Source of the DNA: Actinospica acidithermotolerans
GTDB taxonomy: Bacteria; Actinomycetota; Actinomycetes; Streptomycetales; Catenulisporaceae
Direction: 5' to 3'
DNA length: 57,071 bases
NCBI RefSeq assembly: GCF_018139625.1
Contig: NZ_JAGSOH010000038.1
Coordinates: 1-57,071, forward strand
Positions 1 through 57,071 of this stretch are shown in pieces. A program made the position numbers and the translations under genes. A model generated the notes under the pieces. That model worked only from the letters and a program-made list of their open reading frames with translations, was not told the origin of the DNA and made no database searches. The stretch's first letter is position 1, and every line of letters begins with the position of its first letter.

Positions 1-141
1 GCGGGGATTCGGACGGCGGAGGGTCAGGCAATTGAGGCGAAAAAATTCGATCGGCGCTGTCGGGGCACGGCGTAGGGTGAGGCTGGAGGGCGGAAAAGCG
101 CGGGCGCGCAATGCGTATCGCGCGACGGGAGGAGCGGGGCT

Positions 142-1092
142 GTGCGCGAGGTGGGCACGATCGAAGAGCTGTGGCGGTATCCCGTCAAGTCGATGCTGGG
201 CCAACGGCTCGCGGAGGCGAAGGTCGACGAACACGGACTTCCCGGGGATCGACGGCTGGCGCTCGTCGACCGGGAGACCGGCAGGATCGCCAGCGCGAAG
301 ACGCCGCGACTGTGGCGTGAACTGCTGAAATGCGTCGCAGCAATCGATGACGGAGCACGAGCCCGTGACGACGACGCCGGCAGTGGCGGTGGCGGTGGCG
401 GTGGCGAGCGGTACGGCGCAGCGCTTGCCGCGGCCGCCGTGCGCATCACGCTGCCCGGCGCGAAGCCGCTGTGGACTACGGATGCCGACGTCGATGAGCG
501 ACTGTCCTCGTACACAGGCCGCTCGGTGCACCTGACCGACACACCGCCCGAAGGTGCGACGCTCGAGCGCTCGATCCCCGACGCGATCTTGGCCGCCGGC
601 GTGAACGCGGAGGTCGACGCGGCGCTCGTCGAGATCGGGAGCGGCTCGCCGCCCGGGACGTTCGTCGACTTCGCGCCGCTGCACCTGATCACGACGTCCA
701 CGCTGGACCGGATCGCCGAGCTCAGTCCGCGCGGAGCGATCGAACCGCAGCGCTACCGTCCGAACCTGGTGATCCGCACCACGGGCCGCGGCGTCGCAAT
801 GGGAGATTTCCCCGCCACCGGCTTCCTCGAGAACGACTGGCTCGGCCGCGAGGTCCGCATCGGTCCCGACCTTCTCATTGAGATCATCGCCGCGACCCCG
901 CGCTGCGCGATCCCGACGCTGGAGCACGGTCCGCTGCCTCGGGACCCGATGGCCCTGCGCACCGTCGCCACTCACAACCGCATCCCCCCGCTCGCAGATG
1001 TCGCTCCGGAGCCCTGCGCCGGAGCCTATGCTCGAGTCATAGTGCCCGGAAGGATCGAGCCGGGCGACAAGGTCCTGGTGAGCGTGGACTAG
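142..1092 (+). CDS. MOSC domain-containing protein
   Basis: 316-residue protein with the MOSC N-terminal beta-barrel first (EELWRYPVKSM near the start, the usual opening of this family) and the MOSC domain behind it. The conserved cysteine region reads PRCAIPTLEHG at about residues 252-262. Family members carry sulfur or bind molybdenum cofactor in oxidoreductases and sulfur-transfer proteins; the substrate here cannot be told. The GTG start at 142 is preceded by a GGAGG-like site around 129-134. A run of glycines (residues about 80-87) between the two parts is a low-complexity linker. DUF488 follows on the same strand after 15 bp, so the two are probably co-transcribed. Confidence 0.9.
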   Translation: MREVGTIEELWRYPVKSMLGQRLAEAKVDEHGLPGDRRLALVDRETGRIASAKTPRLWRELLKCVAAIDDGARARDDDAGSGGGGGGGERYGAALAAAAVRITLPGAKPLWTTDADVDERLSSYTGRSVHLTDTPPEGATLERSIPDAILAAGVNAEVDAALVEIGSGSPPGTFVDFAPLHLITTSTLDRIAELSPRGAIEPQRYRPNLVIRTTGRGVAMGDFPATGFLENDWLGREVRIGPDLLIEIIAATPRCAIPTLEHGPLPRDPMALRTVATHNRIPPLADVAPEPCAGAYARVIVPGRIEPGDKVLVSVD

Positions 1093-1107
1093 GAGGCATT
1101 GAACCGT

Positions 1108-1473
1108 ATGCCGAATAGATTTCGACTCAAGCGCGTGTACGACCCTGCCGCGAAGGAGGACGGCACGCGGGTGCTGGTCGACCGGCTGTGGCCGCGCGGC
1201 GTGAAGAAGGAGAACGCGCACCTCGACGAGTGGGCCAAGGACCTCAGCCCGTCGACCGAGCTGCGCAGGTGGTTCCACGCCGACCGCGATTCCCGCTTCG
1301 AGGAGTTCGCGCACCGCTACGCCGCCGAGCTGTCCAGCCCGGACCAGCAGGAGCGCCTCGCCGACCTGCGGGCAAAGGCGAAATCCGGCCCGGTGACGCT
1401 CCTGACCGGCGCCGCCGACCCGTCGCACAGCCACCTGGCCGTACTCCTCGACGAGCTCACTGCGAAAAAGTGA
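1108..1473 (+). CDS. DUF488 family protein (YeaO-like)
   Basis: 121-residue DUF488 protein. It shows the family signature VLVDRLWPRGVKKE near the N-terminus, then LDEWAKDLSPS, and ends with the TLLTGAADPSHSHLAVL block. Function is unknown across the family. The ATG at 1108 is chosen over an in-frame TTG at 1099 because the AGGAGG at 1091-1096 is only 2 nt from the TTG but 11 nt from the ATG. It lies directly behind the MOSC gene, whose stop codon touches this ribosome binding site. Its stop codon lies inside the first copy of a 20-bp direct repeat (see 1468-1564). Confidence 0.88.
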   Translation: MPNRFRLKRVYDPAAKEDGTRVLVDRLWPRGVKKENAHLDEWAKDLSPSTELRRWFHADRDSRFEEFAHRYAAELSSPDQQERLADLRAKAKSGPVTLLTGAADPSHSHLAVLLDELTAKK

Positions 1474-1564
1474 TCGGCGGCGCCCGATCAGGCACGATGC
1501 GAAATTTCACATCGAGCGTTGGGAAGGCGGCCCAGGGTCCCCCAAAGTGATCGGCGGCGCCCGA
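1468..1564. repeat. 20-bp direct repeat at the DUF488 gene tail
   Basis: AAGTGATCGGCGGCGCCCGA occurs at 1468-1487 and again, identical, at 1545-1564. The first copy contains the TGA stop of the DUF488 gene. The rest of the 1474-1619 spacer, between convergent genes, shows nothing else recognisable. Confidence 0.85.
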
Positions 1565-1619
1565 CGTCCCCGACGCCCCGTCGGCCCCGTCGGCCCCCGG
1601 ACGCGGCATACCCCGGCGG

Positions 1620-2243
1620 CTAGCTTCCGTCGCGAAGGTTCTTCGGCGCGCCTTCGCTGTAAGCGATCTGAGCGAACGTCACGGTGATGCCGTCCCCGGC
1701 CGGGGATTGGGCGAGGAATCCGACGCGGACGGAGTCACGGGCCTCGGCGGGTTCGTCGAGGGTGAAATAGCGCAGCATGTCCCAGCGCGTGCCGTCGGCG
1801 GAGGTGTGGAAGGCCCAGGCGGGACCGGTGCGGGTGAGACGGAGCCACAAGGTGTTGCCGTCCTCGACGGTGAAGGCGTTGGAGTCGTCCGAGTGGCGGC
1901 GGGTGACGACGCTGACGGCCATCGGCTTGCCGTGCGGGCTGAGCTCGAAACAGGCCTTCGCGAAGTGGTCCTCGTCGGACCAGATCAGCAGCACACCGGC
2001 GTCGAACTGCGCGCTGAACGGGACGGTGACACGGGCGGAGAGGGTGAAATCGCCCTGCGGCGGGACGCCGACCAGGAATCCCGCGTCCGGGTTGTAGTCG
2101 CCGCCTGCGGGATCGTGGAAGAGGTCGGAGCGGCCCTCGCCGGTCAGCGTGAGGGTGCCGGCCTCGTCCACGGCGAAGGCGCAGTGCCTTCCGCCTGCCG
2201 GGGCGAGCGGGAACGGCAGCGCGGGATGTATCAGCTCATTCAT
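1620..2243 (-). CDS. DUF1349 domain-containing protein
   Basis: 207-residue protein of the DUF1349 family, a concanavalin-like beta-sandwich. Visible family features are the FTLSARVTVPFSAQFDAGVLL strand pair (about residues 66-86), the KACFELSPHGKPMAVSVVTR block (about 96-115) and LWLRLTR followed by a W-F-TS-DG strand. Such proteins probably bind carbohydrate but have no proven activity. The ATG at 2243 is preceded by GGGAGGATGC. It sits 32 bp behind the XRE regulator on the same strand, so the regulator and this protein are probably one transcript. Confidence 0.9.
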   Translation of the reverse strand: MNELIHPALPFPLAPAGGRHCAFAVDEAGTLTLTGEGRSDLFHDPAGGDYNPDAGFLVGVPPQGDFTLSARVTVPFSAQFDAGVLLIWSDEDHFAKACFELSPHGKPMAVSVVTRRHSDDSNAFTVEDGNTLWLRLTRTGPAWAFHTSADGTRWDMLRYFTLDEPAEARDSVRVGFLAQSPAGDGITVTFAQIAYSEGAPKNLRDGS

Positions 2244-2275
2244 TCCCGCATCCTCCCGCCGACCCGCTCGCCGGG

Positions 2276-3148
2276 TCAACGCACATTCGGCGAGGCGGGA
2301 TCGCCGGCGAAGGACTGGCTGCCGAGCACGCGCAGCAGCTTGAGCTTGTCGGCGGTGTCGGTGCCGGGACGTGCGGTGAACAGGATGAGTTTCTGCTCGC
2401 CGGAGGGGGCGAGGAGGACTTCGCAGTCGAGTTCGAGGCGGCCGACTTCGGGGTGCAGGAGGGTCTTCGAGGCGCTGCGGCGTACGGCGACGTCGTGCCG
2501 CTCCCAGAGCTCGCGGAACTCGGCGCTCGCGTCGAGGAGGTCGCGGATGAGGTCGTTGACGTCGCTGTCCTGGGGACGCTGTGCGTGGACGGCGCGGAGG
2601 TTGGCGACGTTGCTGGCGAGGACGCCGGGGAGATCCTCGGGGACGACGGTGGTGCGCGCGGCCGGGTTGGTGAAGAGGTTCCAGGTGGCGTTGCCGAGAC
2701 GCCCGGGCAGCGCGGGCGCGCCGAAGAGGGCCGCGGCCAGGGCGTTGCGCGCGAGGATCTGGCCGCTGTCGCTGACGACCTGGGCTGGTGCGTCGACGAG
2801 CCGGTCGAGGATGAGCAGGATCCCCGGGCGTACGTGGGCGGCCGCCGATTCGCGCGCGATGGTCTGATAGCCGGCGATGCGGTGCAGGTAATCGCACTCG
2901 TCCTCGGTCAGCCGCAGGGCTCGGGCGAGGGCCTTGATCACCTGTTCGGACGGATAGGCGCCGCGTTGCTGCTCCAAACGGGCGTAGTAGTCGACGGAGA
3001 TTCCAGCCAACTGGGCGACGTCCTCGCGACGCAGGCCCGGCGTTCGCCTGCGTCCGCGCGGCGGGAGGCCGACGGACGCGGGGTCCACGCGCTCCCGGCT
3101 GCGGCGCAGGAAGTCCGCAAGGGCGGCGCGGTCGACGATCCCGGTCAT
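2276..3148 (-). CDS. XRE-family regulator with MmyB-like ligand-binding domain
   Basis: 290-residue transcription regulator. Residues about 35-90 form a Cro/C1-type helix-turn-helix (RTPGLRREDVAQLAGISVDYY, then LEQQRG). The remainder, beginning near TEDECDYLHRIAGY, is the PAS-like MmyB ligand-binding domain common in actinomycetes, where it is thought to sense a lipid or small molecule. It is upstream of and co-directional with the DUF1349 gene and divergent from the SDR gene at 3378, either of which it may control. The ATG at 3148 follows GGGGGAAAATCG. Confidence 0.93.
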   Translation of the reverse strand: MTGIVDRAALADFLRRSRERVDPASVGLPPRGRRRTPGLRREDVAQLAGISVDYYARLEQQRGAYPSEQVIKALARALRLTEDECDYLHRIAGYQTIARESAAAHVRPGILLILDRLVDAPAQVVSDSGQILARNALAAALFGAPALPGRLGNATWNLFTNPAARTTVVPEDLPGVLASNVANLRAVHAQRPQDSDVNDLIRDLLDASAEFRELWERHDVAVRRSASKTLLHPEVGRLELDCEVLLAPSGEQKLILFTARPGTDTADKLKLLRVLGSQSFAGDPASPNVR

Positions 3149-3259
3149 GGAGTCGATTTTCCCCCGGCTGGTGCGGCGTAGCCAGGGACAGGGAGTCCGA
3201 GGCTACGGCGGTCTCTGCAATAACCGGGCACGCCGCGGAAGGCTGGGTGGGGTCAGGAG

Positions 3260-3339
3260 GTCGACGGAAGTCGACGAGAGTCGATGGAGGTCGATGAAAG
3301 TCGATGACGGTTGACGAGGGTCGATGGAAGTCGACGACG
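3260..3339. repeat. Eight-copy 10-bp tandem repeat upstream of the SDR gene
   Basis: Eight consecutive decamers of the form GTCGAYGRNR run from 3260 to 3339, starting GTCGACGGAA, GTCGACGAGA, GTCGATGGAG, GTCGATGAAA; the sixth begins GTTGAC. The period of 10 bp is close to one DNA helical turn, so every GTCGA faces the same side. The array lies in the 229-bp divergent spacer between the XRE regulator (start 3148) and the SDR gene (start 3378). Confidence 0.9.
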
Positions 3340-3377
3340 AGAGCAGAAGCCGATCAATCTGCAGGGAGACGAGCGCG

Positions 3378-4514
3378 ATGGCCACGGAAACGGACGCAGC
3401 GGTGACGGGCAGGACGGGTACAGCGGTGACGAGCGGGACTGGTACAGCGGTGGCGGGCGGGACGGGTACAGCGGTGGCGGGCAGGACGGGTGCACCGGTG
3501 ACGAGCGGGACGGGTACAGCGGTGGCGGGCAGGACGGGTGCAGCGGCGATGGGCGAGACGATTCTGGTGACAGGGGCTACCGGCAAGGTCGGGGAGCGGC
3601 TGGTGCCGCGGCTGCTCGCCTGGCGGGCGGCGGGCGACGAGGTCCGGGTGCTGGTGCGCACGGCGGACGCGGCGGCGCGATTCGAGGCGCTGGGTGCGCG
3701 GGCGGTGGTCGGCGACGTGACCGACGCGGCGGATCGGAAGCGGGCGCTGGACGGGGTGACGGTTGTCGTGAACAGCGCGGCGGCATTCCGTGGTCTGGCG
3801 CAGAGCCCGGAGACGATGTACGTGGTGAACCGGGACGCGGCGGTGGCGCTGGCGCGGGAGGCCGCGGAGGCGGGCGTGCGGAGGTTCGTCCAGATCAGCA
3901 CGAATCTTGCGTACGGGCCGGGCATCGGACGTCCGTTGCGCGAGGGCGACGAGTTGCGGGCCGTGGCCGGGGAGGCGTACTCGGCGTATCCGCACAGCAA
4001 GGCGGAGGCGGAGGAGCAACTGCGGGCGTTGAGCGCGGAGGTGGGGCTGGACGTCGTCACGCTGCGGCTGGCCTTCGTATACGGCGAGGGCGACCCGCAT
4101 ATCGAGGAGATCCTGCCGCGGTTCGCGGGTCAGGCTGCGCACTCGCTGCTCGCGATGGTGCATCACGCGGACGTGGCCCAGGCGGTTCGCGGCGCTATCG
4201 CTATTAGGCCCCTGGCGTGTTTGGGAGGTCTGTCGGATCAGGAGGGCCAAGCAGATCAGCCGGGCCAGGCGGACCGGGCGGATCAGCGGGGGCGCGGGGC
4301 GTATCGGGCGTACAACGTGGCGGGTGACGGGGCGTCGACGGTGGTTGAGCTGTTCGAGCTCGCGGGGCGGTCGTTCGACGTCGAGGCTGCCGCGGGGCGC
4401 GAGGTGGCGGATCCGTGGTTCGGCATCCCCGACACCACGCGCGCGTACCGTGAGCTGGGATTTCGACCGATCTACCCCACCGCGCGGGCGGCGTGGCGGG
4501 ACGGTGCGCTGTGA
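3378..4514 (+). CDS. NAD(P)-dependent extended SDR / epimerase-like protein
   Basis: About 378 residues. From MGETILVTGATGKVGERLV (start at 3549) it is a normal extended short-chain dehydrogenase: TGATGKVG nucleotide-binding loop, NSAAAFRG, QISTNLAYGPG, and the YPHSK catalytic Tyr/Lys pair. The substrate is unknown. The ATG at 3378 is preferred because GGGAG precedes it at 3364-3368, but the first 57 residues are only a six-fold repeat of V(T/A)xxTG(T/A)A, so translation could instead begin at 3549. A second low-complexity insert rich in DQxGQAD lies around 4228-4290. The stop codon sits inside a 13-bp repeat. Confidence 0.82.
   Translation: MATETDAAVTGRTGTAVTSGTGTAVAGGTGTAVAGRTGAPVTSGTGTAVAGRTGAAAMGETILVTGATGKVGERLVPRLLAWRAAGDEVRVLVRTADAAARFEALGARAVVGDVTDAADRKRALDGVTVVVNSAAAFRGLAQSPETMYVVNRDAAVALAREAAEAGVRRFVQISTNLAYGPGIGRPLREGDELRAVAGEAYSAYPHSKAEAEEQLRALSAEVGLDVVTLRLAFVYGEGDPHIEEILPRFAGQAAHSLLAMVHHADVAQAVRGAIAIRPLACLGGLSDQEGQADQPGQADRADQRGRGAYRAYNVAGDGASTVVELFELAGRSFDVEAAAGREVADPWFGIPDTTRAYRELGFRPIYPTARAAWRDGAL
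3401..3544. repeat. Six-copy 24-bp tandem repeat inside the SDR N-terminus
   Basis: Six copies of a 24-bp unit (GGTGACGGGCAGGACGGGTA and so on) code for VTGRTGTA, VTSGTGTA, VAGGTGTA, VAGRTGAP, VTSGTGTA, VAGRTGAA. The period is a multiple of three, so copy-number change would keep the frame. Confidence 0.88.
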
Positions 4515-4530
4515 CGGTGCCCTGTGACGG
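4500..4530. repeat. 13-bp tandem repeat containing the SDR stop codon
   Basis: GACGGTGCGCTGT (4500-4512) is followed directly by GACGGTGCCCTGT (4513-4525) and GACGG. The stop codon TGA of the SDR gene spans the join of the two units, so the last codons and stop are duplicated. Confidence 0.8.
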
Positions 4531-4826
4531 CTCACCGCGGCCGCTCGATAGCAGAACACTCACATGCGGCTGGACATCTCGGGCGGCTCGGCGAGAAGGT
4601 GGGTACGGGCCCCCTCTCCTCGGCGACAAGGTGCAGCTCGGCCCTCGACATCGAGGGCGGCCTTGGAGAGCCGAAGACGGGCTGAGCAGAGCACGCGGTC
4701 GGCGGCAGTCTGATGCGGTCGGCGGCTGCTTGAGGTCGCGGCTGCACGCAGTCCCGGCAATCGGCGGCGGACTAAGCAGGCCGCGGGCCGGGTAGGTGCC
4801 GATCATGAAGGGGGTGGGCGCGGACG
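4531..4826. other. Non-coding spacer before the NERD gene
   Basis: About 300 bp without a convincing gene. It has a short direct repeat, GCGGTCGGCGGC, around 4699-4725. No operator, terminator or RNA gene is recognised. Confidence 0.5.
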
Positions 4827-5633
4827 ATGGCCCTGGTGGTGCAGCGATGGCAGCGCAACGGACAGCACCGGCTGTACGTGAAGGACACTGACACGCGCGC
4901 GCAGCTCGGCTACTACGACGTGCGCACCGGCAGGCTCTCAGTGAAGGACGACGCGCGCTCGTACGAGATCGTCGACGTGCTGCGGCCCTTTCTGAGCGGA
5001 TCGGTGCCGGCGGGGCTGCAGCACCTGATGCCACAGTACCCTGCGACGAGCGCGGAACTGCTGGCCGAGACCGAAGGGTACGAGACCTTCTCGGCCAGCA
5101 CCCCGCGCGCCAAGCAGCGCGGCACGCGTCGGCTCGCGCCGTGGCGGCGCGGCTCGAAGGGCGAGCGTGTCGTGGCACGGCGGCTGGCCCGGCTCGGGTG
5201 GGACGGCTGGGACGTGCTGCGCGCGGTGCAGGAGCACGGCGGCGACGAGGTCGAGCACCTGGTCATCGGGCCACCCGGCGTATTCACCATCAGAACGCTG
5301 CACCACCGGGGCGTACGCATCCGGGTGGGCAGCCAGGTGGTGTGGGTGGACGACGCGGTCCGCGAGTACCTGCGCAACGCGCGCTTCGAGGCAGCCGCGG
5401 TCACACGGCGACTCGGCTCGGCGCTCGGCGGCGCGACGGCGGTACCGGTGATCCCCGTGCTGGCCTTCGTCGGCGCCACCGCGATCGATACGCACGACGG
5501 GCATCCGGACGTACTGGTCGTGGCCGGCGAGCGGCTCGACGCCGAACTGCGCGATTGCCGCGGCTCCCTGAGCTTGCCCGAGCGGGACCGGATCCTCGCC
5601 GCCGCGCACCGCGTCGGACTGTGGACGATCTGA
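4827..5633 (+). CDS. NERD domain-containing protein
   Basis: 268 residues. The N-terminal 100 residues are a beta-rich part (LYVKDTDTRAQLGYYDVRTG) seen in actinomycete NERD proteins. From about residue 110 comes the nuclease-related NERD domain: KGERVVARRL, DEVEHLVIGPPGVFTIRT, and a central VIPVLAFVGA strand. The E...D...G-V-F-x-I pattern resembles endonuclease-like folds, but activity has not been shown for most members. The ATG at 4827 lies behind a GGGGGTGGGCG site. It stands alone between the SDR gene and a convergent gene. Confidence 0.88.
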   Translation: MALVVQRWQRNGQHRLYVKDTDTRAQLGYYDVRTGRLSVKDDARSYEIVDVLRPFLSGSVPAGLQHLMPQYPATSAELLAETEGYETFSASTPRAKQRGTRRLAPWRRGSKGERVVARRLARLGWDGWDVLRAVQEHGGDEVEHLVIGPPGVFTIRTLHHRGVRIRVGSQVVWVDDAVREYLRNARFEAAAVTRRLGSALGGATAVPVIPVLAFVGATAIDTHDGHPDVLVVAGERLDAELRDCRGSLSLPERDRILAAAHRVGLWTI

Positions 5634-5747
5634 CGGGCCACATCCAGGCGAGGGGCGCGCCCATGTGCGGGGCCGAGCCGAGGCCCGGAACTCGTGGGCA
5701 ATCCACGTCGCCGCGATAGAGGCGGAGGTCGACGGCGCGGCGCTGTT

Positions 5748-5818
5748 CAGACCGGTGGCTAAGCACAGACCCGTGGCCTAAGCACAAACCGGTGGTAAGC
5801 ACAGACCAGTGGTAAGCA
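5748..5818. repeat. Four-copy 17-19-bp tandem repeat between convergent genes
   Basis: Units CAGACCGGTGGCTAAGCA (5748-5765), CAGACCCGTGGCCTAAGCA (5766-5784), CAAACCGGTGGTAAGCA (5785-5801) and CAGACCAGTGGTAAGCA (5802-5818) lie in the 238-bp spacer between the NERD gene and the convergent PEP-mutase-like gene. Confidence 0.85.
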
Positions 5819-5871
5819 CGGACGTCCGTACCCCTGTCATTACCCCTGTCAGCGGAAAGCGGGGGGAGATT

Positions 5872-6678
5872 TCACACGTCGGAGCCCGAGTCTGGCGGGG
5901 CGCTGAGCTGCTGCACGTCGGCATATGAGGGGGCGTGCAGTTCGGCGGGGCCGGCGGGGCGCCCCTCGGCGATTTCCCCTGCGACGTGCAGCGCGGCGCC
6001 GAGGGCGACTCGGTAGAGCAGCGAGCCCAGGCTGATCCGGCGCACGCCGATGTCGCCGAGCTCCGTGATGCTCAGGCCGCCGGGACGGTAGAGGACGTTG
6101 AGCGGCAGGGCGATCGCCTTGACCAGCTCGGAGATCTCTGCCGGGTCGGAGATTCCGGGCACGAACACGCCGTCGGCGCCGGCGTCGCGGTACGCGGTGA
6201 GTCGGGGCAGCGTTTCCTCGCGCCGGCGATCTAGCCAGTGGGTGTCGGTCCGTGCGTTGACGAAGAGTTCCGGGACGGCGGTCTTCACGGCGGCGATCTT
6301 GGCGGCGTGCAGCGCGGGATCGGTGAGGGTCCCGTCGGGGCGGCCGTCTTCGAGGTTGAGTCCGACGGCGCCGGCCGCGGCGAGTTCGCGCGCGTAGGCG
6401 GCGACCTCGGCGGGGTCGTCGCTGTAGCCGTCTTCGGCGTCGATCGAGAGGAGGTAGCGGCGGTCTGCGCCCAGGATCTTGGCGACGCGGAGGGTCTCGT
6501 CGCGCGTGGTTCGCGCGCCGTCCGGCCGGCCTGCGGCCGCGGCTACGCCGAGGCTCGTGGTAGCTACGGCGCGGAACCCTGCGTCGGCGAGCAGTGCGGC
6601 GGACGCGTGGTCCCAGGCGTTCGGGAGCAGCAGCGGCTCGGCGCGGCGGTGGAGGGCGGCGAACTCGGTTTCGCTCAT
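5872..6678 (-). CDS. Isocitrate lyase / phosphoenolpyruvate mutase family protein
   Basis: 268-residue TIM-barrel enzyme. Family marks are LLPNAWDHASA near residue 18, TTSLGVAAAAG, LSIDAEDGYSD (metal-binding acidic motif), GLNLEDG, FVNARTDTHW and GVFVPGI. The typical C-C or P-C lyase Cys motif of isocitrate lyase (KKCGH) is absent, as in the stand-alone actinomycete relatives, so the substrate is open. An in-frame extension back to 6885 exists but runs through a tandem repeat. The ATG at 6678 has no Shine-Dalgarno site but a TAGCGT hexamer 7 nt before it, so a leaderless transcript starting at this ATG is likely. Confidence 0.9.
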   Translation of the reverse strand: MSETEFAALHRRAEPLLLPNAWDHASAALLADAGFRAVATTSLGVAAAAGRPDGARTTRDETLRVAKILGADRRYLLSIDAEDGYSDDPAEVAAYARELAAAGAVGLNLEDGRPDGTLTDPALHAAKIAAVKTAVPELFVNARTDTHWLDRRREETLPRLTAYRDAGADGVFVPGISDPAEISELVKAIALPLNVLYRPGGLSITELGDIGVRRISLGSLLYRVALGAALHVAGEIAEGRPAGPAELHAPSYADVQQLSAPPDSGSDV

Positions 6679-6685
6679 GTGGCCC

Positions 6686-6691
6686 ACGCTA
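6686..6691 (-). promoter_or_regulatory. Candidate -10 hexamer for leaderless transcript (6678 gene)
   Basis: Minus-strand TAGCGT lies 7 nt before the ATG at 6678 and fits the actinomycete TAnnnT -10 pattern; no Shine-Dalgarno site is present. Confidence 0.5.
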
Positions 6692-6701
6692 TGCCCGCGA
6701 A

Positions 6702-6978
6702 CCTTCGGCGGCGGCCGAAACGTCGCCGCGTATCGCCAGAGGTCAACTCTCCAACGGCGGTTAAAGCGTCGCCGCATATCACCGCAGGTCGTCCCTTCGG
6801 CGGTCAAAATGTCGCCACATATCGCCGCAGGCCACACCCCTTCGGCGGCAGCCGAAGCGTCGTCGCGTATCGCCGCAGGCCACACCCCTCCGGCAACAGC
6901 CGAACCGTCGCATATCGCCGCAGGCCACCCCTCCGGCGGCGGCCGAAGCGCTCCTGAACATCACCGCAGTTCACCGCA
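6702..6978. repeat. Six-copy 43-48-bp degenerate tandem repeat
   Basis: The whole spacer between the methyltransferase (stop 6990) and the ICL/PEP-mutase gene (start 6678), 311 bp, consists of about six units of 43-48 bp. Each unit has a hairpin-like TTCGGCGGCNGCCGAA followed by a GTCGC-CATATCGCCGCAGG core; the TATC of successive cores falls at 6731, 6777, 6820, 6868 and 6913, and a degenerate CATC at about 6959. No gene is seen in it apart from an unlikely N-terminal extension of the downstream ORF. Confidence 0.88.
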
Positions 6979-6989
6979 CGGCCAGCGCG

Positions 6990-7631
6990 TCACGCGCGTG
7001 GCTTGGCCCAGCGCAGCGAATAGCGGAAGTAGAGTCGGCGGCGGTAGTGCGAATGCGGCAGGGTGGCGTGGGCCATGTCGGCGGTCTCGTGCCAGCCGGG
7101 CAGCGGTTCGACGACCGGGGCGTCGCGGGTGCCGTCGAAGTCGGGGCGCAGGTCGTTGAACCAGGCGACCGGGGTGAGCACCGCGCTGACGACCTTCTCG
7201 GGCACGGTCGTCGCGCGGGCGAGGCCTATGACGACGAGGCGGCCGCCGGGGCGGAGTATCTCGGCGGCCTTGGTCAGCGCCATGGCCTGCTCCATATGAT
7301 GCAGGCTGGCCACGAAGCTGACGAAGTCGAAGCTCTCGGGCGGTATGTCCAGGTCGAGGAACTCGCCCTCGGCGAATTCGAGCCCTGGTATGCCCTGGTT
7401 CGCGGCGCGCGCGGCGTCGATCATCTCGCGGGACGGGTCGAGGCCGAGGACGCGGCGGCCGGGGCGGGCCGTGGCGAGCGCGCGAGCGAGTCGGCCGCGC
7501 CCACAGCCGACATCGAGGAGATCCCGCGCACTTGCGGGAACGGCGCGACGCACGACGCCGTGGTACGCGATGTCGTGGTTCCACGCACGGGACGTCGCGC
7601 GCTCGCCGGATATGACCGCCATACCGTACAT
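6990..7631 (-). CDS. Class I SAM-dependent methyltransferase
   Basis: 213 residues with the Rossmann-type methyltransferase motifs: motif I LLDVGCGRGRLARAL (about residues 38-52), motif II VLGLDPS, the acidic post-motif FAEGEFLDLD, VSFVASLHHM, and ILRPGGRLVVIGLAR. Substrate unknown; the C-terminal RRRLYFRYSLRW tail is typical of many actinomycete members. Two ATGs are possible (7631 and 7622), neither with a good ribosome site. It follows the pirin gene on the same strand after 170 bp. Confidence 0.88.
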   Translation of the reverse strand: MYGMAVISGERATSRAWNHDIAYHGVVRRAVPASARDLLDVGCGRGRLARALATARPGRRVLGLDPSREMIDAARAANQGIPGLEFAEGEFLDLDIPPESFDFVSFVASLHHMEQAMALTKAAEILRPGGRLVVIGLARATTVPEKVVSAVLTPVAWFNDLRPDFDGTRDAPVVEPLPGWHETADMAHATLPHSHYRRRLYFRYSLRWAKPRA

Positions 7632-7801
7632 GACGAATCACGCAGCGTAGAAGTTTCGCGTGCGGTCGCGAATTCACCCGACAGCACCAACCTTCGCGCC
7701 CTCCGCGTACCCGAACGATCTCCAGTCGGACGTCGCGCACGGATCGCCGCCTTCGGTCTCCTGGATCAGCGCGCCGGTCGCCGAGTGCGAGCAACCGGCC
7801 G

Positions 7802-8818
7802 CTAGCGCACGCGTCCCCGCGGCTTGAGCGGCACCTCGGGCAGCGGGGGCGCGGCGAGGCGGTCGCCCTCGTAGCCGACCACCTCGCCGAAGCGCCGATC
7901 AGCGGCCTGCCACGCCTCGCGGTAGGCCGCCACCTCCTCGGCGGTGCGCCCGATGAAGTTCCACCACATGACGATCTCCTCCTCGAACGGCTCGCCGCCG
8001 AGGATCATCACCGAGCCGCCCGCGTCGCTGCGCAGCATCAGCTCGCGCCGGCCGCAACCTAGGTAGAGCATCGTGCCCGGCTCGATCGGCACGCCGTCCA
8101 CCTCGACGCCGCCGCTCATCGCGAGTGCGGCGTATTCGAAGTCGGCGACGAGCGGAAGCGCGCCGATCGCGCCGGCCCGCAGCTCCACGTCGAGCCCGAC
8201 GAGCGGCGAGTGGGCGGTGCCGGGCGAGACCGCGCCGTCGAAGCGGCCGATCATCAGACGGGCGCTCAGCCCGCCCATCGTGCTGGCCAGCGGCAGTTCG
8301 TCGGCGGTATGGTGCTGGAAGGCGGGGGCAGTCTCGCGCGCGGCGTTCGGCAGCGCGATCCACAGTTGCGCGCCGTGCAGCAGCCGCGGGTGCTCGACCG
8401 GGGACTGCTCCGAGTGGGCGATACCGTGGCCCGCCGTCATCAGTCCCAACTCGTAGGGCCGAATCGTCGCCACGCTGCCCACGCTGTCGCGGTGCAGCAC
8501 CTCGCCCTCGTGCAGCCAGCTCAGCGTCTGCAGGCCGGTGTGCGGATGCGGCGCCACCTGCATGCCGGAGCCGTCCGCGATATCGTCGGGACCGTAGTGG
8601 TCGACGAAGCACCAGGCACCCACCATCCGCCGGCGGATGTTCGGCAGCAGCCTTCTGACCTGGGTATTCTCGCCGAGTTGCACGGTCCGCGCAGTCAGTA
8701 CCTCGTGGACCGGGGCGGCGGAGACGCGCTGCAGGCCGCCGCGGACGGTGACGGCGGGGGCCTGGTCCAGATTGCTCACGACGCTCCTGACGATCACTGT
8801 GTCGGATGCTCCTGCCAT
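7802..8818 (-). CDS. Pirin family protein
   Basis: 338-residue bicupin of the pirin family. Metal ligands of the N-terminal cupin are visible in HPHTGLQTLSWLHEGEVLHRDS and GLMTAGHGIAHSE (His, His, His, Glu). The C-terminal cupin with GTMLYLGCGRRELML and the FIGRTAEEV helix follow. Pirins bind Fe and act as quercetinase-like enzymes or redox-sensing cofactors; the role here is unknown. The ATG at 8818 lacks a good ribosome site; GTG codons at about 8788-8800 or around 8778 are alternatives. It is divergent, by 39 bp, from the GNAT-pta operon. Confidence 0.92.
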   Translation of the reverse strand: MAGASDTVIVRSVVSNLDQAPAVTVRGGLQRVSAAPVHEVLTARTVQLGENTQVRRLLPNIRRRMVGAWCFVDHYGPDDIADGSGMQVAPHPHTGLQTLSWLHEGEVLHRDSVGSVATIRPYELGLMTAGHGIAHSEQSPVEHPRLLHGAQLWIALPNAARETAPAFQHHTADELPLASTMGGLSARLMIGRFDGAVSPGTAHSPLVGLDVELRAGAIGALPLVADFEYAALAMSGGVEVDGVPIEPGTMLYLGCGRRELMLRSDAGGSVMILGGEPFEEEIVMWWNFIGRTAEEVAAYREAWQAADRRFGEVVGYEGDRLAAPPLPEVPLKPRGRVR

Positions 8819-8820
8819 GA

Positions 8821-8832
8821 TTGTGGTACACC
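8821..8832. promoter_or_regulatory. Possible degenerate GntR half-site between pirin and GNAT genes
   Basis: TTGTGGTACACC in the 39-bp divergent spacer matches the left half of the palindrome TTGTGGTACCACAA found in front of the gntR gene at 12157. This suggests, weakly, that the same regulator acts on the pirin and GNAT-pta promoters. Confidence 0.35.
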
Positions 8833-8857
8833 GATCCAACGAGGGCGAGGCGGACAG

Positions 8858-9184
8858 ATGAGTGAGCACGAGGCCGCAGAGGCGGTCGAGGTCGTCGACC
8901 ATCCCGACGCCGAGCGGTACGAGGTGACGGTGGACGGGGTGCTCGCCGGCCGCGCGGAGTACGTGCGCGGGCCCGGGCAGATCTCCTTCACCCACACCGA
9001 GGTGGATCAGGCGTTCGGCGGCCGCGGCCTCGCCGGGCAGCTGGCCAGGAAGGCGCTCGACGACGCGAAGGCCTCCGGGCTCGAGGTGCTGCCGTTCTGC
9101 CCGTTCTTCCGCGACTGGATCGGCAAGCACCCGGACTACGCGGCGCTGGTCCCGGCGAACCGGCGCGCCGAGTTCGGGCTCTGA
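8858..9184 (+). CDS. GNAT-like N-acetyltransferase (YjdJ type)
   Basis: 108-residue small GNAT-like protein of the YjdJ / Gcn5-related type: ISFTHTEVDQAFGGRGLAGQLARKALDDAKASGLEVLPFCPFFRDWI. The acetyl-CoA loop is the QAFGGRGLAGQL stretch and the conserved C-P-F aromatic motif follows. Substrate unknown. The ATG at 8858 follows GAGGGCGAGG. The pta gene begins 33 bp downstream on the same strand, so an operon is likely, fitting an acetyl-CoA-linked function. Confidence 0.88.
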   Translation: MSEHEAAEAVEVVDHPDAERYEVTVDGVLAGRAEYVRGPGQISFTHTEVDQAFGGRGLAGQLARKALDDAKASGLEVLPFCPFFRDWIGKHPDYAALVPANRRAEFGL

Positions 9185-9217
9185 GCCGGCGGTCCGGACG
9201 GCAGGGAAGGGGCGGAC

Positions 9218-11344
9218 GTGGCGCGCGGCATCTACGTGACCGGGATCGGCCGGGGCGACGGCCGGCAGGTCGTCGAGCTCGGGCTGATGGAGCTGCTCTC
9301 GCGGCGTTCCGACCGGGTCGGCGTGTTCCGGCCGCTCGCCCACCCCTCGACGGACCACATCCTCGAACTGCTGCGGGTCCGCTACCGCATCCGGCTCGCG
9401 CCCGAACTGCTGTACGGCATGGACTACGAGGCCGCGGCGGCGCTGCGGGCGGAGCGCGGCGAGGACGAGCTCGTCGGCGAGCTCGTGGACCGGTTCCGCG
9501 CCGTCGAGCGGGAGTGCGAGACGGTGCTCATCCTGGGCACCGACTTCGCGCAGACCAGCATCCCGGACGAGCTGGCGCTCAACGCGCGGCTGGCCAACGA
9601 GTTCGGCGCGCTCGTGCTGCCGGTCGTCGGCGGCGCCCGGCAGAACGCTGAGACGGTCGTCGCCGAGGTGCGCAACGCGGAGCGCGCGTACTCGGCGCTC
9701 GGCTGCAACCTGCTCGCGCTCGTCGCCAACCGCGTGCCCGCCGAGGAGACCGCGCAGGCCGCGCGGCTGCTGGACCACGCGCCGAGCGTGCCGGTCTACG
9801 TGGTGCCGGAGGATCCGGCGCTGGCCGCGCCGACCGTCGCGGAGGTCGTCGCCGAGACCGGCGGACGCGTGCTGCTCGGCGATGCGGCCGGCTTGGACCG
9901 CGACGTGCGCGGATACGTGTTCGGCGGCGCGATGCTGCCGCGCTTCCTCGACGCGCTGCAGCCGGGTTCGCTCGTCATCGCCCCGGGCGACCGGGCCGAC
10001 CTGCTGATCGGCGCACTGGCCGCGCACACAGCCGGGTCCCCGGCGATCGCGGGCGTCGTGCTGACCATGGGCGAGGAGCCGAACAAGCAGGTGATGGACC
10101 TGGCCGCGCGCCTCGCCCCGGGTACGCCGGTCATCCTGGTGCCCGATCTGAGCTTCGCCACCGCCCAGCGGCTCGCCCCCCTCGAGGGCCGGCTCTCGGC
10201 GACCGGCCCGCGCAAGGTGGAGACGGCGCTCGGCCTGTTCGGCCTGCACGTGGACGTCGCCGGGCTGATCGGCCGGATCGAGCTGGACCGGCCGCAGCGG
10301 GTCACGCCGCTGATGTTCGAGCACGAGCTCCTGGAGCGGGCGCGCAGCCCGCGGCTGGCCGAGATCGTGCTCGCCGAGGGCACCGAGGAGCGGATCCTGC
10401 GCGCGGCGGACCTGCTGCTGCGCCGCAACGTGTGCCATCTGACGCTGCTCGGCGAGCCCGCGGCCGTCCGGCGCCGGATCAGCGACCTGGGCCTGAGCAT
10501 GGAGACGCAGCTCGGGCTCGGCGGTGCGCCCGGCATCGGCCCGGCCCGCGCCCGGATCCTCGACCCGGCCGATCCGGCGAGCGGGCTGCGCGAGCGGTTC
10601 GCCGCCGTGTACGCCGAGCTGCGCGAGCACAAGGGCGTGACTCTGGAGCGGGCCCTCGACTCCGTGCTCGATGTGAATTACTTCGGCACGCTGATGGTGC
10701 ATCAGGGGCTCGCGGACGGAATGGTCAGCGGCGCGGTGCACTCGACCGCGGCGACGCTGCGCCCGGCGCTGGAGATCATCAAGACCGCTCCGGGCGCGGC
10801 GCTGGTGTCCTCGGCGTTCTTCATGTGCCTGCCGGACCACGTGCTCGTCTACGGCGACTGCGCGATCAACCCGGATCCGGACGCCGAGCAGCTCGCGGAC
10901 ATCGCTATTCAGTGCGCGCGGACCGCGGCGGACTTCGGCGTCGTGCCGCGCGTCGCGATGCTCTCCTACTCGACCGGGACGTCGGGGCACGGCGTGAACG
11001 TCGACAAGGTTCGCCGCGCGGCGGAGCTGGTGCGCGAGGCGCGTCCGGACCTGCCGGTCGAGGGCCCGATCCAGTACGACGCGGCCGTCGAGCCCGCCGT
11101 GGCCGCGACGAAGCTGCCCGACTCCCCCGTCGCCGGCCGGGCCACCGTGTTCGTCTTCCCGGACCTGAACACCGGCAACAACACCTACAAGGCGGTCCAG
11201 CGCACCGCCGGCACGCTCGCCATCGGCCCGGTGCTGCAGGGCCTGCGCAAACCGATCAACGACCTCTCGCGCGGCGCGACCGTGCCCGACATCGTGACGA
11301 CGGTCGCGATCACGGCGATCCAGGCGCACCAACGGGAGGCCTAG
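9218..11344 (+). CDS. pta: Phosphate acetyltransferase
   Basis: 708-residue long-form phosphotransacetylase, converting acetyl-CoA and phosphate to acetyl phosphate and CoA. Order: BioD-like N-terminal domain (residues 1-210), DRTGG-type middle domain (about 220-335), and the catalytic PTA/PTB domain from about 365, with SSAFFMCLPDHVLVYGDCAI, LSYSTGTSGHG, GPIQYDAAV and FPDLNTGNNTYKAVQR. The N-terminal loop reads GRGDGRQ rather than GxxxxGK(S/T), so it probably does not bind nucleotide in the P-loop manner. GTG start with GAAGGGG before it. No acetate kinase gene follows; the stop codon overlaps that of the convergent gntR gene within the tetramer CTAG. Confidence 0.95.
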   Translation: MARGIYVTGIGRGDGRQVVELGLMELLSRRSDRVGVFRPLAHPSTDHILELLRVRYRIRLAPELLYGMDYEAAAALRAERGEDELVGELVDRFRAVERECETVLILGTDFAQTSIPDELALNARLANEFGALVLPVVGGARQNAETVVAEVRNAERAYSALGCNLLALVANRVPAEETAQAARLLDHAPSVPVYVVPEDPALAAPTVAEVVAETGGRVLLGDAAGLDRDVRGYVFGGAMLPRFLDALQPGSLVIAPGDRADLLIGALAAHTAGSPAIAGVVLTMGEEPNKQVMDLAARLAPGTPVILVPDLSFATAQRLAPLEGRLSATGPRKVETALGLFGLHVDVAGLIGRIELDRPQRVTPLMFEHELLERARSPRLAEIVLAEGTEERILRAADLLLRRNVCHLTLLGEPAAVRRRISDLGLSMETQLGLGGAPGIGPARARILDPADPASGLRERFAAVYAELREHKGVTLERALDSVLDVNYFGTLMVHQGLADGMVSGAVHSTAATLRPALEIIKTAPGAALVSSAFFMCLPDHVLVYGDCAINPDPDAEQLADIAIQCARTAADFGVVPRVAMLSYSTGTSGHGVNVDKVRRAAELVREARPDLPVEGPIQYDAAVEPAVAATKLPDSPVAGRATVFVFPDLNTGNNTYKAVQRTAGTLAIGPVLQGLRKPINDLSRGATVPDIVTTVAITAIQAHQREA

Positions 11345-12081
11345 ACGTTAAACGAGAGGATCTCCATCTCGCGGTAGACGGTCTCGACGTACTCGACCGG
11401 CCGACCCTCCGCGTCCTCGCGGAGCGAGACGGCCGCGAGGACGGGGTCGTCCGCCTCGGTGCCCATCAGCCGCGCCTCGCGCTCGCTGGCCCGGCGGGCC
11501 GTGAGGTGGGTCTGCGCGCCCGAGCCGAACTCGACGCCCGCCTCGCGCAGCGCCGCGACCGTGCCCTGCATGATCGGCTCCGCGACCAGCAGTCCGGGTA
11601 CGAGCTCGACGATATGCGGCGGATGCCAGGAGACGGTCAGCGAGATCAGACGCTTGCGCTGATAGATGACGTATTCGCGCCGTGCGACGGAGACGTTCTC
11701 CGGCAGCTTCAATACGTCGTACACATCCTGATGAACGTGCTTCACGTGCCAATCGTCGGATTCGACGTCGGGACCGGCCCAGCCCGCGTACGTGATCTGC
11801 GCGCGCTCCATCGGACGCAGCGCGCCGGCGCCGACCAGCGTCCGTTCGAGACGTTCGGCGGGAGTCGGTATCGACTGGAAGGGCGAGACGATCGTTCCGC
11901 CGCGGTAGGAACGCACCAGGCCACGGGCCTGCAGCTCACGGATCGCGGCGTGCGCCGTCTTCGCGGACACCTCGTACCGGGCCGCGAGATCGCGTACCGA
12001 GGGAAGCTTGCTGCCCTGTTCGAGCTCCTGTTGCAGGATCTCCTCTGCCATCAGGTCGGCGATGTCACGGTACGACGTCAT
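11341..12081 (-). CDS. GntR-family regulator with UTRA domain (HutC type)
   Basis: 246 residues. A GntR winged helix occupies residues about 5-70 (YRDIADLMAEEILQQ, LPSVRDLAARYEVSAKTAHAAIRELQARGLV); the UTRA effector-binding domain takes the remainder (ISLTVSWHPPHIVE, ARRASEREARLMG, VLAAVSLREDAEGRPVEYVETVY). The effector is unknown. The ATG at 12081 has AGAAGGA before it. It is divergent from the 12234 small ORF and HATPase gene; the palindromes between them are probably its operators. It is convergent with pta and overlaps it by 4 bp. Confidence 0.93.
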   Translation of the reverse strand: MTSYRDIADLMAEEILQQELEQGSKLPSVRDLAARYEVSAKTAHAAIRELQARGLVRSYRGGTIVSPFQSIPTPAERLERTLVGAGALRPMERAQITYAGWAGPDVESDDWHVKHVHQDVYDVLKLPENVSVARREYVIYQRKRLISLTVSWHPPHIVELVPGLLVAEPIMQGTVAALREAGVEFGSGAQTHLTARRASEREARLMGTEADDPVLAAVSLREDAEGRPVEYVETVYREMEILSFNV

Positions 12082-12156
12082 GCCTAGATCCTTCTGCCGC
12101 TCTTGCTCCTGAGTGTAGGTCTCATTCGGTCAAGATTCGGCCAAGACGGACCACCA

Positions 12157-12170
12157 TTGTGGTACCACAA
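12157..12170. promoter_or_regulatory. Perfect palindrome, candidate GntR operator 1
   Basis: TTGTGGTACCACAA is a perfect 14-bp palindrome 76 bp upstream of gntR. It shares the core TGTRGTACYACA with the palindrome at 12190. HutC-type GntR regulators commonly bind such sites. Confidence 0.65.
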
Positions 12171-12189
12171 CCGAATCGGCGGTACACCT

Positions 12190-12201
12190 GTAGTACTACA
12201 C
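12190..12201. promoter_or_regulatory. Perfect palindrome, candidate GntR operator 2
   Basis: TGTAGTACTACA is a perfect 12-bp palindrome in the same divergent spacer. Its centre is about 32 bp (three turns) from operator 1 and 38 bp before the ATG at 12234. Confidence 0.65.
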
Positions 12202-12233
12202 ATTCTGCGATGGGACCGCACCGCGGAGGCCTG

Positions 12234-12413
12234 ATGAGCGCAGCTGTATGGAGCGAGCCGCACGAGCCGGAGCCCCGTCGCCGGGACAAACGCCGGCCCG
12301 CGAGCGTCGCCAGGGACGACAGCGTCCTGACGTTCATCACGACCGTCTGCGCGCCGCGCCCACCCGTCGAACTCGACCCGCGGGTCGTCCCCGGGCCGAC
12401 GGCCCGCCGGTGA
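12234..12413 (+). CDS. Small hypothetical protein, translationally coupled to HATPase gene
   Basis: 59-residue ORF beginning MSAAVWSEPHEPE with a good GGAGG at 12225-12229. It is Arg/Pro-rich with no recognisable domain. Its stop codon overlaps the GTG start of the next gene in the tetramer GTGA (12410-12413), the classic arrangement for translational coupling. Its position directly behind the two palindromes supports it being the first gene of a regulated operon. Function unknown; it may act mainly to drive translation of the HATPase. Confidence 0.6.
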   Translation: MSAAVWSEPHEPEPRRRDKRRPASVARDDSVLTFITTVCAPRPPVELDPRVVPGPTARR

Positions 12414-12949
12414 CGAAGTCGATGCGCATGACCGCCCTCCCACCCCCGTCGGGGCCGTCGTCTCCGCAGCCCTCGGCGCACGACCACGCACCGCGCACGT
12501 CCGCGGATCCGGGAGCTGATGCCGTCCCGGACAGCCAACCCGGCGCGGCGCCGGTCTACGACTGGACCGCGCTCGCGCTCCCGGCCTCCCCGCAGGCCGC
12601 AAGCCGGTTCCGGCGGCACGCCGTCGGCGCCGTGCACCGTTGGGGACTGCACCGTGAATCCGGCGAGACGATCGAGGCCTGCGTCAGCGAGCTCGTGACG
12701 AACGCGATCGTGCACGGCGTCGGCCGCGACGTGCTGATGATGATGTATTACACCGGAGACAGCGTGCTGACCGAGGTGTTCGGGCACGCCCACGACGAGC
12801 CCGAGATCCCGGCCACGGCCCGCTCCGACGACGCCGAGAGCGGCCGCGGCCTGCTCATCGTCGACACCCTTGCGAAGGACTGGGGCAGCGAGCACACCGG
12901 GCTCGGCCTGCTGCGCGTGTGGGCGTCGATAGCCGTGTTCGGCGGCTGA
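12410..12949 (+). CDS. ATP-binding protein, HATPase_c (anti-sigma/regulatory type)
   Basis: About 179 residues. A Pro/Ser-rich N-terminus of some 55 residues precedes a short HATPase_c domain of the SpoIIAB/RsbW type: ACVSELVTNAIVHG (N-box), the shortened middle, ESGRGLLIVDTLAKDWG (G-box) and a terminal LLRVWAS strand. Actinomycetes carry many such stand-alone ATPases as presumed anti-sigma factors or regulatory kinases. The GTG at 12410 is preferred for coupling; ATGs at 12422 and 12428 are alternatives. Its last codons (IAVFGG) seed the repeat array downstream. Confidence 0.85.
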   Translation: MTKSMRMTALPPPSGPSSPQPSAHDHAPRTSADPGADAVPDSQPGAAPVYDWTALALPASPQAASRFRRHAVGAVHRWGLHRESGETIEACVSELVTNAIVHGVGRDVLMMMYYTGDSVLTEVFGHAHDEPEIPATARSDDAESGRGLLIVDTLAKDWGSEHTGLGLLRVWASIAVFGG

Positions 12950-13060
12950 TCGCCGTGGTCAGGGGGTGTGGATCACCGTGGTCAGGGGTGGGTCACCATG
13001 GTCGGCAGCAGCGGATCACCGTGTTCAGGGGCTCAGGGGCGGATCACCGTGTTCAGCCTC
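12929..13060. repeat. Degenerate 20-28-bp tandem repeat starting in the HATPase gene tail
   Basis: Copies of ATCACCGTGGTCAGGGG recur with 20-28-bp spacing from about 12929 to 13058. The first copies (ATAGCCGTGTTCGGCGG, ATCGCCGTGGTCAGGGG) are the final codons and stop of the HATPase gene; later ones are purely intergenic. They occupy most of the 165-bp spacer before the convergent oxidoreductase gene. Confidence 0.8.
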
Positions 13061-13114
13061 GATCCACCGAGCTGCTCTTTCGGGGCGTGACTCGGTTCTG
13101 CCGATTGCGTTCCT

Positions 13115-14035
13115 TCAGGGTTGCAGCACGATCTTGCCGCGGGTGTGGCGTTGCTCGAGGTCTCGGTAGGCGTCGCGGACGTGGTCGAGGGGGTAGACCG
13201 CGGCGATCGGGATCTCAAGGTCGCCGGCGGCGACCAGGTCGGCGAGTTCGCCAAGGACGGTGGCGTTGCCCCCGACGGCGTTGCCGTCAGTCTTGATCGG
13301 GTACTTCTGGGCGGCGGCGAAGTCGGCGATGGTGTCGATGCGTTCCGGCGGGACGCCGAGGTCGAGCGCCAGATCGACATATCCGTGGCCGAAGGTGTCG
13401 ATGAACGCGTCGATACGGCCGCCCGCCGCCTCGCGGATCCGCGCGGCCAGGTTGTCCCCGTCGTAGGCCACGGGGATGACTCCGTGCTCTTCAAGCCAGG
13501 CCCTGTTCGCCTCGCCAGCGAGGCCGATGACCGTGGCACCGGCGTTTCGCGCCAGCTGGACGGCGATCGAACCGACGCCGCCGGCCGCGCCGGAGACCAC
13601 GACCACCTCGCCGGGGCCCGCCGCCACCGCCCGGACCGCTGCGTACGCGGTGGTGCCTGCGATGAACAAGCCGCCCGCCGCCTCCCAGGAGACTCCCGGC
13701 GGCTTGCGGACGAGGTCGGCGGCCTCGACCAGGACGTATTCGGCGTGGCTGGCCCGCTGATTGGTGAAGCCGATCACCTCGTCGCCCGGAGCGAACGCGC
13801 TGACCGCCGGCCCGATGCGCATCACGATCCCGGCTAGGTCGCTGCCCTCGCCGGAGGGGAAGTGGGCCGGGAACCGCTCACGCATGACTCCCTCCCGGAT
13901 CCCGGCTTCGCCCGGGTTGATCCCCGCCGCTTTGACCTGGACCAGTACCTGGTCGGGACCGGGCTCGGGCATGGGGACCTCGGCCACGTGCAGCACGTCG
14001 ATGCCGCCGTACTGCTCGAAACGGACTGCGCGCAT
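13115..14035 (-). CDS. NADP-dependent zinc-type alcohol dehydrogenase / quinone oxidoreductase
   Basis: 306-residue medium-chain dehydrogenase of the zinc-free quinone-oxidoreductase type: MRAVRFEQYGGIDVLHV start, INPGEAGIREG, SDLAGIVMRIG, GDEVIGF, the AGGVGSIAVQLARNAGATVIG Rossmann loop and a final HTRGKIVL. It lacks the structural zinc cysteines of alcohol dehydrogenases. Probably reduces a quinone or enal with NADPH. The start at 14035 is chosen for GGAGG nine bases before it and for the family's usual beginning, although the ORF is open to 14137. Confidence 0.92.
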   Translation of the reverse strand: MRAVRFEQYGGIDVLHVAEVPMPEPGPDQVLVQVKAAGINPGEAGIREGVMRERFPAHFPSGEGSDLAGIVMRIGPAVSAFAPGDEVIGFTNQRASHAEYVLVEAADLVRKPPGVSWEAAGGLFIAGTTAYAAVRAVAAGPGEVVVVSGAAGGVGSIAVQLARNAGATVIGLAGEANRAWLEEHGVIPVAYDGDNLAARIREAAGGRIDAFIDTFGHGYVDLALDLGVPPERIDTIADFAAAQKYPIKTDGNAVGGNATVLGELADLVAAGDLEIPIAAVYPLDHVRDAYRDLEQRHTRGKIVLQP

Positions 14036-14137
14036 CGCTATCAGCCTCCGGTGTCTCGTTGCCGTGCCGGCCACGCCGGTCGGCCCCGCAGAGTGGTGTG
14101 CCCCCTGGCGCTCTCGCGGATCGCGAGTATGCGGCAT

Positions 14138-14592
14138 TCAGGTGGATGGGTGAGCACGCGACCCGGTGTGCGGACTCGTGGTCAGAGTCGGCGGTAGATG
14201 TGCACGGCCGGCCAGTCGAAGACGAGGATAGGATTCCGTGTGTGCTCGGGTCCAGGCGCCTTCGAACTCGTCGTGGGAGATCTCCATGGCGGCAAGCTTG
14301 GGATCGTAGAGATCGAGCGGTGGGTTGACGGGCCAGTCCTCAGCACGAGATCTGACACCGTCGCCGTTCGGGTGTTGTTCGACTTGCCGGATCCAGCGTC
14401 CGGACGGTCCAAGCTCGATGAGCCACTGCGGGCCGGGCTCCGGTTTATCTTCCACCCGACGATCTCCCTGGGTGAGCGGGCGCGTACCCACCACCACAGT
14501 CCGCCCATCCCGTAGTCATGCAGCACCAGGTAGCGGTTCGTGCCAGGGTTCGTCGCCTCGCTCGCGGGAGCTGAGACTAGCGCTTCGCGCAT
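14138..14592 (-). pseudogene. Frameshifted remnant of a conserved actinomycete hypothetical gene
   Basis: The N-terminal part (MREALVSAPASEATNP, then YLVLHDYGMGGLWWWVRARSPREIV) is read in one frame from 14592; the C-terminal part (PQWLIELGPSGRWIRQVEQ, then EDWPVNPPLDLYDPKLAAMEI) is in another from about 14455. From memory of intact actinomycete relatives, roughly 50-60 residues normally lie between these two blocks, so an internal deletion that also shifted the frame is the simplest explanation. It is downstream of the 14675-15496 hypothetical gene on the same strand. Confidence 0.6.
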
Positions 14593-14674
14593 CTCGGCCG
14601 ATCCCGCGGTACGGGTGGCGTGCTCACGATCCGACCTAACCATGATCCGGGCGGCCGGCCGAAAGCCAGTCTGC

Positions 14675-15496
14675 CTACAGTGGGCTGACGCGCTCGATCG
14701 CGGTCGGCTCGCCTCTGAGCAGGTCGTCGTGGGCGATGGCGAAGTCGCCGTTCGGCATGGTTTCGTCGAAGTGCCAGCCCATGACGCGCGGGGGAAGGTA
14801 TTCGAGGAGTTTCGGGGACGGTTTCCTGCCATAGTGGACCTTCTCGCCCCAGAGCCAGTCCGCTCGGTCTGAACCGAAGAGCAGCCAGTGGTCGGTGAGC
14901 ACGTTGCTGTCGAGGTCGGGGATGGCTCCGGTGTGGCAGTCGATAGCGGGCAGGACGAGGCGGTCTTCATCTCGCGGCTCGTACCAGAGCATCAGGGGCT
15001 TAGCGTCGGCGGCGTCTTTATTGTCGAAGCAGCACAACACGATGGGTTGGCCGGGGTATAGGTCGGCGTAGAAGTCGAAAAGGTCGCGGTTGAGCGCGGG
15101 GCGCTTGCGGGGCTCGACGCGTTCGAGTGCGTCGGGGATGTGTGCGGCGTTGTGCGCCAGCACAACGGTGTAGATGTCGTGTTGGAATATCTCGACGCGA
15201 GGCGCGGCGGCGATGGCGATGGGGCCGCGCGTTCCGAGCGTTGGGCCAGCGGGTATGGGCCTGACCGCGTCGACCATGCTGTGCAGCACCCGGTCGGCGC
15301 TGCCGACTCGCAGGAACTGGCGGGAGGACACTGATTTCGCCGATAGGTGCAGGAGCATGGCGTTCGGGCCCGTCGCGAGGTTGACCGCGGCGTTCTGGTA
15401 GCCGAGCACCTCGATCCACCCGTGCTGCGGATGACACCGCCGACCGCAGTAAAGGATAGTGCCCGAGAACTCGGCCGGTGCCATCGAAACGCACAT
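14675..15496 (-). CDS. Hypothetical protein
   Basis: 273 residues of unrecognised family. The composition looks genuinely coding, with stretches such as IVLCCFDNKDAADAKPLMLWYEP and DHWLLFGSDRADWLWGEKVHYG. No signal peptide or transmembrane segment is evident. The ATG at 15496 has no Shine-Dalgarno site but TATCGT lies exactly 7 nt before it, supporting a leaderless start there rather than at the ATG at 15484. Codon use is slightly less GC-biased than neighbours, which together with the adjacent pseudogene hints at an acquired segment. Confidence 0.7.
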   Translation of the reverse strand: MCVSMAPAEFSGTILYCGRRCHPQHGWIEVLGYQNAAVNLATGPNAMLLHLSAKSVSSRQFLRVGSADRVLHSMVDAVRPIPAGPTLGTRGPIAIAAAPRVEIFQHDIYTVVLAHNAAHIPDALERVEPRKRPALNRDLFDFYADLYPGQPIVLCCFDNKDAADAKPLMLWYEPRDEDRLVLPAIDCHTGAIPDLDSNVLTDHWLLFGSDRADWLWGEKVHYGRKPSPKLLEYLPPRVMGWHFDETMPNGDFAIAHDDLLRGEPTAIERVSPL

Positions 15497-15503
15497 GGCA
15501 GGG

Positions 15504-15509
15504 ACGATA
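15504..15509 (-). promoter_or_regulatory. Candidate -10 hexamer for leaderless transcript (15496 gene)
   Basis: Minus-strand TATCGT, 7 nt before the ATG at 15496; no ribosome site. Confidence 0.45.
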
Positions 15510-15665
15510 TCGGAGCAGCCGCCGCGGCGCCGTGGAATATCGCGGCACGGCCTGCGTCCGCCGGCTGCTCCTTACTCGGAGGTGTGGTTGGCCTTTTTTA
15601 CCGTGCGTTGCAGCCGCTCGCGTATCCGTTGCGGGCGCGGCGGCGCGGGCAGTGTCCAACCGGAT

Positions 15666-16133
15666 ATGCGCAGCGGTGCGCTCGCCCAGATCGCCCTGCG
15701 CGACGTGAGCGGGCCGAACCCACAGGCCGAACTCGACACTATGATCTGGGCCGCACTGGCACTGGTGGAAACAGCGATCAGCCAGAACGTCGAGAGCATC
15801 GCAGCCGACCGCCGACGCTGGCCCGTGCGCGAGCTTCATCTGCTAGTGACGCGGCTGACCGACACCGCGGAAGCGTGCAAGACGATATGCCGCGCTGCGG
15901 CGCACACCCTCACCGGCGACCCCTCTGAGGGATTTCGCTCAGTGCCGGTCGACGAAGTGCGCGAGGGAGAGAAGGTCCTGGAGGTCGTTGGCCGCTTCGA
16001 GGGCGCACAGGCTGGCGACGGCGAGGAAGCCGAGGCCGGCGGCGAGTGCGATGAGGCTTGTGGCCGGTGCGGGATCGAGCAGGGCCGCGACACGGCGCGG
16101 CACGGGTCCGGCGCCGGCGAGCGAACGCCCTGA
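15666..16133 (+). CDS. Hypothetical protein, 3' half antisense to the M56 gene
   Basis: 155-residue ORF. The first 85 residues (beginning MRSGALAQIALRDV, with AELDTMIWAALALVETAISQ and RELHLLVTRLTDTAEACKTI) have good codon usage and read like a helical domain. The last 65 lie antisense to the 3' end of the M56 peptidase gene and are probably not part of an ancestral protein. Either the gene has lost its proper end or the stop was displaced. Family unknown. Low-to-moderate confidence that it is expressed. Confidence 0.4.
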   Translation: MRSGALAQIALRDVSGPNPQAELDTMIWAALALVETAISQNVESIAADRRRWPVRELHLLVTRLTDTAEACKTICRAAAHTLTGDPSEGFRSVPVDEVREGEKVLEVVGRFEGAQAGDGEEAEAGGECDEACGRCGIEQGRDTARHGSGAGERTP

Positions 16134-16895
16134 TTCGCGGCTGAATACCGCGCCGAGCGCGAGGATCGGGCTGCGGTGTGCGCGCGCGTGCTTGGTGGCG
16201 ATGGCCGCGCGCGCCACGGCGGTCGCGACCTGCCGGCGGTCGCCGACGGTTCGCGCGGCGTCCTCGTCGGCCCAGCGCTCCACCGCGTAGTCCACCGCTC
16301 CGGCCAGCGGACGCAGCAGCGGATTGGCGGCCGCGGCGAGCCGCGCGGCGCTCGTGTAGATGTAGTGGTGGCCGCTCAGGTGGGCGTGCTCGTGGGCGAG
16401 GAGCGCGTGGCGGCCGGGCTCGTCGAGGGCGTCGAGCATGCCGGCGGACACGACGATGCGGCCGGGCAGGCCGGGGACCGTGTAGGCGTCGGCGGCCGGA
16501 TCGGGTGTGATCACGAGGCTCTGCTGCCCGGGCAGATGCCGGGCGTGGGTGAAGGCGATGCGCAGCGCTCGGGTCCGTTCGAGGGCGAAACTCGCCGTTG
16601 CGAGCAGCGCAGCGCCGAACAGTACCCCGGCGACGAGCGCGATCGCGGCCGAGACCGGATCGCCGCCCTCGACGATGGTCGTGGACAGGTGCCCGAGGCG
16701 CGCGAACGCCGGGACGCGCACGAGTGCCGCGAGCGCGAGCAGGCCGAGGGCGCCGCAACTGGTCCCGGCGAGTACGACGGCGGCGAGCGTCAGCAGCCAG
16801 GTCGCGTATCTCGGGTGCAGGCGCGTGGTGGCCAGGCGGGCCAGCGGGAGCGCGGCGAACGGGAAGAGCAGGGTGACGTACACGAACACGCGCAT
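15939..16895 (-). CDS. M56 family metallopeptidase (BlaR1-like)
   Basis: 318-residue integral membrane zinc peptidase. Transmembrane segments are near residues 5-20, 33-55 and 85-105. The zinc motif HEHAH spans residues 168-172 (ALLAHEHAHLSGHH), followed by another membrane segment and the membrane-buried C-terminus. Unlike true BlaR1 it has no penicillin-binding sensor domain, as usual for the actinomycete M56 partners of BlaI. It probably cleaves BlaI on a cell-envelope signal. The start is 10 bp behind the blaI stop with AGGGGA as ribosome site. Confidence 0.92.
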   Translation of the reverse strand: MRVFVYVTLLFPFAALPLARLATTRLHPRYATWLLTLAAVVLAGTSCGALGLLALAALVRVPAFARLGHLSTTIVEGGDPVSAAIALVAGVLFGAALLATASFALERTRALRIAFTHARHLPGQQSLVITPDPAADAYTVPGLPGRIVVSAGMLDALDEPGRHALLAHEHAHLSGHHYIYTSAARLAAAANPLLRPLAGAVDYAVERWADEDAARTVGDRRQVATAVARAAIATKHARAHRSPILALGAVFSRESGRSLAGAGPVPRRVAALLDPAPATSLIALAAGLGFLAVASLCALEAANDLQDLLSLAHFVDRH

Positions 16896-16905
16896 GCCGC
16901 GTCCC

Positions 16906-17346
16906 CTACTCGGCGTCTGCGGCCGGCTGCTGGAGGCGCGCGTCGAGCAGGCCGCGCAGGAGCTGCTCGTCGTGATCGCCGAGGTCTTCGACGAATCGGG
17001 AGAGCACCGCGGTCCGGTCCGCGGCCGCGTCGAGCATCGCGGTCAGCCGGCGCGCGGCCAGGCCCGCCTCGTCGGCGACCGGCGCGTAGCGGAAGGCGCG
17101 GCCGTCGCGCTCGCGGGAGAGCGCGCCCTTGTCGAACAGACGGGTCAGAATCGTCACGACGGTGGTGTACGCGAGTTCGTCGGCGCCGTCGCCGTGGTGC
17201 GCGGCGAGCCGCTCGCGCACGTCGGCGGGGCTGAGCGGGCCGTCGGCGGCCCAGAGGATCGCGAGGACCGCCGATTCGAGTGTGCCGTGGGCACGGCGCG
17301 TGGCGCGCGGGGTTTCGGCGGTACGGGCCTTGCGCAGCGGGGCCAT
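16906..17346 (-). CDS. BlaI/MecI/CopY family repressor
   Basis: 146-residue winged-helix repressor: LESAVLAILWAADGPLSPADVRERL, LAYTTVVTILTRLFDKGAL, RERDGRAFRYAPV, then a helical dimerisation tail with FVEDLGDHDEQLLRGLL. The VxTxLxRLxxKG recognition region and the Y-x-P motif are intact. The ATG at 17346 has GAAAGGAT before it and matches the usual family start; an upstream ATG at 17418 lies in a repeat. It sits between the PAP2 gene and its M56 partner; its likely operators are the CTAC-N6-GTAG sites at 18238-18394. Confidence 0.94.
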   Translation of the reverse strand: MAPLRKARTAETPRATRRAHGTLESAVLAILWAADGPLSPADVRERLAAHHGDGADELAYTTVVTILTRLFDKGALSRERDGRAFRYAPVADEAGLAARRLTAMLDAAADRTAVLSRFVEDLGDHDEQLLRGLLDARLQQPAADAE

Positions 17347-17395
17347 CGGGATCCTTTCGTCCGGCCGGTCGGCAGGCCGCGGCCGACTATGCCAG

Positions 17396-17482
17396 TGCCG
17401 CGGCCCGGTTGTCACCACGGGAGCTGCCGCGGCCCGGTTGTCACCACGGGAGCTGCCGCGGCCCGGTCGTCACCACGGGAGC
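17396..17482. repeat. Three-copy 29-bp tandem repeat containing the PAP2 gene tail
   Basis: Three adjacent 29-bp units, 17396-17424, 17425-17453 and 17454-17482, differ at one position (TTGTC in two, TCGTC in the third). The unit contains, on the minus strand, CTCCCGTGGTGA, which is the last three codons and stop of the PAP2 gene (17470). Confidence 0.93.
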
Positions 17483-18237
17483 GGCCGACCGGACTGCTGT
17501 AGTTTCCCCGCGGCGTCGCCGGGCACGGCCTCGGTCCGCGCCGCGGTGTTCGCGCCGGCCGCCGCGGCCCGGCCGGCGCTGGTCAGCAGCGGACGCAGCG
17601 GCGTGGCCTCCAGCGCGCCGATCAGCCGGTCGAGCAGGCCGCGCAGGAGCACCCAGCCGGCAAGCATGATCACGGTGCTGACGACGATCGCGGCGAACAC
17701 GTCGTGCGGGTAGTGCTGGCCGAGGTAGATCCGCGAGAAGCCTTCGACGAGCGCGATGATCGCGGCGACGGCGCCGAGCTTGCGGCTGTAGATCAGCAGT
17801 CCGACCGCGAGCGCGACGGAGATGATCGTGTGGTCGGACGGGAAGGAGTAGTCCGTCGCGCCGGGGCAGGCCTGGACGGTGGCCACGTGGATGACCAGGC
17901 AGGGGCGCGTCTCCTTGAAGACCTGCTTGAGCCCGAGGCCGCAGGCGACGGAGACGACGGTGCCGATCCCGATCCAGGCCACGGCCGCCATCGCCGCCCG
18001 GTCCGCGCGCGCCCGCGCCGACCACCAGGCGTAGCAGGCCATGAGCACGAGCACTGCGACCGCGCCCACGGTGTAGAGGCTCATGATCCCGTGCAGCCAG
18101 GCGGTGTGCCGGGCGAACGAGGTGATGTCGCGGTACCAGCCGTCGTCGGCGGTGGTCACGGTGGAGACGGCGGTGGTGGCGAGCGCTGGTGCCATGGGCG
18201 GGGGCCGTTTCTTCTCGCGGAGCGGTCGGCGGAGCAT
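17470..18237 (-). CDS. PAP2 superfamily phosphatase
   Basis: 255-residue membrane phosphatase. The three PAP2 signatures are present: KQVFKETRP (motif 1), YSFPSDHT (motif 2, with D for the common G) and SRIYLGQHYPHDV (motif 3 with catalytic His and Asp). Five to six membrane segments surround them. Likely acts on undecaprenyl pyrophosphate or phosphatidic acid at the outer face. The ATG at 18237 directly abuts a BlaI-type operator and has no ribosome site, so the ATG at 18195 may be the true start. It heads a probable PAP2-blaI-M56 operon. Confidence 0.9.
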   Translation of the reverse strand: MLRRPLREKKRPPPMAPALATTAVSTVTTADDGWYRDITSFARHTAWLHGIMSLYTVGAVAVLVLMACYAWWSARARADRAAMAAVAWIGIGTVVSVACGLGLKQVFKETRPCLVIHVATVQACPGATDYSFPSDHTIISVALAVGLLIYSRKLGAVAAIIALVEGFSRIYLGQHYPHDVFAAIVVSTVIMLAGWVLLRGLLDRLIGALEATPLRPLLTSAGRAAAAGANTAARTEAVPGDAAGKLQQSGRPLPW

Positions 18238-18251
18238 CTACAAACTTGTAG
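18238..18251. promoter_or_regulatory. BlaI-type operator in front of the PAP2 operon
   Basis: CTACAAACTTGTAG, inside the longer inverted repeat TCTACAAACTTGTAGA (18237-18252) with perfect 7-bp arms. This TACA/TGTA dyad is the BlaI/MecI pattern. A minus-strand TATGAT at 18264-18269 would place the transcription start just before the operator. Confidence 0.75.
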
Positions 18252-18263
18252 AAGCCCGATGCG

Positions 18264-18293
18264 ATCATAGACGCTCCACGGCCGCTTCGTGAA
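18264..18293 (-). promoter_or_regulatory. Candidate promoter of the PAP2-blaI-M56 operon
   Basis: Minus-strand TTCACG (18288-18293) and TATGAT (18264-18269), spaced 18 bp, read towards PAP2; the BlaI-type operator lies directly downstream, where a bound repressor would block elongation or initiation. Confidence 0.5.
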
Positions 18294-18361
18294 CACGGGC
18301 CGTCAACCAGGTGAACGAGCGTGGCCGGATACCGGCATCACGCTGCTCTCAGCATCGCCGT

Positions 18362-18394
18362 CTACACTAACGCAGAAATACTACGATCGTGTAG
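18362..18394. promoter_or_regulatory. Two BlaI-type operators before the small membrane protein
   Basis: CTACACTAACGCAG (18362-18375, one mismatch) and CTACGATCGTGTAG (18381-18394) match CTAC-N6-GTAG. They are 19 bp apart and lie 29-61 bp before the ATG at 18423. Confidence 0.65.
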
Positions 18395-18422
18395 AAGTTG
18401 GGGCGCGAGGAGGGGGTCGCCG

Positions 18423-18665
18423 ATGGCCGGGCACTCGAACGGGCCGCGGCGCACCCCGGGCAGTGCGCGCACCCGCGCCCCGCGGCCGCTCCGGGTGGTC
18501 GAACCGCCCACTGCGCCGAAAGTGCGCCGCAGCGGCAAGCCACGGGGTCCGGTCATGGCCGTCGCCCAGCTCATGACGGGCATAACCCTCTCCTGCCTCA
18601 CCGGCGCGCTCGTCCTGGGGACAGTCGCCGGAGCAGTCGCCTTGGCTCTCTACCTGGTCAGGTAA
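18423..18665 (+). CDS. Small single-pass membrane protein, putative BlaI target
   Basis: 80 residues. The first 45 are Arg/Pro-rich and basic (cytoplasmic); residues about 46-78 form one hydrophobic helix (LMTGITLSCLTGALVLGTVA) ending in LYLVR. The ATG at 18423 has a strong GAGGAGGGGG at 18407-18416. No family is recognised. Two BlaI-type operators just upstream, and its divergent placement from PAP2-blaI-M56, suggest it belongs to the same envelope-stress regulon, perhaps as a small regulator of the peptidase or of a cell-wall enzyme. Confidence 0.7.
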   Translation: MAGHSNGPRRTPGSARTRAPRPLRVVEPPTAPKVRRSGKPRGPVMAVAQLMTGITLSCLTGALVLGTVAGAVALALYLVR

Positions 18666-18681
18666 ACGCGCGAGAGTTGAG

Positions 18682-18797
18682 TCCAGCGGACGCCCCCGCG
18701 AGGAGTCAGCGGACGCCCCCGCGAAAATTCAGCGCACGCCCGCGCGAAGGGTCAGCGGATGCCCTCGCATGAATTCAGCGGATGCCCGCTCAAGGAC
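18682..18797. repeat. Five-copy 23-bp tandem repeat
   Basis: Five units of the form TCAGCGGACGCCCCCGCGAR run at 18682, 18706, 18729, 18752 and 18775 (first 24 bp, others 23 bp). They fill the spacer between the small membrane protein and the convergent nucleotidyltransferase gene. Confidence 0.9.
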
Positions 18798-18820
18798 TCA
18801 GCCTGACACGGCCGGCCGGC

Positions 18821-19576
18821 TCAGCTTTCGGCGGCGAGTTCCCGGGCGGCGGTCTCCAGGTCCTTGGCCGTATCGATGGCGCGCCAGTAGACGCCCTCGG
18901 GGATCAGGTAGCCGGCGAGCCTGCGCTCGCGCGCGAGGGCGGGGAACGTCTTGCGTTCGTGATCGCCGAGGTCGGGCAGCAACGGGGTGAATTCGGGGGC
19001 GAAGACGTACACGCCGGCGTTGACCGGCCACGGGGTGGGCGGGGACTCGACGAAGTCGGCGATCAGGCTGCCGCCGGGAATCGCGGCGTCGCCGTCGAGT
19101 TCGATGACGCCCCACGGGATGCGCGGGCGGGCGAGCGCGAGCGTGCCGAGGGCGCCGCTGCGCGCGTGCAGATCGGCCATGTCGCGCAGCGGGAAGCGCG
19201 TCCAGATGTCCGCGTTCAGGGCGTACCAGGGCTCGTCGGGACGCGGCAGCCGGCGCGCGGCGAACTTGAGGCCGCCGCCGCGGCCGAGCTCGGTCTCCTC
19301 GACGGCGGTCGTGGCCCGCACCGGGAGGTCCGTCCGCGCGATCCACGCCTCGAGCACCTCGGACAGGTGGCCGCAGGAGATGACGACGTCGGTCACCCCC
19401 TCGGCCGCGAGCCAGTCGAGCTGGTGCTCGAGGATCGTGCGGCCGGTGCCGGGGATCTCGATCAGCGTCTTGGGAAGCGTGTCGGTGTACGGCCGCAGCC
19501 GCGAGCCCTTGCCGCCGGCCAGCACGATCGCCTGCGTGACCGGGCCCGGCGCCTGCTCCCGTCGTTGTGTCGGCAT
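18821..19576 (-). CDS. Sugar-1-phosphate nucleotidyltransferase (HddC/RfbA type)
   Basis: 251-residue NTP-transferase. The nucleotide loop AIVLAGGKGSRLRPYT is near residue 16, then LPKTLIEI, a GRGGGLKFAAR loop, NADIW metal-binding Asp, and VNAGVYVFAPE. It would transfer a nucleotide onto a sugar-1-phosphate; the GRGGG loop resembles heptose/mannose-1-phosphate guanylyltransferases, but the sugar cannot be assigned. The ATG at 19576 lacks a ribosome site but has TATCCT six bases before it, suggesting a leaderless mRNA. It follows the BNR and MoaD genes on the same strand. Confidence 0.88.
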   Translation of the reverse strand: MPTQRREQAPGPVTQAIVLAGGKGSRLRPYTDTLPKTLIEIPGTGRTILEHQLDWLAAEGVTDVVISCGHLSEVLEAWIARTDLPVRATTAVEETELGRGGGLKFAARRLPRPDEPWYALNADIWTRFPLRDMADLHARSGALGTLALARPRIPWGVIELDGDAAIPGGSLIADFVESPPTPWPVNAGVYVFAPEFTPLLPDLGDHERKTFPALARERRLAGYLIPEGVYWRAIDTAKDLETAARELAAES

Positions 19577-19588
19577 CTTCGCAGGATA
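19577..19588 (-). promoter_or_regulatory. Candidate -10 hexamer for leaderless transcript (19576 gene)
   Basis: Minus-strand TATCCT followed by GCGAAG and then ATG; no Shine-Dalgarno site. Confidence 0.45.
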
Positions 19589-19684
19589 GCCGGTAGGGCT
19601 GGGCGCAGTCGCCGACCGGCGCGTCAAGGGGCAGGGACATTCGGCTGAGCGGAATCAGCCGGCGGGTGCCGCGGAGCCGGCCGC

Positions 19685-20119
19685 TCAGCCGCCGCTGATC
19701 GCCGCGATGATCTGCACGGTCGCGCCGGGCACCACGACCGTCTCGACGCCGCCGAGCTCGCGGATGTCGGTGCCGTCGAGGTAGATGTTCACGTGCCCGC
19801 GGACCCGGCCGCGCTCGTCCCGGATCCGCCGCTCCAGCGCCGGGACCTGGCGCCGGAGCTCGTCCAGGACGAGGGTCAGCGGCGAGCGCGGCCCGGCGAC
19901 GCCGTCGGCCGGCAGCTCGACGCTGATCTCGGAGCGGCCGCCCGCGAAGCCGGCGAGCGCGCTCGGGATGACGACCCGCGCGGCCGTCGCCCACTCCCCG
20001 GCCGTCTCCGACTCCTCGGCCGTTCCCGGCTCCTCGGCCCTCACCGACTCGGCCGTTCCCGGCTCCCCGGCCCTCACCGACTCCTCGGCCGGCCGCGCGG
20101 TCCCGGTCCTGTCGTGCAT
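19685..20119 (-). CDS. MoaD/ThiS family protein with N-terminal repeat extension
   Basis: 144 residues. A 45-residue extension of repeated (E/A)SVRAxEPGTAE precedes a ubiquitin-like MoaD/ThiS fold: VVIPSALAGFAGGRSEISVELP, LTLVLDELRRQVPALERRI, RGHVNIYLDGTDIRELGG, and a terminal GATVQIIAAISGG. The di-glycine C-terminus needed for adenylation and sulfur carriage is present. It lies 11 bp behind the BNR protein gene, a pairing I recall from other actinomycetes. The role is probably sulfur transfer or protein tagging, unproven. Confidence 0.85.
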   Translation of the reverse strand: MHDRTGTARPAEESVRAGEPGTAESVRAEEPGTAEESETAGEWATAARVVIPSALAGFAGGRSEISVELPADGVAGPRSPLTLVLDELRRQVPALERRIRDERGRVRGHVNIYLDGTDIRELGGVETVVVPGATVQIIAAISGG

Positions 20120-20130
20120 CTGATCCCGCC

Positions 20131-21216
20131 TCAATCGAGCACCGTCGCGCGGACCGAGAGGACGTCGGGCAGGCCCGTCGCCACGGTGGTCCAGCGGTCG
20201 TCGGCGCACGCGTAGAGCTCGCCGGTCCGGGTGCCGAAGTACACACCCGCCGGGTCGGCGTCGTCGGTGCACAGCGCGTCGCGCAGCACCAGGCCGTAGA
20301 AATCCTCGGCCGGCAGGCCCTCGCTCGCGCTGCTCCAGGCCTCGCCGCCGTCCTCGGTGCGGTAGACCCGGCGCCGGAAGTCGGGGGCGAACCGGAAGCC
20401 GTCGCTGGTCAGCGGGAACAGGTAGGCGCTGCCCGGCCGGTGCTTGTCCGCGGCGACGGCGAAGCCGAACTCGGCGGGCAGCCCCTTCGCGGCCTCGGTC
20501 CAGGTCCCGCCCCAGTCGGCGCTGCGGTAGACGCCGTTGTGGTTCTGCAGGTAGAGCCGGTCCGGATCGCCCGCGTCCGGCGCCACCTTGTGCACGCACT
20601 GGCCGAACTCAGGGTACTGCTCCCCCTCCGGCAGGAAGGTGCACTTGATCCCGGAGTTCGCCGCGCTCCAGCTGCGGCCGCCGTCCCTGGTCCGGTAGAC
20701 GCCGCCGGAGGACATCGCCACCAGCATCCGGTCCGGGTCGCCCGGGTACGGCACGATCGTGTGCAGCGCCTGCCCGCCGCCGCCGGGCGCCCATTCCGGC
20801 CGGTGCGGGTGGTCCCACAGCGCCTGGTTGAACTCGAAGGTCCGCCCGCCGTCCTCGGAGCGGAACAGCGCGGTCGGCTCGGTGCCCGCATAGACCACGC
20901 CGGGCTGGTCCTCCGGTCCGGGCTGGATCTGCCAGACGCGGCCCAGCGCGGCGGCGGTCTTCTCGGGGAAGGACACCGGCGCGTGGTCCGGCTCCTGCCA
21001 GCTGCGGCCGAAGTCGTCCGAGTGCAGGACGGTCGGCCCCCAGTGCTCGCTCGTCGCCCCGGCGAACAGGCGCGGCGCGGTACCCCGCGTGTCGATGCCC
21101 ACGGCGTAGATCGCCTGCATCGGCAGTTGGAGCGACTCGGTCTCCCAGCTTCCGGCGCGCCGGCGGGCCAGGACGAGGCCCTTGCGCGTACCGGCCAACA
21201 GCAGTGTTTCGGCCAT
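20131..21216 (-). CDS. BNR/sialidase-like beta-propeller protein
   Basis: 361-residue WD40/YVTN/BNR-like beta-propeller without a signal peptide. BNR (Asp-box) motifs recur: SDDFGRSWQ, SEDGGRTFE, TRDGGRSWS, SADWGGTWT and TEDGGEAWS, five blades. Catalytic residues of true sialidases are not evident, so it is more likely a scaffold or a lyase-type propeller. The ATG at 21216 has no ribosome site, but TAGAGT stands 7 nt before it, arguing for a leaderless start rather than the upstream ATG at 21246. Co-transcribed with the MoaD gene. Confidence 0.9.
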   Translation of the reverse strand: MAETLLLAGTRKGLVLARRRAGSWETESLQLPMQAIYAVGIDTRGTAPRLFAGATSEHWGPTVLHSDDFGRSWQEPDHAPVSFPEKTAAALGRVWQIQPGPEDQPGVVYAGTEPTALFRSEDGGRTFEFNQALWDHPHRPEWAPGGGGQALHTIVPYPGDPDRMLVAMSSGGVYRTRDGGRSWSAANSGIKCTFLPEGEQYPEFGQCVHKVAPDAGDPDRLYLQNHNGVYRSADWGGTWTEAAKGLPAEFGFAVAADKHRPGSAYLFPLTSDGFRFAPDFRRRVYRTEDGGEAWSSASEGLPAEDFYGLVLRDALCTDDADPAGVYFGTRTGELYACADDRWTTVATGLPDVLSVRATVLD

Positions 21217-21223
21217 GAATCCG

Positions 21224-21229
21224 ACTCTA
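21224..21229 (-). promoter_or_regulatory. Candidate -10 hexamer for leaderless transcript (21216 gene)
   Basis: Minus-strand TAGAGT, 7 nt before the ATG at 21216. Confidence 0.5.
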
Positions 21230-21289
21230 GACCCGGGTTCGGACATTTTCCCGGCAGACGGCCCTTCGCCACGGTTCCGGCTCGGCGGC

Positions 21290-21295
21290 TAGTCT
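21290..21295 (+). promoter_or_regulatory. Candidate -10 hexamer for leaderless transcript (21302 gene)
   Basis: TAGTCT, 6 nt before the GTG at 21302, divergent from the similar element serving the BNR gene. Confidence 0.5.
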
Positions 21296-21301
21296 TCCGG
21301 C

Positions 21302-22168
21302 GTGGATGACGCACGCATACGACGCGTACTGGTGGCCGGGATCGACGGGGTGCGGCTCGACCTGCTCGACGCCCTCGACACGCCGCATCTCGACGGGGTC
21401 AGGGACGCGGGCTTCCTCGCGCCGGTGCTGGTCGACGAGCAGACGCCGACGATGTCCGGGCCCTGCTGGGCGACGATCGCGACCGGCGTGCACGTCGGCA
21501 AGCACGGTGTCTGGAGCAACGACTTCACCGGCAACCGGCTCGGTGCGTTCCCCGACTTCACGACGCGGCTCGCGCGCTTCTACGGCCGCAGGACCTTCGT
21601 CGCGGCGGGCTGGGACCCGCTGGTGCTCGCCCGCGACGGCGGTCCGTTGTTCAGCGCGCCGAGCCGGCTGCTCTACGTCAACCCGGAGGCGCACACGGCC
21701 GAGGCGTGGGAGCAGGTCGACGAGGAGATCACCGTCGACGCGGAGGCCGTGCTGCGCCGTGACCCGATGGACGCAGCGTTCGTCTACCTCGGCGCCGCGG
21801 ACGAGACCGCGCACCTGCACGGCTGCGGCCGGCGGTATCGCGACGCGATCGAGAACGCCGACGCGCGGCTCGGACGCCTTCTCGCCGCCGTGCGCGGCCG
21901 ACCCGAGTACGAGCGCGAAGACTGGACGGTCATCGTCGTCACCGACCACGGGCATGTCGAGGATGGCGGCCACGGCGGCCGATCCACCCTCGAGCGCACG
22001 GCGTGGATCGCGGCCTGCGGCCCGGACCTCGCCCCCGGCGTCGCCCCGGACCGCGAACTGCGGCACGTCGACGTCGCCGCCCACGCCTTCGCCGCGCTCG
22101 CCATCGAGCCGGACCGCCACTGGACGCTGGACGGCGCACCCTTCCGTACGGTCAAGGACGCGGGATAG
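21302..22168 (+). CDS. Alkaline phosphatase family / type I phosphodiesterase
   Basis: 288-residue enzyme of the alkaline-phosphatase superfamily (nucleotide pyrophosphatase/phosphodiesterase branch). Metal and nucleophile motifs are VLVAGIDGVR (first Asp), QTPTMSGPCWATIATGVH (Thr/Ser nucleophile region), FVYLGAADETAHLHG and IVVTDHGHVEDGGHGG (Asp, His, His). No signal peptide, so probably cytosolic. The GTG at 21302 without ribosome site follows TAGTCT, suggesting a leaderless transcript. Its stop codon TAG opens an array of 15-nt repeats each carrying an in-frame stop. Confidence 0.9.
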   Translation: MDDARIRRVLVAGIDGVRLDLLDALDTPHLDGVRDAGFLAPVLVDEQTPTMSGPCWATIATGVHVGKHGVWSNDFTGNRLGAFPDFTTRLARFYGRRTFVAAGWDPLVLARDGGPLFSAPSRLLYVNPEAHTAEAWEQVDEEITVDAEAVLRRDPMDAAFVYLGAADETAHLHGCGRRYRDAIENADARLGRLLAAVRGRPEYEREDWTVIVVTDHGHVEDGGHGGRSTLERTAWIAACGPDLAPGVAPDRELRHVDVAAHAFAALAIEPDRHWTLDGAPFRTVKDAG

Positions 22169-22213
22169 CGGCTGCACGGGTAGCGGCGGCACGGGTAGCG
22201 GCTGCGCGGGTAA
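22166..22213 (+). repeat. 15-bp repeats with successive in-frame stop codons
   Basis: TAGCGGCTGCACGGG, TAGCGGCGGCACGGG and TAGCGGCTGCGCGGG follow each other from 22166, ending in TAA at 22211. The first TAG is the phosphodiesterase stop; because the period is 15 nt, all four stops are in one frame. Confidence 0.85.
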
Positions 22214-22256
22214 CCCCCTCGGGGCTACCGCCGCAGGGTTACCGCTGCGCGGTAAC
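22209..22256. terminator. Two tandem hairpins, candidate terminator
   Basis: GGTAACCCC/GGGGCTACC pairs around 22209-22229, and GTTACCGC-TGC-GCGGTAAC (22238-22256) is a perfect 8-bp stem with a 3-nt loop. They sit between the phosphodiesterase gene and the MFS gene; no T-run follows. Confidence 0.55.
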
Positions 22257-22285
22257 GGCTGGGAGCGTTCACAGCATATTTCCTC

Positions 22286-22291
22286 TAGAGT
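22286..22291 (+). promoter_or_regulatory. Candidate -10 hexamer for leaderless transcript (22299 gene)
   Basis: TAGAGT, 7 nt before the GTG at 22299; identical to the hexamer before the BNR gene. Confidence 0.5.
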
Positions 22292-22298
22292 GCGTCGG

Positions 22299-23579
22299 GT
22301 GGATCGTTCGCGGCAGCCCGAGACGACGCAGTCCGAGGCGACAGAGACGTCGGCAGGCACCGTCACCGACTCGACCGCGGACTCCCCCACGACAGCCGCG
22401 CCCCTGTTCACCACCGTCGCCACGGTCGCGGCCTGCGCGGGCTTCGTTCTGCTCGGCGCGCTCTCGGCGTATTACGGCCCGTCGATCCCCGCGCTGCGCA
22501 GCCGCTTCGGGCTGGCGCCCTCCGTCGCCGGCCTAGCGCTGAGCATGTACTTCGGCGGCGCGTGCGCGGGAGTACTCGTCGGCGGCACGCTGCACCGCAA
22601 GCTGCGCAACGGCCGCCTGCTGCTCATATCGTTCCTGCTGATGGCCGTCGGCTCGCTCGGCTTCGCACTCGCCTCGACCTGGTCTCTCGCGCTGACTGCG
22701 AGTCTGGTGCTCGGCTTCGGCGCAGGCGGCATGGACTACGGCCTGAATCAGCTCTTTTCGGTCGGCTTCGGCCGGCGCAGCCCCGCGATGCTCAGCGTCC
22801 TCAACGCGTTCTACGGCGTCGGCGCGGTCGCCGGACCGCTGCTGATCAGCCTGGTCGGCGCCAACAACTACCCGTACGCCTTCGCCGGCACCTCGGTGCT
22901 CCTGGTGATCGTCGCATGCGTCCTGCGCACGGTCCGAGACAGCCGAGACAGCGAACCGGAACACGCTTCCAGCTTCGTACGGACGCAAGGAAACCCGACC
23001 CGCGTAGTCATCCCCATCATTATCGCATTCCTAGCGCTCTACACCCTCCAGGTCGCAGTCGAGACGGGCGTGGGAGCGTGGGAGCCGACATACCTTCAGC
23101 TGCTCGGCCGTGGCGCGGACTACGCGGCGAACGCGACCTCCGTCTACTGGCTCGGCCTGACCCTCGGCCGATTCCTCGTCGCGCCGCTGACGCTGCGTTG
23201 GAGCGAGCCCACGATCGTCTGCGTCAGCTGCCTGGGAACCACCGTGTGCCTGGCACTGGCCGCGGTCCCGTCGATCGCGCCGTACGCCCTGGTCGGCGCC
23301 GGACTCTTCAACGCACCCGTCTTCCCGGCAGGACTCCCCTGGCTCAACCGCGCCGCGCCCGGCGTACGCTGGGCCGCGACGGCCGCGATCCTGGCCGCGA
23401 ACCTCGGCGGCGTGGCCGCGGGACCGTTGCTGGGCCTGGCGATCGAGGTCTTCGGCGGCGGCTCCATCGCGTGGACGCTGACGATCGTTTCCGCGGTCTG
23501 CGTCGCGCTGGCGGTCTGGCTGCGGTACGCGACGAGTGCGACCAAAGCGGCCGCGCGCATACCGGTCACCGACCCGTAA
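22299..23579 (+). CDS. MFS transporter
   Basis: About 426 residues with a Ser/Thr-rich 35-residue cytoplasmic N-terminus and about 12 hydrophobic helices. The first helix contains GFVLLGALSAYYGPSIPALR; a basic loop HRKLRNGRLL lies between helices 2 and 3 as in the major facilitator superfamily. Best described as a sugar- or drug-type MFS transporter of unknown substrate. The GTG at 22299 is preferred: there is no ribosome site but TAGAGT lies 7 nt before it. Although the reading frame is open far upstream, that part is antisense-like shadow of the phosphodiesterase gene. Confidence 0.88.
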   Translation: MDRSRQPETTQSEATETSAGTVTDSTADSPTTAAPLFTTVATVAACAGFVLLGALSAYYGPSIPALRSRFGLAPSVAGLALSMYFGGACAGVLVGGTLHRKLRNGRLLLISFLLMAVGSLGFALASTWSLALTASLVLGFGAGGMDYGLNQLFSVGFGRRSPAMLSVLNAFYGVGAVAGPLLISLVGANNYPYAFAGTSVLLVIVACVLRTVRDSRDSEPEHASSFVRTQGNPTRVVIPIIIAFLALYTLQVAVETGVGAWEPTYLQLLGRGADYAANATSVYWLGLTLGRFLVAPLTLRWSEPTIVCVSCLGTTVCLALAAVPSIAPYALVGAGLFNAPVFPAGLPWLNRAAPGVRWAATAAILAANLGGVAAGPLLGLAIEVFGGGSIAWTLTIVSAVCVALAVWLRYATSATKAAARIPVTDP

Positions 23580-23647
23580 CCTCTGCCACACGCTCCCGTA
23601 CGGCGCGCCTCCACCACAAACCGGCGGCAACGGGCATACTCGCCGTC

Positions 23648-24430
23648 ATGGAGCTCATGGTGCAGACGGGCGGTGGCGAGGTCTGGGTCCGGGACAGCGG
23701 CGGCGACGGCGTTCCCGTCGTCCTGCTGCATCCCGGCTGGGGCGACTCCGGGATCTGGGATGAGATAGCGCGCGAACTGGAGGCCCAGCAGGTCCGCGTC
23801 GTGCGCTACGACTCCCTCGGGTACGGCGAGTCCTCGGCCCCGACGCAGCGGTACACAGCCCTCGAAGAACTGCGCGCGGTCCTCGACCGCCTGGACGTGC
23901 GCCGCGCCGTGCTCGCCGGCCACAGCGGCGGCGGCGGAACGGCCCTGAGCATGGCGATAGCCGAGCCGGACCGAGTAGCCGAGCTGATACTCCTGGCCCC
24001 CGGAGCCTCCGGCTACCCGTGGCCGCGGGACGACCCGTTCATGTCCGACATCTCGGCCGCGGTGCAGGCGAGGGACGTCGAGGGCGCCGTGGAGATAGGC
24101 CTGCGCACCTGGGCCCGCGCCGGCTCCGGCGAGGCCGTCGAGACCCAGATACGCAGCGCGGTGGCAGGCATGGAGCGCCAGGCGAGGTACCTCGACGAAG
24201 ACCCGCCGGTCTTCGACCGCCTCGGCGAGATCAGGACCCCCGCGACGATGTTCGTGGGCGACCTCGAATACCCGATGGTCGCCGACTGCTGCCGGGCGAT
24301 CGCCGACCGCCTCCCCTCCTGCCGCGTACTCACCCTGCCCGGCTCCGACCACATGGTCCCCCTCCGCGCCCCCGGCGCCGTCGCCGAACTGGTCCTCATG
24401 GCCGTCACCGCCGCCGAGACCCCGGCGTAG
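23648..24430 (+). CDS. Alpha/beta hydrolase
   Basis: 260-residue alpha/beta-hydrolase fold protein. Oxyanion region VVLLHPGWGDSGIWD, nucleophile elbow LAGHSGGGG (Ser), acid region ATMFVGDLEYPM and catalytic His in GSDHMVPLRAPG. Substrate unknown; the family includes haloperoxidase-like and lactonase-like enzymes. It follows the MFS gene by 68 bp on the same strand and may be co-transcribed. Confidence 0.92.
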   Translation: MELMVQTGGGEVWVRDSGGDGVPVVLLHPGWGDSGIWDEIARELEAQQVRVVRYDSLGYGESSAPTQRYTALEELRAVLDRLDVRRAVLAGHSGGGGTALSMAIAEPDRVAELILLAPGASGYPWPRDDPFMSDISAAVQARDVEGAVEIGLRTWARAGSGEAVETQIRSAVAGMERQARYLDEDPPVFDRLGEIRTPATMFVGDLEYPMVADCCRAIADRLPSCRVLTLPGSDHMVPLRAPGAVAELVLMAVTAAETPA

Positions 24431-24539
24431 GCCGACCGAGTCGCGAGATCTGCGATCAGCATCCGGATAGGCCGATTGAGGGAAAGATACCGCGCTGTAT
24501 GTCCGGATTGCCGGAAAGCCGATGGCATGATCCGATGGC

Positions 24540-25193
24540 ATGTCGGGACTACGCAAGGCGATGCAGGGTGCGACCGCTGTATCGGGCGAGCTGCTGATCA
24601 CACTCGGCGTGCTGGTCGGGCTGTACGTCCTGTACCTGCTGTTCTGGACCGGCGTCGTCGCGCAGAAGGCGGCGCGCACTAATCTGTGCACCTTGCGCAA
24701 GGAGTGGGCGGCGTCGGTGAGCGTGCAGCCGCAGGCGGCGCAGCCGTTCGCGACGATTCAGATCCCGCAGATCCGCAATCCCGAGGTCTGGCCGGTGCTG
24801 GACGGCACCGCGCAGACGGAGCTGAGCCAGGGCGTGGGCTGGTACCCGATGACGGCGCAGCCGGGCGGCGCGGGGAATTTCGCAGTGGCGGCGCACCGGC
24901 GGACGTGGGGCGACATGTTCCGCTACCTCGACGAGGTCAAGACGGGCGACACCGTGATCGTTCAGGACGGGAACACGACGTACACCTACCGCGTCATCGA
25001 GGACCCGGTGTACGTCGCGCCGACCGAGAGCGACGTGCTCGACAGCATCCCCGCTCACTCGGGCCTGACGAAGGCAGGGCACTACATCACACTGACGACG
25101 TGCGATCCGGTGTACAACGCGTGGCGCAGGCTGATCGTCTTCGGTGAGTTGGAGTCCAGGCAGACCGTGCAGACGGTGACCAGGTCCTGCTGA
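24540..25193 (+). CDS. Class E sortase
   Basis: 217-residue sortase with one N-terminal membrane anchor (residues about 16-42, SGELLITLGVLVGLYVLYLL). Catalytic residues are His119 (VAAHRRT), Cys188 (TLTTCDP) and Arg196 (AWRRLIV), with the TLTTC motif of class E. Class E enzymes in actinomycetes recognise LAxTG-type sorting signals; no such substrate was noticed in this window. The ATG at 24540 follows a duplicated GATGGCATG; no clear ribosome site. Convergent with the lipoprotein gene. Confidence 0.93.
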   Translation: MSGLRKAMQGATAVSGELLITLGVLVGLYVLYLLFWTGVVAQKAARTNLCTLRKEWAASVSVQPQAAQPFATIQIPQIRNPEVWPVLDGTAQTELSQGVGWYPMTAQPGGAGNFAVAAHRRTWGDMFRYLDEVKTGDTVIVQDGNTTYTYRVIEDPVYVAPTESDVLDSIPAHSGLTKAGHYITLTTCDPVYNAWRRLIVFGELESRQTVQTVTRSC

Positions 25194-25208
25194 GACGCCG
25201 TTTTCTGC

Positions 25209-25802
25209 TCAGCCTGCCGAGCTGGAGGAGCCGCCAAGGACGGTGCCGCCCAGGGAGGCGCTCACTTGCTGGGCATAGGCGGTGTCGTCGGGGACGAGGA
25301 CGACCCAGTTCCGGCCTAGCACGGCTCGTTCCGACGTGCTGCCGATCAGGAGTCCGGAGGCTTGGGCGGAGGTCAGCGTGCTTGCGTAGGCCTGCGCGTC
25401 GGTGTGGTTGTCGAAGACGGTCGCGGTGACGTTAGTGCCGGCCACCGTGCTGGACGACGCATTCGGAATCGAGCACGCCGTCACACTTTGCAGGCCGGGA
25501 GCCTTGACGCTGGTGATGCTGTCGCCGGACAGCGGCGTGCACGGGTGGCCAGCCGATTTGAGGGCGCTGATCACGTCGGAGCTGGTGGTGTAGCTGCCGC
25601 CGTCGGATGGCCGGGCGGACGCGGTGCCCGCGGCGCCGCTGCCGGTTCCCGTGGCTCCCGTGGCGGTGGCGGTAGCGGTCGCGGTGGATGCCGGGCCGGG
25701 CTGGGCGTCGCCGCCCGACGAGGCCGAACAGGCCGTCAGGCCCAGTGCTGCCGCCACGACGATGGCGTACGCCGCGGCGGTGCGGGTGGGTGTCGAACGC
25801 AT
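25209..25802 (-). CDS. Putative lipoprotein
   Basis: 197 residues with a lipoprotein signal peptide: basic start MRSTPTRT, hydrophobic AAAYAIVVAAALGL and lipobox LTAC (Cys about residue 25). A Thr/Ala-rich linker (ATATATATGATGTGSG) precedes a C-terminal domain of about 125 residues with two cysteines (HPCTPL and VTACSIP) and a DNHTDAQAYASTL helix. Likely outer-face lipid-anchored; function unknown. The ATG at 25802 follows GGGAGG. Confidence 0.85.
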   Translation of the reverse strand: MRSTPTRTAAAYAIVVAAALGLTACSASSGGDAQPGPASTATATATATGATGTGSGAAGTASARPSDGGSYTTSSDVISALKSAGHPCTPLSGDSITSVKAPGLQSVTACSIPNASSSTVAGTNVTATVFDNHTDAQAYASTLTSAQASGLLIGSTSERAVLGRNWVVLVPDDTAYAQQVSASLGGTVLGGSSSSAG

Positions 25803-25869
25803 CGGGCCTCCCGAATGTCCAGAAGCGGTTCGCCTCGGCCGAGCGTACTCGCGGTAACTTCGCTGGGAA

Positions 25870-25901
25870 GGACCAATCGGAGCCGGGATGGACCAATCGG
25901 A
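25870..25901. repeat. 12-bp direct repeat, 20 bp apart, at the YhgE-like gene start
   Basis: GGACCAATCGGA at 25870-25881 and at 25890-25901, start to start 20 bp (two helical turns). The second copy overlaps the first codons of the proposed start at 25888, so either this is an operator or translation begins further in, at 25927 or 25939. Confidence 0.6.
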
Positions 25902-27039
25902 AATGCGGATGGTCCGACCGGCGCCGATGCTGGGCGCTATGGCGATCACGGACTCGAAGCGGACGGAGCCCGACGACGGCTCGGGCGGGGCCGGGAGCGC
26001 CGGCGGCACGGGGGTCTGGGCCGAGGTGCGCGACGCCGTCTCGCCGCGGTCGTTCCTGCTGGTGGTGGCGACGCTCGGGCTCGGGCTCGGCTTCGTGCTC
26101 TCGTATGTAGGGGCGCTGCACGATCCGCAGCTGCGGAATCTGCCTGTCACGGTCGCCTCGTCGAGCCCGTCGGCGACGAAGCAGGTCGTGGGCCAGCTCT
26201 CGTCCTCGGTGCCGCCCGGGATGATCGTGCCGACGGCAGGCACTTCGGTCGCGGCGGCCACGCAGCAGGTGAAGGACCGCGAAACCGGCGGGGCGTTCAT
26301 CCCGGATCTGACAGGGACGCAGGACACGCTGATCGTGGCGTCGGCGGCGGGCAGCGCGCAGGCGACGGCCCTCGAGAAGCTTTTCACCTCGCTCGACGAG
26401 AAGCGGAATCGCACGCTGAAGGTCGACGACGTCGTCCCCGCCGGGTCCCGGGACTTCGACGGGCTCTCCGCGTTCTACCTGGTCGTGGGCTGGTGCGTGA
26501 CGGGGTATCTGATCGCCTCGATCCTCGGCGTCAGCGCGGGCTCGCGTCCGGCGAATCCGACGCGCGCGGCGGTCCGGCTCGGCGCGATCGCGCTGGCCGG
26601 CTTCGTCGCCGCGATCGTCGGGACCTGGCTCGTCCAGCAGCACGTCCTCGGCGCGCTCAGCGGTCGGTTCTGGCCGATGGTCGCGACCGGCACGCTGCTC
26701 ATCGTGGGCGTCGGGGCGGTCACGATGGGCCTGCAGATCGCGTTCGGCGTCGCCGGGATCGGCCTCGCGGTGCTGCTGGTCGTCGTGCTCGGGAATCCGT
26801 CGGCAGGCGGGGCGTTCCCGCGCTCGATGCTGCCCCCGTTCTGGCGCGCGATCGGCGCATTCCTCCCGCCGGGCGCCGGGACGGACGCGGTGCGTTCGAT
26901 CTCGTACTTCGGCGGGGCGCAGACCGGCTACCCCATGTTGATCATGGGCGGGTACGTGCTGGCCGGGCTCGTGCTGACGCTGGTCCTGTGCGTGCTGAAA
27001 CCTCCGGCGCGGAACACGGGGACGGCGAAGCACCCGTAG
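25888..27039 (+). CDS. YhgE/Pip-like or ABC-2-type membrane protein (DUF3533-like)
   Basis: 383 residues. After a Gly-rich cytoplasmic start comes one membrane helix (SFLLVVATLGLGLGFVLSYVGAL), an extracytoplasmic region of about 130 residues (including TQQVKDRETGGAFIPDL) and five further helices towards the C-terminus. This plan, with the KxxETGGAFIPD-like block, is that of YhgE/Pip and DUF3533 proteins and of ABC-2 permeases. Transported substrate unknown. The start is uncertain (25888, 25927 or 25939). It is followed after 30 bp by the UTRA-only gene. Confidence 0.8.
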   Translation: MDQSEMRMVRPAPMLGAMAITDSKRTEPDDGSGGAGSAGGTGVWAEVRDAVSPRSFLLVVATLGLGLGFVLSYVGALHDPQLRNLPVTVASSSPSATKQVVGQLSSSVPPGMIVPTAGTSVAAATQQVKDRETGGAFIPDLTGTQDTLIVASAAGSAQATALEKLFTSLDEKRNRTLKVDDVVPAGSRDFDGLSAFYLVVGWCVTGYLIASILGVSAGSRPANPTRAAVRLGAIALAGFVAAIVGTWLVQQHVLGALSGRFWPMVATGTLLIVGVGAVTMGLQIAFGVAGIGLAVLLVVVLGNPSAGGAFPRSMLPPFWRAIGAFLPPGAGTDAVRSISYFGGAQTGYPMLIMGGYVLAGLVLTLVLCVLKPPARNTGTAKHP

Positions 27040-27069
27040 CGGCGCCCCGGGCGTGCGAGGATCGGCGGT

Positions 27070-27636
27070 ATGTCCGAGTGGGTCAGCTCCTCGCAGTCGT
27101 ATCTTTCGCCGCGCGACGCGGCGTCGCCCGACCCCTGGCAGCGGGAAGCCGCCGACGCCGGGCGCGTGGGCGCTCATCGGCTGATCCTGGTCGGGATGAA
27201 GGTGCCGCCCGCGCGGGTCAGCGGTCTGCTCGGCGTCGCTGAGGGGGCGGCCGCGGTGCTTCGCAGGCGTCTCGTCACGCTCGACGGCGTTCCGGTCGAG
27301 GTCTCAGACTCCTGGTATCCGGCGGCGATCGCCGAGGGAACGCCGCTCGCGGCGGATCGGCCGATCAAGGGCGGCGCGGTTCGGGCGCTCGCCGAGCTCG
27401 GTTACGTGGCCGCGCGCCATGTCGAGGAGGTCGCCGTCGTCGACACGCCTGCGGAGTTCCGCGACGTGCTCGTGGACTCGCCGGTCATCGAGCTGGTCCG
27501 GACGAGTTACTCGGCGGGCGGCGTGCCGTTCGAGGCCGCGGTCATGCTGATGAGCCGCGACATGGCGCCGGACGTCCCCCGTCGCCTCCGGTACGAGTTC
27601 AGGTCGCCGACGCCGCCGCCGCCGGGGCAGGCCTGA
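27070..27636 (+). CDS. UTRA domain-only protein lacking the GntR DNA-binding domain
   Basis: 188 residues that match the effector domain of HutC-type GntR regulators (GVAEGAAAVLRRRLVTLDGVPVEVSDSWYP, then ALAELGYV and VRTSYSAGGVPFEAAVMLMS) but with no winged helix before it. Only about 40 residues precede the UTRA fold. It could be an effector-binding protein, a sink for a regulator's ligand or a dimerisation partner for a full GntR protein. ATG start. The last 38 bp overlap the convergent DUF2277 gene. Confidence 0.85.
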   Translation: MSEWVSSSQSYLSPRDAASPDPWQREAADAGRVGAHRLILVGMKVPPARVSGLLGVAEGAAAVLRRRLVTLDGVPVEVSDSWYPAAIAEGTPLAADRPIKGGAVRALAELGYVAARHVEEVAVVDTPAEFRDVLVDSPVIELVRTSYSAGGVPFEAAVMLMSRDMAPDVPRRLRYEFRSPTPPPPGQA

Positions 27637-27832
27637 TCTCCAGCTCGTCGAGCAGCTGCTGCGTCGCGGCGGCGACCGCCTCGACTGCCGCGTCGAAGAC
27701 CTCGCGGTTGCGGGCGGAGGGAGCGCGGAAGCCGGAGATCTTGCGGACGTACTGCAGCGCGGCGGCGTGCACGTCCTCAGGGCCGACTTCGGTCGCCATC
27801 GGCGGGCGGAGGGTCTTGATGCTTCTGCACAT
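27599..27832 (-). CDS. DUF2277 family protein
   Basis: 77-residue protein of the DUF2277 family, recognised from MCRSIKTLRP at the start and AALQYVRKISGFRAPSARNREVFDAAV in the middle. Members are small helical proteins of unknown function. The ATG at 27832 follows GGGAGGGAGA. Its 3' end overlaps the convergent UTRA gene by 38 bp. Confidence 0.9.
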   Translation of the reverse strand: MCRSIKTLRPPMATEVGPEDVHAAALQYVRKISGFRAPSARNREVFDAAVEAVAAATQQLLDELEIRPAPAAAASAT

Positions 27833-27892
27833 GAGGGCAGTCTCCCTCCCGGCACCGACAACGGGCCAGAGCAGGCTGTCGCGGGCCTGCCG

Positions 27893-28408
27893 CTACAGCG
27901 CGACGGCCAGCAGCGGCAGGACGCGGCCCGGGGCCACGCCGGAGGGCACCCCGCCGATCCGGACCGCGCCCCTGGCCAGGTAGAACGGCTCGGCGTTCGG
28001 GTCGGCGGCGATGGTCAGGCGGTGGAAGCCGAGGTCGAGGGCCAGGGCGGTCAGGTGCGTGAACAGCGCGCCGCCGACGCCGGTGCCGATCGCGGGCGGG
28101 TCGACGAAGAGCATGCCGAGCTCGCCGGCCGGGGGCTCGCCCTCGATGGTGCCGAAGCCGAGCAGCTGCCCGTCGGTGTCCGGCTCGCGGGAGACCGCCA
28201 CCTGCGTGCGGCGCTCCACGATCCGGTCGGCGGGCAGGGTCAGCTCCTCGCTGGCCGCCGCCATGAACGCGGCGTCGTACCCCCAGTGCGCCTTCGAGCG
28301 CAGCGCGAGCGCGCTGAGCTGCGCGGCCTCGTCGGGCCGGGCCGCGCGGATCGCGAAATCTGTCACGCGCTCAGCGTACGTCCGATCACCGGACCCGGCT
28401 TCCGTCAC
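27893..28408 (-). CDS. GNAT family N-acetyltransferase
   Basis: 171 residues of the GNAT fold: AIRAARPDEAAQLSALALRSK start, GELGMLFVDPPAIGTGVGGALFTHL (acetyl-CoA loop, GTGVGG), then LTIAADPNAEPFYLARGAVRIG. Substrate unknown. The GTG at 28408 overlaps the stop of the upstream hydrolase in GTGA, so the two are translationally coupled. Confidence 0.9.
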   Translation of the reverse strand: MTEAGSGDRTYAERVTDFAIRAARPDEAAQLSALALRSKAHWGYDAAFMAAASEELTLPADRIVERRTQVAVSREPDTDGQLLGFGTIEGEPPAGELGMLFVDPPAIGTGVGGALFTHLTALALDLGFHRLTIAADPNAEPFYLARGAVRIGGVPSGVAPGRVLPLLAVAL

Positions 28409-29187
28409 GCGCCGGGGTCCCCGCCGAGGCGTCGGTCCAGCTCGGCGACGGTCCTGAGCCAGGATTCGTGCGCCGGATCGATCAGCTCGAAGTGGCCCAT
28501 CCCGGTGAACGCGGCCAGTTCGGCGCTGTCCCCCGCGGCCCGCGCGGCGGCGACGTAGTCGACGCCCTGCCGGAAGGGGACGCGGTCGTCGGCGTCTCCG
28601 TGCACGACGAGTTGGTGCACGGCCGGCCCGAGCGGCAGGAGTTCGATCGGCGAGGCGAGCGCGTAGTCGGGCACGTCGGCCGGCTCACCGCCCATGAACT
28701 CCTCCGCCGCGGGCAGCCGGTCCGCGCCGGCGTCGAGCCGCGCTCGCGCCGCCGCGCGCAGGTCGGAGACGCCGGCCTGGGACACGACGAGCCGGACCGG
28801 CGCCGGGGCGTGGTGCGCGGCCCACAGCGCGAGGTGGCCGCCTGCCGAGTGTCCGACGAGCGCGAGCCGGCCGATGTCGAGCCCGCTCGCCGCCGCGCGC
28901 AGTGCCGCGGCGACGTCCTCGCAGGTCCCGGGCCAGCCGCCGCCGTCCTCGCCCAGCTTCCGGTACTCGACGTAGACGGCGGTGTATCCGCGTTCGACGA
29001 GGTCCCGGGCCAGCGGGTCCATGAGGGTCCGGTCCCAGGGCAGCCGCCAGAAGCCGCCGTGGATCAGCACGACGACGGGCCCGGGCCCGCCGCCGCCCCG
29101 CGCCGGCCGGTGGATCTCGACGAACTGGGAGGGGTGGTCCCCGTACGCGATCTGGCTACCGATCGCTCGTTCTGATGAATTGCGCAT
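28405..29187 (-). CDS. Alpha/beta hydrolase (carboxylesterase / kynurenine-formamidase-like)
   Basis: 260-residue hydrolase of the hormone-sensitive-lipase-like group: oxyanion HGGFWRLPWDR, nucleophile elbow GHSAGGHLALW, acid region VVHGDADDRVPF and catalytic His in GMGHFELIDP. The HGGxW motif with SxGG is shared with bacterial kynurenine formamidase, but no tryptophan-catabolism gene is near. Translationally coupled to the GNAT gene downstream; divergent from the 29229 gene. Confidence 0.9.
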   Translation of the reverse strand: MRNSSERAIGSQIAYGDHPSQFVEIHRPARGGGGPGPVVVLIHGGFWRLPWDRTLMDPLARDLVERGYTAVYVEYRKLGEDGGGWPGTCEDVAAALRAAASGLDIGRLALVGHSAGGHLALWAAHHAPAPVRLVVSQAGVSDLRAAARARLDAGADRLPAAEEFMGGEPADVPDYALASPIELLPLGPAVHQLVVHGDADDRVPFRQGVDYVAAARAAGDSAELAAFTGMGHFELIDPAHESWLRTVAELDRRLGGDPGA

Positions 29188-29228
29188 CGGGTGCAGAGTA
29201 CCGGCCGGATGTGCACCGTTAGGGGTCT

Positions 29229-30263
29229 GTGACCGCCCACCGCCGAAATTCCTCGTCCATCTCCGGTGAAGTCCGGATCGTCTACCGCGCCGACGGCACG
29301 GCCACGGTCAACGGCGCCCCGGTCGTGATCAGGCCCGGCCAGGACATGCGGGACGCCGCGTATCAGGCGGCGGTCGCGCTCGCGGCGGCGTCGGGGGCGA
29401 CCGGGCCGGTCGTGGCGACGAGCATCGAGCCGGACGGCGTGGCGTATCCGGTCACGCTGTACCCGGGCAGGGCGGCGCCGGCCGTCGCGGAGGCGGGCCC
29501 CGCGGGAGCCGGCGCCGCGGGCGCTCTCCACCGGGTTCGTCACGCGTGGTACCGCCCGACCCTGAGCATGGGCTGGATGGCCGCGGCGGCGTGCGCGTGC
29601 GTACTGCTGTCGGTGCTGGCCACGGTGCTGTTGCACGAGGACGGGCCGCCGATCGTGCGGCTGTCGGTGGACACCGAGAACGACCCCACGCGCACCCCGG
29701 CCGCCCAGTCGATCGGCCACGCCATCTCCACCGCCCCCGGCGTGATGAGCACCGAGCGCATCAGGGCGCTGGCGAAGCGGGGCGCCGCGGCCAAGCCGAG
29801 CGCGTCGGCGGCGCCGTCGGCCTCGCAGTCGACGGTCGCCGCGGGCATCGGCGCGCAGCCCACGCCCGGCGTGCCGCTCGGGCCGCAGCCCTCGCCCGGG
29901 ACGATCCCGATCGGCCCGAGCCAGGACCCCGGCGCCTCGCCGTCGGGAGGGACGAAGCGCGTCACCGTCACCGGGCTGACGCTGTCGATGGTCGGCGGCG
30001 ATCAGTCGAATCAGAACATCGCGTACGTCGCCACGGTCACGACGAGCAATTCGGAGCCGTTCACGCTGACGTACACGTATTCCGGGGCCGGCGGCCGCGC
30101 GGCCGTCACCCGGACCGTCCAGCTGTCCGGCAGCACGAACTACGTGGTCGCGAACCTGATCCCGTCCCAGCCGTACTGCGGCGGACCGGTGACGATGACC
30201 GTCTCGACGTCTCCCGCGGCGAAGACCGGCCCGGCGACGGCGACGGCTCAGCCGGGCTGCTGA
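29229..30263 (+). CDS. Hypothetical single-pass membrane protein
   Basis: 344 residues. A cytoplasmic beta-rich N-terminal part (EVRIVYRADGTATVNGAPVV, about residues 14-80) is followed by one membrane helix (about 116-137, GWMAAAACACVLLSVLATVL), a Pro/Ser/Ala-rich linker and an extracytoplasmic Ig-like domain (VTVTGLTLSM, AYVATVTTSN, LTYTYSGAGG) with one or two cysteines. The family is not recognised. The start is GTG at 29229 without a strong ribosome site. It ends 16 bp inside the convergent MFS gene. Confidence 0.75.
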   Translation: MTAHRRNSSSISGEVRIVYRADGTATVNGAPVVIRPGQDMRDAAYQAAVALAAASGATGPVVATSIEPDGVAYPVTLYPGRAAPAVAEAGPAGAGAAGALHRVRHAWYRPTLSMGWMAAAACACVLLSVLATVLLHEDGPPIVRLSVDTENDPTRTPAAQSIGHAISTAPGVMSTERIRALAKRGAAAKPSASAAPSASQSTVAAGIGAQPTPGVPLGPQPSPGTIPIGPSQDPGASPSGGTKRVTVTGLTLSMVGGDQSNQNIAYVATVTTSNSEPFTLTYTYSGAGGRAAVTRTVQLSGSTNYVVANLIPSQPYCGGPVTMTVSTSPAAKTGPATATAQPGC

Positions 30264-31555
30264 ACCGGGGGCTGCTCGACCGTGGGCGCCGTCGGCGGAG
30301 TCGATCCCGGCGGCGCCGTCGGGGTCGAGCGGCCCGGGCGCACGTACAGCACGGCGCCGAGCGCCGCGACGAGGCACGCGACGCCGCCGACGGCGAGTCC
30401 GGTGCGCGGGTCGGAGACGGCGATGATCCAGCCGACGAGCGGTCCGCCGATCGGCGTCGTGCCCTGGAACGCGACCTGCCAGAGCGAGATCACCCGGCCG
30501 CGCATCTCGGGGCGCGCGGCGAGCTGGATCGTCGAGTTGCCGATGGAGATGAACGACACGCTCGCCCAGCCCGCGAACAGCATCGCGACGTAGACGACCC
30601 ACAGGTTCGGGGCGTACGCGGTCAGCAGGATCGTCACCCCGAAGCCGAGGGAGGCGAGGACCATCGAGCGGATGCCGGTGCGGGCGAGGCGCGCGGTGAT
30701 CAGGCCGCCGACCGCGGCGCCGACGCCCATCGACGCCGTCATGAAGCCGTAGACCTCGGAGCCGCCGTGGAAGGTGCGCTGGGCGAGGACCGGCAGCGAG
30801 ACCTGGAACTCGTAGGCGAGCAGTCCGACGAGGCCCATCATGCCGAGGGGGACGATGATCTGCCGCGTCTGCATCGCGTACCTGAGGCCCTCGCGCAGCT
30901 GGCCCTTGGCGCGCGGCGCGGGCGGACTCGGCCGCAGCTGGCCGCGATCCATCAGCAGCAGCGAGGCGACCACGGCGACGAAGCTGGCCGCGTTGAGCAG
31001 GAAGCAGATCCCGACGCCGACGCCGGCGATCAGCAGGCCGCCGATGCCGGGACCGACCGCGCGGGCGGCGTTGACGGTGACGGAGTTGAGCGTGATCGCG
31101 TTGCGCAGCTGGTCGACGCCGACCATCTCGCGGATGAAGGACTGCCGCGGCGAGTTCTCGAAGGCGTTGTTGACGCCGAGGAAGACCGCGAGGACGCAGA
31201 TCTCCCAGAAGCGGACCACGTGGAAGACCGTGAGCAGGCCGAGCAGCAGCGCCTGGACGCCCATGATCGCCTGCAGCACGGTCATCAGCCTGAGCTTGTC
31301 GGAGCGGTCGGCGATCACGCCGCCGTAGGGGCCGAGCAGCAGCACCGGGAGCGTCTGCAGGGCCGTGACCAGGCCGAGCGCGGTGGGCGAGTGGGTGAGC
31401 GTGAGCACCAGCCAGGCCTGGGCCGTCATCTGCATCCAGGTGCCGACGAGGGAGATGCCCTGCCCGGTGAAGTAGCGGCGGTAGTTGGGGATCCGGAGCG
31501 AGGAGAAGGTGGAGGTCGTCGACGGCCGGGCCGCTGAACTGCTCGTGCCGCTCAT
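30248..31555 (-). CDS. MFS transporter (enterobactin-exporter/EntS type)
   Basis: 435 residues, about 12 membrane helices. N-terminal FSSLRIPNYRRYFTGQGISLVGTWMQMTAQAW is characteristic of the MFS_3 / EntS-like exporters; the GGVIADRSDKLRLM loop between helices 2 and 3 is the MFS motif. Probably exports a small molecule or siderophore-like compound. The ATG at 31555 follows GGGAGGAGAT. Divergent from the DHA2 exporter; the 97-bp spacer has several inverted repeats. Confidence 0.92.
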   Translation of the reverse strand: MSGTSSSAARPSTTSTFSSLRIPNYRRYFTGQGISLVGTWMQMTAQAWLVLTLTHSPTALGLVTALQTLPVLLLGPYGGVIADRSDKLRLMTVLQAIMGVQALLLGLLTVFHVVRFWEICVLAVFLGVNNAFENSPRQSFIREMVGVDQLRNAITLNSVTVNAARAVGPGIGGLLIAGVGVGICFLLNAASFVAVVASLLLMDRGQLRPSPPAPRAKGQLREGLRYAMQTRQIIVPLGMMGLVGLLAYEFQVSLPVLAQRTFHGGSEVYGFMTASMGVGAAVGGLITARLARTGIRSMVLASLGFGVTILLTAYAPNLWVVYVAMLFAGWASVSFISIGNSTIQLAARPEMRGRVISLWQVAFQGTTPIGGPLVGWIIAVSDPRTGLAVGGVACLVAALGAVLYVRPGRSTPTAPPGSTPPTAPTVEQPPVQQPG

Positions 31556-31580
31556 CGGATCTCCTCCCGCGCGAAATCAC

Positions 31581-31614
31581 TGAGCTTAGCTCAGCATAAC
31601 ACTCTATGCTTAGC
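31581..31614. promoter_or_regulatory. Inverted-repeat operator cluster between two MFS genes
   Basis: TGAGCTTAGCTCA (31581-31593) is a dyad with 5-bp arms; AGCATA-N6-TATGCT spans 31593-31610; the heptamer GCTTAGC occurs at 31584 and 31608. These overlapping dyads in the shared spacer suggest one MarR- or TetR-type regulator for both exporters. No such regulator gene is in the window. Confidence 0.6.
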
Positions 31615-31652
31615 GCTCCTAAGGAATTATCCTCGACACGGGAGGTGCTGTC

Positions 31653-33362
31653 GTGTCCGAGGACCGGTACAAGTGGGTGGCCCTGTCGAACACCACGCTG
31701 GGCATGTTCATGGCCGTGGTGGACGCCTCGATCGTCATCATCTCGCTGCCCGCGATCTTCCGCGGCATCGGACTCGACCCGTTCGCCGCCGGGAACATCA
31801 GCTACCTGCTGTGGATCATCATGGGATACCTGCTGGTCACGGCGGTCCTGGTGGTCACGCTCGGGCGGCTCGGCGACATCCTCGGCCGGGTGCGGATCTA
31901 CAACCTCGGCTTCGTCGTGTTCACCCTGGCCTCGATCGCGCTCTCCTTCGACCCCGCGCACGGCGGCGGGGGCGCGCTCTGGCTGATCGTCTGGCGGCTG
32001 GTGCAGGCCGTCGGCGGCGCGATGCTGATGGCGAACTCGGCGGCGATCATCACCGACGCGTTCCCGGCCGAGCAGCGCGGCATGGCCCTCGGCGTCAATC
32101 AGATCGCGGCGCTGGCCGGGCAGTTCATCGGACTGGTCCTCGGCGGCGTGCTCTCGGTCTGGGACTGGCGCGCGGTGTTCTGGATCAACGTGCCCTTCGG
32201 CGTCTTCGGCACGATCTGGGCCTATCGCAGCCTGCGCGAGGTCGGCGAGCGGCGGCCCGCGAAGATCGACTGGTGGGGCAATCTGACGTTCGCGGGCGGC
32301 CTCGCGCTGCTCCTGGCCGCGATCACGTACGGAATCCAGCCCTACGGCGGGCACTCGATGGGCTGGACGAACCCGTACGTGCTCGGCGGACTGATCGTCG
32401 GCGTCGTGATGCTGATCCTGTTCGGCCTCATCGAGCAGCGCGTGGAGCAGCCGATGTTCCGGCTCTCGCTGTTCCGCAACCGGGCCTTCGCGGCGGGCAA
32501 CGCGGCCGCGCTGCTCGCCTCCGTGGCGCGCGGCGGCATGCAGTTCATGCTGATCATCTGGCTGCAGGGCATCTGGCTGCCGCTGCACGGATACGACTAC
32601 GCGGACACGCCGCTGTGGGCCGGCATATTCCTGCTGCCGCTCACGGCCGGGTTTTTGCTCGCCGGGCCGCTGTGCGGATACCTGTCCGACCGGTACGGCG
32701 TCTTCTACTTCACGACCGGCGGCCTGACGCTCTTCGCGCTCAGCTTCATCGGACTGCTGCTGCTTCCGCTCGATTTCCCGTACTGGGCGTTCGCGCTGCT
32801 GATCACGCTGAACGGATTCGGCTCCGGCATGTTCTCGGCGCCGAACACGTCGGCGATCATGAGCAGCGTCCCGGCGACTCATCGCGGAGCCGCGTCCGGC
32901 ATGCGCTCGACGTTCCAGAACTCGGGCATGTCGCTCTCGATCGGCGTCTTCTTCTCCCTGCTGATCGCGGGTCTGGCCGGCCGCCTTCCCGGCGCGCTCT
33001 ACTCGGGGCTGAGCTCGCAGGGCGTGTCCTCGGCCGCCGCGCACCACGCGGCGCAGCTCCCGGCGGTCTCGACCGTCTTCGCGGCGTTCCTCGGCGCCAA
33101 CCCGATGCAGACGCTGCTCGGCCCGACCGGCGTGCTCGAGACGCTCTCGCCCGCCGCGAGGGCCACGGTCACCGGCAAGACCTTCTTCCCGAACCTGATC
33201 TCCGACCCGTTCCACCACGGCCTGATGATCGTGTTCGCCACGGCCGCCGGAATGGCGCTGCTCGCGGCGCTCGCCTCGATGCTGCGCGGCGCGACGCCCG
33301 CCAAGGACCCGGACGGCCGCTCGGCCGGCGTGCCGCAGGTGCCGGTCACCCGAACGCACTGA
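31653..33362 (+). CDS. MFS transporter, DHA2 (14-TM) family
   Basis: 569 residues with about 14 membrane helices. DHA2/EmrB-QacA features: LGMFMAVVDASIVIISLPAI in helix 1, the GRLGDILGRVRIY loop, LVQAVGGAMLMANSAAIITDAFP and the QIAALAGQFIGLVLGGVLSVWDWR motif C region. Likely proton-driven multidrug efflux. The GTG at 31653 follows GGGAGGT. Shares its upstream region with the MFS gene at 31555. Confidence 0.93.
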   Translation: MSEDRYKWVALSNTTLGMFMAVVDASIVIISLPAIFRGIGLDPFAAGNISYLLWIIMGYLLVTAVLVVTLGRLGDILGRVRIYNLGFVVFTLASIALSFDPAHGGGGALWLIVWRLVQAVGGAMLMANSAAIITDAFPAEQRGMALGVNQIAALAGQFIGLVLGGVLSVWDWRAVFWINVPFGVFGTIWAYRSLREVGERRPAKIDWWGNLTFAGGLALLLAAITYGIQPYGGHSMGWTNPYVLGGLIVGVVMLILFGLIEQRVEQPMFRLSLFRNRAFAAGNAAALLASVARGGMQFMLIIWLQGIWLPLHGYDYADTPLWAGIFLLPLTAGFLLAGPLCGYLSDRYGVFYFTTGGLTLFALSFIGLLLLPLDFPYWAFALLITLNGFGSGMFSAPNTSAIMSSVPATHRGAASGMRSTFQNSGMSLSIGVFFSLLIAGLAGRLPGALYSGLSSQGVSSAAAHHAAQLPAVSTVFAAFLGANPMQTLLGPTGVLETLSPAARATVTGKTFFPNLISDPFHHGLMIVFATAAGMALLAALASMLRGATPAKDPDGRSAGVPQVPVTRTH

Positions 33363-33647
33363 GCCCCTGCTCTCTTCGCATGAAGCGCGCCCGCGCGTTA
33401 CGCCGCTTCGCGGTCGATTATGTGGATACTTGACGAATCGTCCGACTAGCCCGATCCTCGTGCCATGACGCAGCATCAGGCGACGAACTCGCCGGTCGCC
33501 GCAGTCCGGCCCCGAATACTCCGCACCGCACCCGGTGCGTGATTCAGCGCGCCGGTGCGGGGACCGGGAGCCCGGTCCGACGACCAGCCATCGTTGACTC
33601 ATCCGACCGCTCGAGGCCGAGCGCGTCTGCGAAGGAAGAGCCCTGCG
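33363..33647. other. Spacer before treS
   Basis: 285 bp without a gene. TTGACG at 33430-33435 could be a -35 element, but the -10 is weak. A single CCGACCGCTCGAGGCCGA near 33604-33621 is identical to the 14-bp repeat array at 41259. Confidence 0.45.
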
Positions 33648-35402
33648 TTGTCCGACATCACCACAGCGGGGGCGCGCCAGGCCCCGCCGATCGAGCCGGT
33701 CGCCGACTCGCCGTTGGACCTGCCCACGAGCGAGCGCGACCCGAACTGGTTCAAGCGCGCCGTGTTCTACGAGGTCTTCGTCCGCACCTTCTTCGACGCG
33801 AACGGGGACGGCACCGGGGACCTGCGGGGGATGACCGCGCGCCTCGACTACCTGCACTGGCTCGGCATCGACTGCATCTGGCTGCCGCCGTTCCTGAACT
33901 CGCCGCTGCGCGACGGCGGCTACGACGTGTCGGACTACACCGGGATCCTGCCGGAGTTCGGCGACCTCGGCGACTTCGTCGAGTTCGTGGAGGCGGCGCA
34001 CGCCCGCGGCATCCGGGTGATCATCGACTTCGTGATGAACCACACGAGTGACGCGCACCCGTGGTTCCAGGCCTCGCGCACCGACCCGCAGGGCCATTAC
34101 GGCGACTTCTACGTCTGGGCCGACGACGACCAGGGCATGGCCCAGGCGCGGATCATCTTCTCCGACACGGAGACCTCGAACTGGGCCTTCGACCCGGTGC
34201 GCAAGCAGTACTTCTTCCACCGGTTCTTCTCGCACCAGCCGGACCTGAACTACTACAACCCGAAGGTGCGCCGGAAGATGATGGCGGCGCTGCGCTTCTG
34301 GCTGGACCTGGGCATCGACGGCTTCCGGCTGGACGCGGTGCCGTACCTCTACCACGAGGAGGGCACGAACGGGGAGAACCTGCCGCAGTCGCACGCGTTC
34401 CTCAAGGAGGTCCGCGCAATGGTCGACCGCGACTACCCGGACACGGTCCTGCTCGCCGAGGCCAACCAGTGGCCCGCCGACGTGATCGACTACTTCGGCG
34501 ACCCGGAGGTCGGCGGCAACGAGTGCCACATGGCCTTCCACTTCCCGGTCATGCCGCGCATCTTCATGGCGGTCAAGCAGGAGTCCGCGCAGCCGATCGC
34601 GGAGATCCTGGCGCAGACCCCGGCGATCCCGGACACCTGCCAGTGGGGCATCTTCCTGCGCAACCACGACGAGCTCACGCTCGAGATGGTCACCGACGAA
34701 GAGCGCGCCTACATGTACGAGCATTACGCGCCCGACCCGCGGATGAAGGCCAACGTCGGCATCAGGCGCCGGCTGGCCCCGCTGCTGGACAACGACCGCC
34801 GCCAGATCGAGCTGTTCAACGCCCTGCTGCTCTCGCTGCCCGGCAGCCCGGTGCTGTACTACGGCGACGAGATCGGGATGGGCGACAACATCTGGCTCGC
34901 CGACCGGGACGGGGTGCGCACCCCGATGCAGTGGAATCCCGACCGCAACGCCGGGTTCAGCCAGTGCGACCCCGGCAGGATGTACCTCCCGGCGATCATG
35001 GACCCGGTGTACGGCTACCAGCGCGCGAACGTGGAATCGCAGATGAAGGACACGTCCTCGCTGCTGCACTGGACCAAGCGCATGGTCGAGCTGCGCAAGC
35101 AGAATCTCGCCTTCGGCATGGGCGAGTACATCGCGATCGAGTCCTCGAACCCGGCCGTGCTGGCCTTCGTCCGCCACCTCGACGCGGACAAGGCGCCCGA
35201 CGGCCGGGAGTCGACCGTGCTGTGCGCGACGAACCTCTCCCGCTACCCGCAGCCGACCGAGCTCGACCTCGCGCGCTTCCAGGCGACGGAACCGGTCGAG
35301 CTGATCGGCGGCGTGCCGTTCCGCAAGATCGGCGACGTCCCGTACCCGCTGACCCTCTCCGGCCACGGCTTCTTCTGGTTCCGGCTGGACGAGCGCGACT
35401 GA
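33648..35402 (+). CDS. treS: Trehalose synthase (maltose alpha-D-glucosyltransferase)
   Basis: 584-residue GH13 enzyme interconverting maltose and trehalose. Conserved blocks are [41 protein letters not shown] (nucleophile Asp), LLAEANQWP (acid/base Glu) and [12 protein letters not shown] (third Asp), then [14 protein letters not shown]. The length suits stand-alone TreS without the fused maltokinase. The TTG at 33648 has GGAAGAG before it and gives the family's normal N-terminus, beginning 30 residues ahead of the catalytic domain. No Pep2 or GlgE gene is adjacent in this window. Confidence 0.96.
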
Positions 35403-35448
35403 CCCGGCGGCCGGCCCCGGCGGCCGGTTCCGGCCGTTTCCGACCCCC

Positions 35449-35487
35449 CGGACTCCCGGGCACGCACGCTGCGTGCCCGGGAGTCCG
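35449..35487. terminator. Strong hairpin terminator after treS
   Basis: An 18-bp perfect inverted repeat (35449-35466 with 35470-35487) around the 3-nt loop CGC, lying 47 bp after the treS stop. No T-run follows, as usual for actinomycete terminators. Confidence 0.85.
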
Positions 35488-35553
35488 CTGTTGCGCCTCT
35501 AGGAATACTCAGGATCGTCATGCACAATCTCCGCAGAAAGGTAGGAGCCGCCC

Positions 35554-36672
35554 TTGCCGCCCTCCGCTGCGCAGACCAAGCCGGCCAGCACGCAGCCTCA
35601 CCCGCTGCACTGGCTCGGCTATGCCGCGCTGTGCGGCTGGCTGGCCGGCCCGCTGCTCGCCGCGGGCTACTGGATGGCCAGCGGGGACGCGGACGAGGGA
35701 CAGGTCCACTTCAGCCCGGGCAGCGCCTATGCGCCGTGCGCCGGACTGCTGCTGGTGTGGGGCGCGTTCGTGTGGATGACGCACAGCACGCTCAACACCG
35801 GCTGGAGGGTCGCGGCCAAGCGCGCCGCGCTCGTGCTCGGCTTCGGCAGCGCCGGCTGGCTGCTCGTGCAGTTCCTCGACCTGCCGGCAGGCTCCTCGAT
35901 CAACCAGCTCGCGCTCGAGTGGGCGGCGCTGACGCTGCCGTACCCGGCGGCCGCCGCGATCGTGCAGCGGCGCGCGCTGCGGCCGGTGGTGGATGCTGTG
36001 GCCGCCGTCGGGGCCATGGCCACGGTAAGCGCGAAAACGGCGCGCGAGGCCGCCGAGGCCGCGGTGCCCGCGCCGACCATCGCGCCGCGCTGGATACTCC
36101 GCTACCGGACGCACGCGATCGGCGCCGCGTGCCTCGCCGTCCTCGCGGGCGGCCTGGCGATGGAGAGCGTCGGCAACGGCCAGGCGACCGCCGCGGACAT
36201 GCCGGTCCGCTCCGCGACCGCCGAGCCCGAGGCCCCGGCCGCGATGCTGCTGCTGGTGAAGCCCCCCAGCCGCTATAGGGCGAGCTCGTACGGCTACGTC
36301 GACGGCGTCGCCACGATCAGCTACTCGGGCCACGACACCCCGACCCCGGCCGCCGACGACCTCGAGGTGATCGTCGCCCCGGGCACCGGCTCGCCCTGCT
36401 CGGTCGACTGGAGCAGCGCGGACTACTCCGTCGCGGAGGGCGACCGGTTCTCCTGCAGCCAGACCTCGGCCGGCCGCTGGGTCGCCGACGACGGCTCCGG
36501 CGACCGCCTCTACATCGGCGGGCACGGCTGCTACCTCGTCGCCCTCGCGGTCGACGCAGCCTCCGACGACCCGATCGACCCGGCCTCGCTGCCGAAGCTG
36601 TTCGGCACGCTGCACGAGGCCGGCTACAGCCAGCGGGCCCTGCTCAACGCCGAGGAAGACGCGCAGTTCTGA
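35554..36672 (+). CDS. Hypothetical membrane protein
   Basis: 372 residues. Four hydrophobic segments lie in the first half (about residues 18-40, 58-78, 92-110 and 125-140), followed by a basic/Ala-rich loop and a further helix (THAIGAACLAVLAGGLAME, about 185-203). The last 160 residues are a soluble, probably external beta-rich domain with CSVDW, FSCSQTS and HGCYLVA cysteines. No family recognised. The TTG at 35554 has AGGAG with good spacing. It precedes the GT39 gene on the same strand. Confidence 0.75.
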   Translation: MPPSAAQTKPASTQPHPLHWLGYAALCGWLAGPLLAAGYWMASGDADEGQVHFSPGSAYAPCAGLLLVWGAFVWMTHSTLNTGWRVAAKRAALVLGFGSAGWLLVQFLDLPAGSSINQLALEWAALTLPYPAAAAIVQRRALRPVVDAVAAVGAMATVSAKTAREAAEAAVPAPTIAPRWILRYRTHAIGAACLAVLAGGLAMESVGNGQATAADMPVRSATAEPEAPAAMLLLVKPPSRYRASSYGYVDGVATISYSGHDTPTPAADDLEVIVAPGTGSPCSVDWSSADYSVAEGDRFSCSQTSAGRWVADDGSGDRLYIGGHGCYLVALAVDAASDDPIDPASLPKLFGTLHEAGYSQRALLNAEEDAQF

Positions 36673-36791
36673 CGCTCTGACCATCCGTTATGCAGGTCCG
36701 AATACGCTCTGAACACCTTCGATCCCGATTCGGACTCGCGCCTTAACGCGGTCTCATGATGCTCTAATCGCGTCCGGACAACCTGGTCGGC

Positions 36792-39029
36792 ATGGCGATC
36801 ACGGCAACGCAAGACACCACGGTCCCGGCGAGCGAACCGCCGCGGCCGTCACGTTTCCGGCCCTCCCGAGACTGGTTGTTCCCCGCGGACCAACCACGCT
36901 GGGCGAGGCCCGGACTGCTCGCGGTGGCCGCGCTGGCCGCGCTCATCTTCACCTGGGGCGCGTTCCACACGGCCACCAACAACTTCTACGCGGCCGACGC
37001 CCGCAGCATGTCGATGAGCTGGAAGAACTTCCTCTACGGCGCATTCGACCCGGCGGGCTCGGTCACGATCGACAAGCTCTGGGGCTTCCTGTGGCCCCAG
37101 GCGCTGGCGGTCAAGATCTTCGGCTACCACGCGTGGGCACTGGCCCTGCCCGAGGCGATCGAGGGCGTGATCAGCGTCCTGGTCCTCTACCGGCTGGCCC
37201 GGCGCTGGACCGGGCGCAGCGACGTCGCCCTGCTCTCGGCGGGCCTGTTCACGCTGACCCCGATCGTGGCGGCCACGTTCGGCCACTCCGGGCTCGAGGA
37301 CAACGCGCTGACGATGTGCCTGATCCTGGCCACCGACGCGTTCCAGCGCGCGGCGAACGAGGGCCGGCTGCGCTCGCTGGCGCTGTCCGGGTTCTGGATC
37401 GGCATGGCGTTCCAGACGAAGATGGTGCAGGCCTGGACGGTCGTGCCGATCTTCGGCCTGGTGTACCTGATCTGCGCGCCGCACCCGCTGCTCAAGCGGA
37501 TCCGGCACACGCTGGCCTTCGGCGCGGTCACCGCGGTGGCCTCGCTCTGGCTGATGGTCGTCGTGCAGCTGACCCCGGCCGCGGACCGGCCGTTCATCGA
37601 CGGGTCCAACGGGTCGAACAACATCTTCACGATGGTGTTCGACTACAACTTCACCAGCCGCTTCGGCTCGCTCAGCTCGACCACGAGCGGCGGCAGCTTC
37701 GGCGGCGGGGGCAGCGACTGGGGCAAGCTGCTCGGCGCGAGCTTCGCCTCGCAGATCGGCTGGCTCTACCCGCTCGCCCTGATCGCGCTGGTCTTCGGCC
37801 TGATCAAGGCGCGCGGAGCCGGCCGGGCCGACGGCGTGCGCGCGGGCTACCTGATGTGGGGCGGCACGCTCGGCATCACGGCGCTGGCGTTCAGCGCGGG
37901 CACGATCCCGCACTCGCAGTACATGACGGTGCTCGCGCCGGGCCTCGCGGCGCTGGGCGCGGCCGGCATCGTCGGGATGTTCCGGGCCTTCCGGGACGGG
38001 GAGAAGCTGGGCTGGCTGCTGCCGGCGGCCATCGCGGCGACGGTGCTGTGGGCGACGCGGCTCTCGTACGAGAACACCGTGTTCCTCAGCTGGCTGCCGC
38101 CGCTGGTGATCGCGCTCGGCCTGGCCTCGATCCTGCTGCTGATCGCGTACCGGGTGCGCCGGATCGGCAAGGTGCTCGCGGCCGGGATCGTGCTCGGCAC
38201 CGCGGCGATGGTGGCCACGCCCGCGGCCTGGGCGCTGTCCACCTTCGACACCTCGGACGGCTACAACGGCACCTCGATCAACGCGGCGGCCGGCCCGTAC
38301 TCGGGCCAGTTCGGCAGCGCGGGGCGCACCGGCGGGATGAGCGGCGGACCCGGCGGTTCGGGCAGCACGTCCGGCGGCCCCGGCGGCACCGGCCAGATGC
38401 CGGGCGGCTCGTCGAGCGACACCGGCTCCGGCTCGTCGTCCGGCGGGTTGGGCGGCGCGCCGAGCGGCGGCTTCCCCGGCTCGTCCTCGGGCAGCTCCGG
38501 TTCCACCTCGTCGGGCTCGTCGAACAGCGGCGCGCCGAGCGGCGGCTTCCCGGGCTCGTCCTCCAGCGAATCCGGCTCGTCCGGAGCGCCGAGCATGGGC
38601 GGCGGCGGTATGGGCGGCGGAGGCGGCAGCACCCCCGGCGGCAGCGGCAGCACGCTGTCCACGGCCCAGGAGCAGCTGCTGACGTACCTGAAGGCCCATC
38701 AGGGCAGCGCCAAGTACCTGTTCGCGGTGATGAGCTCCGGCGACGCCGAGGACTACATCGCGAACGCCGGCGCCTCGGTCCTGCCGGTCGGCGGATTCAG
38801 CGGCAACAACGGCTACCCCTCGCTGGCGCAGTTCAAGGAGCTGATCGCGAAGGGCGAGCTGAAGTACGTGCTGCTGAGCAGCTCCGGCGGAATGGGCGCG
38901 GGCATGGGCGGCTCGGGCTCCGGCTCGACCTCGGCGATCGAGTCCTGGGTCAAGGCGAACTGCAAGGCCGTCTCGTCCTCGTCCGTCAGCTCGAGCGTCG
39001 GCACGCTGTACGTGTGCTCGTCGAGCTGA
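36792..39029 (+). CDS. ArnT-like glycosyltransferase, GT39 (PMT superfamily)
   Basis: 745 residues, about 11-12 membrane helices in the first 490. The catalytic first loop reads NNFYAADARSMSMSWKNF, then TIDKLWGFLWPQALAVKIFG and GLEDNALTMCLILATDAF, the usual blocks of the bacterial ArnT/YkcB group, which move sugars from polyprenyl-phosphate carriers onto lipids, proteins or wall polymers. Residues about 505-635 are a Gly/Ser-rich low-complexity insert (repeats of GGFPGSSS), followed by a folded external C-terminal domain (EQLLTYLKAHQGSAKYLFAVMS, AGASVLPVGGFSGNN). The ATG at 36792 has no clear ribosome site. Confidence 0.9.
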   Translation: MAITATQDTTVPASEPPRPSRFRPSRDWLFPADQPRWARPGLLAVAALAALIFTWGAFHTATNNFYAADARSMSMSWKNFLYGAFDPAGSVTIDKLWGFLWPQALAVKIFGYHAWALALPEAIEGVISVLVLYRLARRWTGRSDVALLSAGLFTLTPIVAATFGHSGLEDNALTMCLILATDAFQRAANEGRLRSLALSGFWIGMAFQTKMVQAWTVVPIFGLVYLICAPHPLLKRIRHTLAFGAVTAVASLWLMVVVQLTPAADRPFIDGSNGSNNIFTMVFDYNFTSRFGSLSSTTSGGSFGGGGSDWGKLLGASFASQIGWLYPLALIALVFGLIKARGAGRADGVRAGYLMWGGTLGITALAFSAGTIPHSQYMTVLAPGLAALGAAGIVGMFRAFRDGEKLGWLLPAAIAATVLWATRLSYENTVFLSWLPPLVIALGLASILLLIAYRVRRIGKVLAAGIVLGTAAMVATPAAWALSTFDTSDGYNGTSINAAAGPYSGQFGSAGRTGGMSGGPGGSGSTSGGPGGTGQMPGGSSSDTGSGSSSGGLGGAPSGGFPGSSSGSSGSTSSGSSNSGAPSGGFPGSSSSESGSSGAPSMGGGGMGGGGGSTPGGSGSTLSTAQEQLLTYLKAHQGSAKYLFAVMSSGDAEDYIANAGASVLPVGGFSGNNGYPSLAQFKELIAKGELKYVLLSSSGGMGAGMGGSGSGSTSAIESWVKANCKAVSSSSVSSSVGTLYVCSSS

Positions 39030-39314
39030 CCGGAGGCCGGGGCCGTCAGGAAGGGAACGGGACGGCCGAAGGAAACGCAGGACGGGTGAAGGGAACGAAG
39101 GACGGCTGATCGTGCGGGATCAGCAGTCGACGGCGGGCGGCCGATGGTCGCCCGCCTCGGCGTTCTCCGAGTGCCAGTCCCTTGCGCGGTCGGCGATGGC
39201 ATGTCTTTCGAAAGTCAAGCTATATCGTGACTGCCCCGCAGGACGCGCCGCGCCGTGCCGGAGATTCCCGATAAGTCCTGGCCGCGGCGCTTCCCGCTGT
39301 GCCACTCTTGGCCC

Positions 39315-39521
39315 ATGAGCGAAGCTGAACACGATCAAGCCGCGCCGGCCGATCCCGCGGAGACCGAGCAGGACGAGGTCAAGCGGAAGTTCCGGGAGGC
39401 GCTGGAGCGCAAGCAGGCGCAGTCGCACCGCACCGAGAGCGGCTCCGGCAACTCCGGCAAGGCGCACGGGACGCACGGCCAGGCCGGCGGCAAGCGCTCC
39501 TTCCGCCGCAAGGCCGGATAG
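39315..39521 (+). CDS. DUF5302 domain-containing protein
   Basis: 68-residue highly charged small protein. Family marks are DEVKRKFREALERKQAQ in the middle and the basic end KRSFRRKAG. Function unknown; common in actinomycetes. Stands alone. Confidence 0.88.
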   Translation: MSEAEHDQAAPADPAETEQDEVKRKFREALERKQAQSHRTESGSGNSGKAHGTHGQAGGKRSFRRKAG

Positions 39522-39577
39522 CGCGGGAAGAAACGGCGCCGGCCCCCTGTGGCACGTTGACGGCATGGACGGACACA

Positions 39578-39752
39578 GGGGCGGCGCACCCGGGGACCGC
39601 CGGCGCGGGGGCGGCGTGCCCGAGCACGGCTGAGGTGGGCGGCGTGGCCGGGGACCGCGGACGCGGGGGTGGCGTGCCCGAGTGCAACTGATGTGGGGCG
39701 GCGCGCGCGGGGTCCGCCGGGCGCGGGGGCGGCGTTCCAGAGCACGCGGGTC
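39578..39752. repeat. Three-copy 58-bp tandem repeat
   Basis: Units of about 58 bp start at 39578, 39637 and 39695, each beginning GGGCGGCGNRNCCGGGG and containing GCGCGGGGGCGGCGTGCCCGAG. They fill most of the 296-bp spacer between DUF5302 and YdeI genes. Confidence 0.8.
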
Positions 39753-39817
39753 CCGGATGCGCGGGATGGCGGGAAGCTGCGGCAGAGGGGGCTCCGGCGG
39801 CGTAGGCTGACTCCCCT

Positions 39818-40399
39818 ATGGAACCGACGCTGATCTTCGCGACCGCGCAGGAGTGGGAGGACTGGCTCGCGGCCCAGCCCGCCGACTCGGCCGGCCTGTG
39901 GCTCAAGCTCGCGAAAAAGGGCTGCGACACACCGAGCATCGACTACGCGACCGCGCTGGAATCGGCGCTCTGCTTCGGCTGGATCGACGGCCGGAAGCGT
40001 CCGCTCGACGAGTCGTTCTGGCTGCAGCGCTTCACCCCGCGCACGCCGCGCAGCAAGTGGTCGCGGATCAACCGGGACCGCGCGACGGCGCTGATCGAGG
40101 CCGGGCGGATGCGTCCGGCTGGCCTGCGCGAGGTCGAGCGGGCGCGCGAGGACGGCCGCTGGGACGCCGCGTACGAGAGCCAGAGCTCGGCCGAGGTTCC
40201 CGCGGACCTGCAGGCCGCGCTCGACGCCGATCCGCAGGCCGCCGCGTTCTTCGCGACCCTCGACCGCGCGAACCGCTACGCCGTGCTCTACCGCGTGAAC
40301 GAGGCCAAGCGCGCCGACACCCGTGCCAAGCGGATCGAGAAGTTCGTCGCCATGCTGCACGCGGGTGAGACCATCCACCCGCGCCGCACCGCGAAGTGA
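39818..40399 (+). CDS. YdeI/OmpD-associated family protein
   Basis: 193 residues. Typical blocks are EWEDWLAAQPADSAGLWLKLAKKG, YATALESALCFGWIDGRKRPLD, FTPRTPRSKWSRIN and a C-terminal RIEKFVAMLHAGETIHP. The family is linked with stress resistance in Bacillus YdeI, but its molecular role is unclear. ATG start; TAGGCT lies nine bases upstream, slightly far for a leaderless start. Confidence 0.92.
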   Translation: MEPTLIFATAQEWEDWLAAQPADSAGLWLKLAKKGCDTPSIDYATALESALCFGWIDGRKRPLDESFWLQRFTPRTPRSKWSRINRDRATALIEAGRMRPAGLREVERAREDGRWDAAYESQSSAEVPADLQAALDADPQAAAFFATLDRANRYAVLYRVNEAKRADTRAKRIEKFVAMLHAGETIHPRRTAK

Positions 40400-40456
40400 T
40401 CGGCCCCTGACGTAATTCCGTGGCGCGCCGGCCCTCGGAGGCGGAAGGATTCCTCC

Positions 40457-41248
40457 ATGGTGGACACGGAGATCGACCGCTACTACTCCGATGACTTCGA
40501 CGAGATCGACCGCCTGAGCATCGACGCGGTCGGGCGCCTCGAACGCGAGCGCACCAAGGAGCTGCTGCTGCGGTTTCTGCCGCCGGCTCCGGCGCGCGTG
40601 CTCGACGTCGGCGGCGGTCCAGGCGTGTACGCCTCCTGGCTCGCCACGATCGGGTACGACGTGACGCTCGTCGATCCCGTGGCCCGGCACCGCGAACAGG
40701 CGCGCATCTTCGGCACCTTCGCGGTCGAGGACGGCGACGCCAGGGCTCTGACCGCGCCCGACGCGTCGGCCGACGTCGTCTTGATGCTCGGCCCGCTCTA
40801 CCACCTCGTCGATCCCGCCGACCGCTCCCGCGCCCTCGCCGAGGCACGCCGCGTGGTCCGACCCGGCGGCGGCGTGATCGCGGCCGCCTTCATCTCGCGG
40901 CACGCACCGATCCTCGACGTCGCCGCGACGCTGCGCATCAACGACGACGCCATGGTCGGGCACGTGAGCCGGCTGCGGAACACCGGCGCGAACGACCCGG
41001 GGACCGGCTTCACCGTCGCCTACTTCCACCGCCTCGAGGAGATCCGCGCGGACTTCGCGGCGGCCGGGCTCGACGAGCCGTCCGTGTACGGGATCGAAGG
41101 CCCGCTGCTGCCGCTGATCCGGAGCGGCCTCGCCGAGGACCGGCCGGAGTACTTCGAGGCCGCCGTGCGCGCGGCGCGGCAGGTGGAGGACGAGCCCGCC
41201 ATGCTCGCCGCCAACGCGCACCTGCTCGCCGTCGTCCACACCGCGTGA
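40457..41248 (+). CDS. Class I SAM-dependent methyltransferase
   Basis: 263 residues. Motif I ARVLDVGGGPGVYASWL (about residues 46-62), motif II VTLVDPVARH, acidic VEDGDARAL, MLGPLYHLVD and RRVVRPGGGVIAAAFISR, then a C-terminal substrate cap. Substrate unknown. GGAGGCGGAAGGA precedes the ATG. Its stop TGA lies in CGCGTGAGG, the beginning of the 14-bp array that follows. Confidence 0.92.
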   Translation: MVDTEIDRYYSDDFDEIDRLSIDAVGRLERERTKELLLRFLPPAPARVLDVGGGPGVYASWLATIGYDVTLVDPVARHREQARIFGTFAVEDGDARALTAPDASADVVLMLGPLYHLVDPADRSRALAEARRVVRPGGGVIAAAFISRHAPILDVAATLRINDDAMVGHVSRLRNTGANDPGTGFTVAYFHRLEEIRADFAAAGLDEPSVYGIEGPLLPLIRSGLAEDRPEYFEAAVRAARQVEDEPAMLAANAHLLAVVHTA

Positions 41249-41258
41249 GGCCCGCGTG

Positions 41259-41468
41259 AGGCCGACCGCGTGAGGCCGACCGCGTGAGGCCGACCGCTTG
41301 AGGCCGACCGCTCGAGGCCGACCGCTCGAGGCCGACCGCTCGAGGCCGACCGCTCGAGGCCGACCGCTCGAGGCCGACCGCTCGAGGCCGACCGCTCGAG
41401 GCCGACCGCTCGAGGCCGACCGCTCGAGGCCGACTGCTTGAGGCCGACCGCGCGAGGCCGACCGCTCG
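41259..41468. repeat. Fifteen-copy 14-bp minisatellite
   Basis: Exactly 15 units of AGGCCGACCGCTCG (variants ending GCGTG, GCTTG, GCGCG) from 41259 to 41468. The nine to ten central copies are identical. The edge copies are diverged, and partial CGCGTGAGG units reach back to the methyltransferase stop codon. The array fills most of the spacer before the glyoxalase-fusion gene. Confidence 0.97.
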
Positions 41469-41525
41469 ACGCAGCCGATCGTCCGTATGCTGGACCGTGT
41501 CTCAGTGCCATGGCACCCTGGCGAC

Positions 41526-42305
41526 ATGAGCCTTCGCATCAGGCACATCACTTTCGACTGCGCCGATCCGTACCTCCTCGCCCGCTTCTGGTCCGATCTG
41601 CTCGGCTACCGGGAGAATCCGCGCGACCCGAATCCGCGGGACGCCGAGGAGGCGCTGATCCTGGATCCGCAGGGCACCGCCGGGCTGCTGTTCATCCGGG
41701 TGCCGGAGCCGAAGGCGGCCAAGAACCGCGTGCACTTCGACGTCTGGCCGGACGCCGCGGACGGCGGCGCTCCGCTGACCCGGGATCAGGCGCTGCAGCG
41801 GGCGCTGGAGCTCGGCGCGCGCCTGGTCGACGATCGCCGCGAGCCTGACGGCACCGGCTGGATCGTGCTCGCCGACCCCGAGGGCAATGAATTCTGCCTG
41901 GAGCGCTCCCGCGCGGAGCGCTCGCCGTCCCTGGAGTCCGCCGCCGACGAGCACCTGCGCGTCGAGCTCGACCACGCCTACGACAGCCAGCTGCGCCTGC
42001 TCGGCCACGCCCGCCGCCGCCTCGCCGAGATCGCCGCCCAGCGCAAGCGCCTCGACCGCGACATCTCCGTCCTCGCCGCCCGCTCCCCCAGCCACCCGGG
42101 CCTGGAGGCCCTGCGCGCCAAGGCCCGCGAGCGCGCCCGCGCCGAACAGCGCACCCAGGCCCTCGTCCACGAACTCCGAGCCGAGGTCAGCTCCTTCCGC
42201 GCCGAGATCGAGCGCCACCGCACCGACCCCGAGGTCCGCCAGACGCAGAGCTCGATCGACCAGCTCAACGCCCTCCTGGACACCCTCCCGGGAGTCGGGG
42301 ACTAG
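41526..42305 (+). CDS. VOC (glyoxalase-like) protein fused to a coiled-coil domain
   Basis: 259 residues. Residues 1-125 are a VOC domain: RIRHITFDCADPYLLARFWSDLLGY, FIRVPEPKAAKNRVHFDVWP and a final WIVLADPEGNEFCL. Residues about 140-250 are a long Arg/Glu/Ala-rich helix (LLGHARRRLAEIAAQRKRLDRDI, then RAKARERARAEQRTQALVHELRAEV), with strong heptad character and a PspA-like look. Stand-alone VOC proteins end near residue 130, so this is a fusion or a long extension. The ATG at 41526 begins the VOC fold; the ORF is open to 41487. Confidence 0.88.
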   Translation: MSLRIRHITFDCADPYLLARFWSDLLGYRENPRDPNPRDAEEALILDPQGTAGLLFIRVPEPKAAKNRVHFDVWPDAADGGAPLTRDQALQRALELGARLVDDRREPDGTGWIVLADPEGNEFCLERSRAERSPSLESAADEHLRVELDHAYDSQLRLLGHARRRLAEIAAQRKRLDRDISVLAARSPSHPGLEALRAKARERARAEQRTQALVHELRAEVSSFRAEIERHRTDPEVRQTQSSIDQLNALLDTLPGVGD

Positions 42306-42574
42306 GTGCACCCGCGGCCAGGGACGCATGATCATCAGCCGCTTGGGCCGGCCTCCTCGACGGTCCACGGGCGTCTCCGGACCAGGTCGATCCCCTCGAC
42401 GAGCGCCACGGCCCGCGCCGTCGCGGCTCCACTGGCCCACACGGCGCCAAGGCTCGCATGCCGCTCGCGATTGCGACGGCAGGCACACTCAGAAAACTGA
42501 TTCGCCAGCTCGTCACCGTGTCCGAGCCGGTCAGCCGGTCAGCCGGGCCCTCCCCGGCGTCGAGGGCCGCTCCG

Positions 42575-43687
42575 TCACATGCACTCGGGCGCGTAGGCGC
42601 GCGCGGCCGAGCCGAGGGCCGCGTCCCGCTTCGCGACCTCCTCGCGGACGATCGGGATGACATGCCGGCCGAAGTCGATCGCGTCCTCGAGCAGGTCGTA
42701 TCCGCGCGCCGAGAAGATCTGCGCGCCGAGGTCGTAGTAGTCGAGCAGCGCCTGGGCGACCGTCTCGGGCGTGCCGACGAGCGCGTTGGACGCGTCGGCG
42801 CCCTCGGTGGCGAGAGCGGCCGGCGTCCACAGGGCGCGGTCGAAGCGCTCGCTGTGCCCGGCGAGCGCGCTCAGCCTCCTGCTTCCGGTGCTCTGCGCGG
42901 GCACCATCGACAGCCGGCGGCCCCGGTTGCCCTTGATCTCGGCGACTATCCGGTTCGCCTTGTCCCAGGCCGCCTGCTCGGTCGCGGCGATGATCGGGCG
43001 GAAGGAGACCTGGATGCGCGGCGGGACCTCGCGGCCCGCCTCGTCGGACGCGGCGCGGATCGCCTCGATCTGCTCGAAGGTGCGCTCCAGCGGCTCTCCC
43101 CACAGGCAGTACACGTCCGCCTGGGCCGCGCCCACCGCGTACGCCTCGGGGACGCAGCCGCCGACCGAGACCAGCGGGCAGTGGCCGGCGGCGGGGAACA
43201 CGTCGCTGACGAAGGAGTCGAAGTCGAAGTACCAGCCGTGGTGGCTGAACGGCTCGCGCTCGGTCCAGGCCCGCTTGACGATGCCGATGTACTCGCCGGT
43301 GCGGGCGTAGCGCTCGGCCATGCTCAGGAAGTCGCCCTCGCGCGCCTGCTCGGTGTCGTCCCCGCCGGTGATGAAATGCACCATCAGCCGCCCGCCGCTT
43401 ATCCGGTCGAGCGTGGCGAAGGTCTTCGCCGCGTACGTCGGGTACGAGACGTTCGGGCGGTGCGCGAGCAGCAGCTGCAGCTGCTCGGTGTGTGCGGCTA
43501 CGTAGGCCGTGGCGGCTGCGGGGTCGGGGCTGCCGGAACCGTAGGCGAACAGGATCCGGTCCCAGCCCCATTCCTCGTGCGCGCGAGCCAGCCGGACCGT
43601 GTACTCGGGATCGAAACTCGGCCCGCTGCGCGCACGGGTCTCCGAGCCGTCATTGGTGGCGGCGTAGCCGAGGAACTCGACGGGCAC
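42575..43687 (-). CDS. LLM-class flavin-dependent monooxygenase (SsuD-like)
   Basis: 370-residue FMNH2-dependent enzyme of the luciferase-like family, nearest the alkanesulfonate monooxygenase SsuD: FDPEYTVRLARAHEEWGWDRILF, LLLAHRPNVSYPTYAAKTFATLDRIS, GGRLMVHFITGGDDTEQ, SHHGWYFDFDSF and the loop GRRLSMVPAQSTGSRRLSAL. Would oxidise a sulfonate or related compound with reduced flavin supplied by a separate reductase, none of which is adjacent. The start is GTG at 43687. Confidence 0.92.
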   Translation of the reverse strand: MPVEFLGYAATNDGSETRARSGPSFDPEYTVRLARAHEEWGWDRILFAYGSGSPDPAAATAYVAAHTEQLQLLLAHRPNVSYPTYAAKTFATLDRISGGRLMVHFITGGDDTEQAREGDFLSMAERYARTGEYIGIVKRAWTEREPFSHHGWYFDFDSFVSDVFPAAGHCPLVSVGGCVPEAYAVGAAQADVYCLWGEPLERTFEQIEAIRAASDEAGREVPPRIQVSFRPIIAATEQAAWDKANRIVAEIKGNRGRRLSMVPAQSTGSRRLSALAGHSERFDRALWTPAALATEGADASNALVGTPETVAQALLDYYDLGAQIFSARGYDLLEDAIDFGRHVIPIVREEVAKRDAALGSAARAYAPECM

Positions 43688-43782
43688 AGATCTTTCATAT
43701 CAGCAGGGCCGATTCATGGTCAACGAATTCCGGCGGAACACCCGATTCCACCGCGAACCCATACCCGGAGATGGCCGGCCCT

Positions 43783-45948
43783 TTACCCGGCGGTCCGCCG
43801 GAGGTGGAAGATCCCGGCCGCGTAGTCCCCGGTCAGGCCGGTGACCAGGCCGCGGTGCCGCAGCAGCGCCCCGCTGTATTCGACCCCTGATTCCAAATCC
43901 CGGTAACGGGCGCCGGCCTCCAGCGCCGCCAGCGGCAGCGGTCCGGGCGCCGCCGCGAACTCCTGCGCGCCGAGCCAGGCGAGCACCACCGCCTCGTCGC
44001 CGAGCACGTACTGCACGGCGGTCAGGCCGGCGCCCGGCGGACGCAGCCGGTAGAGCGCGCCGTGCTGCACGACGTGCCGGATCTCCTTGTAGCGGGCCAC
44101 GAGTTCGCGCGCCTCGTCGAGCTCGGCGTCGCTCCACTCGACGAGGTTGCCGCCGAGCCCGAGCAGCCCGGCCATCGCGCTGACGAAGCGGAACCTCAGC
44201 GGCGTGACCCGGCCGGTGATGGCGTTCGGGCTGTCGGTGACCCACGCGGAGGCGACCCGGGCCGGGTGCAGCTGGCTCAGTCCGTGCTGGATGCGCAGCC
44301 GGTCGAGCGGATCGGTGTTGTCCGAGACCCACACCATGTCGGTGCGCGCGAGCACGCCGAGGTCGATCCGGCCGCCGCCCGCCGAGCAGGACTCGAACGC
44401 GACGTCCGGATGCGCCGCGCGCAGCCGGTCGAGCAGCCCGTAGAACCCGTACACGTGCTCGAGCCCGAGCCGCTCCGGGTACGGCTCGCCGGGCCAGCCG
44501 GGTTCGGAGAAGCTGCGGTTGAAGTCCCACTTCACGTAGTCGATCGGGGCCGAGCCGAGCAGCGCGTCGAGCTGCTCGAAGAGGTGGTCGCGTACGGCGG
44601 GCAGGCCGAGGTTGAGCACGAGCTGGTTGCGCCACTCGGAGCGGCGCCGGCCCGGATAGTGCTGCGCCCACTCGGGGTGCGCGCGGTAGAGGTCGCTGTC
44701 CGGGTTGACCATCTCCGGCTCGACCCAGATGCCGAACTGCATACCGAGCCCGTGCACGTGCTCGGCCAGCGGCCGCAGCCCGTCCGGGAACTGCTCGGCC
44801 GACGGCGTCCAGTCGCCGAGCCCGGCCCGGTCGTCGCGCCGTGAGCCGAACCACCCGTCGTCCACCACGAACAGCTCCACGCCGAGCCCCGCGGCGCGGT
44901 CGGCCAGCTTGCGCTGACTCGCCTCGGAGACGTCGAAATGCGTGGCCTCCCAGGAGTTGTAGAGCACCGGCCGCAGCCGATCGGCCTTGGGCACGACATA
45001 AGAAAGCTGATACGCGTGCCACGCCCGGCTAGCGCCCCCGAACCCGTCCTCCGAGTAGAGCGCGGCGAAGACAGGGCTCTCATACACATCCCCCGGCGCC
45101 AACTCGACGAGTCCCGATTCGTCGCCGCCGGCACCGCCCGTGACCTGCACCCGCCCCATCGGCAGCAGCTGCACCGCGAACCGCCAGTTCCCCGACCACG
45201 CCAGCGCCCCGCTCCACACCTGCCCCTGCTCCTCGGCCGCCGAACCGTCGTCCAGCGCGAACCAGGGCAGGTGGTTGTGCGAGGTGTGCCCATGCCGCGA
45301 GCCGTACACATGCTCGCCGTGCAGCAAGGTCCCGCGCTCCAGTCGCGACTCCCCCACGAACCGCCCGTGCAGCTCCGAAAGCCGCCACTCGTCCCGCAAC
45401 GGCAGGGTCCACGCCGCCGCATCGGCCCGCAGCAACTCGACGGGCGCCGGCGCCGTCGCGCGAGCTGCAACGGTCACCCAGCGCTCGACGAGGTCGAATT
45501 CCGCACGCAGCCGGTAGTGCAGCGATATCTCCAGCGAGAGAAGCTCATCCACGAACCGCAGATGCAGCTCGTCCGCGGCGGCGTCCGAGCCGGCTCCGGC
45601 CTCCGTCCCGGCCCCCGGTCCCGCCTGAGCCCCGGTCTCAAATCCCGCGAAGGTCCACTCAGTGCCCCGGATCACCGAGTCCCTCGCACGCCCGCGCACC
45701 GACAGCGCGGGACGGGCGAACCGCAGGCCGCCCTCCGTCGGGTACTCCTCGTACCCGTCGGCGGCGCCCTCGAAGGCGTGCGCCTGCGGGACCGGCTCGG
45801 CGGCCAGCGCCTCCGCGTCGGCGAGCGAGATCCGCGGACCCCAATGCAGGTTGAGCAGCCCGTCGTCCGGAGTGAGTCCGATCGCATAGCTGGAACGGAT
45901 TCCGGACAGCAGCCAGAAGCGGCCGGACGGACCGGTCTCGATCGGCAT
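43783..45948 (-). CDS. Alpha-galactosidase, GH36
   Basis: 721 residues, standard length for bacterial GH36 enzymes. The N-terminal beta-supersandwich is followed by the TIM barrel: WEATHFDVSE, WFGSRRDDRAGLGDW, WVEPEMVNPDSDLYR, the nucleophile Asp475 in YVKWDFNRS, SCSAGGGRIDLG and acid/base Asp543 in VSDNTDPLD, then a beta-rich C-terminus. No signal peptide: acts on imported alpha-galactosides such as melibiose or raffinose. GAGGAG precedes the ATG. A LacI-type palindrome lies 22 bp upstream. Confidence 0.95.
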   Translation of the reverse strand: MPIETGPSGRFWLLSGIRSSYAIGLTPDDGLLNLHWGPRISLADAEALAAEPVPQAHAFEGAADGYEEYPTEGGLRFARPALSVRGRARDSVIRGTEWTFAGFETGAQAGPGAGTEAGAGSDAAADELHLRFVDELLSLEISLHYRLRAEFDLVERWVTVAARATAPAPVELLRADAAAWTLPLRDEWRLSELHGRFVGESRLERGTLLHGEHVYGSRHGHTSHNHLPWFALDDGSAAEEQGQVWSGALAWSGNWRFAVQLLPMGRVQVTGGAGGDESGLVELAPGDVYESPVFAALYSEDGFGGASRAWHAYQLSYVVPKADRLRPVLYNSWEATHFDVSEASQRKLADRAAGLGVELFVVDDGWFGSRRDDRAGLGDWTPSAEQFPDGLRPLAEHVHGLGMQFGIWVEPEMVNPDSDLYRAHPEWAQHYPGRRRSEWRNQLVLNLGLPAVRDHLFEQLDALLGSAPIDYVKWDFNRSFSEPGWPGEPYPERLGLEHVYGFYGLLDRLRAAHPDVAFESCSAGGGRIDLGVLARTDMVWVSDNTDPLDRLRIQHGLSQLHPARVASAWVTDSPNAITGRVTPLRFRFVSAMAGLLGLGGNLVEWSDAELDEARELVARYKEIRHVVQHGALYRLRPPGAGLTAVQYVLGDEAVVLAWLGAQEFAAAPGPLPLAALEAGARYRDLESGVEYSGALLRHRGLVTGLTGDYAAGIFHLRRTAG

Positions 45949-45969
45949 GGTGCTCCTCGCGCGGGGTCA

Positions 45970-45983
45970 TGTTTACGTAAACA
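45970..45983. promoter_or_regulatory. LacI-family operator before the alpha-galactosidase gene
   Basis: TGTTTACGTAAACA is a perfect 14-bp palindrome with the central CG typical of LacI/GalR operators. It lies 22 bp before the GH36 start and 84 bp before the divergent 46067 gene. Confidence 0.75.
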
Positions 45984-46066
45984 CCGAGCAGCTTACGGGA
46001 AGCGGCTAGGCTTCCGCCAGCGACCGCCGGCGCCGCACGAGGCCGGGAACCGAGAGGACACTGCGC

Positions 46067-47146
46067 GTGCCGAGCACCGACGCCGGGGACTTCCAGCGAC
46101 AGCCGGCAATCGGCGCACGCGCAAGCGCCCGCGACTCCCAACCGCAACCGCCGATCAGCGCGAGCACCGACGTCCGCGGCTTCCAGCGGCAGCCGCTGAT
46201 CGGGGCGAGCGGGGATCTGGTGGCCGACACGGAGGCGTGGCTCGCCTCGGAACCGCTCGGCGCGCTGATCACCGAATTCGGCGGCGACCCGGCCGACTAC
46301 ACCCGGCACGGCCGCCCCGACCTGCCGCTCCCGGCCCGGCTGGCCGCCCTCGACACGTTCACCGAGCGCTGGGACACGCGCCGCGGCCTCGAACGCAACC
46401 TCGCCGCCGAACTCGACCTCACCGACGCCCAGCAGACGTTGGTCATCGACGCGTCGAACGCCCTCGGCCTGCGCGGCGACCCGCCACGGCACCGCCACTA
46501 CGACCACATGCTCATGCTCGGCGGCCTCATCCGCGCCTGCGTAGCCCGCCCCTCGTACGCCGCGCACATCATCCGCGAACGCGAGATCACCGCCGGCGAG
46601 GTCACCACCCTCGGCGCCCACCGCCCCTTCGTCGGCAACGAGTTCGAGCAGGCGGCGGAACTCGGCTGGGGCGACCTCACCGAGGAGTACGAGGCCCTCG
46701 ACGCCGGTACCCGCCGCGCCTTCGAGCTCGGCGAGCCCGAGTTCGAGGAGGGCGAGCGCTTCGACGACATAGGAAGCACCTGGGGCGTCAAGCACTACCG
46801 CACCGCCGACGGCCTCCCCGTCCGCGTCGTCGCCGCCCCTTCCTCCGAACCCGGCACAAGGCGTGCTAATTCAGCCGATTCCTACAAGTTCTTCGCCGAC
46901 CACGTGGCCAACCTCAAGCGCGGCGAACGCCTCCTGCTGATCAGCACCGCCATCTACGTCCTCCCCCAGCACGTCGCCGCCCTGCGCATCCTCGCGCTCC
47001 CCTACGGCGTCGAGGTGGACACCATCGGCGGCAAGCCCACCGAGCGTCCCCGTATCGCCCTCTCGCACTACTCCGCCACCAAGTATCTCCTCGAGGTCCG
47101 CAGCACGGTCAGGGCCCTGGCCCAATTGGTCTCGACGCCGGCCTAA
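46067..47146 (+). CDS. Conserved hypothetical protein (possible DUF218/YdcF-like fold)
   Basis: 359 residues. The first 50 are three imperfect repeats (DFQRQPAIGA, DSQPQPPISA, GFQRQPLIGA). Then follow TLVIDASNALGLRG, HYDHMLMLGGLIRACVARPSYA, TTLGAHRPFVGNEFEQAA and, near the end, ERLLLISTAIYVLPQHVAALRILALPYGVEVDTIGG. The GG-x-x-R block and the late STAIYVLPQHVAA helix recall the DUF218 (ElyC/SanA/YdcF) fold, but this is a tentative reading. The GTG at 46067 follows GAGAGGA. It shares the LacI operator region with the alpha-galactosidase gene. Confidence 0.65.
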   Translation: MPSTDAGDFQRQPAIGARASARDSQPQPPISASTDVRGFQRQPLIGASGDLVADTEAWLASEPLGALITEFGGDPADYTRHGRPDLPLPARLAALDTFTERWDTRRGLERNLAAELDLTDAQQTLVIDASNALGLRGDPPRHRHYDHMLMLGGLIRACVARPSYAAHIIREREITAGEVTTLGAHRPFVGNEFEQAAELGWGDLTEEYEALDAGTRRAFELGEPEFEEGERFDDIGSTWGVKHYRTADGLPVRVVAAPSSEPGTRRANSADSYKFFADHVANLKRGERLLLISTAIYVLPQHVAALRILALPYGVEVDTIGGKPTERPRIALSHYSATKYLLEVRSTVRALAQLVSTPA

Positions 47147-47215
47147 GTATTACCCGGGCCAATGCGCCGAATAGCGTCATTCGGCCGCGCGGGCAATCCG
47201 TAGGCCGAATAGTAC

Positions 47216-47257
47216 AAACGGGGCATTTTGCTCTAATTTTTCGCTAATGACCCGTTT
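47216..47257. promoter_or_regulatory. AT-rich inverted-repeat region, candidate promoter of the polysaccharide operon
   Basis: AAACGGG (47216-47222) and CCCGTTT (47251-47257) flank an unusually AT-rich stretch (GGGCATTTTGCTCTAATTTT onward). This is the least GC-rich spot in the region and lies 140-180 bp before ugd. Confidence 0.5.
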
Positions 47258-47289
47258 TGCCCGCCTTGGCTCGCCGACACCATGACAGC

Positions 47290-47326
47290 CTGGTCGGCAC
47301 GGGATCATCCCGTGCCTGGAACCAGG
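47290..47326. promoter_or_regulatory. Long dyad in the ugd leader
   Basis: GGCACGGGAT-C-ATCCCGTGCC (47296-47316) has perfect 10-bp arms, flanked by CCTGGT and ACCAGG, forming an extended stem. It lies about 70 bp before the ATG of ugd, where it could be an operator, an mRNA hairpin or an attenuator. Confidence 0.6.
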
Positions 47327-47395
47327 GGCACCGCGGACACGGAGTCGCCCGTCCTCGGCTGGTTCCATAACAGACGACAGAGACGGGTGGCGTTC

Positions 47396-48763
47396 ATGCG
47401 TGTTTCCGTGATCGGATGCGGCCACTTAGGTGCGCCGCACGCTGCTGCGATGGCAGAGCTCGGGCATGAGGTGATCGGCGTCGAGCTCGACAAGGACAAG
47501 TGCGCGGCTCTCAGCGCCGGGATCGCGCCCTTCTACGAGGACGGGTTCGGCGAGCTGCTGGCCAAGCACGTCGGGTCCGGAAGGCTGCGTTTCAGCACCG
47601 ACCTCGCCGAGGCGGCGGACTTCGCCGAAATGCACTTCCTCGCGGTGGGCACCCCGCTGCGGGAGGACGGCTGCGGCTACGACATCAGTTGTCTTACCGG
47701 CGTTGTGGAGTCCCTGGCGCCCCTGCTGTGGAGGCCGTGCACCATCGTCGGCAAGAGCACCATCACGATCGGCACGGTGGCGGCGCTTCAGCGGATCATC
47801 GACGCCCGGTCGACGATCGGCGAGATCGAGCTGGTCTGGAACCCGGAGTTCCTGCGCGAAGGCCACGCCGTGCAGGACAGTCTCAGCCCGGACCGGATCG
47901 TGGTGGGCGTGAGCTCCGCAGCCGCCCAGAAGGCGATGGAGGAGGTATACGCGCCCATCCTCGCCCGCGGCGTGGAGATGATCGTCACCGATCCGGCGAC
48001 CGCCGAGCTCGTCAAATCCGCCGCCAACGCCTTCCTGTGCACCAAGATCTCATATATCAATGCCCTGTCTGAAGCGTGCAGCCTGGTCGATGCCGACGTG
48101 AACACCGTCGCGCACGCGATCGGGATCGACGAGCGGATCGGGCACGCCGGCATGCGGCCCGGCATCGGCTACGGCGGCGGCTGCCTCCCCAAGGATGTGG
48201 CCGCCTTCTCGCATCGCCTCGGGGAGTTGGGGGCCGATCGGGCCCGGGCGCTGCTGGAATCGGTCCGGGACGTCAACGCGGCCCGCATCGCCATCGCGGT
48301 CGAGCTGATCGAGCGGGCCCACGGCGGTCCGCTCGACGGCGTGCCCGTCGCCTTCCTCGGCGCCAGCTTCAAGGCCGGGACGAGCGACCTGCGCCACTCG
48401 CCGGCGCTCGCGCTGGTCGACAGGCTCATCGCGCTCGGCGCGCGGCCGGTCATCCACGACCCCGAGGCTATCCCGGGCCTCCGGCGGCAGCGGCCCGACC
48501 TGAGGTGCGCGGACACGGTGGAAGAAGCGCTCACCGGCGCCGACGTGGTGGTCATCGCGACCGAGTGGCCGCAGTTCACCAAGGACGCCTCGCTGCCGGC
48601 CCTGGCCAGCGCCGCGGCGCGGGGCCGCGTTCTCGTGGATGTGCGCAACGCGGTCGAGGCCGACCCGTGGTCGGCGAACGGCTGGCACGTCTGGCAGCTC
48701 GGCCGCCCGGCTCTGCACCCGCAGCACGGCATCGCCGCTCCGGCGGGCGCCGGAGCTCGCTGA
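47396..48763 (+). CDS. ugd: UDP-glucose 6-dehydrogenase
   Basis: 455-residue nucleotide-sugar dehydrogenase that oxidises UDP-glucose to UDP-glucuronate with two NAD. Rossmann start MRVSVIGCGHLGAPHAAAMAELGHEV; the middle domain has WNPEFLREGHAVQDSLSPDRIVVG; the catalytic Cys263 lies in GIGYGGGCLPKD; the C-terminal domain has GASFKAGTSDLRHSPAL. The loop GCGHLG replaces the common GxGYVG. The ATG at 47396 fits the family; the frame is open back to 47282, through the leader dyad. It supplies the substrate for the next gene. Confidence 0.93.
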   Translation: MRVSVIGCGHLGAPHAAAMAELGHEVIGVELDKDKCAALSAGIAPFYEDGFGELLAKHVGSGRLRFSTDLAEAADFAEMHFLAVGTPLREDGCGYDISCLTGVVESLAPLLWRPCTIVGKSTITIGTVAALQRIIDARSTIGEIELVWNPEFLREGHAVQDSLSPDRIVVGVSSAAAQKAMEEVYAPILARGVEMIVTDPATAELVKSAANAFLCTKISYINALSEACSLVDADVNTVAHAIGIDERIGHAGMRPGIGYGGGCLPKDVAAFSHRLGELGADRARALLESVRDVNAARIAIAVELIERAHGGPLDGVPVAFLGASFKAGTSDLRHSPALALVDRLIALGARPVIHDPEAIPGLRRQRPDLRCADTVEEALTGADVVVIATEWPQFTKDASLPALASAAARGRVLVDVRNAVEADPWSANGWHVWQLGRPALHPQHGIAAPAGAGAR

Positions 48764-48878
48764 GCGCCGCCCGACCACACGAACCAAGCGATTTTCAAGC
48801 CTACGTATTTATGCCTGCCCTGGGACGGCACCGCGCCCCGGGCACAGATCATGACGGGTACTGACGCTGGAGGTTGGA

Positions 48879-49937
48879 ATGCGGGTCGTGGTGACGGGCG
48901 GCGCGGGTTTTCTCGGGTCGCATCTGTGTGAAGCCCTGGTTCGGCGCGGCGATGCCGTGGTCTGCGCCGATGATCTCTCGACGGGACGGCTGGAGAACAT
49001 CGAGCACCTGCGGCACCTCGGGTGCGAGTTCGTGCGGGCGGATGTGACGATGCCGCTCGAGGTGTCCGGCACCGTCGACGCGGTCGCCCATCTGGCCAGC
49101 CCGGCTTCACCGCCGGACTACCTGCGGCTGCCGTTGGAGACACTCGCGGTCGGCAGCCGCGGGACGGAGAACGCATTGCGCCTGGCGACGCAGCACGGGG
49201 CGCGTTTCGTTCTCGCCTCGACCAGCGAAGTGTACGGCGACCCCCTCGTGCATCCCCAGCACGAGGAGTACTGGGGCAACGTCAACCCGATCGGTCCGCG
49301 AAGCGTCTACGACGAGGCGAAGCGCTATGCGGAGGCGGTCACCACGGCGTACCGGGGGCGTCGCGCGAACACCGGAATCCTGCGCATCTTCAACACGTAC
49401 GGTCCGCGGATGCGCCCGTGCGACGGACGCGTCGTGTCCAGCTTCATCGTCCAGGCGCTGAGCGGCGAGCCGCTGACCGTGTACGGAAGCGGCGATCAGA
49501 CGCGCAGCTTCTGCTACGTCGACGATCTGGTCCGCGGCCTGGTCGCCATGATCGATTCCGCGGAGGCCGGACCGCTCAACATCGGCAATCCGCAGGAACT
49601 GACGGTGCGGGAACTCGCCCAGCTCGTCCTGGAGATCACCGGATCGTCATCGGCCGTCGAATACCACCCCCTCCCGCAGAACGATCCGACGCGGCGGCGC
49701 CCCGTCGTCACCCGGGTGCGGGACGCCCTCGGCTGGTCGCCGGAGGTTTCGATCGAGGAGGGCCTGCGGCGAACCGTGCAGTGGTTCGCCGCCCGTCCGG
49801 ACGCGGTCGCGGCGGCCGCGCTCGCCCTGCGCGGCGGCCAGTCGGGAGCGGACCGCGTCCGCCCGGCCGCCGACCAGCTGCCGGTGCAGGCTCAGCCGTT
49901 GCCCGCCACCGAGCAGGCCGCCTCGGCCCAGGTCTGA
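48879..49937 (+). CDS. uxs: UDP-glucuronate decarboxylase (UDP-xylose synthase)
   Basis: 352-residue extended SDR. VVVTGGAGFLGSHLCEALV binds NAD; HLASPASPPDYLRLPLETL, ASTSEVYGDPLVHPQ, GPRSVYDEAKRYAEA (Tyr144, Lys148) and LRIFNTYGPRMRPCDGRVVSSF are the hallmark blocks of UXS rather than of plain epimerases. It converts UDP-glucuronate to UDP-xylose. A C-terminal Ala/Gln-rich tail of about 45 residues is extra. GGAGG precedes the ATG. The GT2 gene starts 4 bp after its stop. Confidence 0.92.
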   Translation: MRVVVTGGAGFLGSHLCEALVRRGDAVVCADDLSTGRLENIEHLRHLGCEFVRADVTMPLEVSGTVDAVAHLASPASPPDYLRLPLETLAVGSRGTENALRLATQHGARFVLASTSEVYGDPLVHPQHEEYWGNVNPIGPRSVYDEAKRYAEAVTTAYRGRRANTGILRIFNTYGPRMRPCDGRVVSSFIVQALSGEPLTVYGSGDQTRSFCYVDDLVRGLVAMIDSAEAGPLNIGNPQELTVRELAQLVLEITGSSSAVEYHPLPQNDPTRRRPVVTRVRDALGWSPEVSIEEGLRRTVQWFAARPDAVAAAALALRGGQSGADRVRPAADQLPVQAQPLPATEQAASAQV

Positions 49938-49941
49938 CGTC

Positions 49942-51783
49942 ATGACGCGATTGGACGCGATCCCGGCCCAGCCGTCCTTCGAACTCTGCCCGGAAGAGCA
50001 CATCCGGGCGGTCTCGCGCGGCACGGTGGTCCGGGTCCGGCCCGGCGGCCCGGAATTCGGGCCGCCGAGGCCGAAGCGGGTCGTCGACGGGTCCATCTTC
50101 GTGGCGACGCTCAAGGCCACCGACCGCGTGGCCGTCGGAGCGCTGTCCGCGGCCTGGCTGGTCTGCTTCATCGCGTTCTGGTCCTGGTGGCTCGAACCGG
50201 CCCACCGGGTCGGAACCGCCGCGTTCACCGTGAACAGCGCGCTGCTGCTCTACTTCACCGGAGTTCCCGGCTACTTCCTGGCTGCGGTCGCCCATCTGCG
50301 CCACGTCGATCCGGCCATCGAGGTGCCGCCGCTGCGCATCGCCTTCGTCGTCACCAAGGCGCCCTCCGAGTCCTGGCCCACGGCCCGGAACACCCTCATG
50401 GCGATGCTGGCCCAGGACTGCTCGGCCGCCTTCGACGTCTGGCTGTGCGACGAGGCCCCCGCCGACGAGGTGCGTGCCTGGTGCGCGGAGCACGGCGTGC
50501 GGCTGTCCACCCGGTCGGGAGTCGCCGAATACCATCGGGCCACCTGGCCCAGGCGCACCAAGTGCAAAGAGGGGAACCTGGCGTACTTCTACGACCATTG
50601 GGGCTACCGGGACTACGACGTGGTCGCCCAACTCGACTGCGACCACGTGCCCGCCCCGACCTACCTGTCCGCCATGGTCCGCCCTTTCACCGACCCGTCG
50701 GTGGGCTACGTCGCCGCACCCAGTGTCTGCGACCTGAACGCCGCCAACTCCTGGGCCGCTCGCGGGCGCCTGCACCGGGAGGCGACCTGGCACGGTCCGA
50801 TCCAACTCGGCCACAACCTCGGCCTCGCGCCCATCTGCATCGGCTCGCACTACGCGGTTCGGACCGCGGCGCTCGGCGAGATCGGCGGCCTCGGTCCGGA
50901 GCTGGCCGAGGACTTCTCCACCACCTTCCTGCTCAACTCGGCCGGCTGGCACGGGTGCTTCGCGATCGACGCGATCGCGCGCGGGGACGGGCCGCTCACG
51001 TTCGCCGACATGCTCACCCAGGAGTTCCAGTGGTCGCGCAGCCTGACCACGCTGATGTGCGACCTCTTCCCGCCCCACCTGAAGCGGATGAGTCCGGGGC
51101 TGGCGCTCCGCTTCGTCTACGCCCTCTGCTATTACCCGTTGCTGCTGGTGTCCACGGTCGCCGGCCTCGCCCTGCCCGTCATCTCGGCGGTCACCGGCAT
51201 CACCTGGATGAAGGTCAACTATCTGGCGTTCCTGGCGCACTTGAGCAGCCTCTCGGTGTGGGTGATCCTTCTGGTGCTGCTGCTCCGGCGGCGCGGACTG
51301 ATGCGCCCGCAGTCCGTGCCCGTGATCAGCTGGGAGAACTGGCTGTTCACGTTCACCCGCTGGCCGTACGTCGGTTTGGGCGTCCTGAGCGCCACCATCC
51401 AGAGGTTCCGGCCCAAGCAGCTGACGTTCCGCGTGACACCCAAAGCGGGCAGCGGGGTCCAAACGCTGCCCGCACGCCTTCTCGCGCCCTACGCGATCAT
51501 CGCCGCGGCGCTGTCGCTGGCCGCGTACGCCGGGGAGCAGTTCGGACGGCACACTCCGGGATACATCCTGCTGTGCGTCCTGGGCGCCGCGTGCTACTGC
51601 GTCGTCGGGCTCGCCGTACCGCTGCTGCACATCAGAGAGGCCAGAAGGTCCTTCGGACTGACCCTCGGCGCGGCGTTCAGAACCGCGGGGGGCGCGATCG
51701 GGATCGGGATCGCCGCACTAGCCCCCCTCGCACTGGCCGCCGCGGACTACCCGGCCTACGGGATGAGGGTTCTGGGCTGGTGA
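49942..51783 (+). CDS. Cellulose-synthase-like GT2 glycosyltransferase
   Basis: 613-residue membrane processive-type glycosyltransferase. Two helices (about residues 60-110) precede the GT-A domain: FVVTKAPSES, LCDEAPAD (first Asp), VAQLDCDHVPAP (DxD), ELAEDFSTTFLL (TED-like acid) and QEFQWSRSLTTLM (in place of QxxRW). Four to six further helices end the protein. The whole plan is that of cellulose or hyaluronan synthase-like enzymes, which polymerise and extrude a beta-glycan. Donors could be UDP-glucose, UDP-xylose or UDP-glucuronate made by its neighbours. Confidence 0.9.
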   Translation: MTRLDAIPAQPSFELCPEEHIRAVSRGTVVRVRPGGPEFGPPRPKRVVDGSIFVATLKATDRVAVGALSAAWLVCFIAFWSWWLEPAHRVGTAAFTVNSALLLYFTGVPGYFLAAVAHLRHVDPAIEVPPLRIAFVVTKAPSESWPTARNTLMAMLAQDCSAAFDVWLCDEAPADEVRAWCAEHGVRLSTRSGVAEYHRATWPRRTKCKEGNLAYFYDHWGYRDYDVVAQLDCDHVPAPTYLSAMVRPFTDPSVGYVAAPSVCDLNAANSWAARGRLHREATWHGPIQLGHNLGLAPICIGSHYAVRTAALGEIGGLGPELAEDFSTTFLLNSAGWHGCFAIDAIARGDGPLTFADMLTQEFQWSRSLTTLMCDLFPPHLKRMSPGLALRFVYALCYYPLLLVSTVAGLALPVISAVTGITWMKVNYLAFLAHLSSLSVWVILLVLLLRRRGLMRPQSVPVISWENWLFTFTRWPYVGLGVLSATIQRFRPKQLTFRVTPKAGSGVQTLPARLLAPYAIIAAALSLAAYAGEQFGRHTPGYILLCVLGAACYCVVGLAVPLLHIREARRSFGLTLGAAFRTAGGAIGIGIAALAPLALAAADYPAYGMRVLGW

Positions 51784-51834
51784 GTCCCACCCGTCCGCGA
51801 TTCCGTTCCCGCACAAGCAGGAGGCAACATCGTC

Positions 51835-52878
51835 ATGACCGAATCCGCGACTGTCCTGGTCACCGGAGGCGCCGGTTTCATCGGAAGCCACACCTGTGTC
51901 GATCTGCTGGAGCACGGCTACGAAGTGATCGTCGTCGACGATCACTCCAACAGCTCCCCCGGCGCGCTGCACCGCGTGGAGAAGGTCGCCGGACGTCCGC
52001 TCCTCGCGACCTACCCGCTGGACGTGCGCGATGAAGCGTCGCTGGACGGCGTCTTCCGCGACCATCGCATCGACGCCGTCGTCCACTTCGCGGCGAAGAA
52101 GGCCATCGGCGAGTCCATCGGGATTCCGCTCGACTACTACTCCATCAACGTCTCCGGGTTGATCTCACTGCTGCGCGCCATGCACCGGCACGAGGTGCAC
52201 CGGCTCGTTTTCTCCTCGTCATGCTCGATCTACGGTGACGCACGTCCGATCCCGCTCGGCGAGCAGGAGCCGCCGCGTCCCACGAATCCGTATTCGCGCT
52301 CGAAGTTGATGTGCGAGGAGATTCTCGCCGACGCGTGCCGGGCGTGGCCGGAGCTGACCGTCTTCTCGCTGCGCTACTTCAATCCGGCCGGAGCCCATAC
52401 CAGCGGCCTGCTCGGCGAGGATCCGCGAGGGGTGCCGAACAACGTCATGCCGTACGCGATGCAGGTCGCGATCGGACGGCGCGAAAGACTCAGCATCTTC
52501 GGCGGCGACTACAGCACACCGGACGGAACGGCGGTTCGCGACTACATCCATGTGATGGACGTCGCGGACGGCCATCGCGAGGCCCTTGAACGCCTGTATC
52601 CCGAAGCATCCTCGGTCCATCCCGGGCTGCACGTCCTCAACCTCGGCACCGGGGTCGGGACGTCGGTTCTCGAGCTGGTGGAGTCCATGAGCTCGGCCTG
52701 CGGGCAGCGGCTGCCGTACGAGATCGTCGGCCGACGGGCGGGAGACGTCGCCCATCTCGTCGCCGATCCCACGGCCGTCGCGCGGGAGTGGGGCTGGCAC
52801 ACGACCCGGGACCTGTCCGCCATGTGCGCCGACGCGTGGCGGTTCCAGCAGCTCAACCCGAACGGCTATCAGGACTGA
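51835..52878 (+). CDS. galE: UDP-glucose 4-epimerase family (GalE or UDP-xylose 4-epimerase)
   Basis: 347-residue NAD-dependent epimerase. TVLVTGGAGFIGSHTCVDLL, VVDDHSNSSPGAL, HFAAKKAIGESIGIPLDYY, SSSCSIYGD, NPYSRSKLMCE (Tyr153, Lys157) and LRYFNPAGAHTSGLLGEDP identify the GalE family. Because it follows Ugd and UXS it might act on UDP-xylose, giving UDP-arabinose, rather than on UDP-glucose; the sequence alone does not decide. GGAGG precedes the ATG. The last 13 codons and the stop are repeated twice downstream in the 95-bp array. Confidence 0.92.
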   Translation: MTESATVLVTGGAGFIGSHTCVDLLEHGYEVIVVDDHSNSSPGALHRVEKVAGRPLLATYPLDVRDEASLDGVFRDHRIDAVVHFAAKKAIGESIGIPLDYYSINVSGLISLLRAMHRHEVHRLVFSSSCSIYGDARPIPLGEQEPPRPTNPYSRSKLMCEEILADACRAWPELTVFSLRYFNPAGAHTSGLLGEDPRGVPNNVMPYAMQVAIGRRERLSIFGGDYSTPDGTAVRDYIHVMDVADGHREALERLYPEASSVHPGLHVLNLGTGVGTSVLELVESMSSACGQRLPYEIVGRRAGDVAHLVADPTAVAREWGWHTTRDLSAMCADAWRFQQLNPNGYQD

Positions 52879-52904
52879 TCGCTTGAACTTCCCGCTCAGG
52901 GCGC

Positions 52905-52926
52905 GGGGGCCGGCTGGCCGGCCCCC
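52905..52926. terminator. Bidirectional hairpin, copy 1
   Basis: GGGGGCCGGC-TG-GCCGGCCCCC, perfect 10-bp stem, 27 bp after the galE stop. Confidence 0.75.
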
Positions 52927-52999
52927 GGCCGTGGCGGTTCCAGCAGCTCAACCCGAACGGCTATCAGGACTGATCGCTTGAGCTTCCCGCTCAGGGGGC

Positions 53000-53021
53000 G
53001 GGGGCCGGCTGGCCGGCCCCC
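53000..53021. terminator. Bidirectional hairpin, copy 2
   Basis: Second copy of the same 10-bp stem, identical to copy 1. Confidence 0.75.
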
Positions 53022-53085
53022 GGCCGTGGCGGTTCCAGCAGCTCAACCCGAACGGTTATCAGGACTGATCGCTTGAACTTCCCGC

Positions 53086-54858
53086 TCAGGGCGCGGGGGC
53101 GGGCTGGCCGGCCCCCGGCGTGGTGGCGGAGCCCGGAGCCGCGCCGAAGTAGTCCATCGGGCCGATGTCCACCGCGAACCGGGCCTGCAGGTCCAGGCCG
53201 CTGCCCGTGATCGGCGAACCGGTCCGCGGCGCCGGCAGCGGCGTGCGGGTCGGGTCCCAGGCGGGCGCCGCGACCAGCACCAGGCCGGGATCGAGATCCC
53301 AGCCGACGAGCCTTGCCGCGGCCGTTTCCTGACCGGTCCGCCCGGCCCAGGCGGCCAGCGAGTGGAAGGACCTTGCGCCCCAGCCGACGAGCCACGTTCC
53401 CGTGTCCCCGACGTGGTAGTCGTTGCCCTGGAGCAGGACCTGGGCCGGCGAGAAGCGATAGGAGGCGGCGATCATCTCGCTGCCGGAGGTCTCGAAGATG
53501 TTGTCGCGGATCGTCACGCCCCGCAGGCCGTCCCCGAGTCGCAGCACGGGGGCGGCGTCGGCATCGCCGTGGGTCAGCACCGTGTTGTGGTAGACGCTCG
53601 CGTCGATGATCCGGCCCACCAGCGCGAAGCTCGCGTAGAGCGGAAACTTCCGGGAGTCGTCCCGGCTGACGTTGAAACGCACGGTGTTGCGCGCGAATGC
53701 GTTGTTGTCAGCTCCGGTGTAGAGCAGGAAGCCGGGACCGTCGTTGTCGTGGGAGTAGTTGTACTGCGCGACCGAGTCGGACACGTTCTGGTCCAGGTCG
53801 AATCCACCGCCATCGGTATACCCGCCGGAGTAGTTGTCGTACGACACGTTGTGCTGGATCACCACGCCGGTGGAGTCGTAGACCCAGATGCCGACCGGCC
53901 CTTCGGGCGCGTCGCAGTACTTGCCGTTGCCGTGTGCGACCGATCGTTCGACGATCGCGTCGCGGACACTGCCGAGGTCGATCCCGTTGCCGGTGTTGTG
54001 CAGATGGTCGAGCGGGTTGCCGAGATTCGCGAACGCCTGAACGCCTGAGACGAGCACGTTCTCGTTGGCGTATTGCGGCGAGGCCGCGTCGAAGTGCGGG
54101 CCGAAGCTGCTCAGTCCGCTGTCCCGGTTGCCGTGCAGCACACTGTCCGTCACCTGCACGTCGCGGAAACCGGCGCCGACCGAAGCACCGCCCATCGACA
54201 CCCCCACGCGGAAACCGGATACGTCCACATCGGTCACCGAAACGTGCTGCAGCTTGGGGCCCTTGACCAGGTCGCTGAAAAGCGCGATACCGCTGACGGT
54301 GCGGTCGGCCGGCGTCCCGCCGGTCAGAACCAGGCTCCCGATATCGATGCCGGCCGTGTCGTAGACGTCCACTCCCGGGCCGCCGGCGGCGGCGATGGTA
54401 GCCCGGCCGGAGCCGTACGAGCCCACGATCACCGGGTCCCGCGGATCACCGGCCTCGCCGCGATGGAAGGTCAGGCTTCCGGTGAAACGCGCGCCTCCCT
54501 GGAGAAGCAGCCGTTCACCCGGCTTGAACGCATGCTTGTCCGCCTGCCTGAGGGTGCGCCACGCGCTCTCCGGCGAGGTGCCCGCGGCGGAATCACTCCC
54601 GTCCGGCGACAGGTAGAACGTGCGGGGACCGAAGAGGCGGTCGCCCGTGCTGAACGCCACCAGCGGTCCGCGCGGCCACAGCGCGCGGTAGCCCCCCACG
54701 GCCAGAAGGGCCGCGACGAGTACGGCGGCCAGCGCAATCCGCCGAGAGGGTTCCCGCCGCCGGACGGCCGCCGCCGGCGGCGCCGCAGGCGATCGCGGGG
54801 GCTCTGCTTCCAGCAGCCGGGCCGCCGTCGAATTCCGCTCGCTCCCCGTCTCGCCCAT
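53086..54858 (-). CDS. Membrane-anchored right-handed beta-helix protein
   Basis: 590 residues. A cytoplasmic start of about 35 residues, one membrane anchor (RIALAAVLVAALLAVGGYRAL, about 40-60), then TFYLSPDGSDSAAGTSPESAWRTLRQAD, the usual opening of pectate-lyase-superfamily parallel beta-helix proteins, and many coils rich in N, G, D and V (HNTGNGIDLGSVRDAIVERS, DNYSGGYTDGGGFDLD, IIDASVYHNTVLTHGDADAA). Members are lyases, epimerases or glycosidases for polysaccharides. AGGAGG precedes the ATG at 54858. Convergent with galE; probably trims or modifies the polymer made by the GT2. Confidence 0.9.
   Translation of the reverse strand: MGETGSERNSTAARLLEAEPPRSPAAPPAAAVRRREPSRRIALAAVLVAALLAVGGYRALWPRGPLVAFSTGDRLFGPRTFYLSPDGSDSAAGTSPESAWRTLRQADKHAFKPGERLLLQGGARFTGSLTFHRGEAGDPRDPVIVGSYGSGRATIAAAGGPGVDVYDTAGIDIGSLVLTGGTPADRTVSGIALFSDLVKGPKLQHVSVTDVDVSGFRVGVSMGGASVGAGFRDVQVTDSVLHGNRDSGLSSFGPHFDAASPQYANENVLVSGVQAFANLGNPLDHLHNTGNGIDLGSVRDAIVERSVAHGNGKYCDAPEGPVGIWVYDSTGVVIQHNVSYDNYSGGYTDGGGFDLDQNVSDSVAQYNYSHDNDGPGFLLYTGADNNAFARNTVRFNVSRDDSRKFPLYASFALVGRIIDASVYHNTVLTHGDADAAPVLRLGDGLRGVTIRDNIFETSGSEMIAASYRFSPAQVLLQGNDYHVGDTGTWLVGWGARSFHSLAAWAGRTGQETAAARLVGWDLDPGLVLVAAPAWDPTRTPLPAPRTGSPITGSGLDLQARFAVDIGPMDYFGAAPGSATTPGAGQPAPAP
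53095..53116. terminator. Bidirectional hairpin, copy 3
   Basis: Third copy with one arm mismatch (GGGGGCGGGC), because it codes for the tail of the beta-helix protein. Confidence 0.65.
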
Positions 54859-55095
54859 CACGCCTCCTGGGGCCCACCGCCGTGCGCCGGTCGGCGCACT
54901 GGGCTCCAATCTCCCAGGCAGGCGGCGATCGGGCGGTTCACGACACGCAGATGTGAATGAAAGAACCTTTCTTTCCATCGAGCGGCCGGGCGACGCGGGC
55001 GAGCGCACCCGGGATCGCAGCCCGGGCAGCGGTCTTGTCCTGCCGACAGGCCGTTGCCGAGCGGTATTCAGCGCCGCTCAGGCCGCCGATCCGGT

Positions 55096-55650
55096 TCAGC
55101 CGGCGCGAAATCGGCGCCGCTCGGCGAGTTCGTCGACCACGCCGGGCGGGAGGACGGCCCTGGGGACCTCGACCTCGTCGGAGGTCGGCTCCTCGCCGGG
55201 GAGCTGGCGCAGGACTTCCTCGATCTCGGCGCAGACGGCGCCGACCGAGATGCCGAAGACGCCCTGGCCGCCCTCGAGCAGCTCCATGACCTCGTTCGGG
55301 GATGAGCACTCGAAGATGGCGGCGCCGTCGCTCATGAGGGTGATGCCGGCGAGCTCGGAGGCCGCGCGGGTACCGAGGTGGCCCGCCGCGGCGCGGATGT
55401 TGTGGAGGGAGACGCCGGCGTCCAGGAGGCGCTTGACGATCTTCAGGATGACGACGTCGCGGAAGCTGTAGAGGCCCGGTCCGCTGCCGGCCCTGAGCGT
55501 GGGCCCCACGAGGCCGGTGCGGGCCCAGTAGTCCAGCTGGCGGTACGTGATGCCGGCCGCCGCGCAGGCGACCGTGCCGCGGTAGCCGAAGGCCGCACGT
55601 GCCGCGGTCGCAGGCTCGCGCCCGGCGGCCTCCTCATTCCGCGTGCCCAC
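55096..55650 (-). CDS. MerR-family regulator (Rv1830-like)
   Basis: 184 residues. HTH at the start of the fold: GYRGTVACAAAGITYRQLDYWARTGLVGPTLR, followed by LYSFRDVVILKIVKRLLDAGVSLHNIR. The C-terminal part (FECSSPNEVMELLEGGQGVFGISV) is the conserved domain of the actinobacterial regulator next to the bifunctional nuclease, Rv1830 in Mycobacterium. It probably regulates cell division or envelope genes. The GTG at 55650 has GGAGAGG 8 nt before it; the frame is open to an ATG at 55692. Confidence 0.9.
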   Translation of the reverse strand: MGTRNEEAAGREPATAARAAFGYRGTVACAAAGITYRQLDYWARTGLVGPTLRAGSGPGLYSFRDVVILKIVKRLLDAGVSLHNIRAAAGHLGTRAASELAGITLMSDGAAIFECSSPNEVMELLEGGQGVFGISVGAVCAEIEEVLRQLPGEEPTSDEVEVPRAVLPPGVVDELAERRRFRAG

Positions 55651-56175
55651 ACCCACCACCTCTCCACCAGCGGCGCCGATCGCACCTGCCACCCGGCTGT
55701 TCCGGGCCGTGTCCGACGGCCGCCGCGCCCACCCGGCGGGCCGCCGACGGCCCGCTCACGCTCCGCCGGGATGCACATGCACCTCAGCTTGATCCTGTCC
55801 CGTCGGCGGCGTGTCCAATCCCCACGGGCGCTCCCGACCGGCCGAACCGGTGACGGGACCGCGCGAACGGCACGACGCTACGCACGCCGCCCGGGCTCCG
55901 TCAACGACCGCCGCGCCGGGAATTACGCCACCCGAATGCAGTATCGCGCACGCTGCGGCGATTCGCCGTCGATCCGGCGTGCAATCGCCGGGAATCCGCG
56001 GCCGGTCCGCCGGGAATCCGGGGTGGAACCCGCGACGGAGCTACGCCGACTCCGCGTCGAGCCGGACTTCGGACGTCCATCATCGACCCGGACTGTCCGA
56101 TACAAGGCCTCGCGGGCCGCCGGCGGACGCTCCGGTCGTTCTCCGCACCCTTCACACCGTACCGTCGATTCCGCC
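55651..56175. other. Long spacer between bifunctional nuclease and MerR genes
   Basis: About 525 bp (483 bp if the MerR start is 55692) without a convincing gene. On the minus strand TCAAGCTGAGGTGCATGTGCA (about 55776-55796) contains the direct repeat GTGCAT and might be a MerR site for the 55650 gene. No tandem repeat, RNA gene or terminator is recognised. Confidence 0.4.
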
Positions 56176-56640
56176 TCAGGACTCGAAGTCCTCCGGGGAG
56201 ACCTGGTCGAGGAACTCGCGGAACCGCTCGACCTCGTCCTCCTGGTCGTCCGGCAGCAGGATCCCCGCCTCGGCGAGGACCGGCTCGGCGGCGAAGATCT
56301 TGGCTCCGCAGCGCAGCGCCAGCGCGATCCCGTCGGAGGACCGCGAGGAGACCGTGACGCCGCCGTCGAACAGCAGCTCGGCGAAGAAGGTGCCGCCCCG
56401 GAGCGCGGTGATGTGCACCGCGGTCAGCCGGCGGCCGAGGGCCTTCAACGTGTCCCGGAACAGGTCGTGGGTGAGGGGGCGCGGCGGTTGCGCGCCCTCC
56501 AGGGCGGCGGCGATCGCCTGCGCCTCCGACTGGCCCACCCAGATCGGCAGGTACCGCTCCCCGGAGCTCTCCCGCAACAGCACGATCGGGAGATTCGAGG
56601 GCAGTTCGACGCGCACTCCAACGACATCGAGCTCGTTCAC
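56176..56640 (-). CDS. Bifunctional nuclease family protein (DUF151)
   Basis: 154-residue BFN protein: VNELDVVGVRVELPSNLPIVLLRE, YLPIWVGQSEAQAIAAALEG, LTHDLFRDTLKALG, FFAELLFDGGVTVSSRSSDGIALALRCGAKIFA. Homologous to Rv1829 of Mycobacterium. Reported nuclease activity in plants is not established for bacterial members. The start is GTG at 56640, with TAGGCT exactly 7 nt before it, overlapping the FtsR stop codon. Confidence 0.93.
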   Translation of the reverse strand: MNELDVVGVRVELPSNLPIVLLRESSGERYLPIWVGQSEAQAIAAALEGAQPPRPLTHDLFRDTLKALGRRLTAVHITALRGGTFFAELLFDGGVTVSSRSSDGIALALRCGAKIFAAEPVLAEAGILLPDDQEDEVERFREFLDQVSPEDFES

Positions 56641-56647
56641 GTGCTCT

Positions 56648-56653
56648 AGCCTA
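56648..56653 (-). promoter_or_regulatory. Candidate -10 hexamer overlapping the ftsR stop codon
   Basis: Minus-strand TAGGCT begins with the TAG stop of the upstream FtsR-like gene and lies 7 nt before the GTG at 56640. Confidence 0.5.
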
Positions 56654-57071
56654 GTCGTCCAGCAGCCCGGCGCGAAGCAGGGCCGCCTCCAAGCGGACCA
56701 TCGCGGCCGCCGTCTGCGCGCCCGCGGAGCGGGAGGAGCCGCCCTTCGCGGCCTTGACCAGCGCGGCCGTGCGGGCGGCGGAAGCGGCCACCGGGCGCAG
56801 GTGGCGCGGTTCGATCCCGAAACCGAGCAGCTCGGCCGCGGCACGGGCGACGAGCAGGTCGGCGCCGGTGGCCGGCTCGCGGCCGCTGATCAGTCCGTGG
56901 GCGGCGAGCTCGTCCAGCCACTCCTCGGCGATCCCGGCGGCCCTGGCCAGCCCCTCGCGGCCGAGGGAGACCTCGCCGAGCTCGGGGGTGAAGTACTCGG
57001 GCTCGGGCCAGCGTCCGCGGCGGCGGGCGGGATTGGGCGATCCGGCTGACGCGGACTCCTCGTCGGGGAGC
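56651..57071 (-). CDS. FtsR-like MerR-family regulator, C-terminal part
   Basis: About 140 C-terminal residues; the N-terminus lies beyond the right edge. Visible blocks are WPEPEYFTPELGEVSLGREG, LARAAGIAEEWLDELAAHGLI, ARAAAELLGFGIEPRHLRPV and a final RLEAALLRAGLLDD. This matches the C-terminal region of the actinobacterial regulator Rv1828/FtsR, which activates ftsZ in Corynebacterium. The assignment is supported by the following nuclease and MerR genes, in the same order as in Mycobacterium. Confidence 0.82.
   Translation of the reverse strand, partial: LPDEESASAGSPNPARRRGRWPEPEYFTPELGEVSLGREGLARAAGIAEEWLDELAAHGLISGREPATGADLLVARAAAELLGFGIEPRHLRPVAASAARTAALVKAAKGGSSRSAGAQTAAAMVRLEAALLRAGLLDD

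Follow-up and report, generated by a model that had tools for sequence, protein, structure and literature searches.

A probable ApsS-type pentose exopolysaccharide locus in Actinospica acidithermotolerans

To our knowledge, pentose polymers of cellulose-synthase-like enzymes have hardly been characterised. The earlier note had called such bacterial polymers little described. This was partly right, but a homologous operon for an arabinose-containing polysaccharide is in print, according to the available parts of three papers (PMC7902896, PMC9495663, PMC8546604). Its order is uxs1-uxe-apsS-apsH1-apsE-apsH2 in the accessible text of PMC7902896, and a title in the reference list of PMC5607165 states that UXS and a UDP-xylose 4-epimerase from S. 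meliloti 1021 were characterised. We read the locus of S. meliloti 2011 and found an AraC regulator, UXS, epimerase, GT2, DUF995, GH26 and DUF995, which matched the published aps operon order. In our literature search, no paper was found on such a locus in actinobacteria. We know of no product from any actinobacterial locus of this type.

The locus of A. acidithermotolerans was located at positions 47396-54858 of the window, the whole stretch of 57,071 nucleotides that was analysed, and all five reading frames were open and intact. Four genes were on the plus strand. These were Ugd (UDP-glucose 6-dehydrogenase, 455 aa, 47396..48763), with GGGCLPKD containing Cys263; UXS (UDP-glucuronate decarboxylase / UDP-xylose synthase, 352 aa, 48879..49937); an ApsS-type membrane GT2 synthase (613 aa, 49942..51783); and a GalE-type UDP-sugar 4-epimerase (347 aa, 51835..52878), with SSSCSIYG at 127 and Y153/K157. 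The spacing was 115 bases between Ugd and UXS, 4 between UXS and GT2, and 51 between GT2 and GalE. A membrane-anchored GH136-like beta-helix protein (590 aa, 53086..54858) was encoded on the minus strand, convergent with GalE. The earlier note began the locus at 47147, which is directly after the end of the preceding gene and is not the Ugd start; a possible longer Ugd start was an ATG at 47282. A promoter/terminator scan gave 0 promoter-like sites and 1 terminator-like site against 2.7 expected. The absence of Wzx, Wzy or a flippase that the note had reported held in our scan. No polysaccharide flippase or Wzy polymerase was found among the Pfam matches listed for 42 of the 52 ORFs called in the window, the other ten being a 344-aa ORF (29229-30263) and nine shorter ones of 75-233 aa. 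Two MFS transporters were present at 30248-33362.

The nucleotide-sugar enzymes were compared with known families. Ugd matched UDPG_MGDP_dh_N (1.4e-50) and NDP-sugDHase above the cut-off, and scored 372 bits against TIGR03026 (cut-off 190). It was at best about 50% identical to the full-length Ugds of the sister loci. The genome's second Ugd, on contig C338 and a few genes from purK, was 61-65% identical to its eight best matches among the sister-locus Ugds. By these identities, the locus Ugd belongs to a lineage other than that of the sister loci's Ugds. UXS and GalE both fell into the Pfam Epimerase family. When UXS was searched by phmmer against solved structures, the four best matches were human UXS1 entries (1.8e-100 to 1.2e-99), and the next kind of entry was at 2.7e-39. 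Its active-site columns held T115, E117, Y144, K148 and R273, which were conserved in 74/74 family rows. Judged from its sequence, it is unambiguously a true UXS. A mere epimerase was ruled out because the four best solved relatives were all UXS1 and the decarboxylase arginine was kept in all 74 rows. Ugd and this UXS supported the predicted route from UDP-glucose through UDP-glucuronate to UDP-xylose.

In the case of GalE, two NCBI cut-offs were exceeded, with scores of 391.5 bits against TIGR01179 (cut-off 262.3) and 406 bits against PRK10675 (cut-off 394). The rhizobial-type epimerases formed their own side of the epimerase tree. The locus GalE was not specifically joined to them, and the sequence nearest to that side was one of the genome's other GalEs (L107). 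Homology with the aps operon of S. meliloti makes the proposed conversion to UDP-arabinose plausible, but by sequence the locus epimerase is indistinguishable from an ordinary GalE. Since the genome holds three further GalE-like genes (E <= 1e-20) and another Ugd, the locus copies can be dedicated.

The GT2 matched Glyco_trans_2_3 in Pfam (1.7e-15), and carried DCDH at 232-235, AED at 322-324, QEFQW at 360-364 and FRVTPK at 496-501. Its AF2 model (pLDDT 92.0, pTM 0.91) had BcsA as its seven best structural matches, with a best Z of 25.3 and an rmsd of 3.9 over 489 aligned residues. It shared with BcsA the fold, DxDH, the ED base motif, the gating-loop motif FxVTxK and the membrane helices. The modelled BcsA fold supported the synthase-dependent polymerase that had been proposed. 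The GT2 differed from BcsA in Q for R in QxxRW, in the lack of a PilZ domain in the Pfam scan and in companions that would make pentose donors. BgsA, the S. meliloti mixed-linkage beta-glucan synthase, is likewise a PilZ-less GT2 synthase with FxVTxK, but it has TED and QxxRW and its product is a glucan (available part of PMC5567048).

The arginine of QxxRW was replaced by glutamine in 91/91 GT2 homologues in a sampling partly seeded on the motif. One homologue search used six seeds including MLTQEFQW, so QxxQW was partly selected, and the best 80 of 82 relatives were taken. The 91 rows included at least four duplicates (L001, L004, L005, L007) and one row ending after QEFQ. Eleven loci obtained without motif seeds (L004-L012, L023, L024) also carried QxxQW, L004, L005 and L007 being pieces of seeded loci. 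The gating motif F-x-[VI]-T-x-K was present in 89/90 homologue rows reaching that position. In contrast, the QxxRW arginine was kept in the ten GT2s that ranked next within the order, which were 27-34% identical to the locus GT2. On their motif, the QxxQW GT2s form a separate synthase family, and the exchange could alter the chemistry. The distribution of the GT2 was patchy; among 396 sampled genomes of the phylum, it was found in one, its own (E <= 1e-90).

The gene company of the GT2 was counted over 9 kb, with each open frame assigned to its best hit, a count that misses one Ugd (L044). In 41 actinobacterial GT2 loci, UXS was found at 36, GalE at 36, Ugd at 33 (34 with L044) and the beta-helix gene at 38. 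In 40 alphaproteobacterial/other loci, among them a contig of Acidimicrobiales (L063) and another of Gracilibacteria (L102), UXS was found at 38 and GalE at 35. UXS was absent near five actinobacterial loci (L026, L044, L056, L058, L103), and GalE near five actinobacterial loci (L048, L056, L058, L083, L103) and five others; some of these stretches were truncated by contig ends. The GT2 of L026 (Micromonospora sicca), one of the loci without UXS nearby, was nearest to that of the window. The association is not chance, because the GT2 was accompanied by this set time and again across the 41 actinobacterial loci. The five-gene grouping put forward in the earlier note was confirmed. A beta-helix gene as chance neighbour was rejected because it was present in 38 of the 41, on either strand. 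When the called neighbours in 40 of these loci were clustered by blastp, any additional family was confined to 11 loci at most. One neighbour cluster of 9 loci was probably spurious, since its listed examples ran antisense across the GalE region.

The comparison with S. meliloti 2011 gave 52% identity for UXS, 42% for the epimerase and 46% for the GT2 (over 591 columns). The rhizobial GT2s L023 and L024 shared QEFQW and FxVTPK, and a glycosidase-like partner gene was present in both systems. However, the locus has Ugd and its own gene order UXS-GT2-GalE, and it carries the GH136-like beta-helix protein instead of GH26 (ApsE) and two DUF995 proteins (ApsH1/H2). By tblastn (E <= 1e-5), a GH26 relative was found at 0/41 actinobacterial loci, 39/40 alphaproteobacterial/other loci and three rhizobial loci, and DUF995 proteins at rhizobial loci L023, L024 and L105 only. 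The AraC gene stands beside the S. meliloti 2011 operon, and AraC regulator matches were likewise limited to L023, L024 and L105; no CuxR-like AraC activator was found in the 41 actinobacterial loci, nor an AraC match in the 40 others. The GT2 and UXS trees each split actinobacterial loci from alphaproteobacterial/other rows with full local support. The non-actinobacterial side of the GT2 tree also held the QxxRW outgroup rows L014, L016 and L017, plus L063 and L102. Nine duplicate or near-copy loci were left out of the trees, L002 and L003 were left out of the GT2 tree, and rows below 70% query cover were unused. The locus can be recognised as related to the system known from root-nodule bacteria, but its equipment differs and sets it apart as an actinobacterial variant.

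The beta-helix protein matched Beta_helix in Pfam (1.9e-11) and had a hydrophobic helix at 40-56, where the confidence of its AF2 model (pLDDT 87.8 overall) was low. The best profile match was at 2e-23 to LnbX-type lacto-N-biosidases, and all five profile matches below 1e-4 were of the LnbX/GH136 kind, as were the lacto-N-biosidases at Foldseek ranks 1-6. The beta-helix was shared with LnbX over nearly the whole length (Z 31.9, rmsd 2.4 A, 444 aligned, 22% identity). Alginate epimerases came close to this score, but over fewer residues. D349 and D356, spaced seven apart, were invariant in 40/40 family rows. However, hhalign placed the Asp pair of LnbX, also seven apart and presumably its catalytic residues, on G351/N358 rather than on D349/D356, in an uncertain alignment. 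The excerpt of PMC7335108 gives D568/D575, seven apart, as the catalytic pair of ErLnb136, and GH136I as a helical partner domain or subunit of GH136. Unlike LnbX, the locus protein stands in a polymer locus, carries a membrane anchor and has an Asp pair of no certain alignment. A putative role in trimming the polymer, as the note suggested, is supported by the GH136-like profile and predicted fold, but the alignment of the catalytic residues was uncertain.

A possible link to c-di-GMP was considered. Tblastn detected a PAS-GGDEF-EAL relative near 15 loci, all actinobacterial; four members were confirmed by Pfam, and in 10/15 loci the gene began less than 400 bases from the beta-helix gene end. 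In the window, no GGDEF-EAL gene was found near the locus. Its presence on the GT2 tree fell into two parts and needed 4 changes (15 yes, 19 no, 6 incomplete loci omitted). Homologues occurred in 23/60 relatives, 16 of the 23 without the GT2, and the two family f2 genomes with the GT2 had no homologue at the search threshold. The link was weakened and is kept as a lead only.

We consider it probable that this is a synthase-dependent, ApsS-type exopolysaccharide locus. Ugd would oxidise UDP-glucose to UDP-glucuronate, UXS would decarboxylate this to UDP-xylose, and the GalE-type epimerase would convert UDP-xylose to UDP-L-arabinose (pyranose). The membrane GT2 would polymerise the pentose and pass the chain through its own channel, and the anchored beta-helix protein would then act, outside the membrane, on the growing polymer. 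An inverting GT2 using UDP-beta-L-arabinopyranose would give alpha-L-arabinopyranosyl bonds. A mixed polymer, with an ordinary UDP-glucose/UDP-galactose GalE, a galactose or glucose chain and pentose or glucuronate as a minor part, was judged unlikely. In its favour, the epimerase exceeds both GalE cut-offs, and the solved GH136 enzymes are lacto-N-biosidases acting on galactose/N-acetylglucosamine sugars. However, UXS and Ugd (36/41 and 33/41 loci) would be of little use without a pentose donor, the genome has its three further GalE-like genes, and the homologous operon yields an arabinose-containing polymer in the accessible text of PMC7902896.

A bacterial xylan, for which UDP-xylose itself would be the donor of the GT2 and the epimerase would serve only to balance the pool, seemed more doubtful still. 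UXS stood without a nearby GalE at two actinobacterial loci (L048, L083) and four of the 40 others (L079, L081, L084, L093), which would fit it, but GalE was kept at 36/41 and 35/40 loci and the product of S. meliloti is reported to contain arabinose (available parts of PMC8546604, PMC9495663, PMC7902896). Least probable was that the GT2 is an ordinary synthase of cellulose or mixed-linkage glucan with nucleotide-sugar genes adjoining by chance. The BcsA fold and F-x-[VI]-T-x-K agree with it. However, QxxQ in 91/91 homologues against QxxRW in the order's ten next-best GT2s, UXS company in two phyla, and a closer match to the S. meliloti GT2 (46% identity) than to those ten (27-34%) speak against it. 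An ordinary cellulose synthase was rejected by QxxQW, the lack of PilZ in the Pfam scan and the UXS company. Returning to the ApsS-type reading, the most likely product of the locus in this soil-type actinobacterium is a slime polymer that a cellulose-synthase-like enzyme builds from the pentoses xylose and arabinose.

More tentatively, QxxQW might mark pentose-specific synthases that make an L-arabinopyranan, the pentose counterpart of galactan, in two phyla. To edit one kind of polymer, the two phyla would have recruited different glycosidases (GH26 or GH136-like), and actinobacteria their own Ugd more than once. The gene set of the locus is small and almost complete, and its Gram-positive host has no outer membrane for the polymer to cross. 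The family-wide exchange of Q for R affects the motif that has been studied most in processive GT2 enzymes, so donor choice is testable by mutation. The locus also shows that the rhizobial arabinose-polysaccharide system extends widely into Streptomyces and its relatives, a branch on which our literature search found no paper.

The earlier note had named five genes at this locus. All of them were present and intact as open frames, and their names matched our domain scans. Ugd (UDP-glucose 6-dehydrogenase, 47396-48763), UXS (UDP-xylose synthase, 48879-49937), GT2 (49942-51783) and GalE (51835-52878) were located in this order on the plus strand, and the beta-helix gene (53086-54858) was convergent on the opposite strand. 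Since only 4 bases separated UXS from GT2 and GalE followed 51 bases after GT2, the spacing fits a single transcript. The source genome was 7.9 Mb in 422 contigs. The compared stretch of a same-genus genome (G001) was identical in every base to part of an Actinospica durhamensis contig, and on this basis the source is regarded as Actinospica-like. Upstream of the locus were a GH36 alpha-galactosidase-like gene (43783-45948, minus strand) and, between it and the locus, a gene without a Pfam match (46067-47146). A PMT/YkcB-like membrane glycosyltransferase (36792-39029) was located about 8 kb upstream. Pirin formed the C-terminal part of a 1176-aa open frame (7802-11332), whose odd codon-position GC pattern indicated that the long N-terminal part may be non-coding in this frame.

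The GT2 model was of high confidence (pLDDT 92.0). Its best seven structural matches were BcsA; an archaeal mannosyltransferase and plant CesA came next. A Foldseek search likewise supported the BcsA fold. GT2 kept the DxDH and ED motifs, and the gating motif F-x-[VI]-T-x-K was found in 89 of the 90 GT2 rows reaching that far. The processive motif QxxRW was replaced by Q-E-x-Q in 91/91 homologues (QEFQW in the window), with W next in 90/90 rows reaching it; one of the six collection-search seeds contained Q-E-x-Q, and loci fetched without these seeds carried it too. Within the order, the ten GT2s that scored next (27-34% identity) showed QQxRW and FVVTPK. The R-to-Q exchange marks a separate synthase family. 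Another GT2 of the same genome (L003, contig C55) had QQYRW, on a stretch that also matched the S. meliloti GH26 protein.

Ugd of the locus contained the catalytic GGGCLPKD. Among solved structures, UXS had human UXS1 as its four best matches (1e-99 to 1e-100); the next entry reached only 1e-39. T115, E117, Y144, K148 and R273 occupied the columns of the human UXS1 catalytic set, and these columns were conserved in 74/74 family rows. From these matches and kept columns, UXS should be a decarboxylase. The epimerase scored above the cut-offs of two GalE models, and sequence cannot separate UDP-xylose from UDP-glucose as its substrate. Three more GalE-like genes and one more Ugd were found in the genome (E at most 1e-20), so the locus copies are free for a dedicated task. 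The genome's second Ugd, encoded within a few genes of purK, was closer kin of the sister-locus Ugds than the locus Ugd was.

Actinobacterial and alphaproteobacterial/other loci split apart in both the GT2 and UXS trees. In the GT2 tree, the window's GT2 paired with that of Micromonospora sicca (63%, support 95, both branches long) and did not group with that of Actinospica durhamensis. The locus Ugd belonged to a different lineage from the Ugds of sister loci. Together with the M. sicca pairing, this gave signs of transfer and separate recruitment. The distribution of GT2 was patchy: it was found in 10/60 relatives, own genome counted (E below 1e-200; one copy, in G009, has an internal stop), and in 1/396 genomes sampled from the phylum, namely its own (E at most 1e-90).

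A single genome-collection scan was run, from which the best 80 of 82 relatives were retained. Around GT2 at the 41 actinobacterial loci (window included) we found the beta-helix gene 38 times, UXS and GalE 36 times each, and Ugd 33 times. The remaining 40 loci, of which 38 had alphaproteobacterial titles, carried UXS (38/40), GalE (35/40) and a GH26 relative (39/40); no beta-helix relative was found in these 40. GalE was not nearby in L048 and L083, which had UXS and Ugd, and UXS was absent near L026, L044, L056, L058 and L103. Such loci count against a fixed pathway. In the Nocardiaceae-type L056 and L058, GT2 was flanked by two beta-helix genes, and UXS, GalE and Ugd were not found within the stretch examined. 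L102, on a contig titled Candidatus Gracilibacteria, held a 37% GT2 relative and a GH26 relative, as in alphaproteobacteria; this could be transfer or mis-binning.

When the called neighbours of 40 actinobacterial loci were clustered, three further families were the commonest. A GGDEF-EAL protein occurred in 11 loci (15 when counted by tblastn), a TetR regulator in 9, with one member scanned, and an antisense frame, probably spurious, likewise in 9. The PAS-GGDEF-EAL protein, which is large, was encoded at L025, L027, L030, L034, L038, L042, L046, L050, L055, L060 and five more loci: directly after the beta-helix gene in ten, of Streptomyces type, and further away in five, three of them Pseudonocardia. 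Control of such loci by c-di-GMP is possible, confounded by the presence of the GGDEF-EAL protein in genomes without GT2.

For the beta-helix protein, a 40-row profile gave five matches below 1e-4, all LnbX-kind lacto-N-biosidases (best 2e-23); the next was an alginate epimerase at 0.003. For the model (pLDDT 87.8), LnbX-kind enzymes took Foldseek ranks 1-6 and LnbX came first in VIA-align (Z 31.9, 2.4 A, 444 residues). Alginate epimerases were a close second there (Z 30.3 over about 322 residues). D349 and D356 were invariant in 40/40 rows. Their spacing equalled that of the ErLnb136 catalytic pair D568/D575, whereas the LnbX alignment placed its Asp pair two residues off. The window's protein carried a hydrophobic anchor stretch; a hydrophobic stretch preceded the domain in 35/40 relatives, and a loose pattern found a lipobox-like motif in 19/40. 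These features suggested that the protein probably sits outside, on the membrane.

The best tblastn places on plasmids were rhizobial GT2s (about 50%). The S. meliloti SM11 copy had the order UXS-GalE-GT2-DUF995-GH26-DUF995, and every gene of the pSymB copy in strain 2011 was individually confirmed; an AraC regulator adjoined that copy. This order was that given for uxs1-uxe-apsS-apsH1-apsE-apsH2. Schaper et al. (2019) reportedly found the polymer of this operon to be solely or mainly arabinose. The operon is described as producing an arabinose-containing polysaccharide raised by c-di-GMP via CuxR (PMC7902896, PMC9495663, PMC8546604). Both UXS and the UDP-xylose 4-epimerase from S. meliloti 1021 have been characterised, according to a reference title cited in PMC5607165. 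GH26/DUF995 and CuxR were looked for at the window's locus and not found, so we would not classify it as an aps operon. The same manner of working as in S. meliloti is proposed for it. Most likely, it is a pentose exopolysaccharide locus of the ApsS type with actinobacterial equipment, its product, donor and linkage being predicted.
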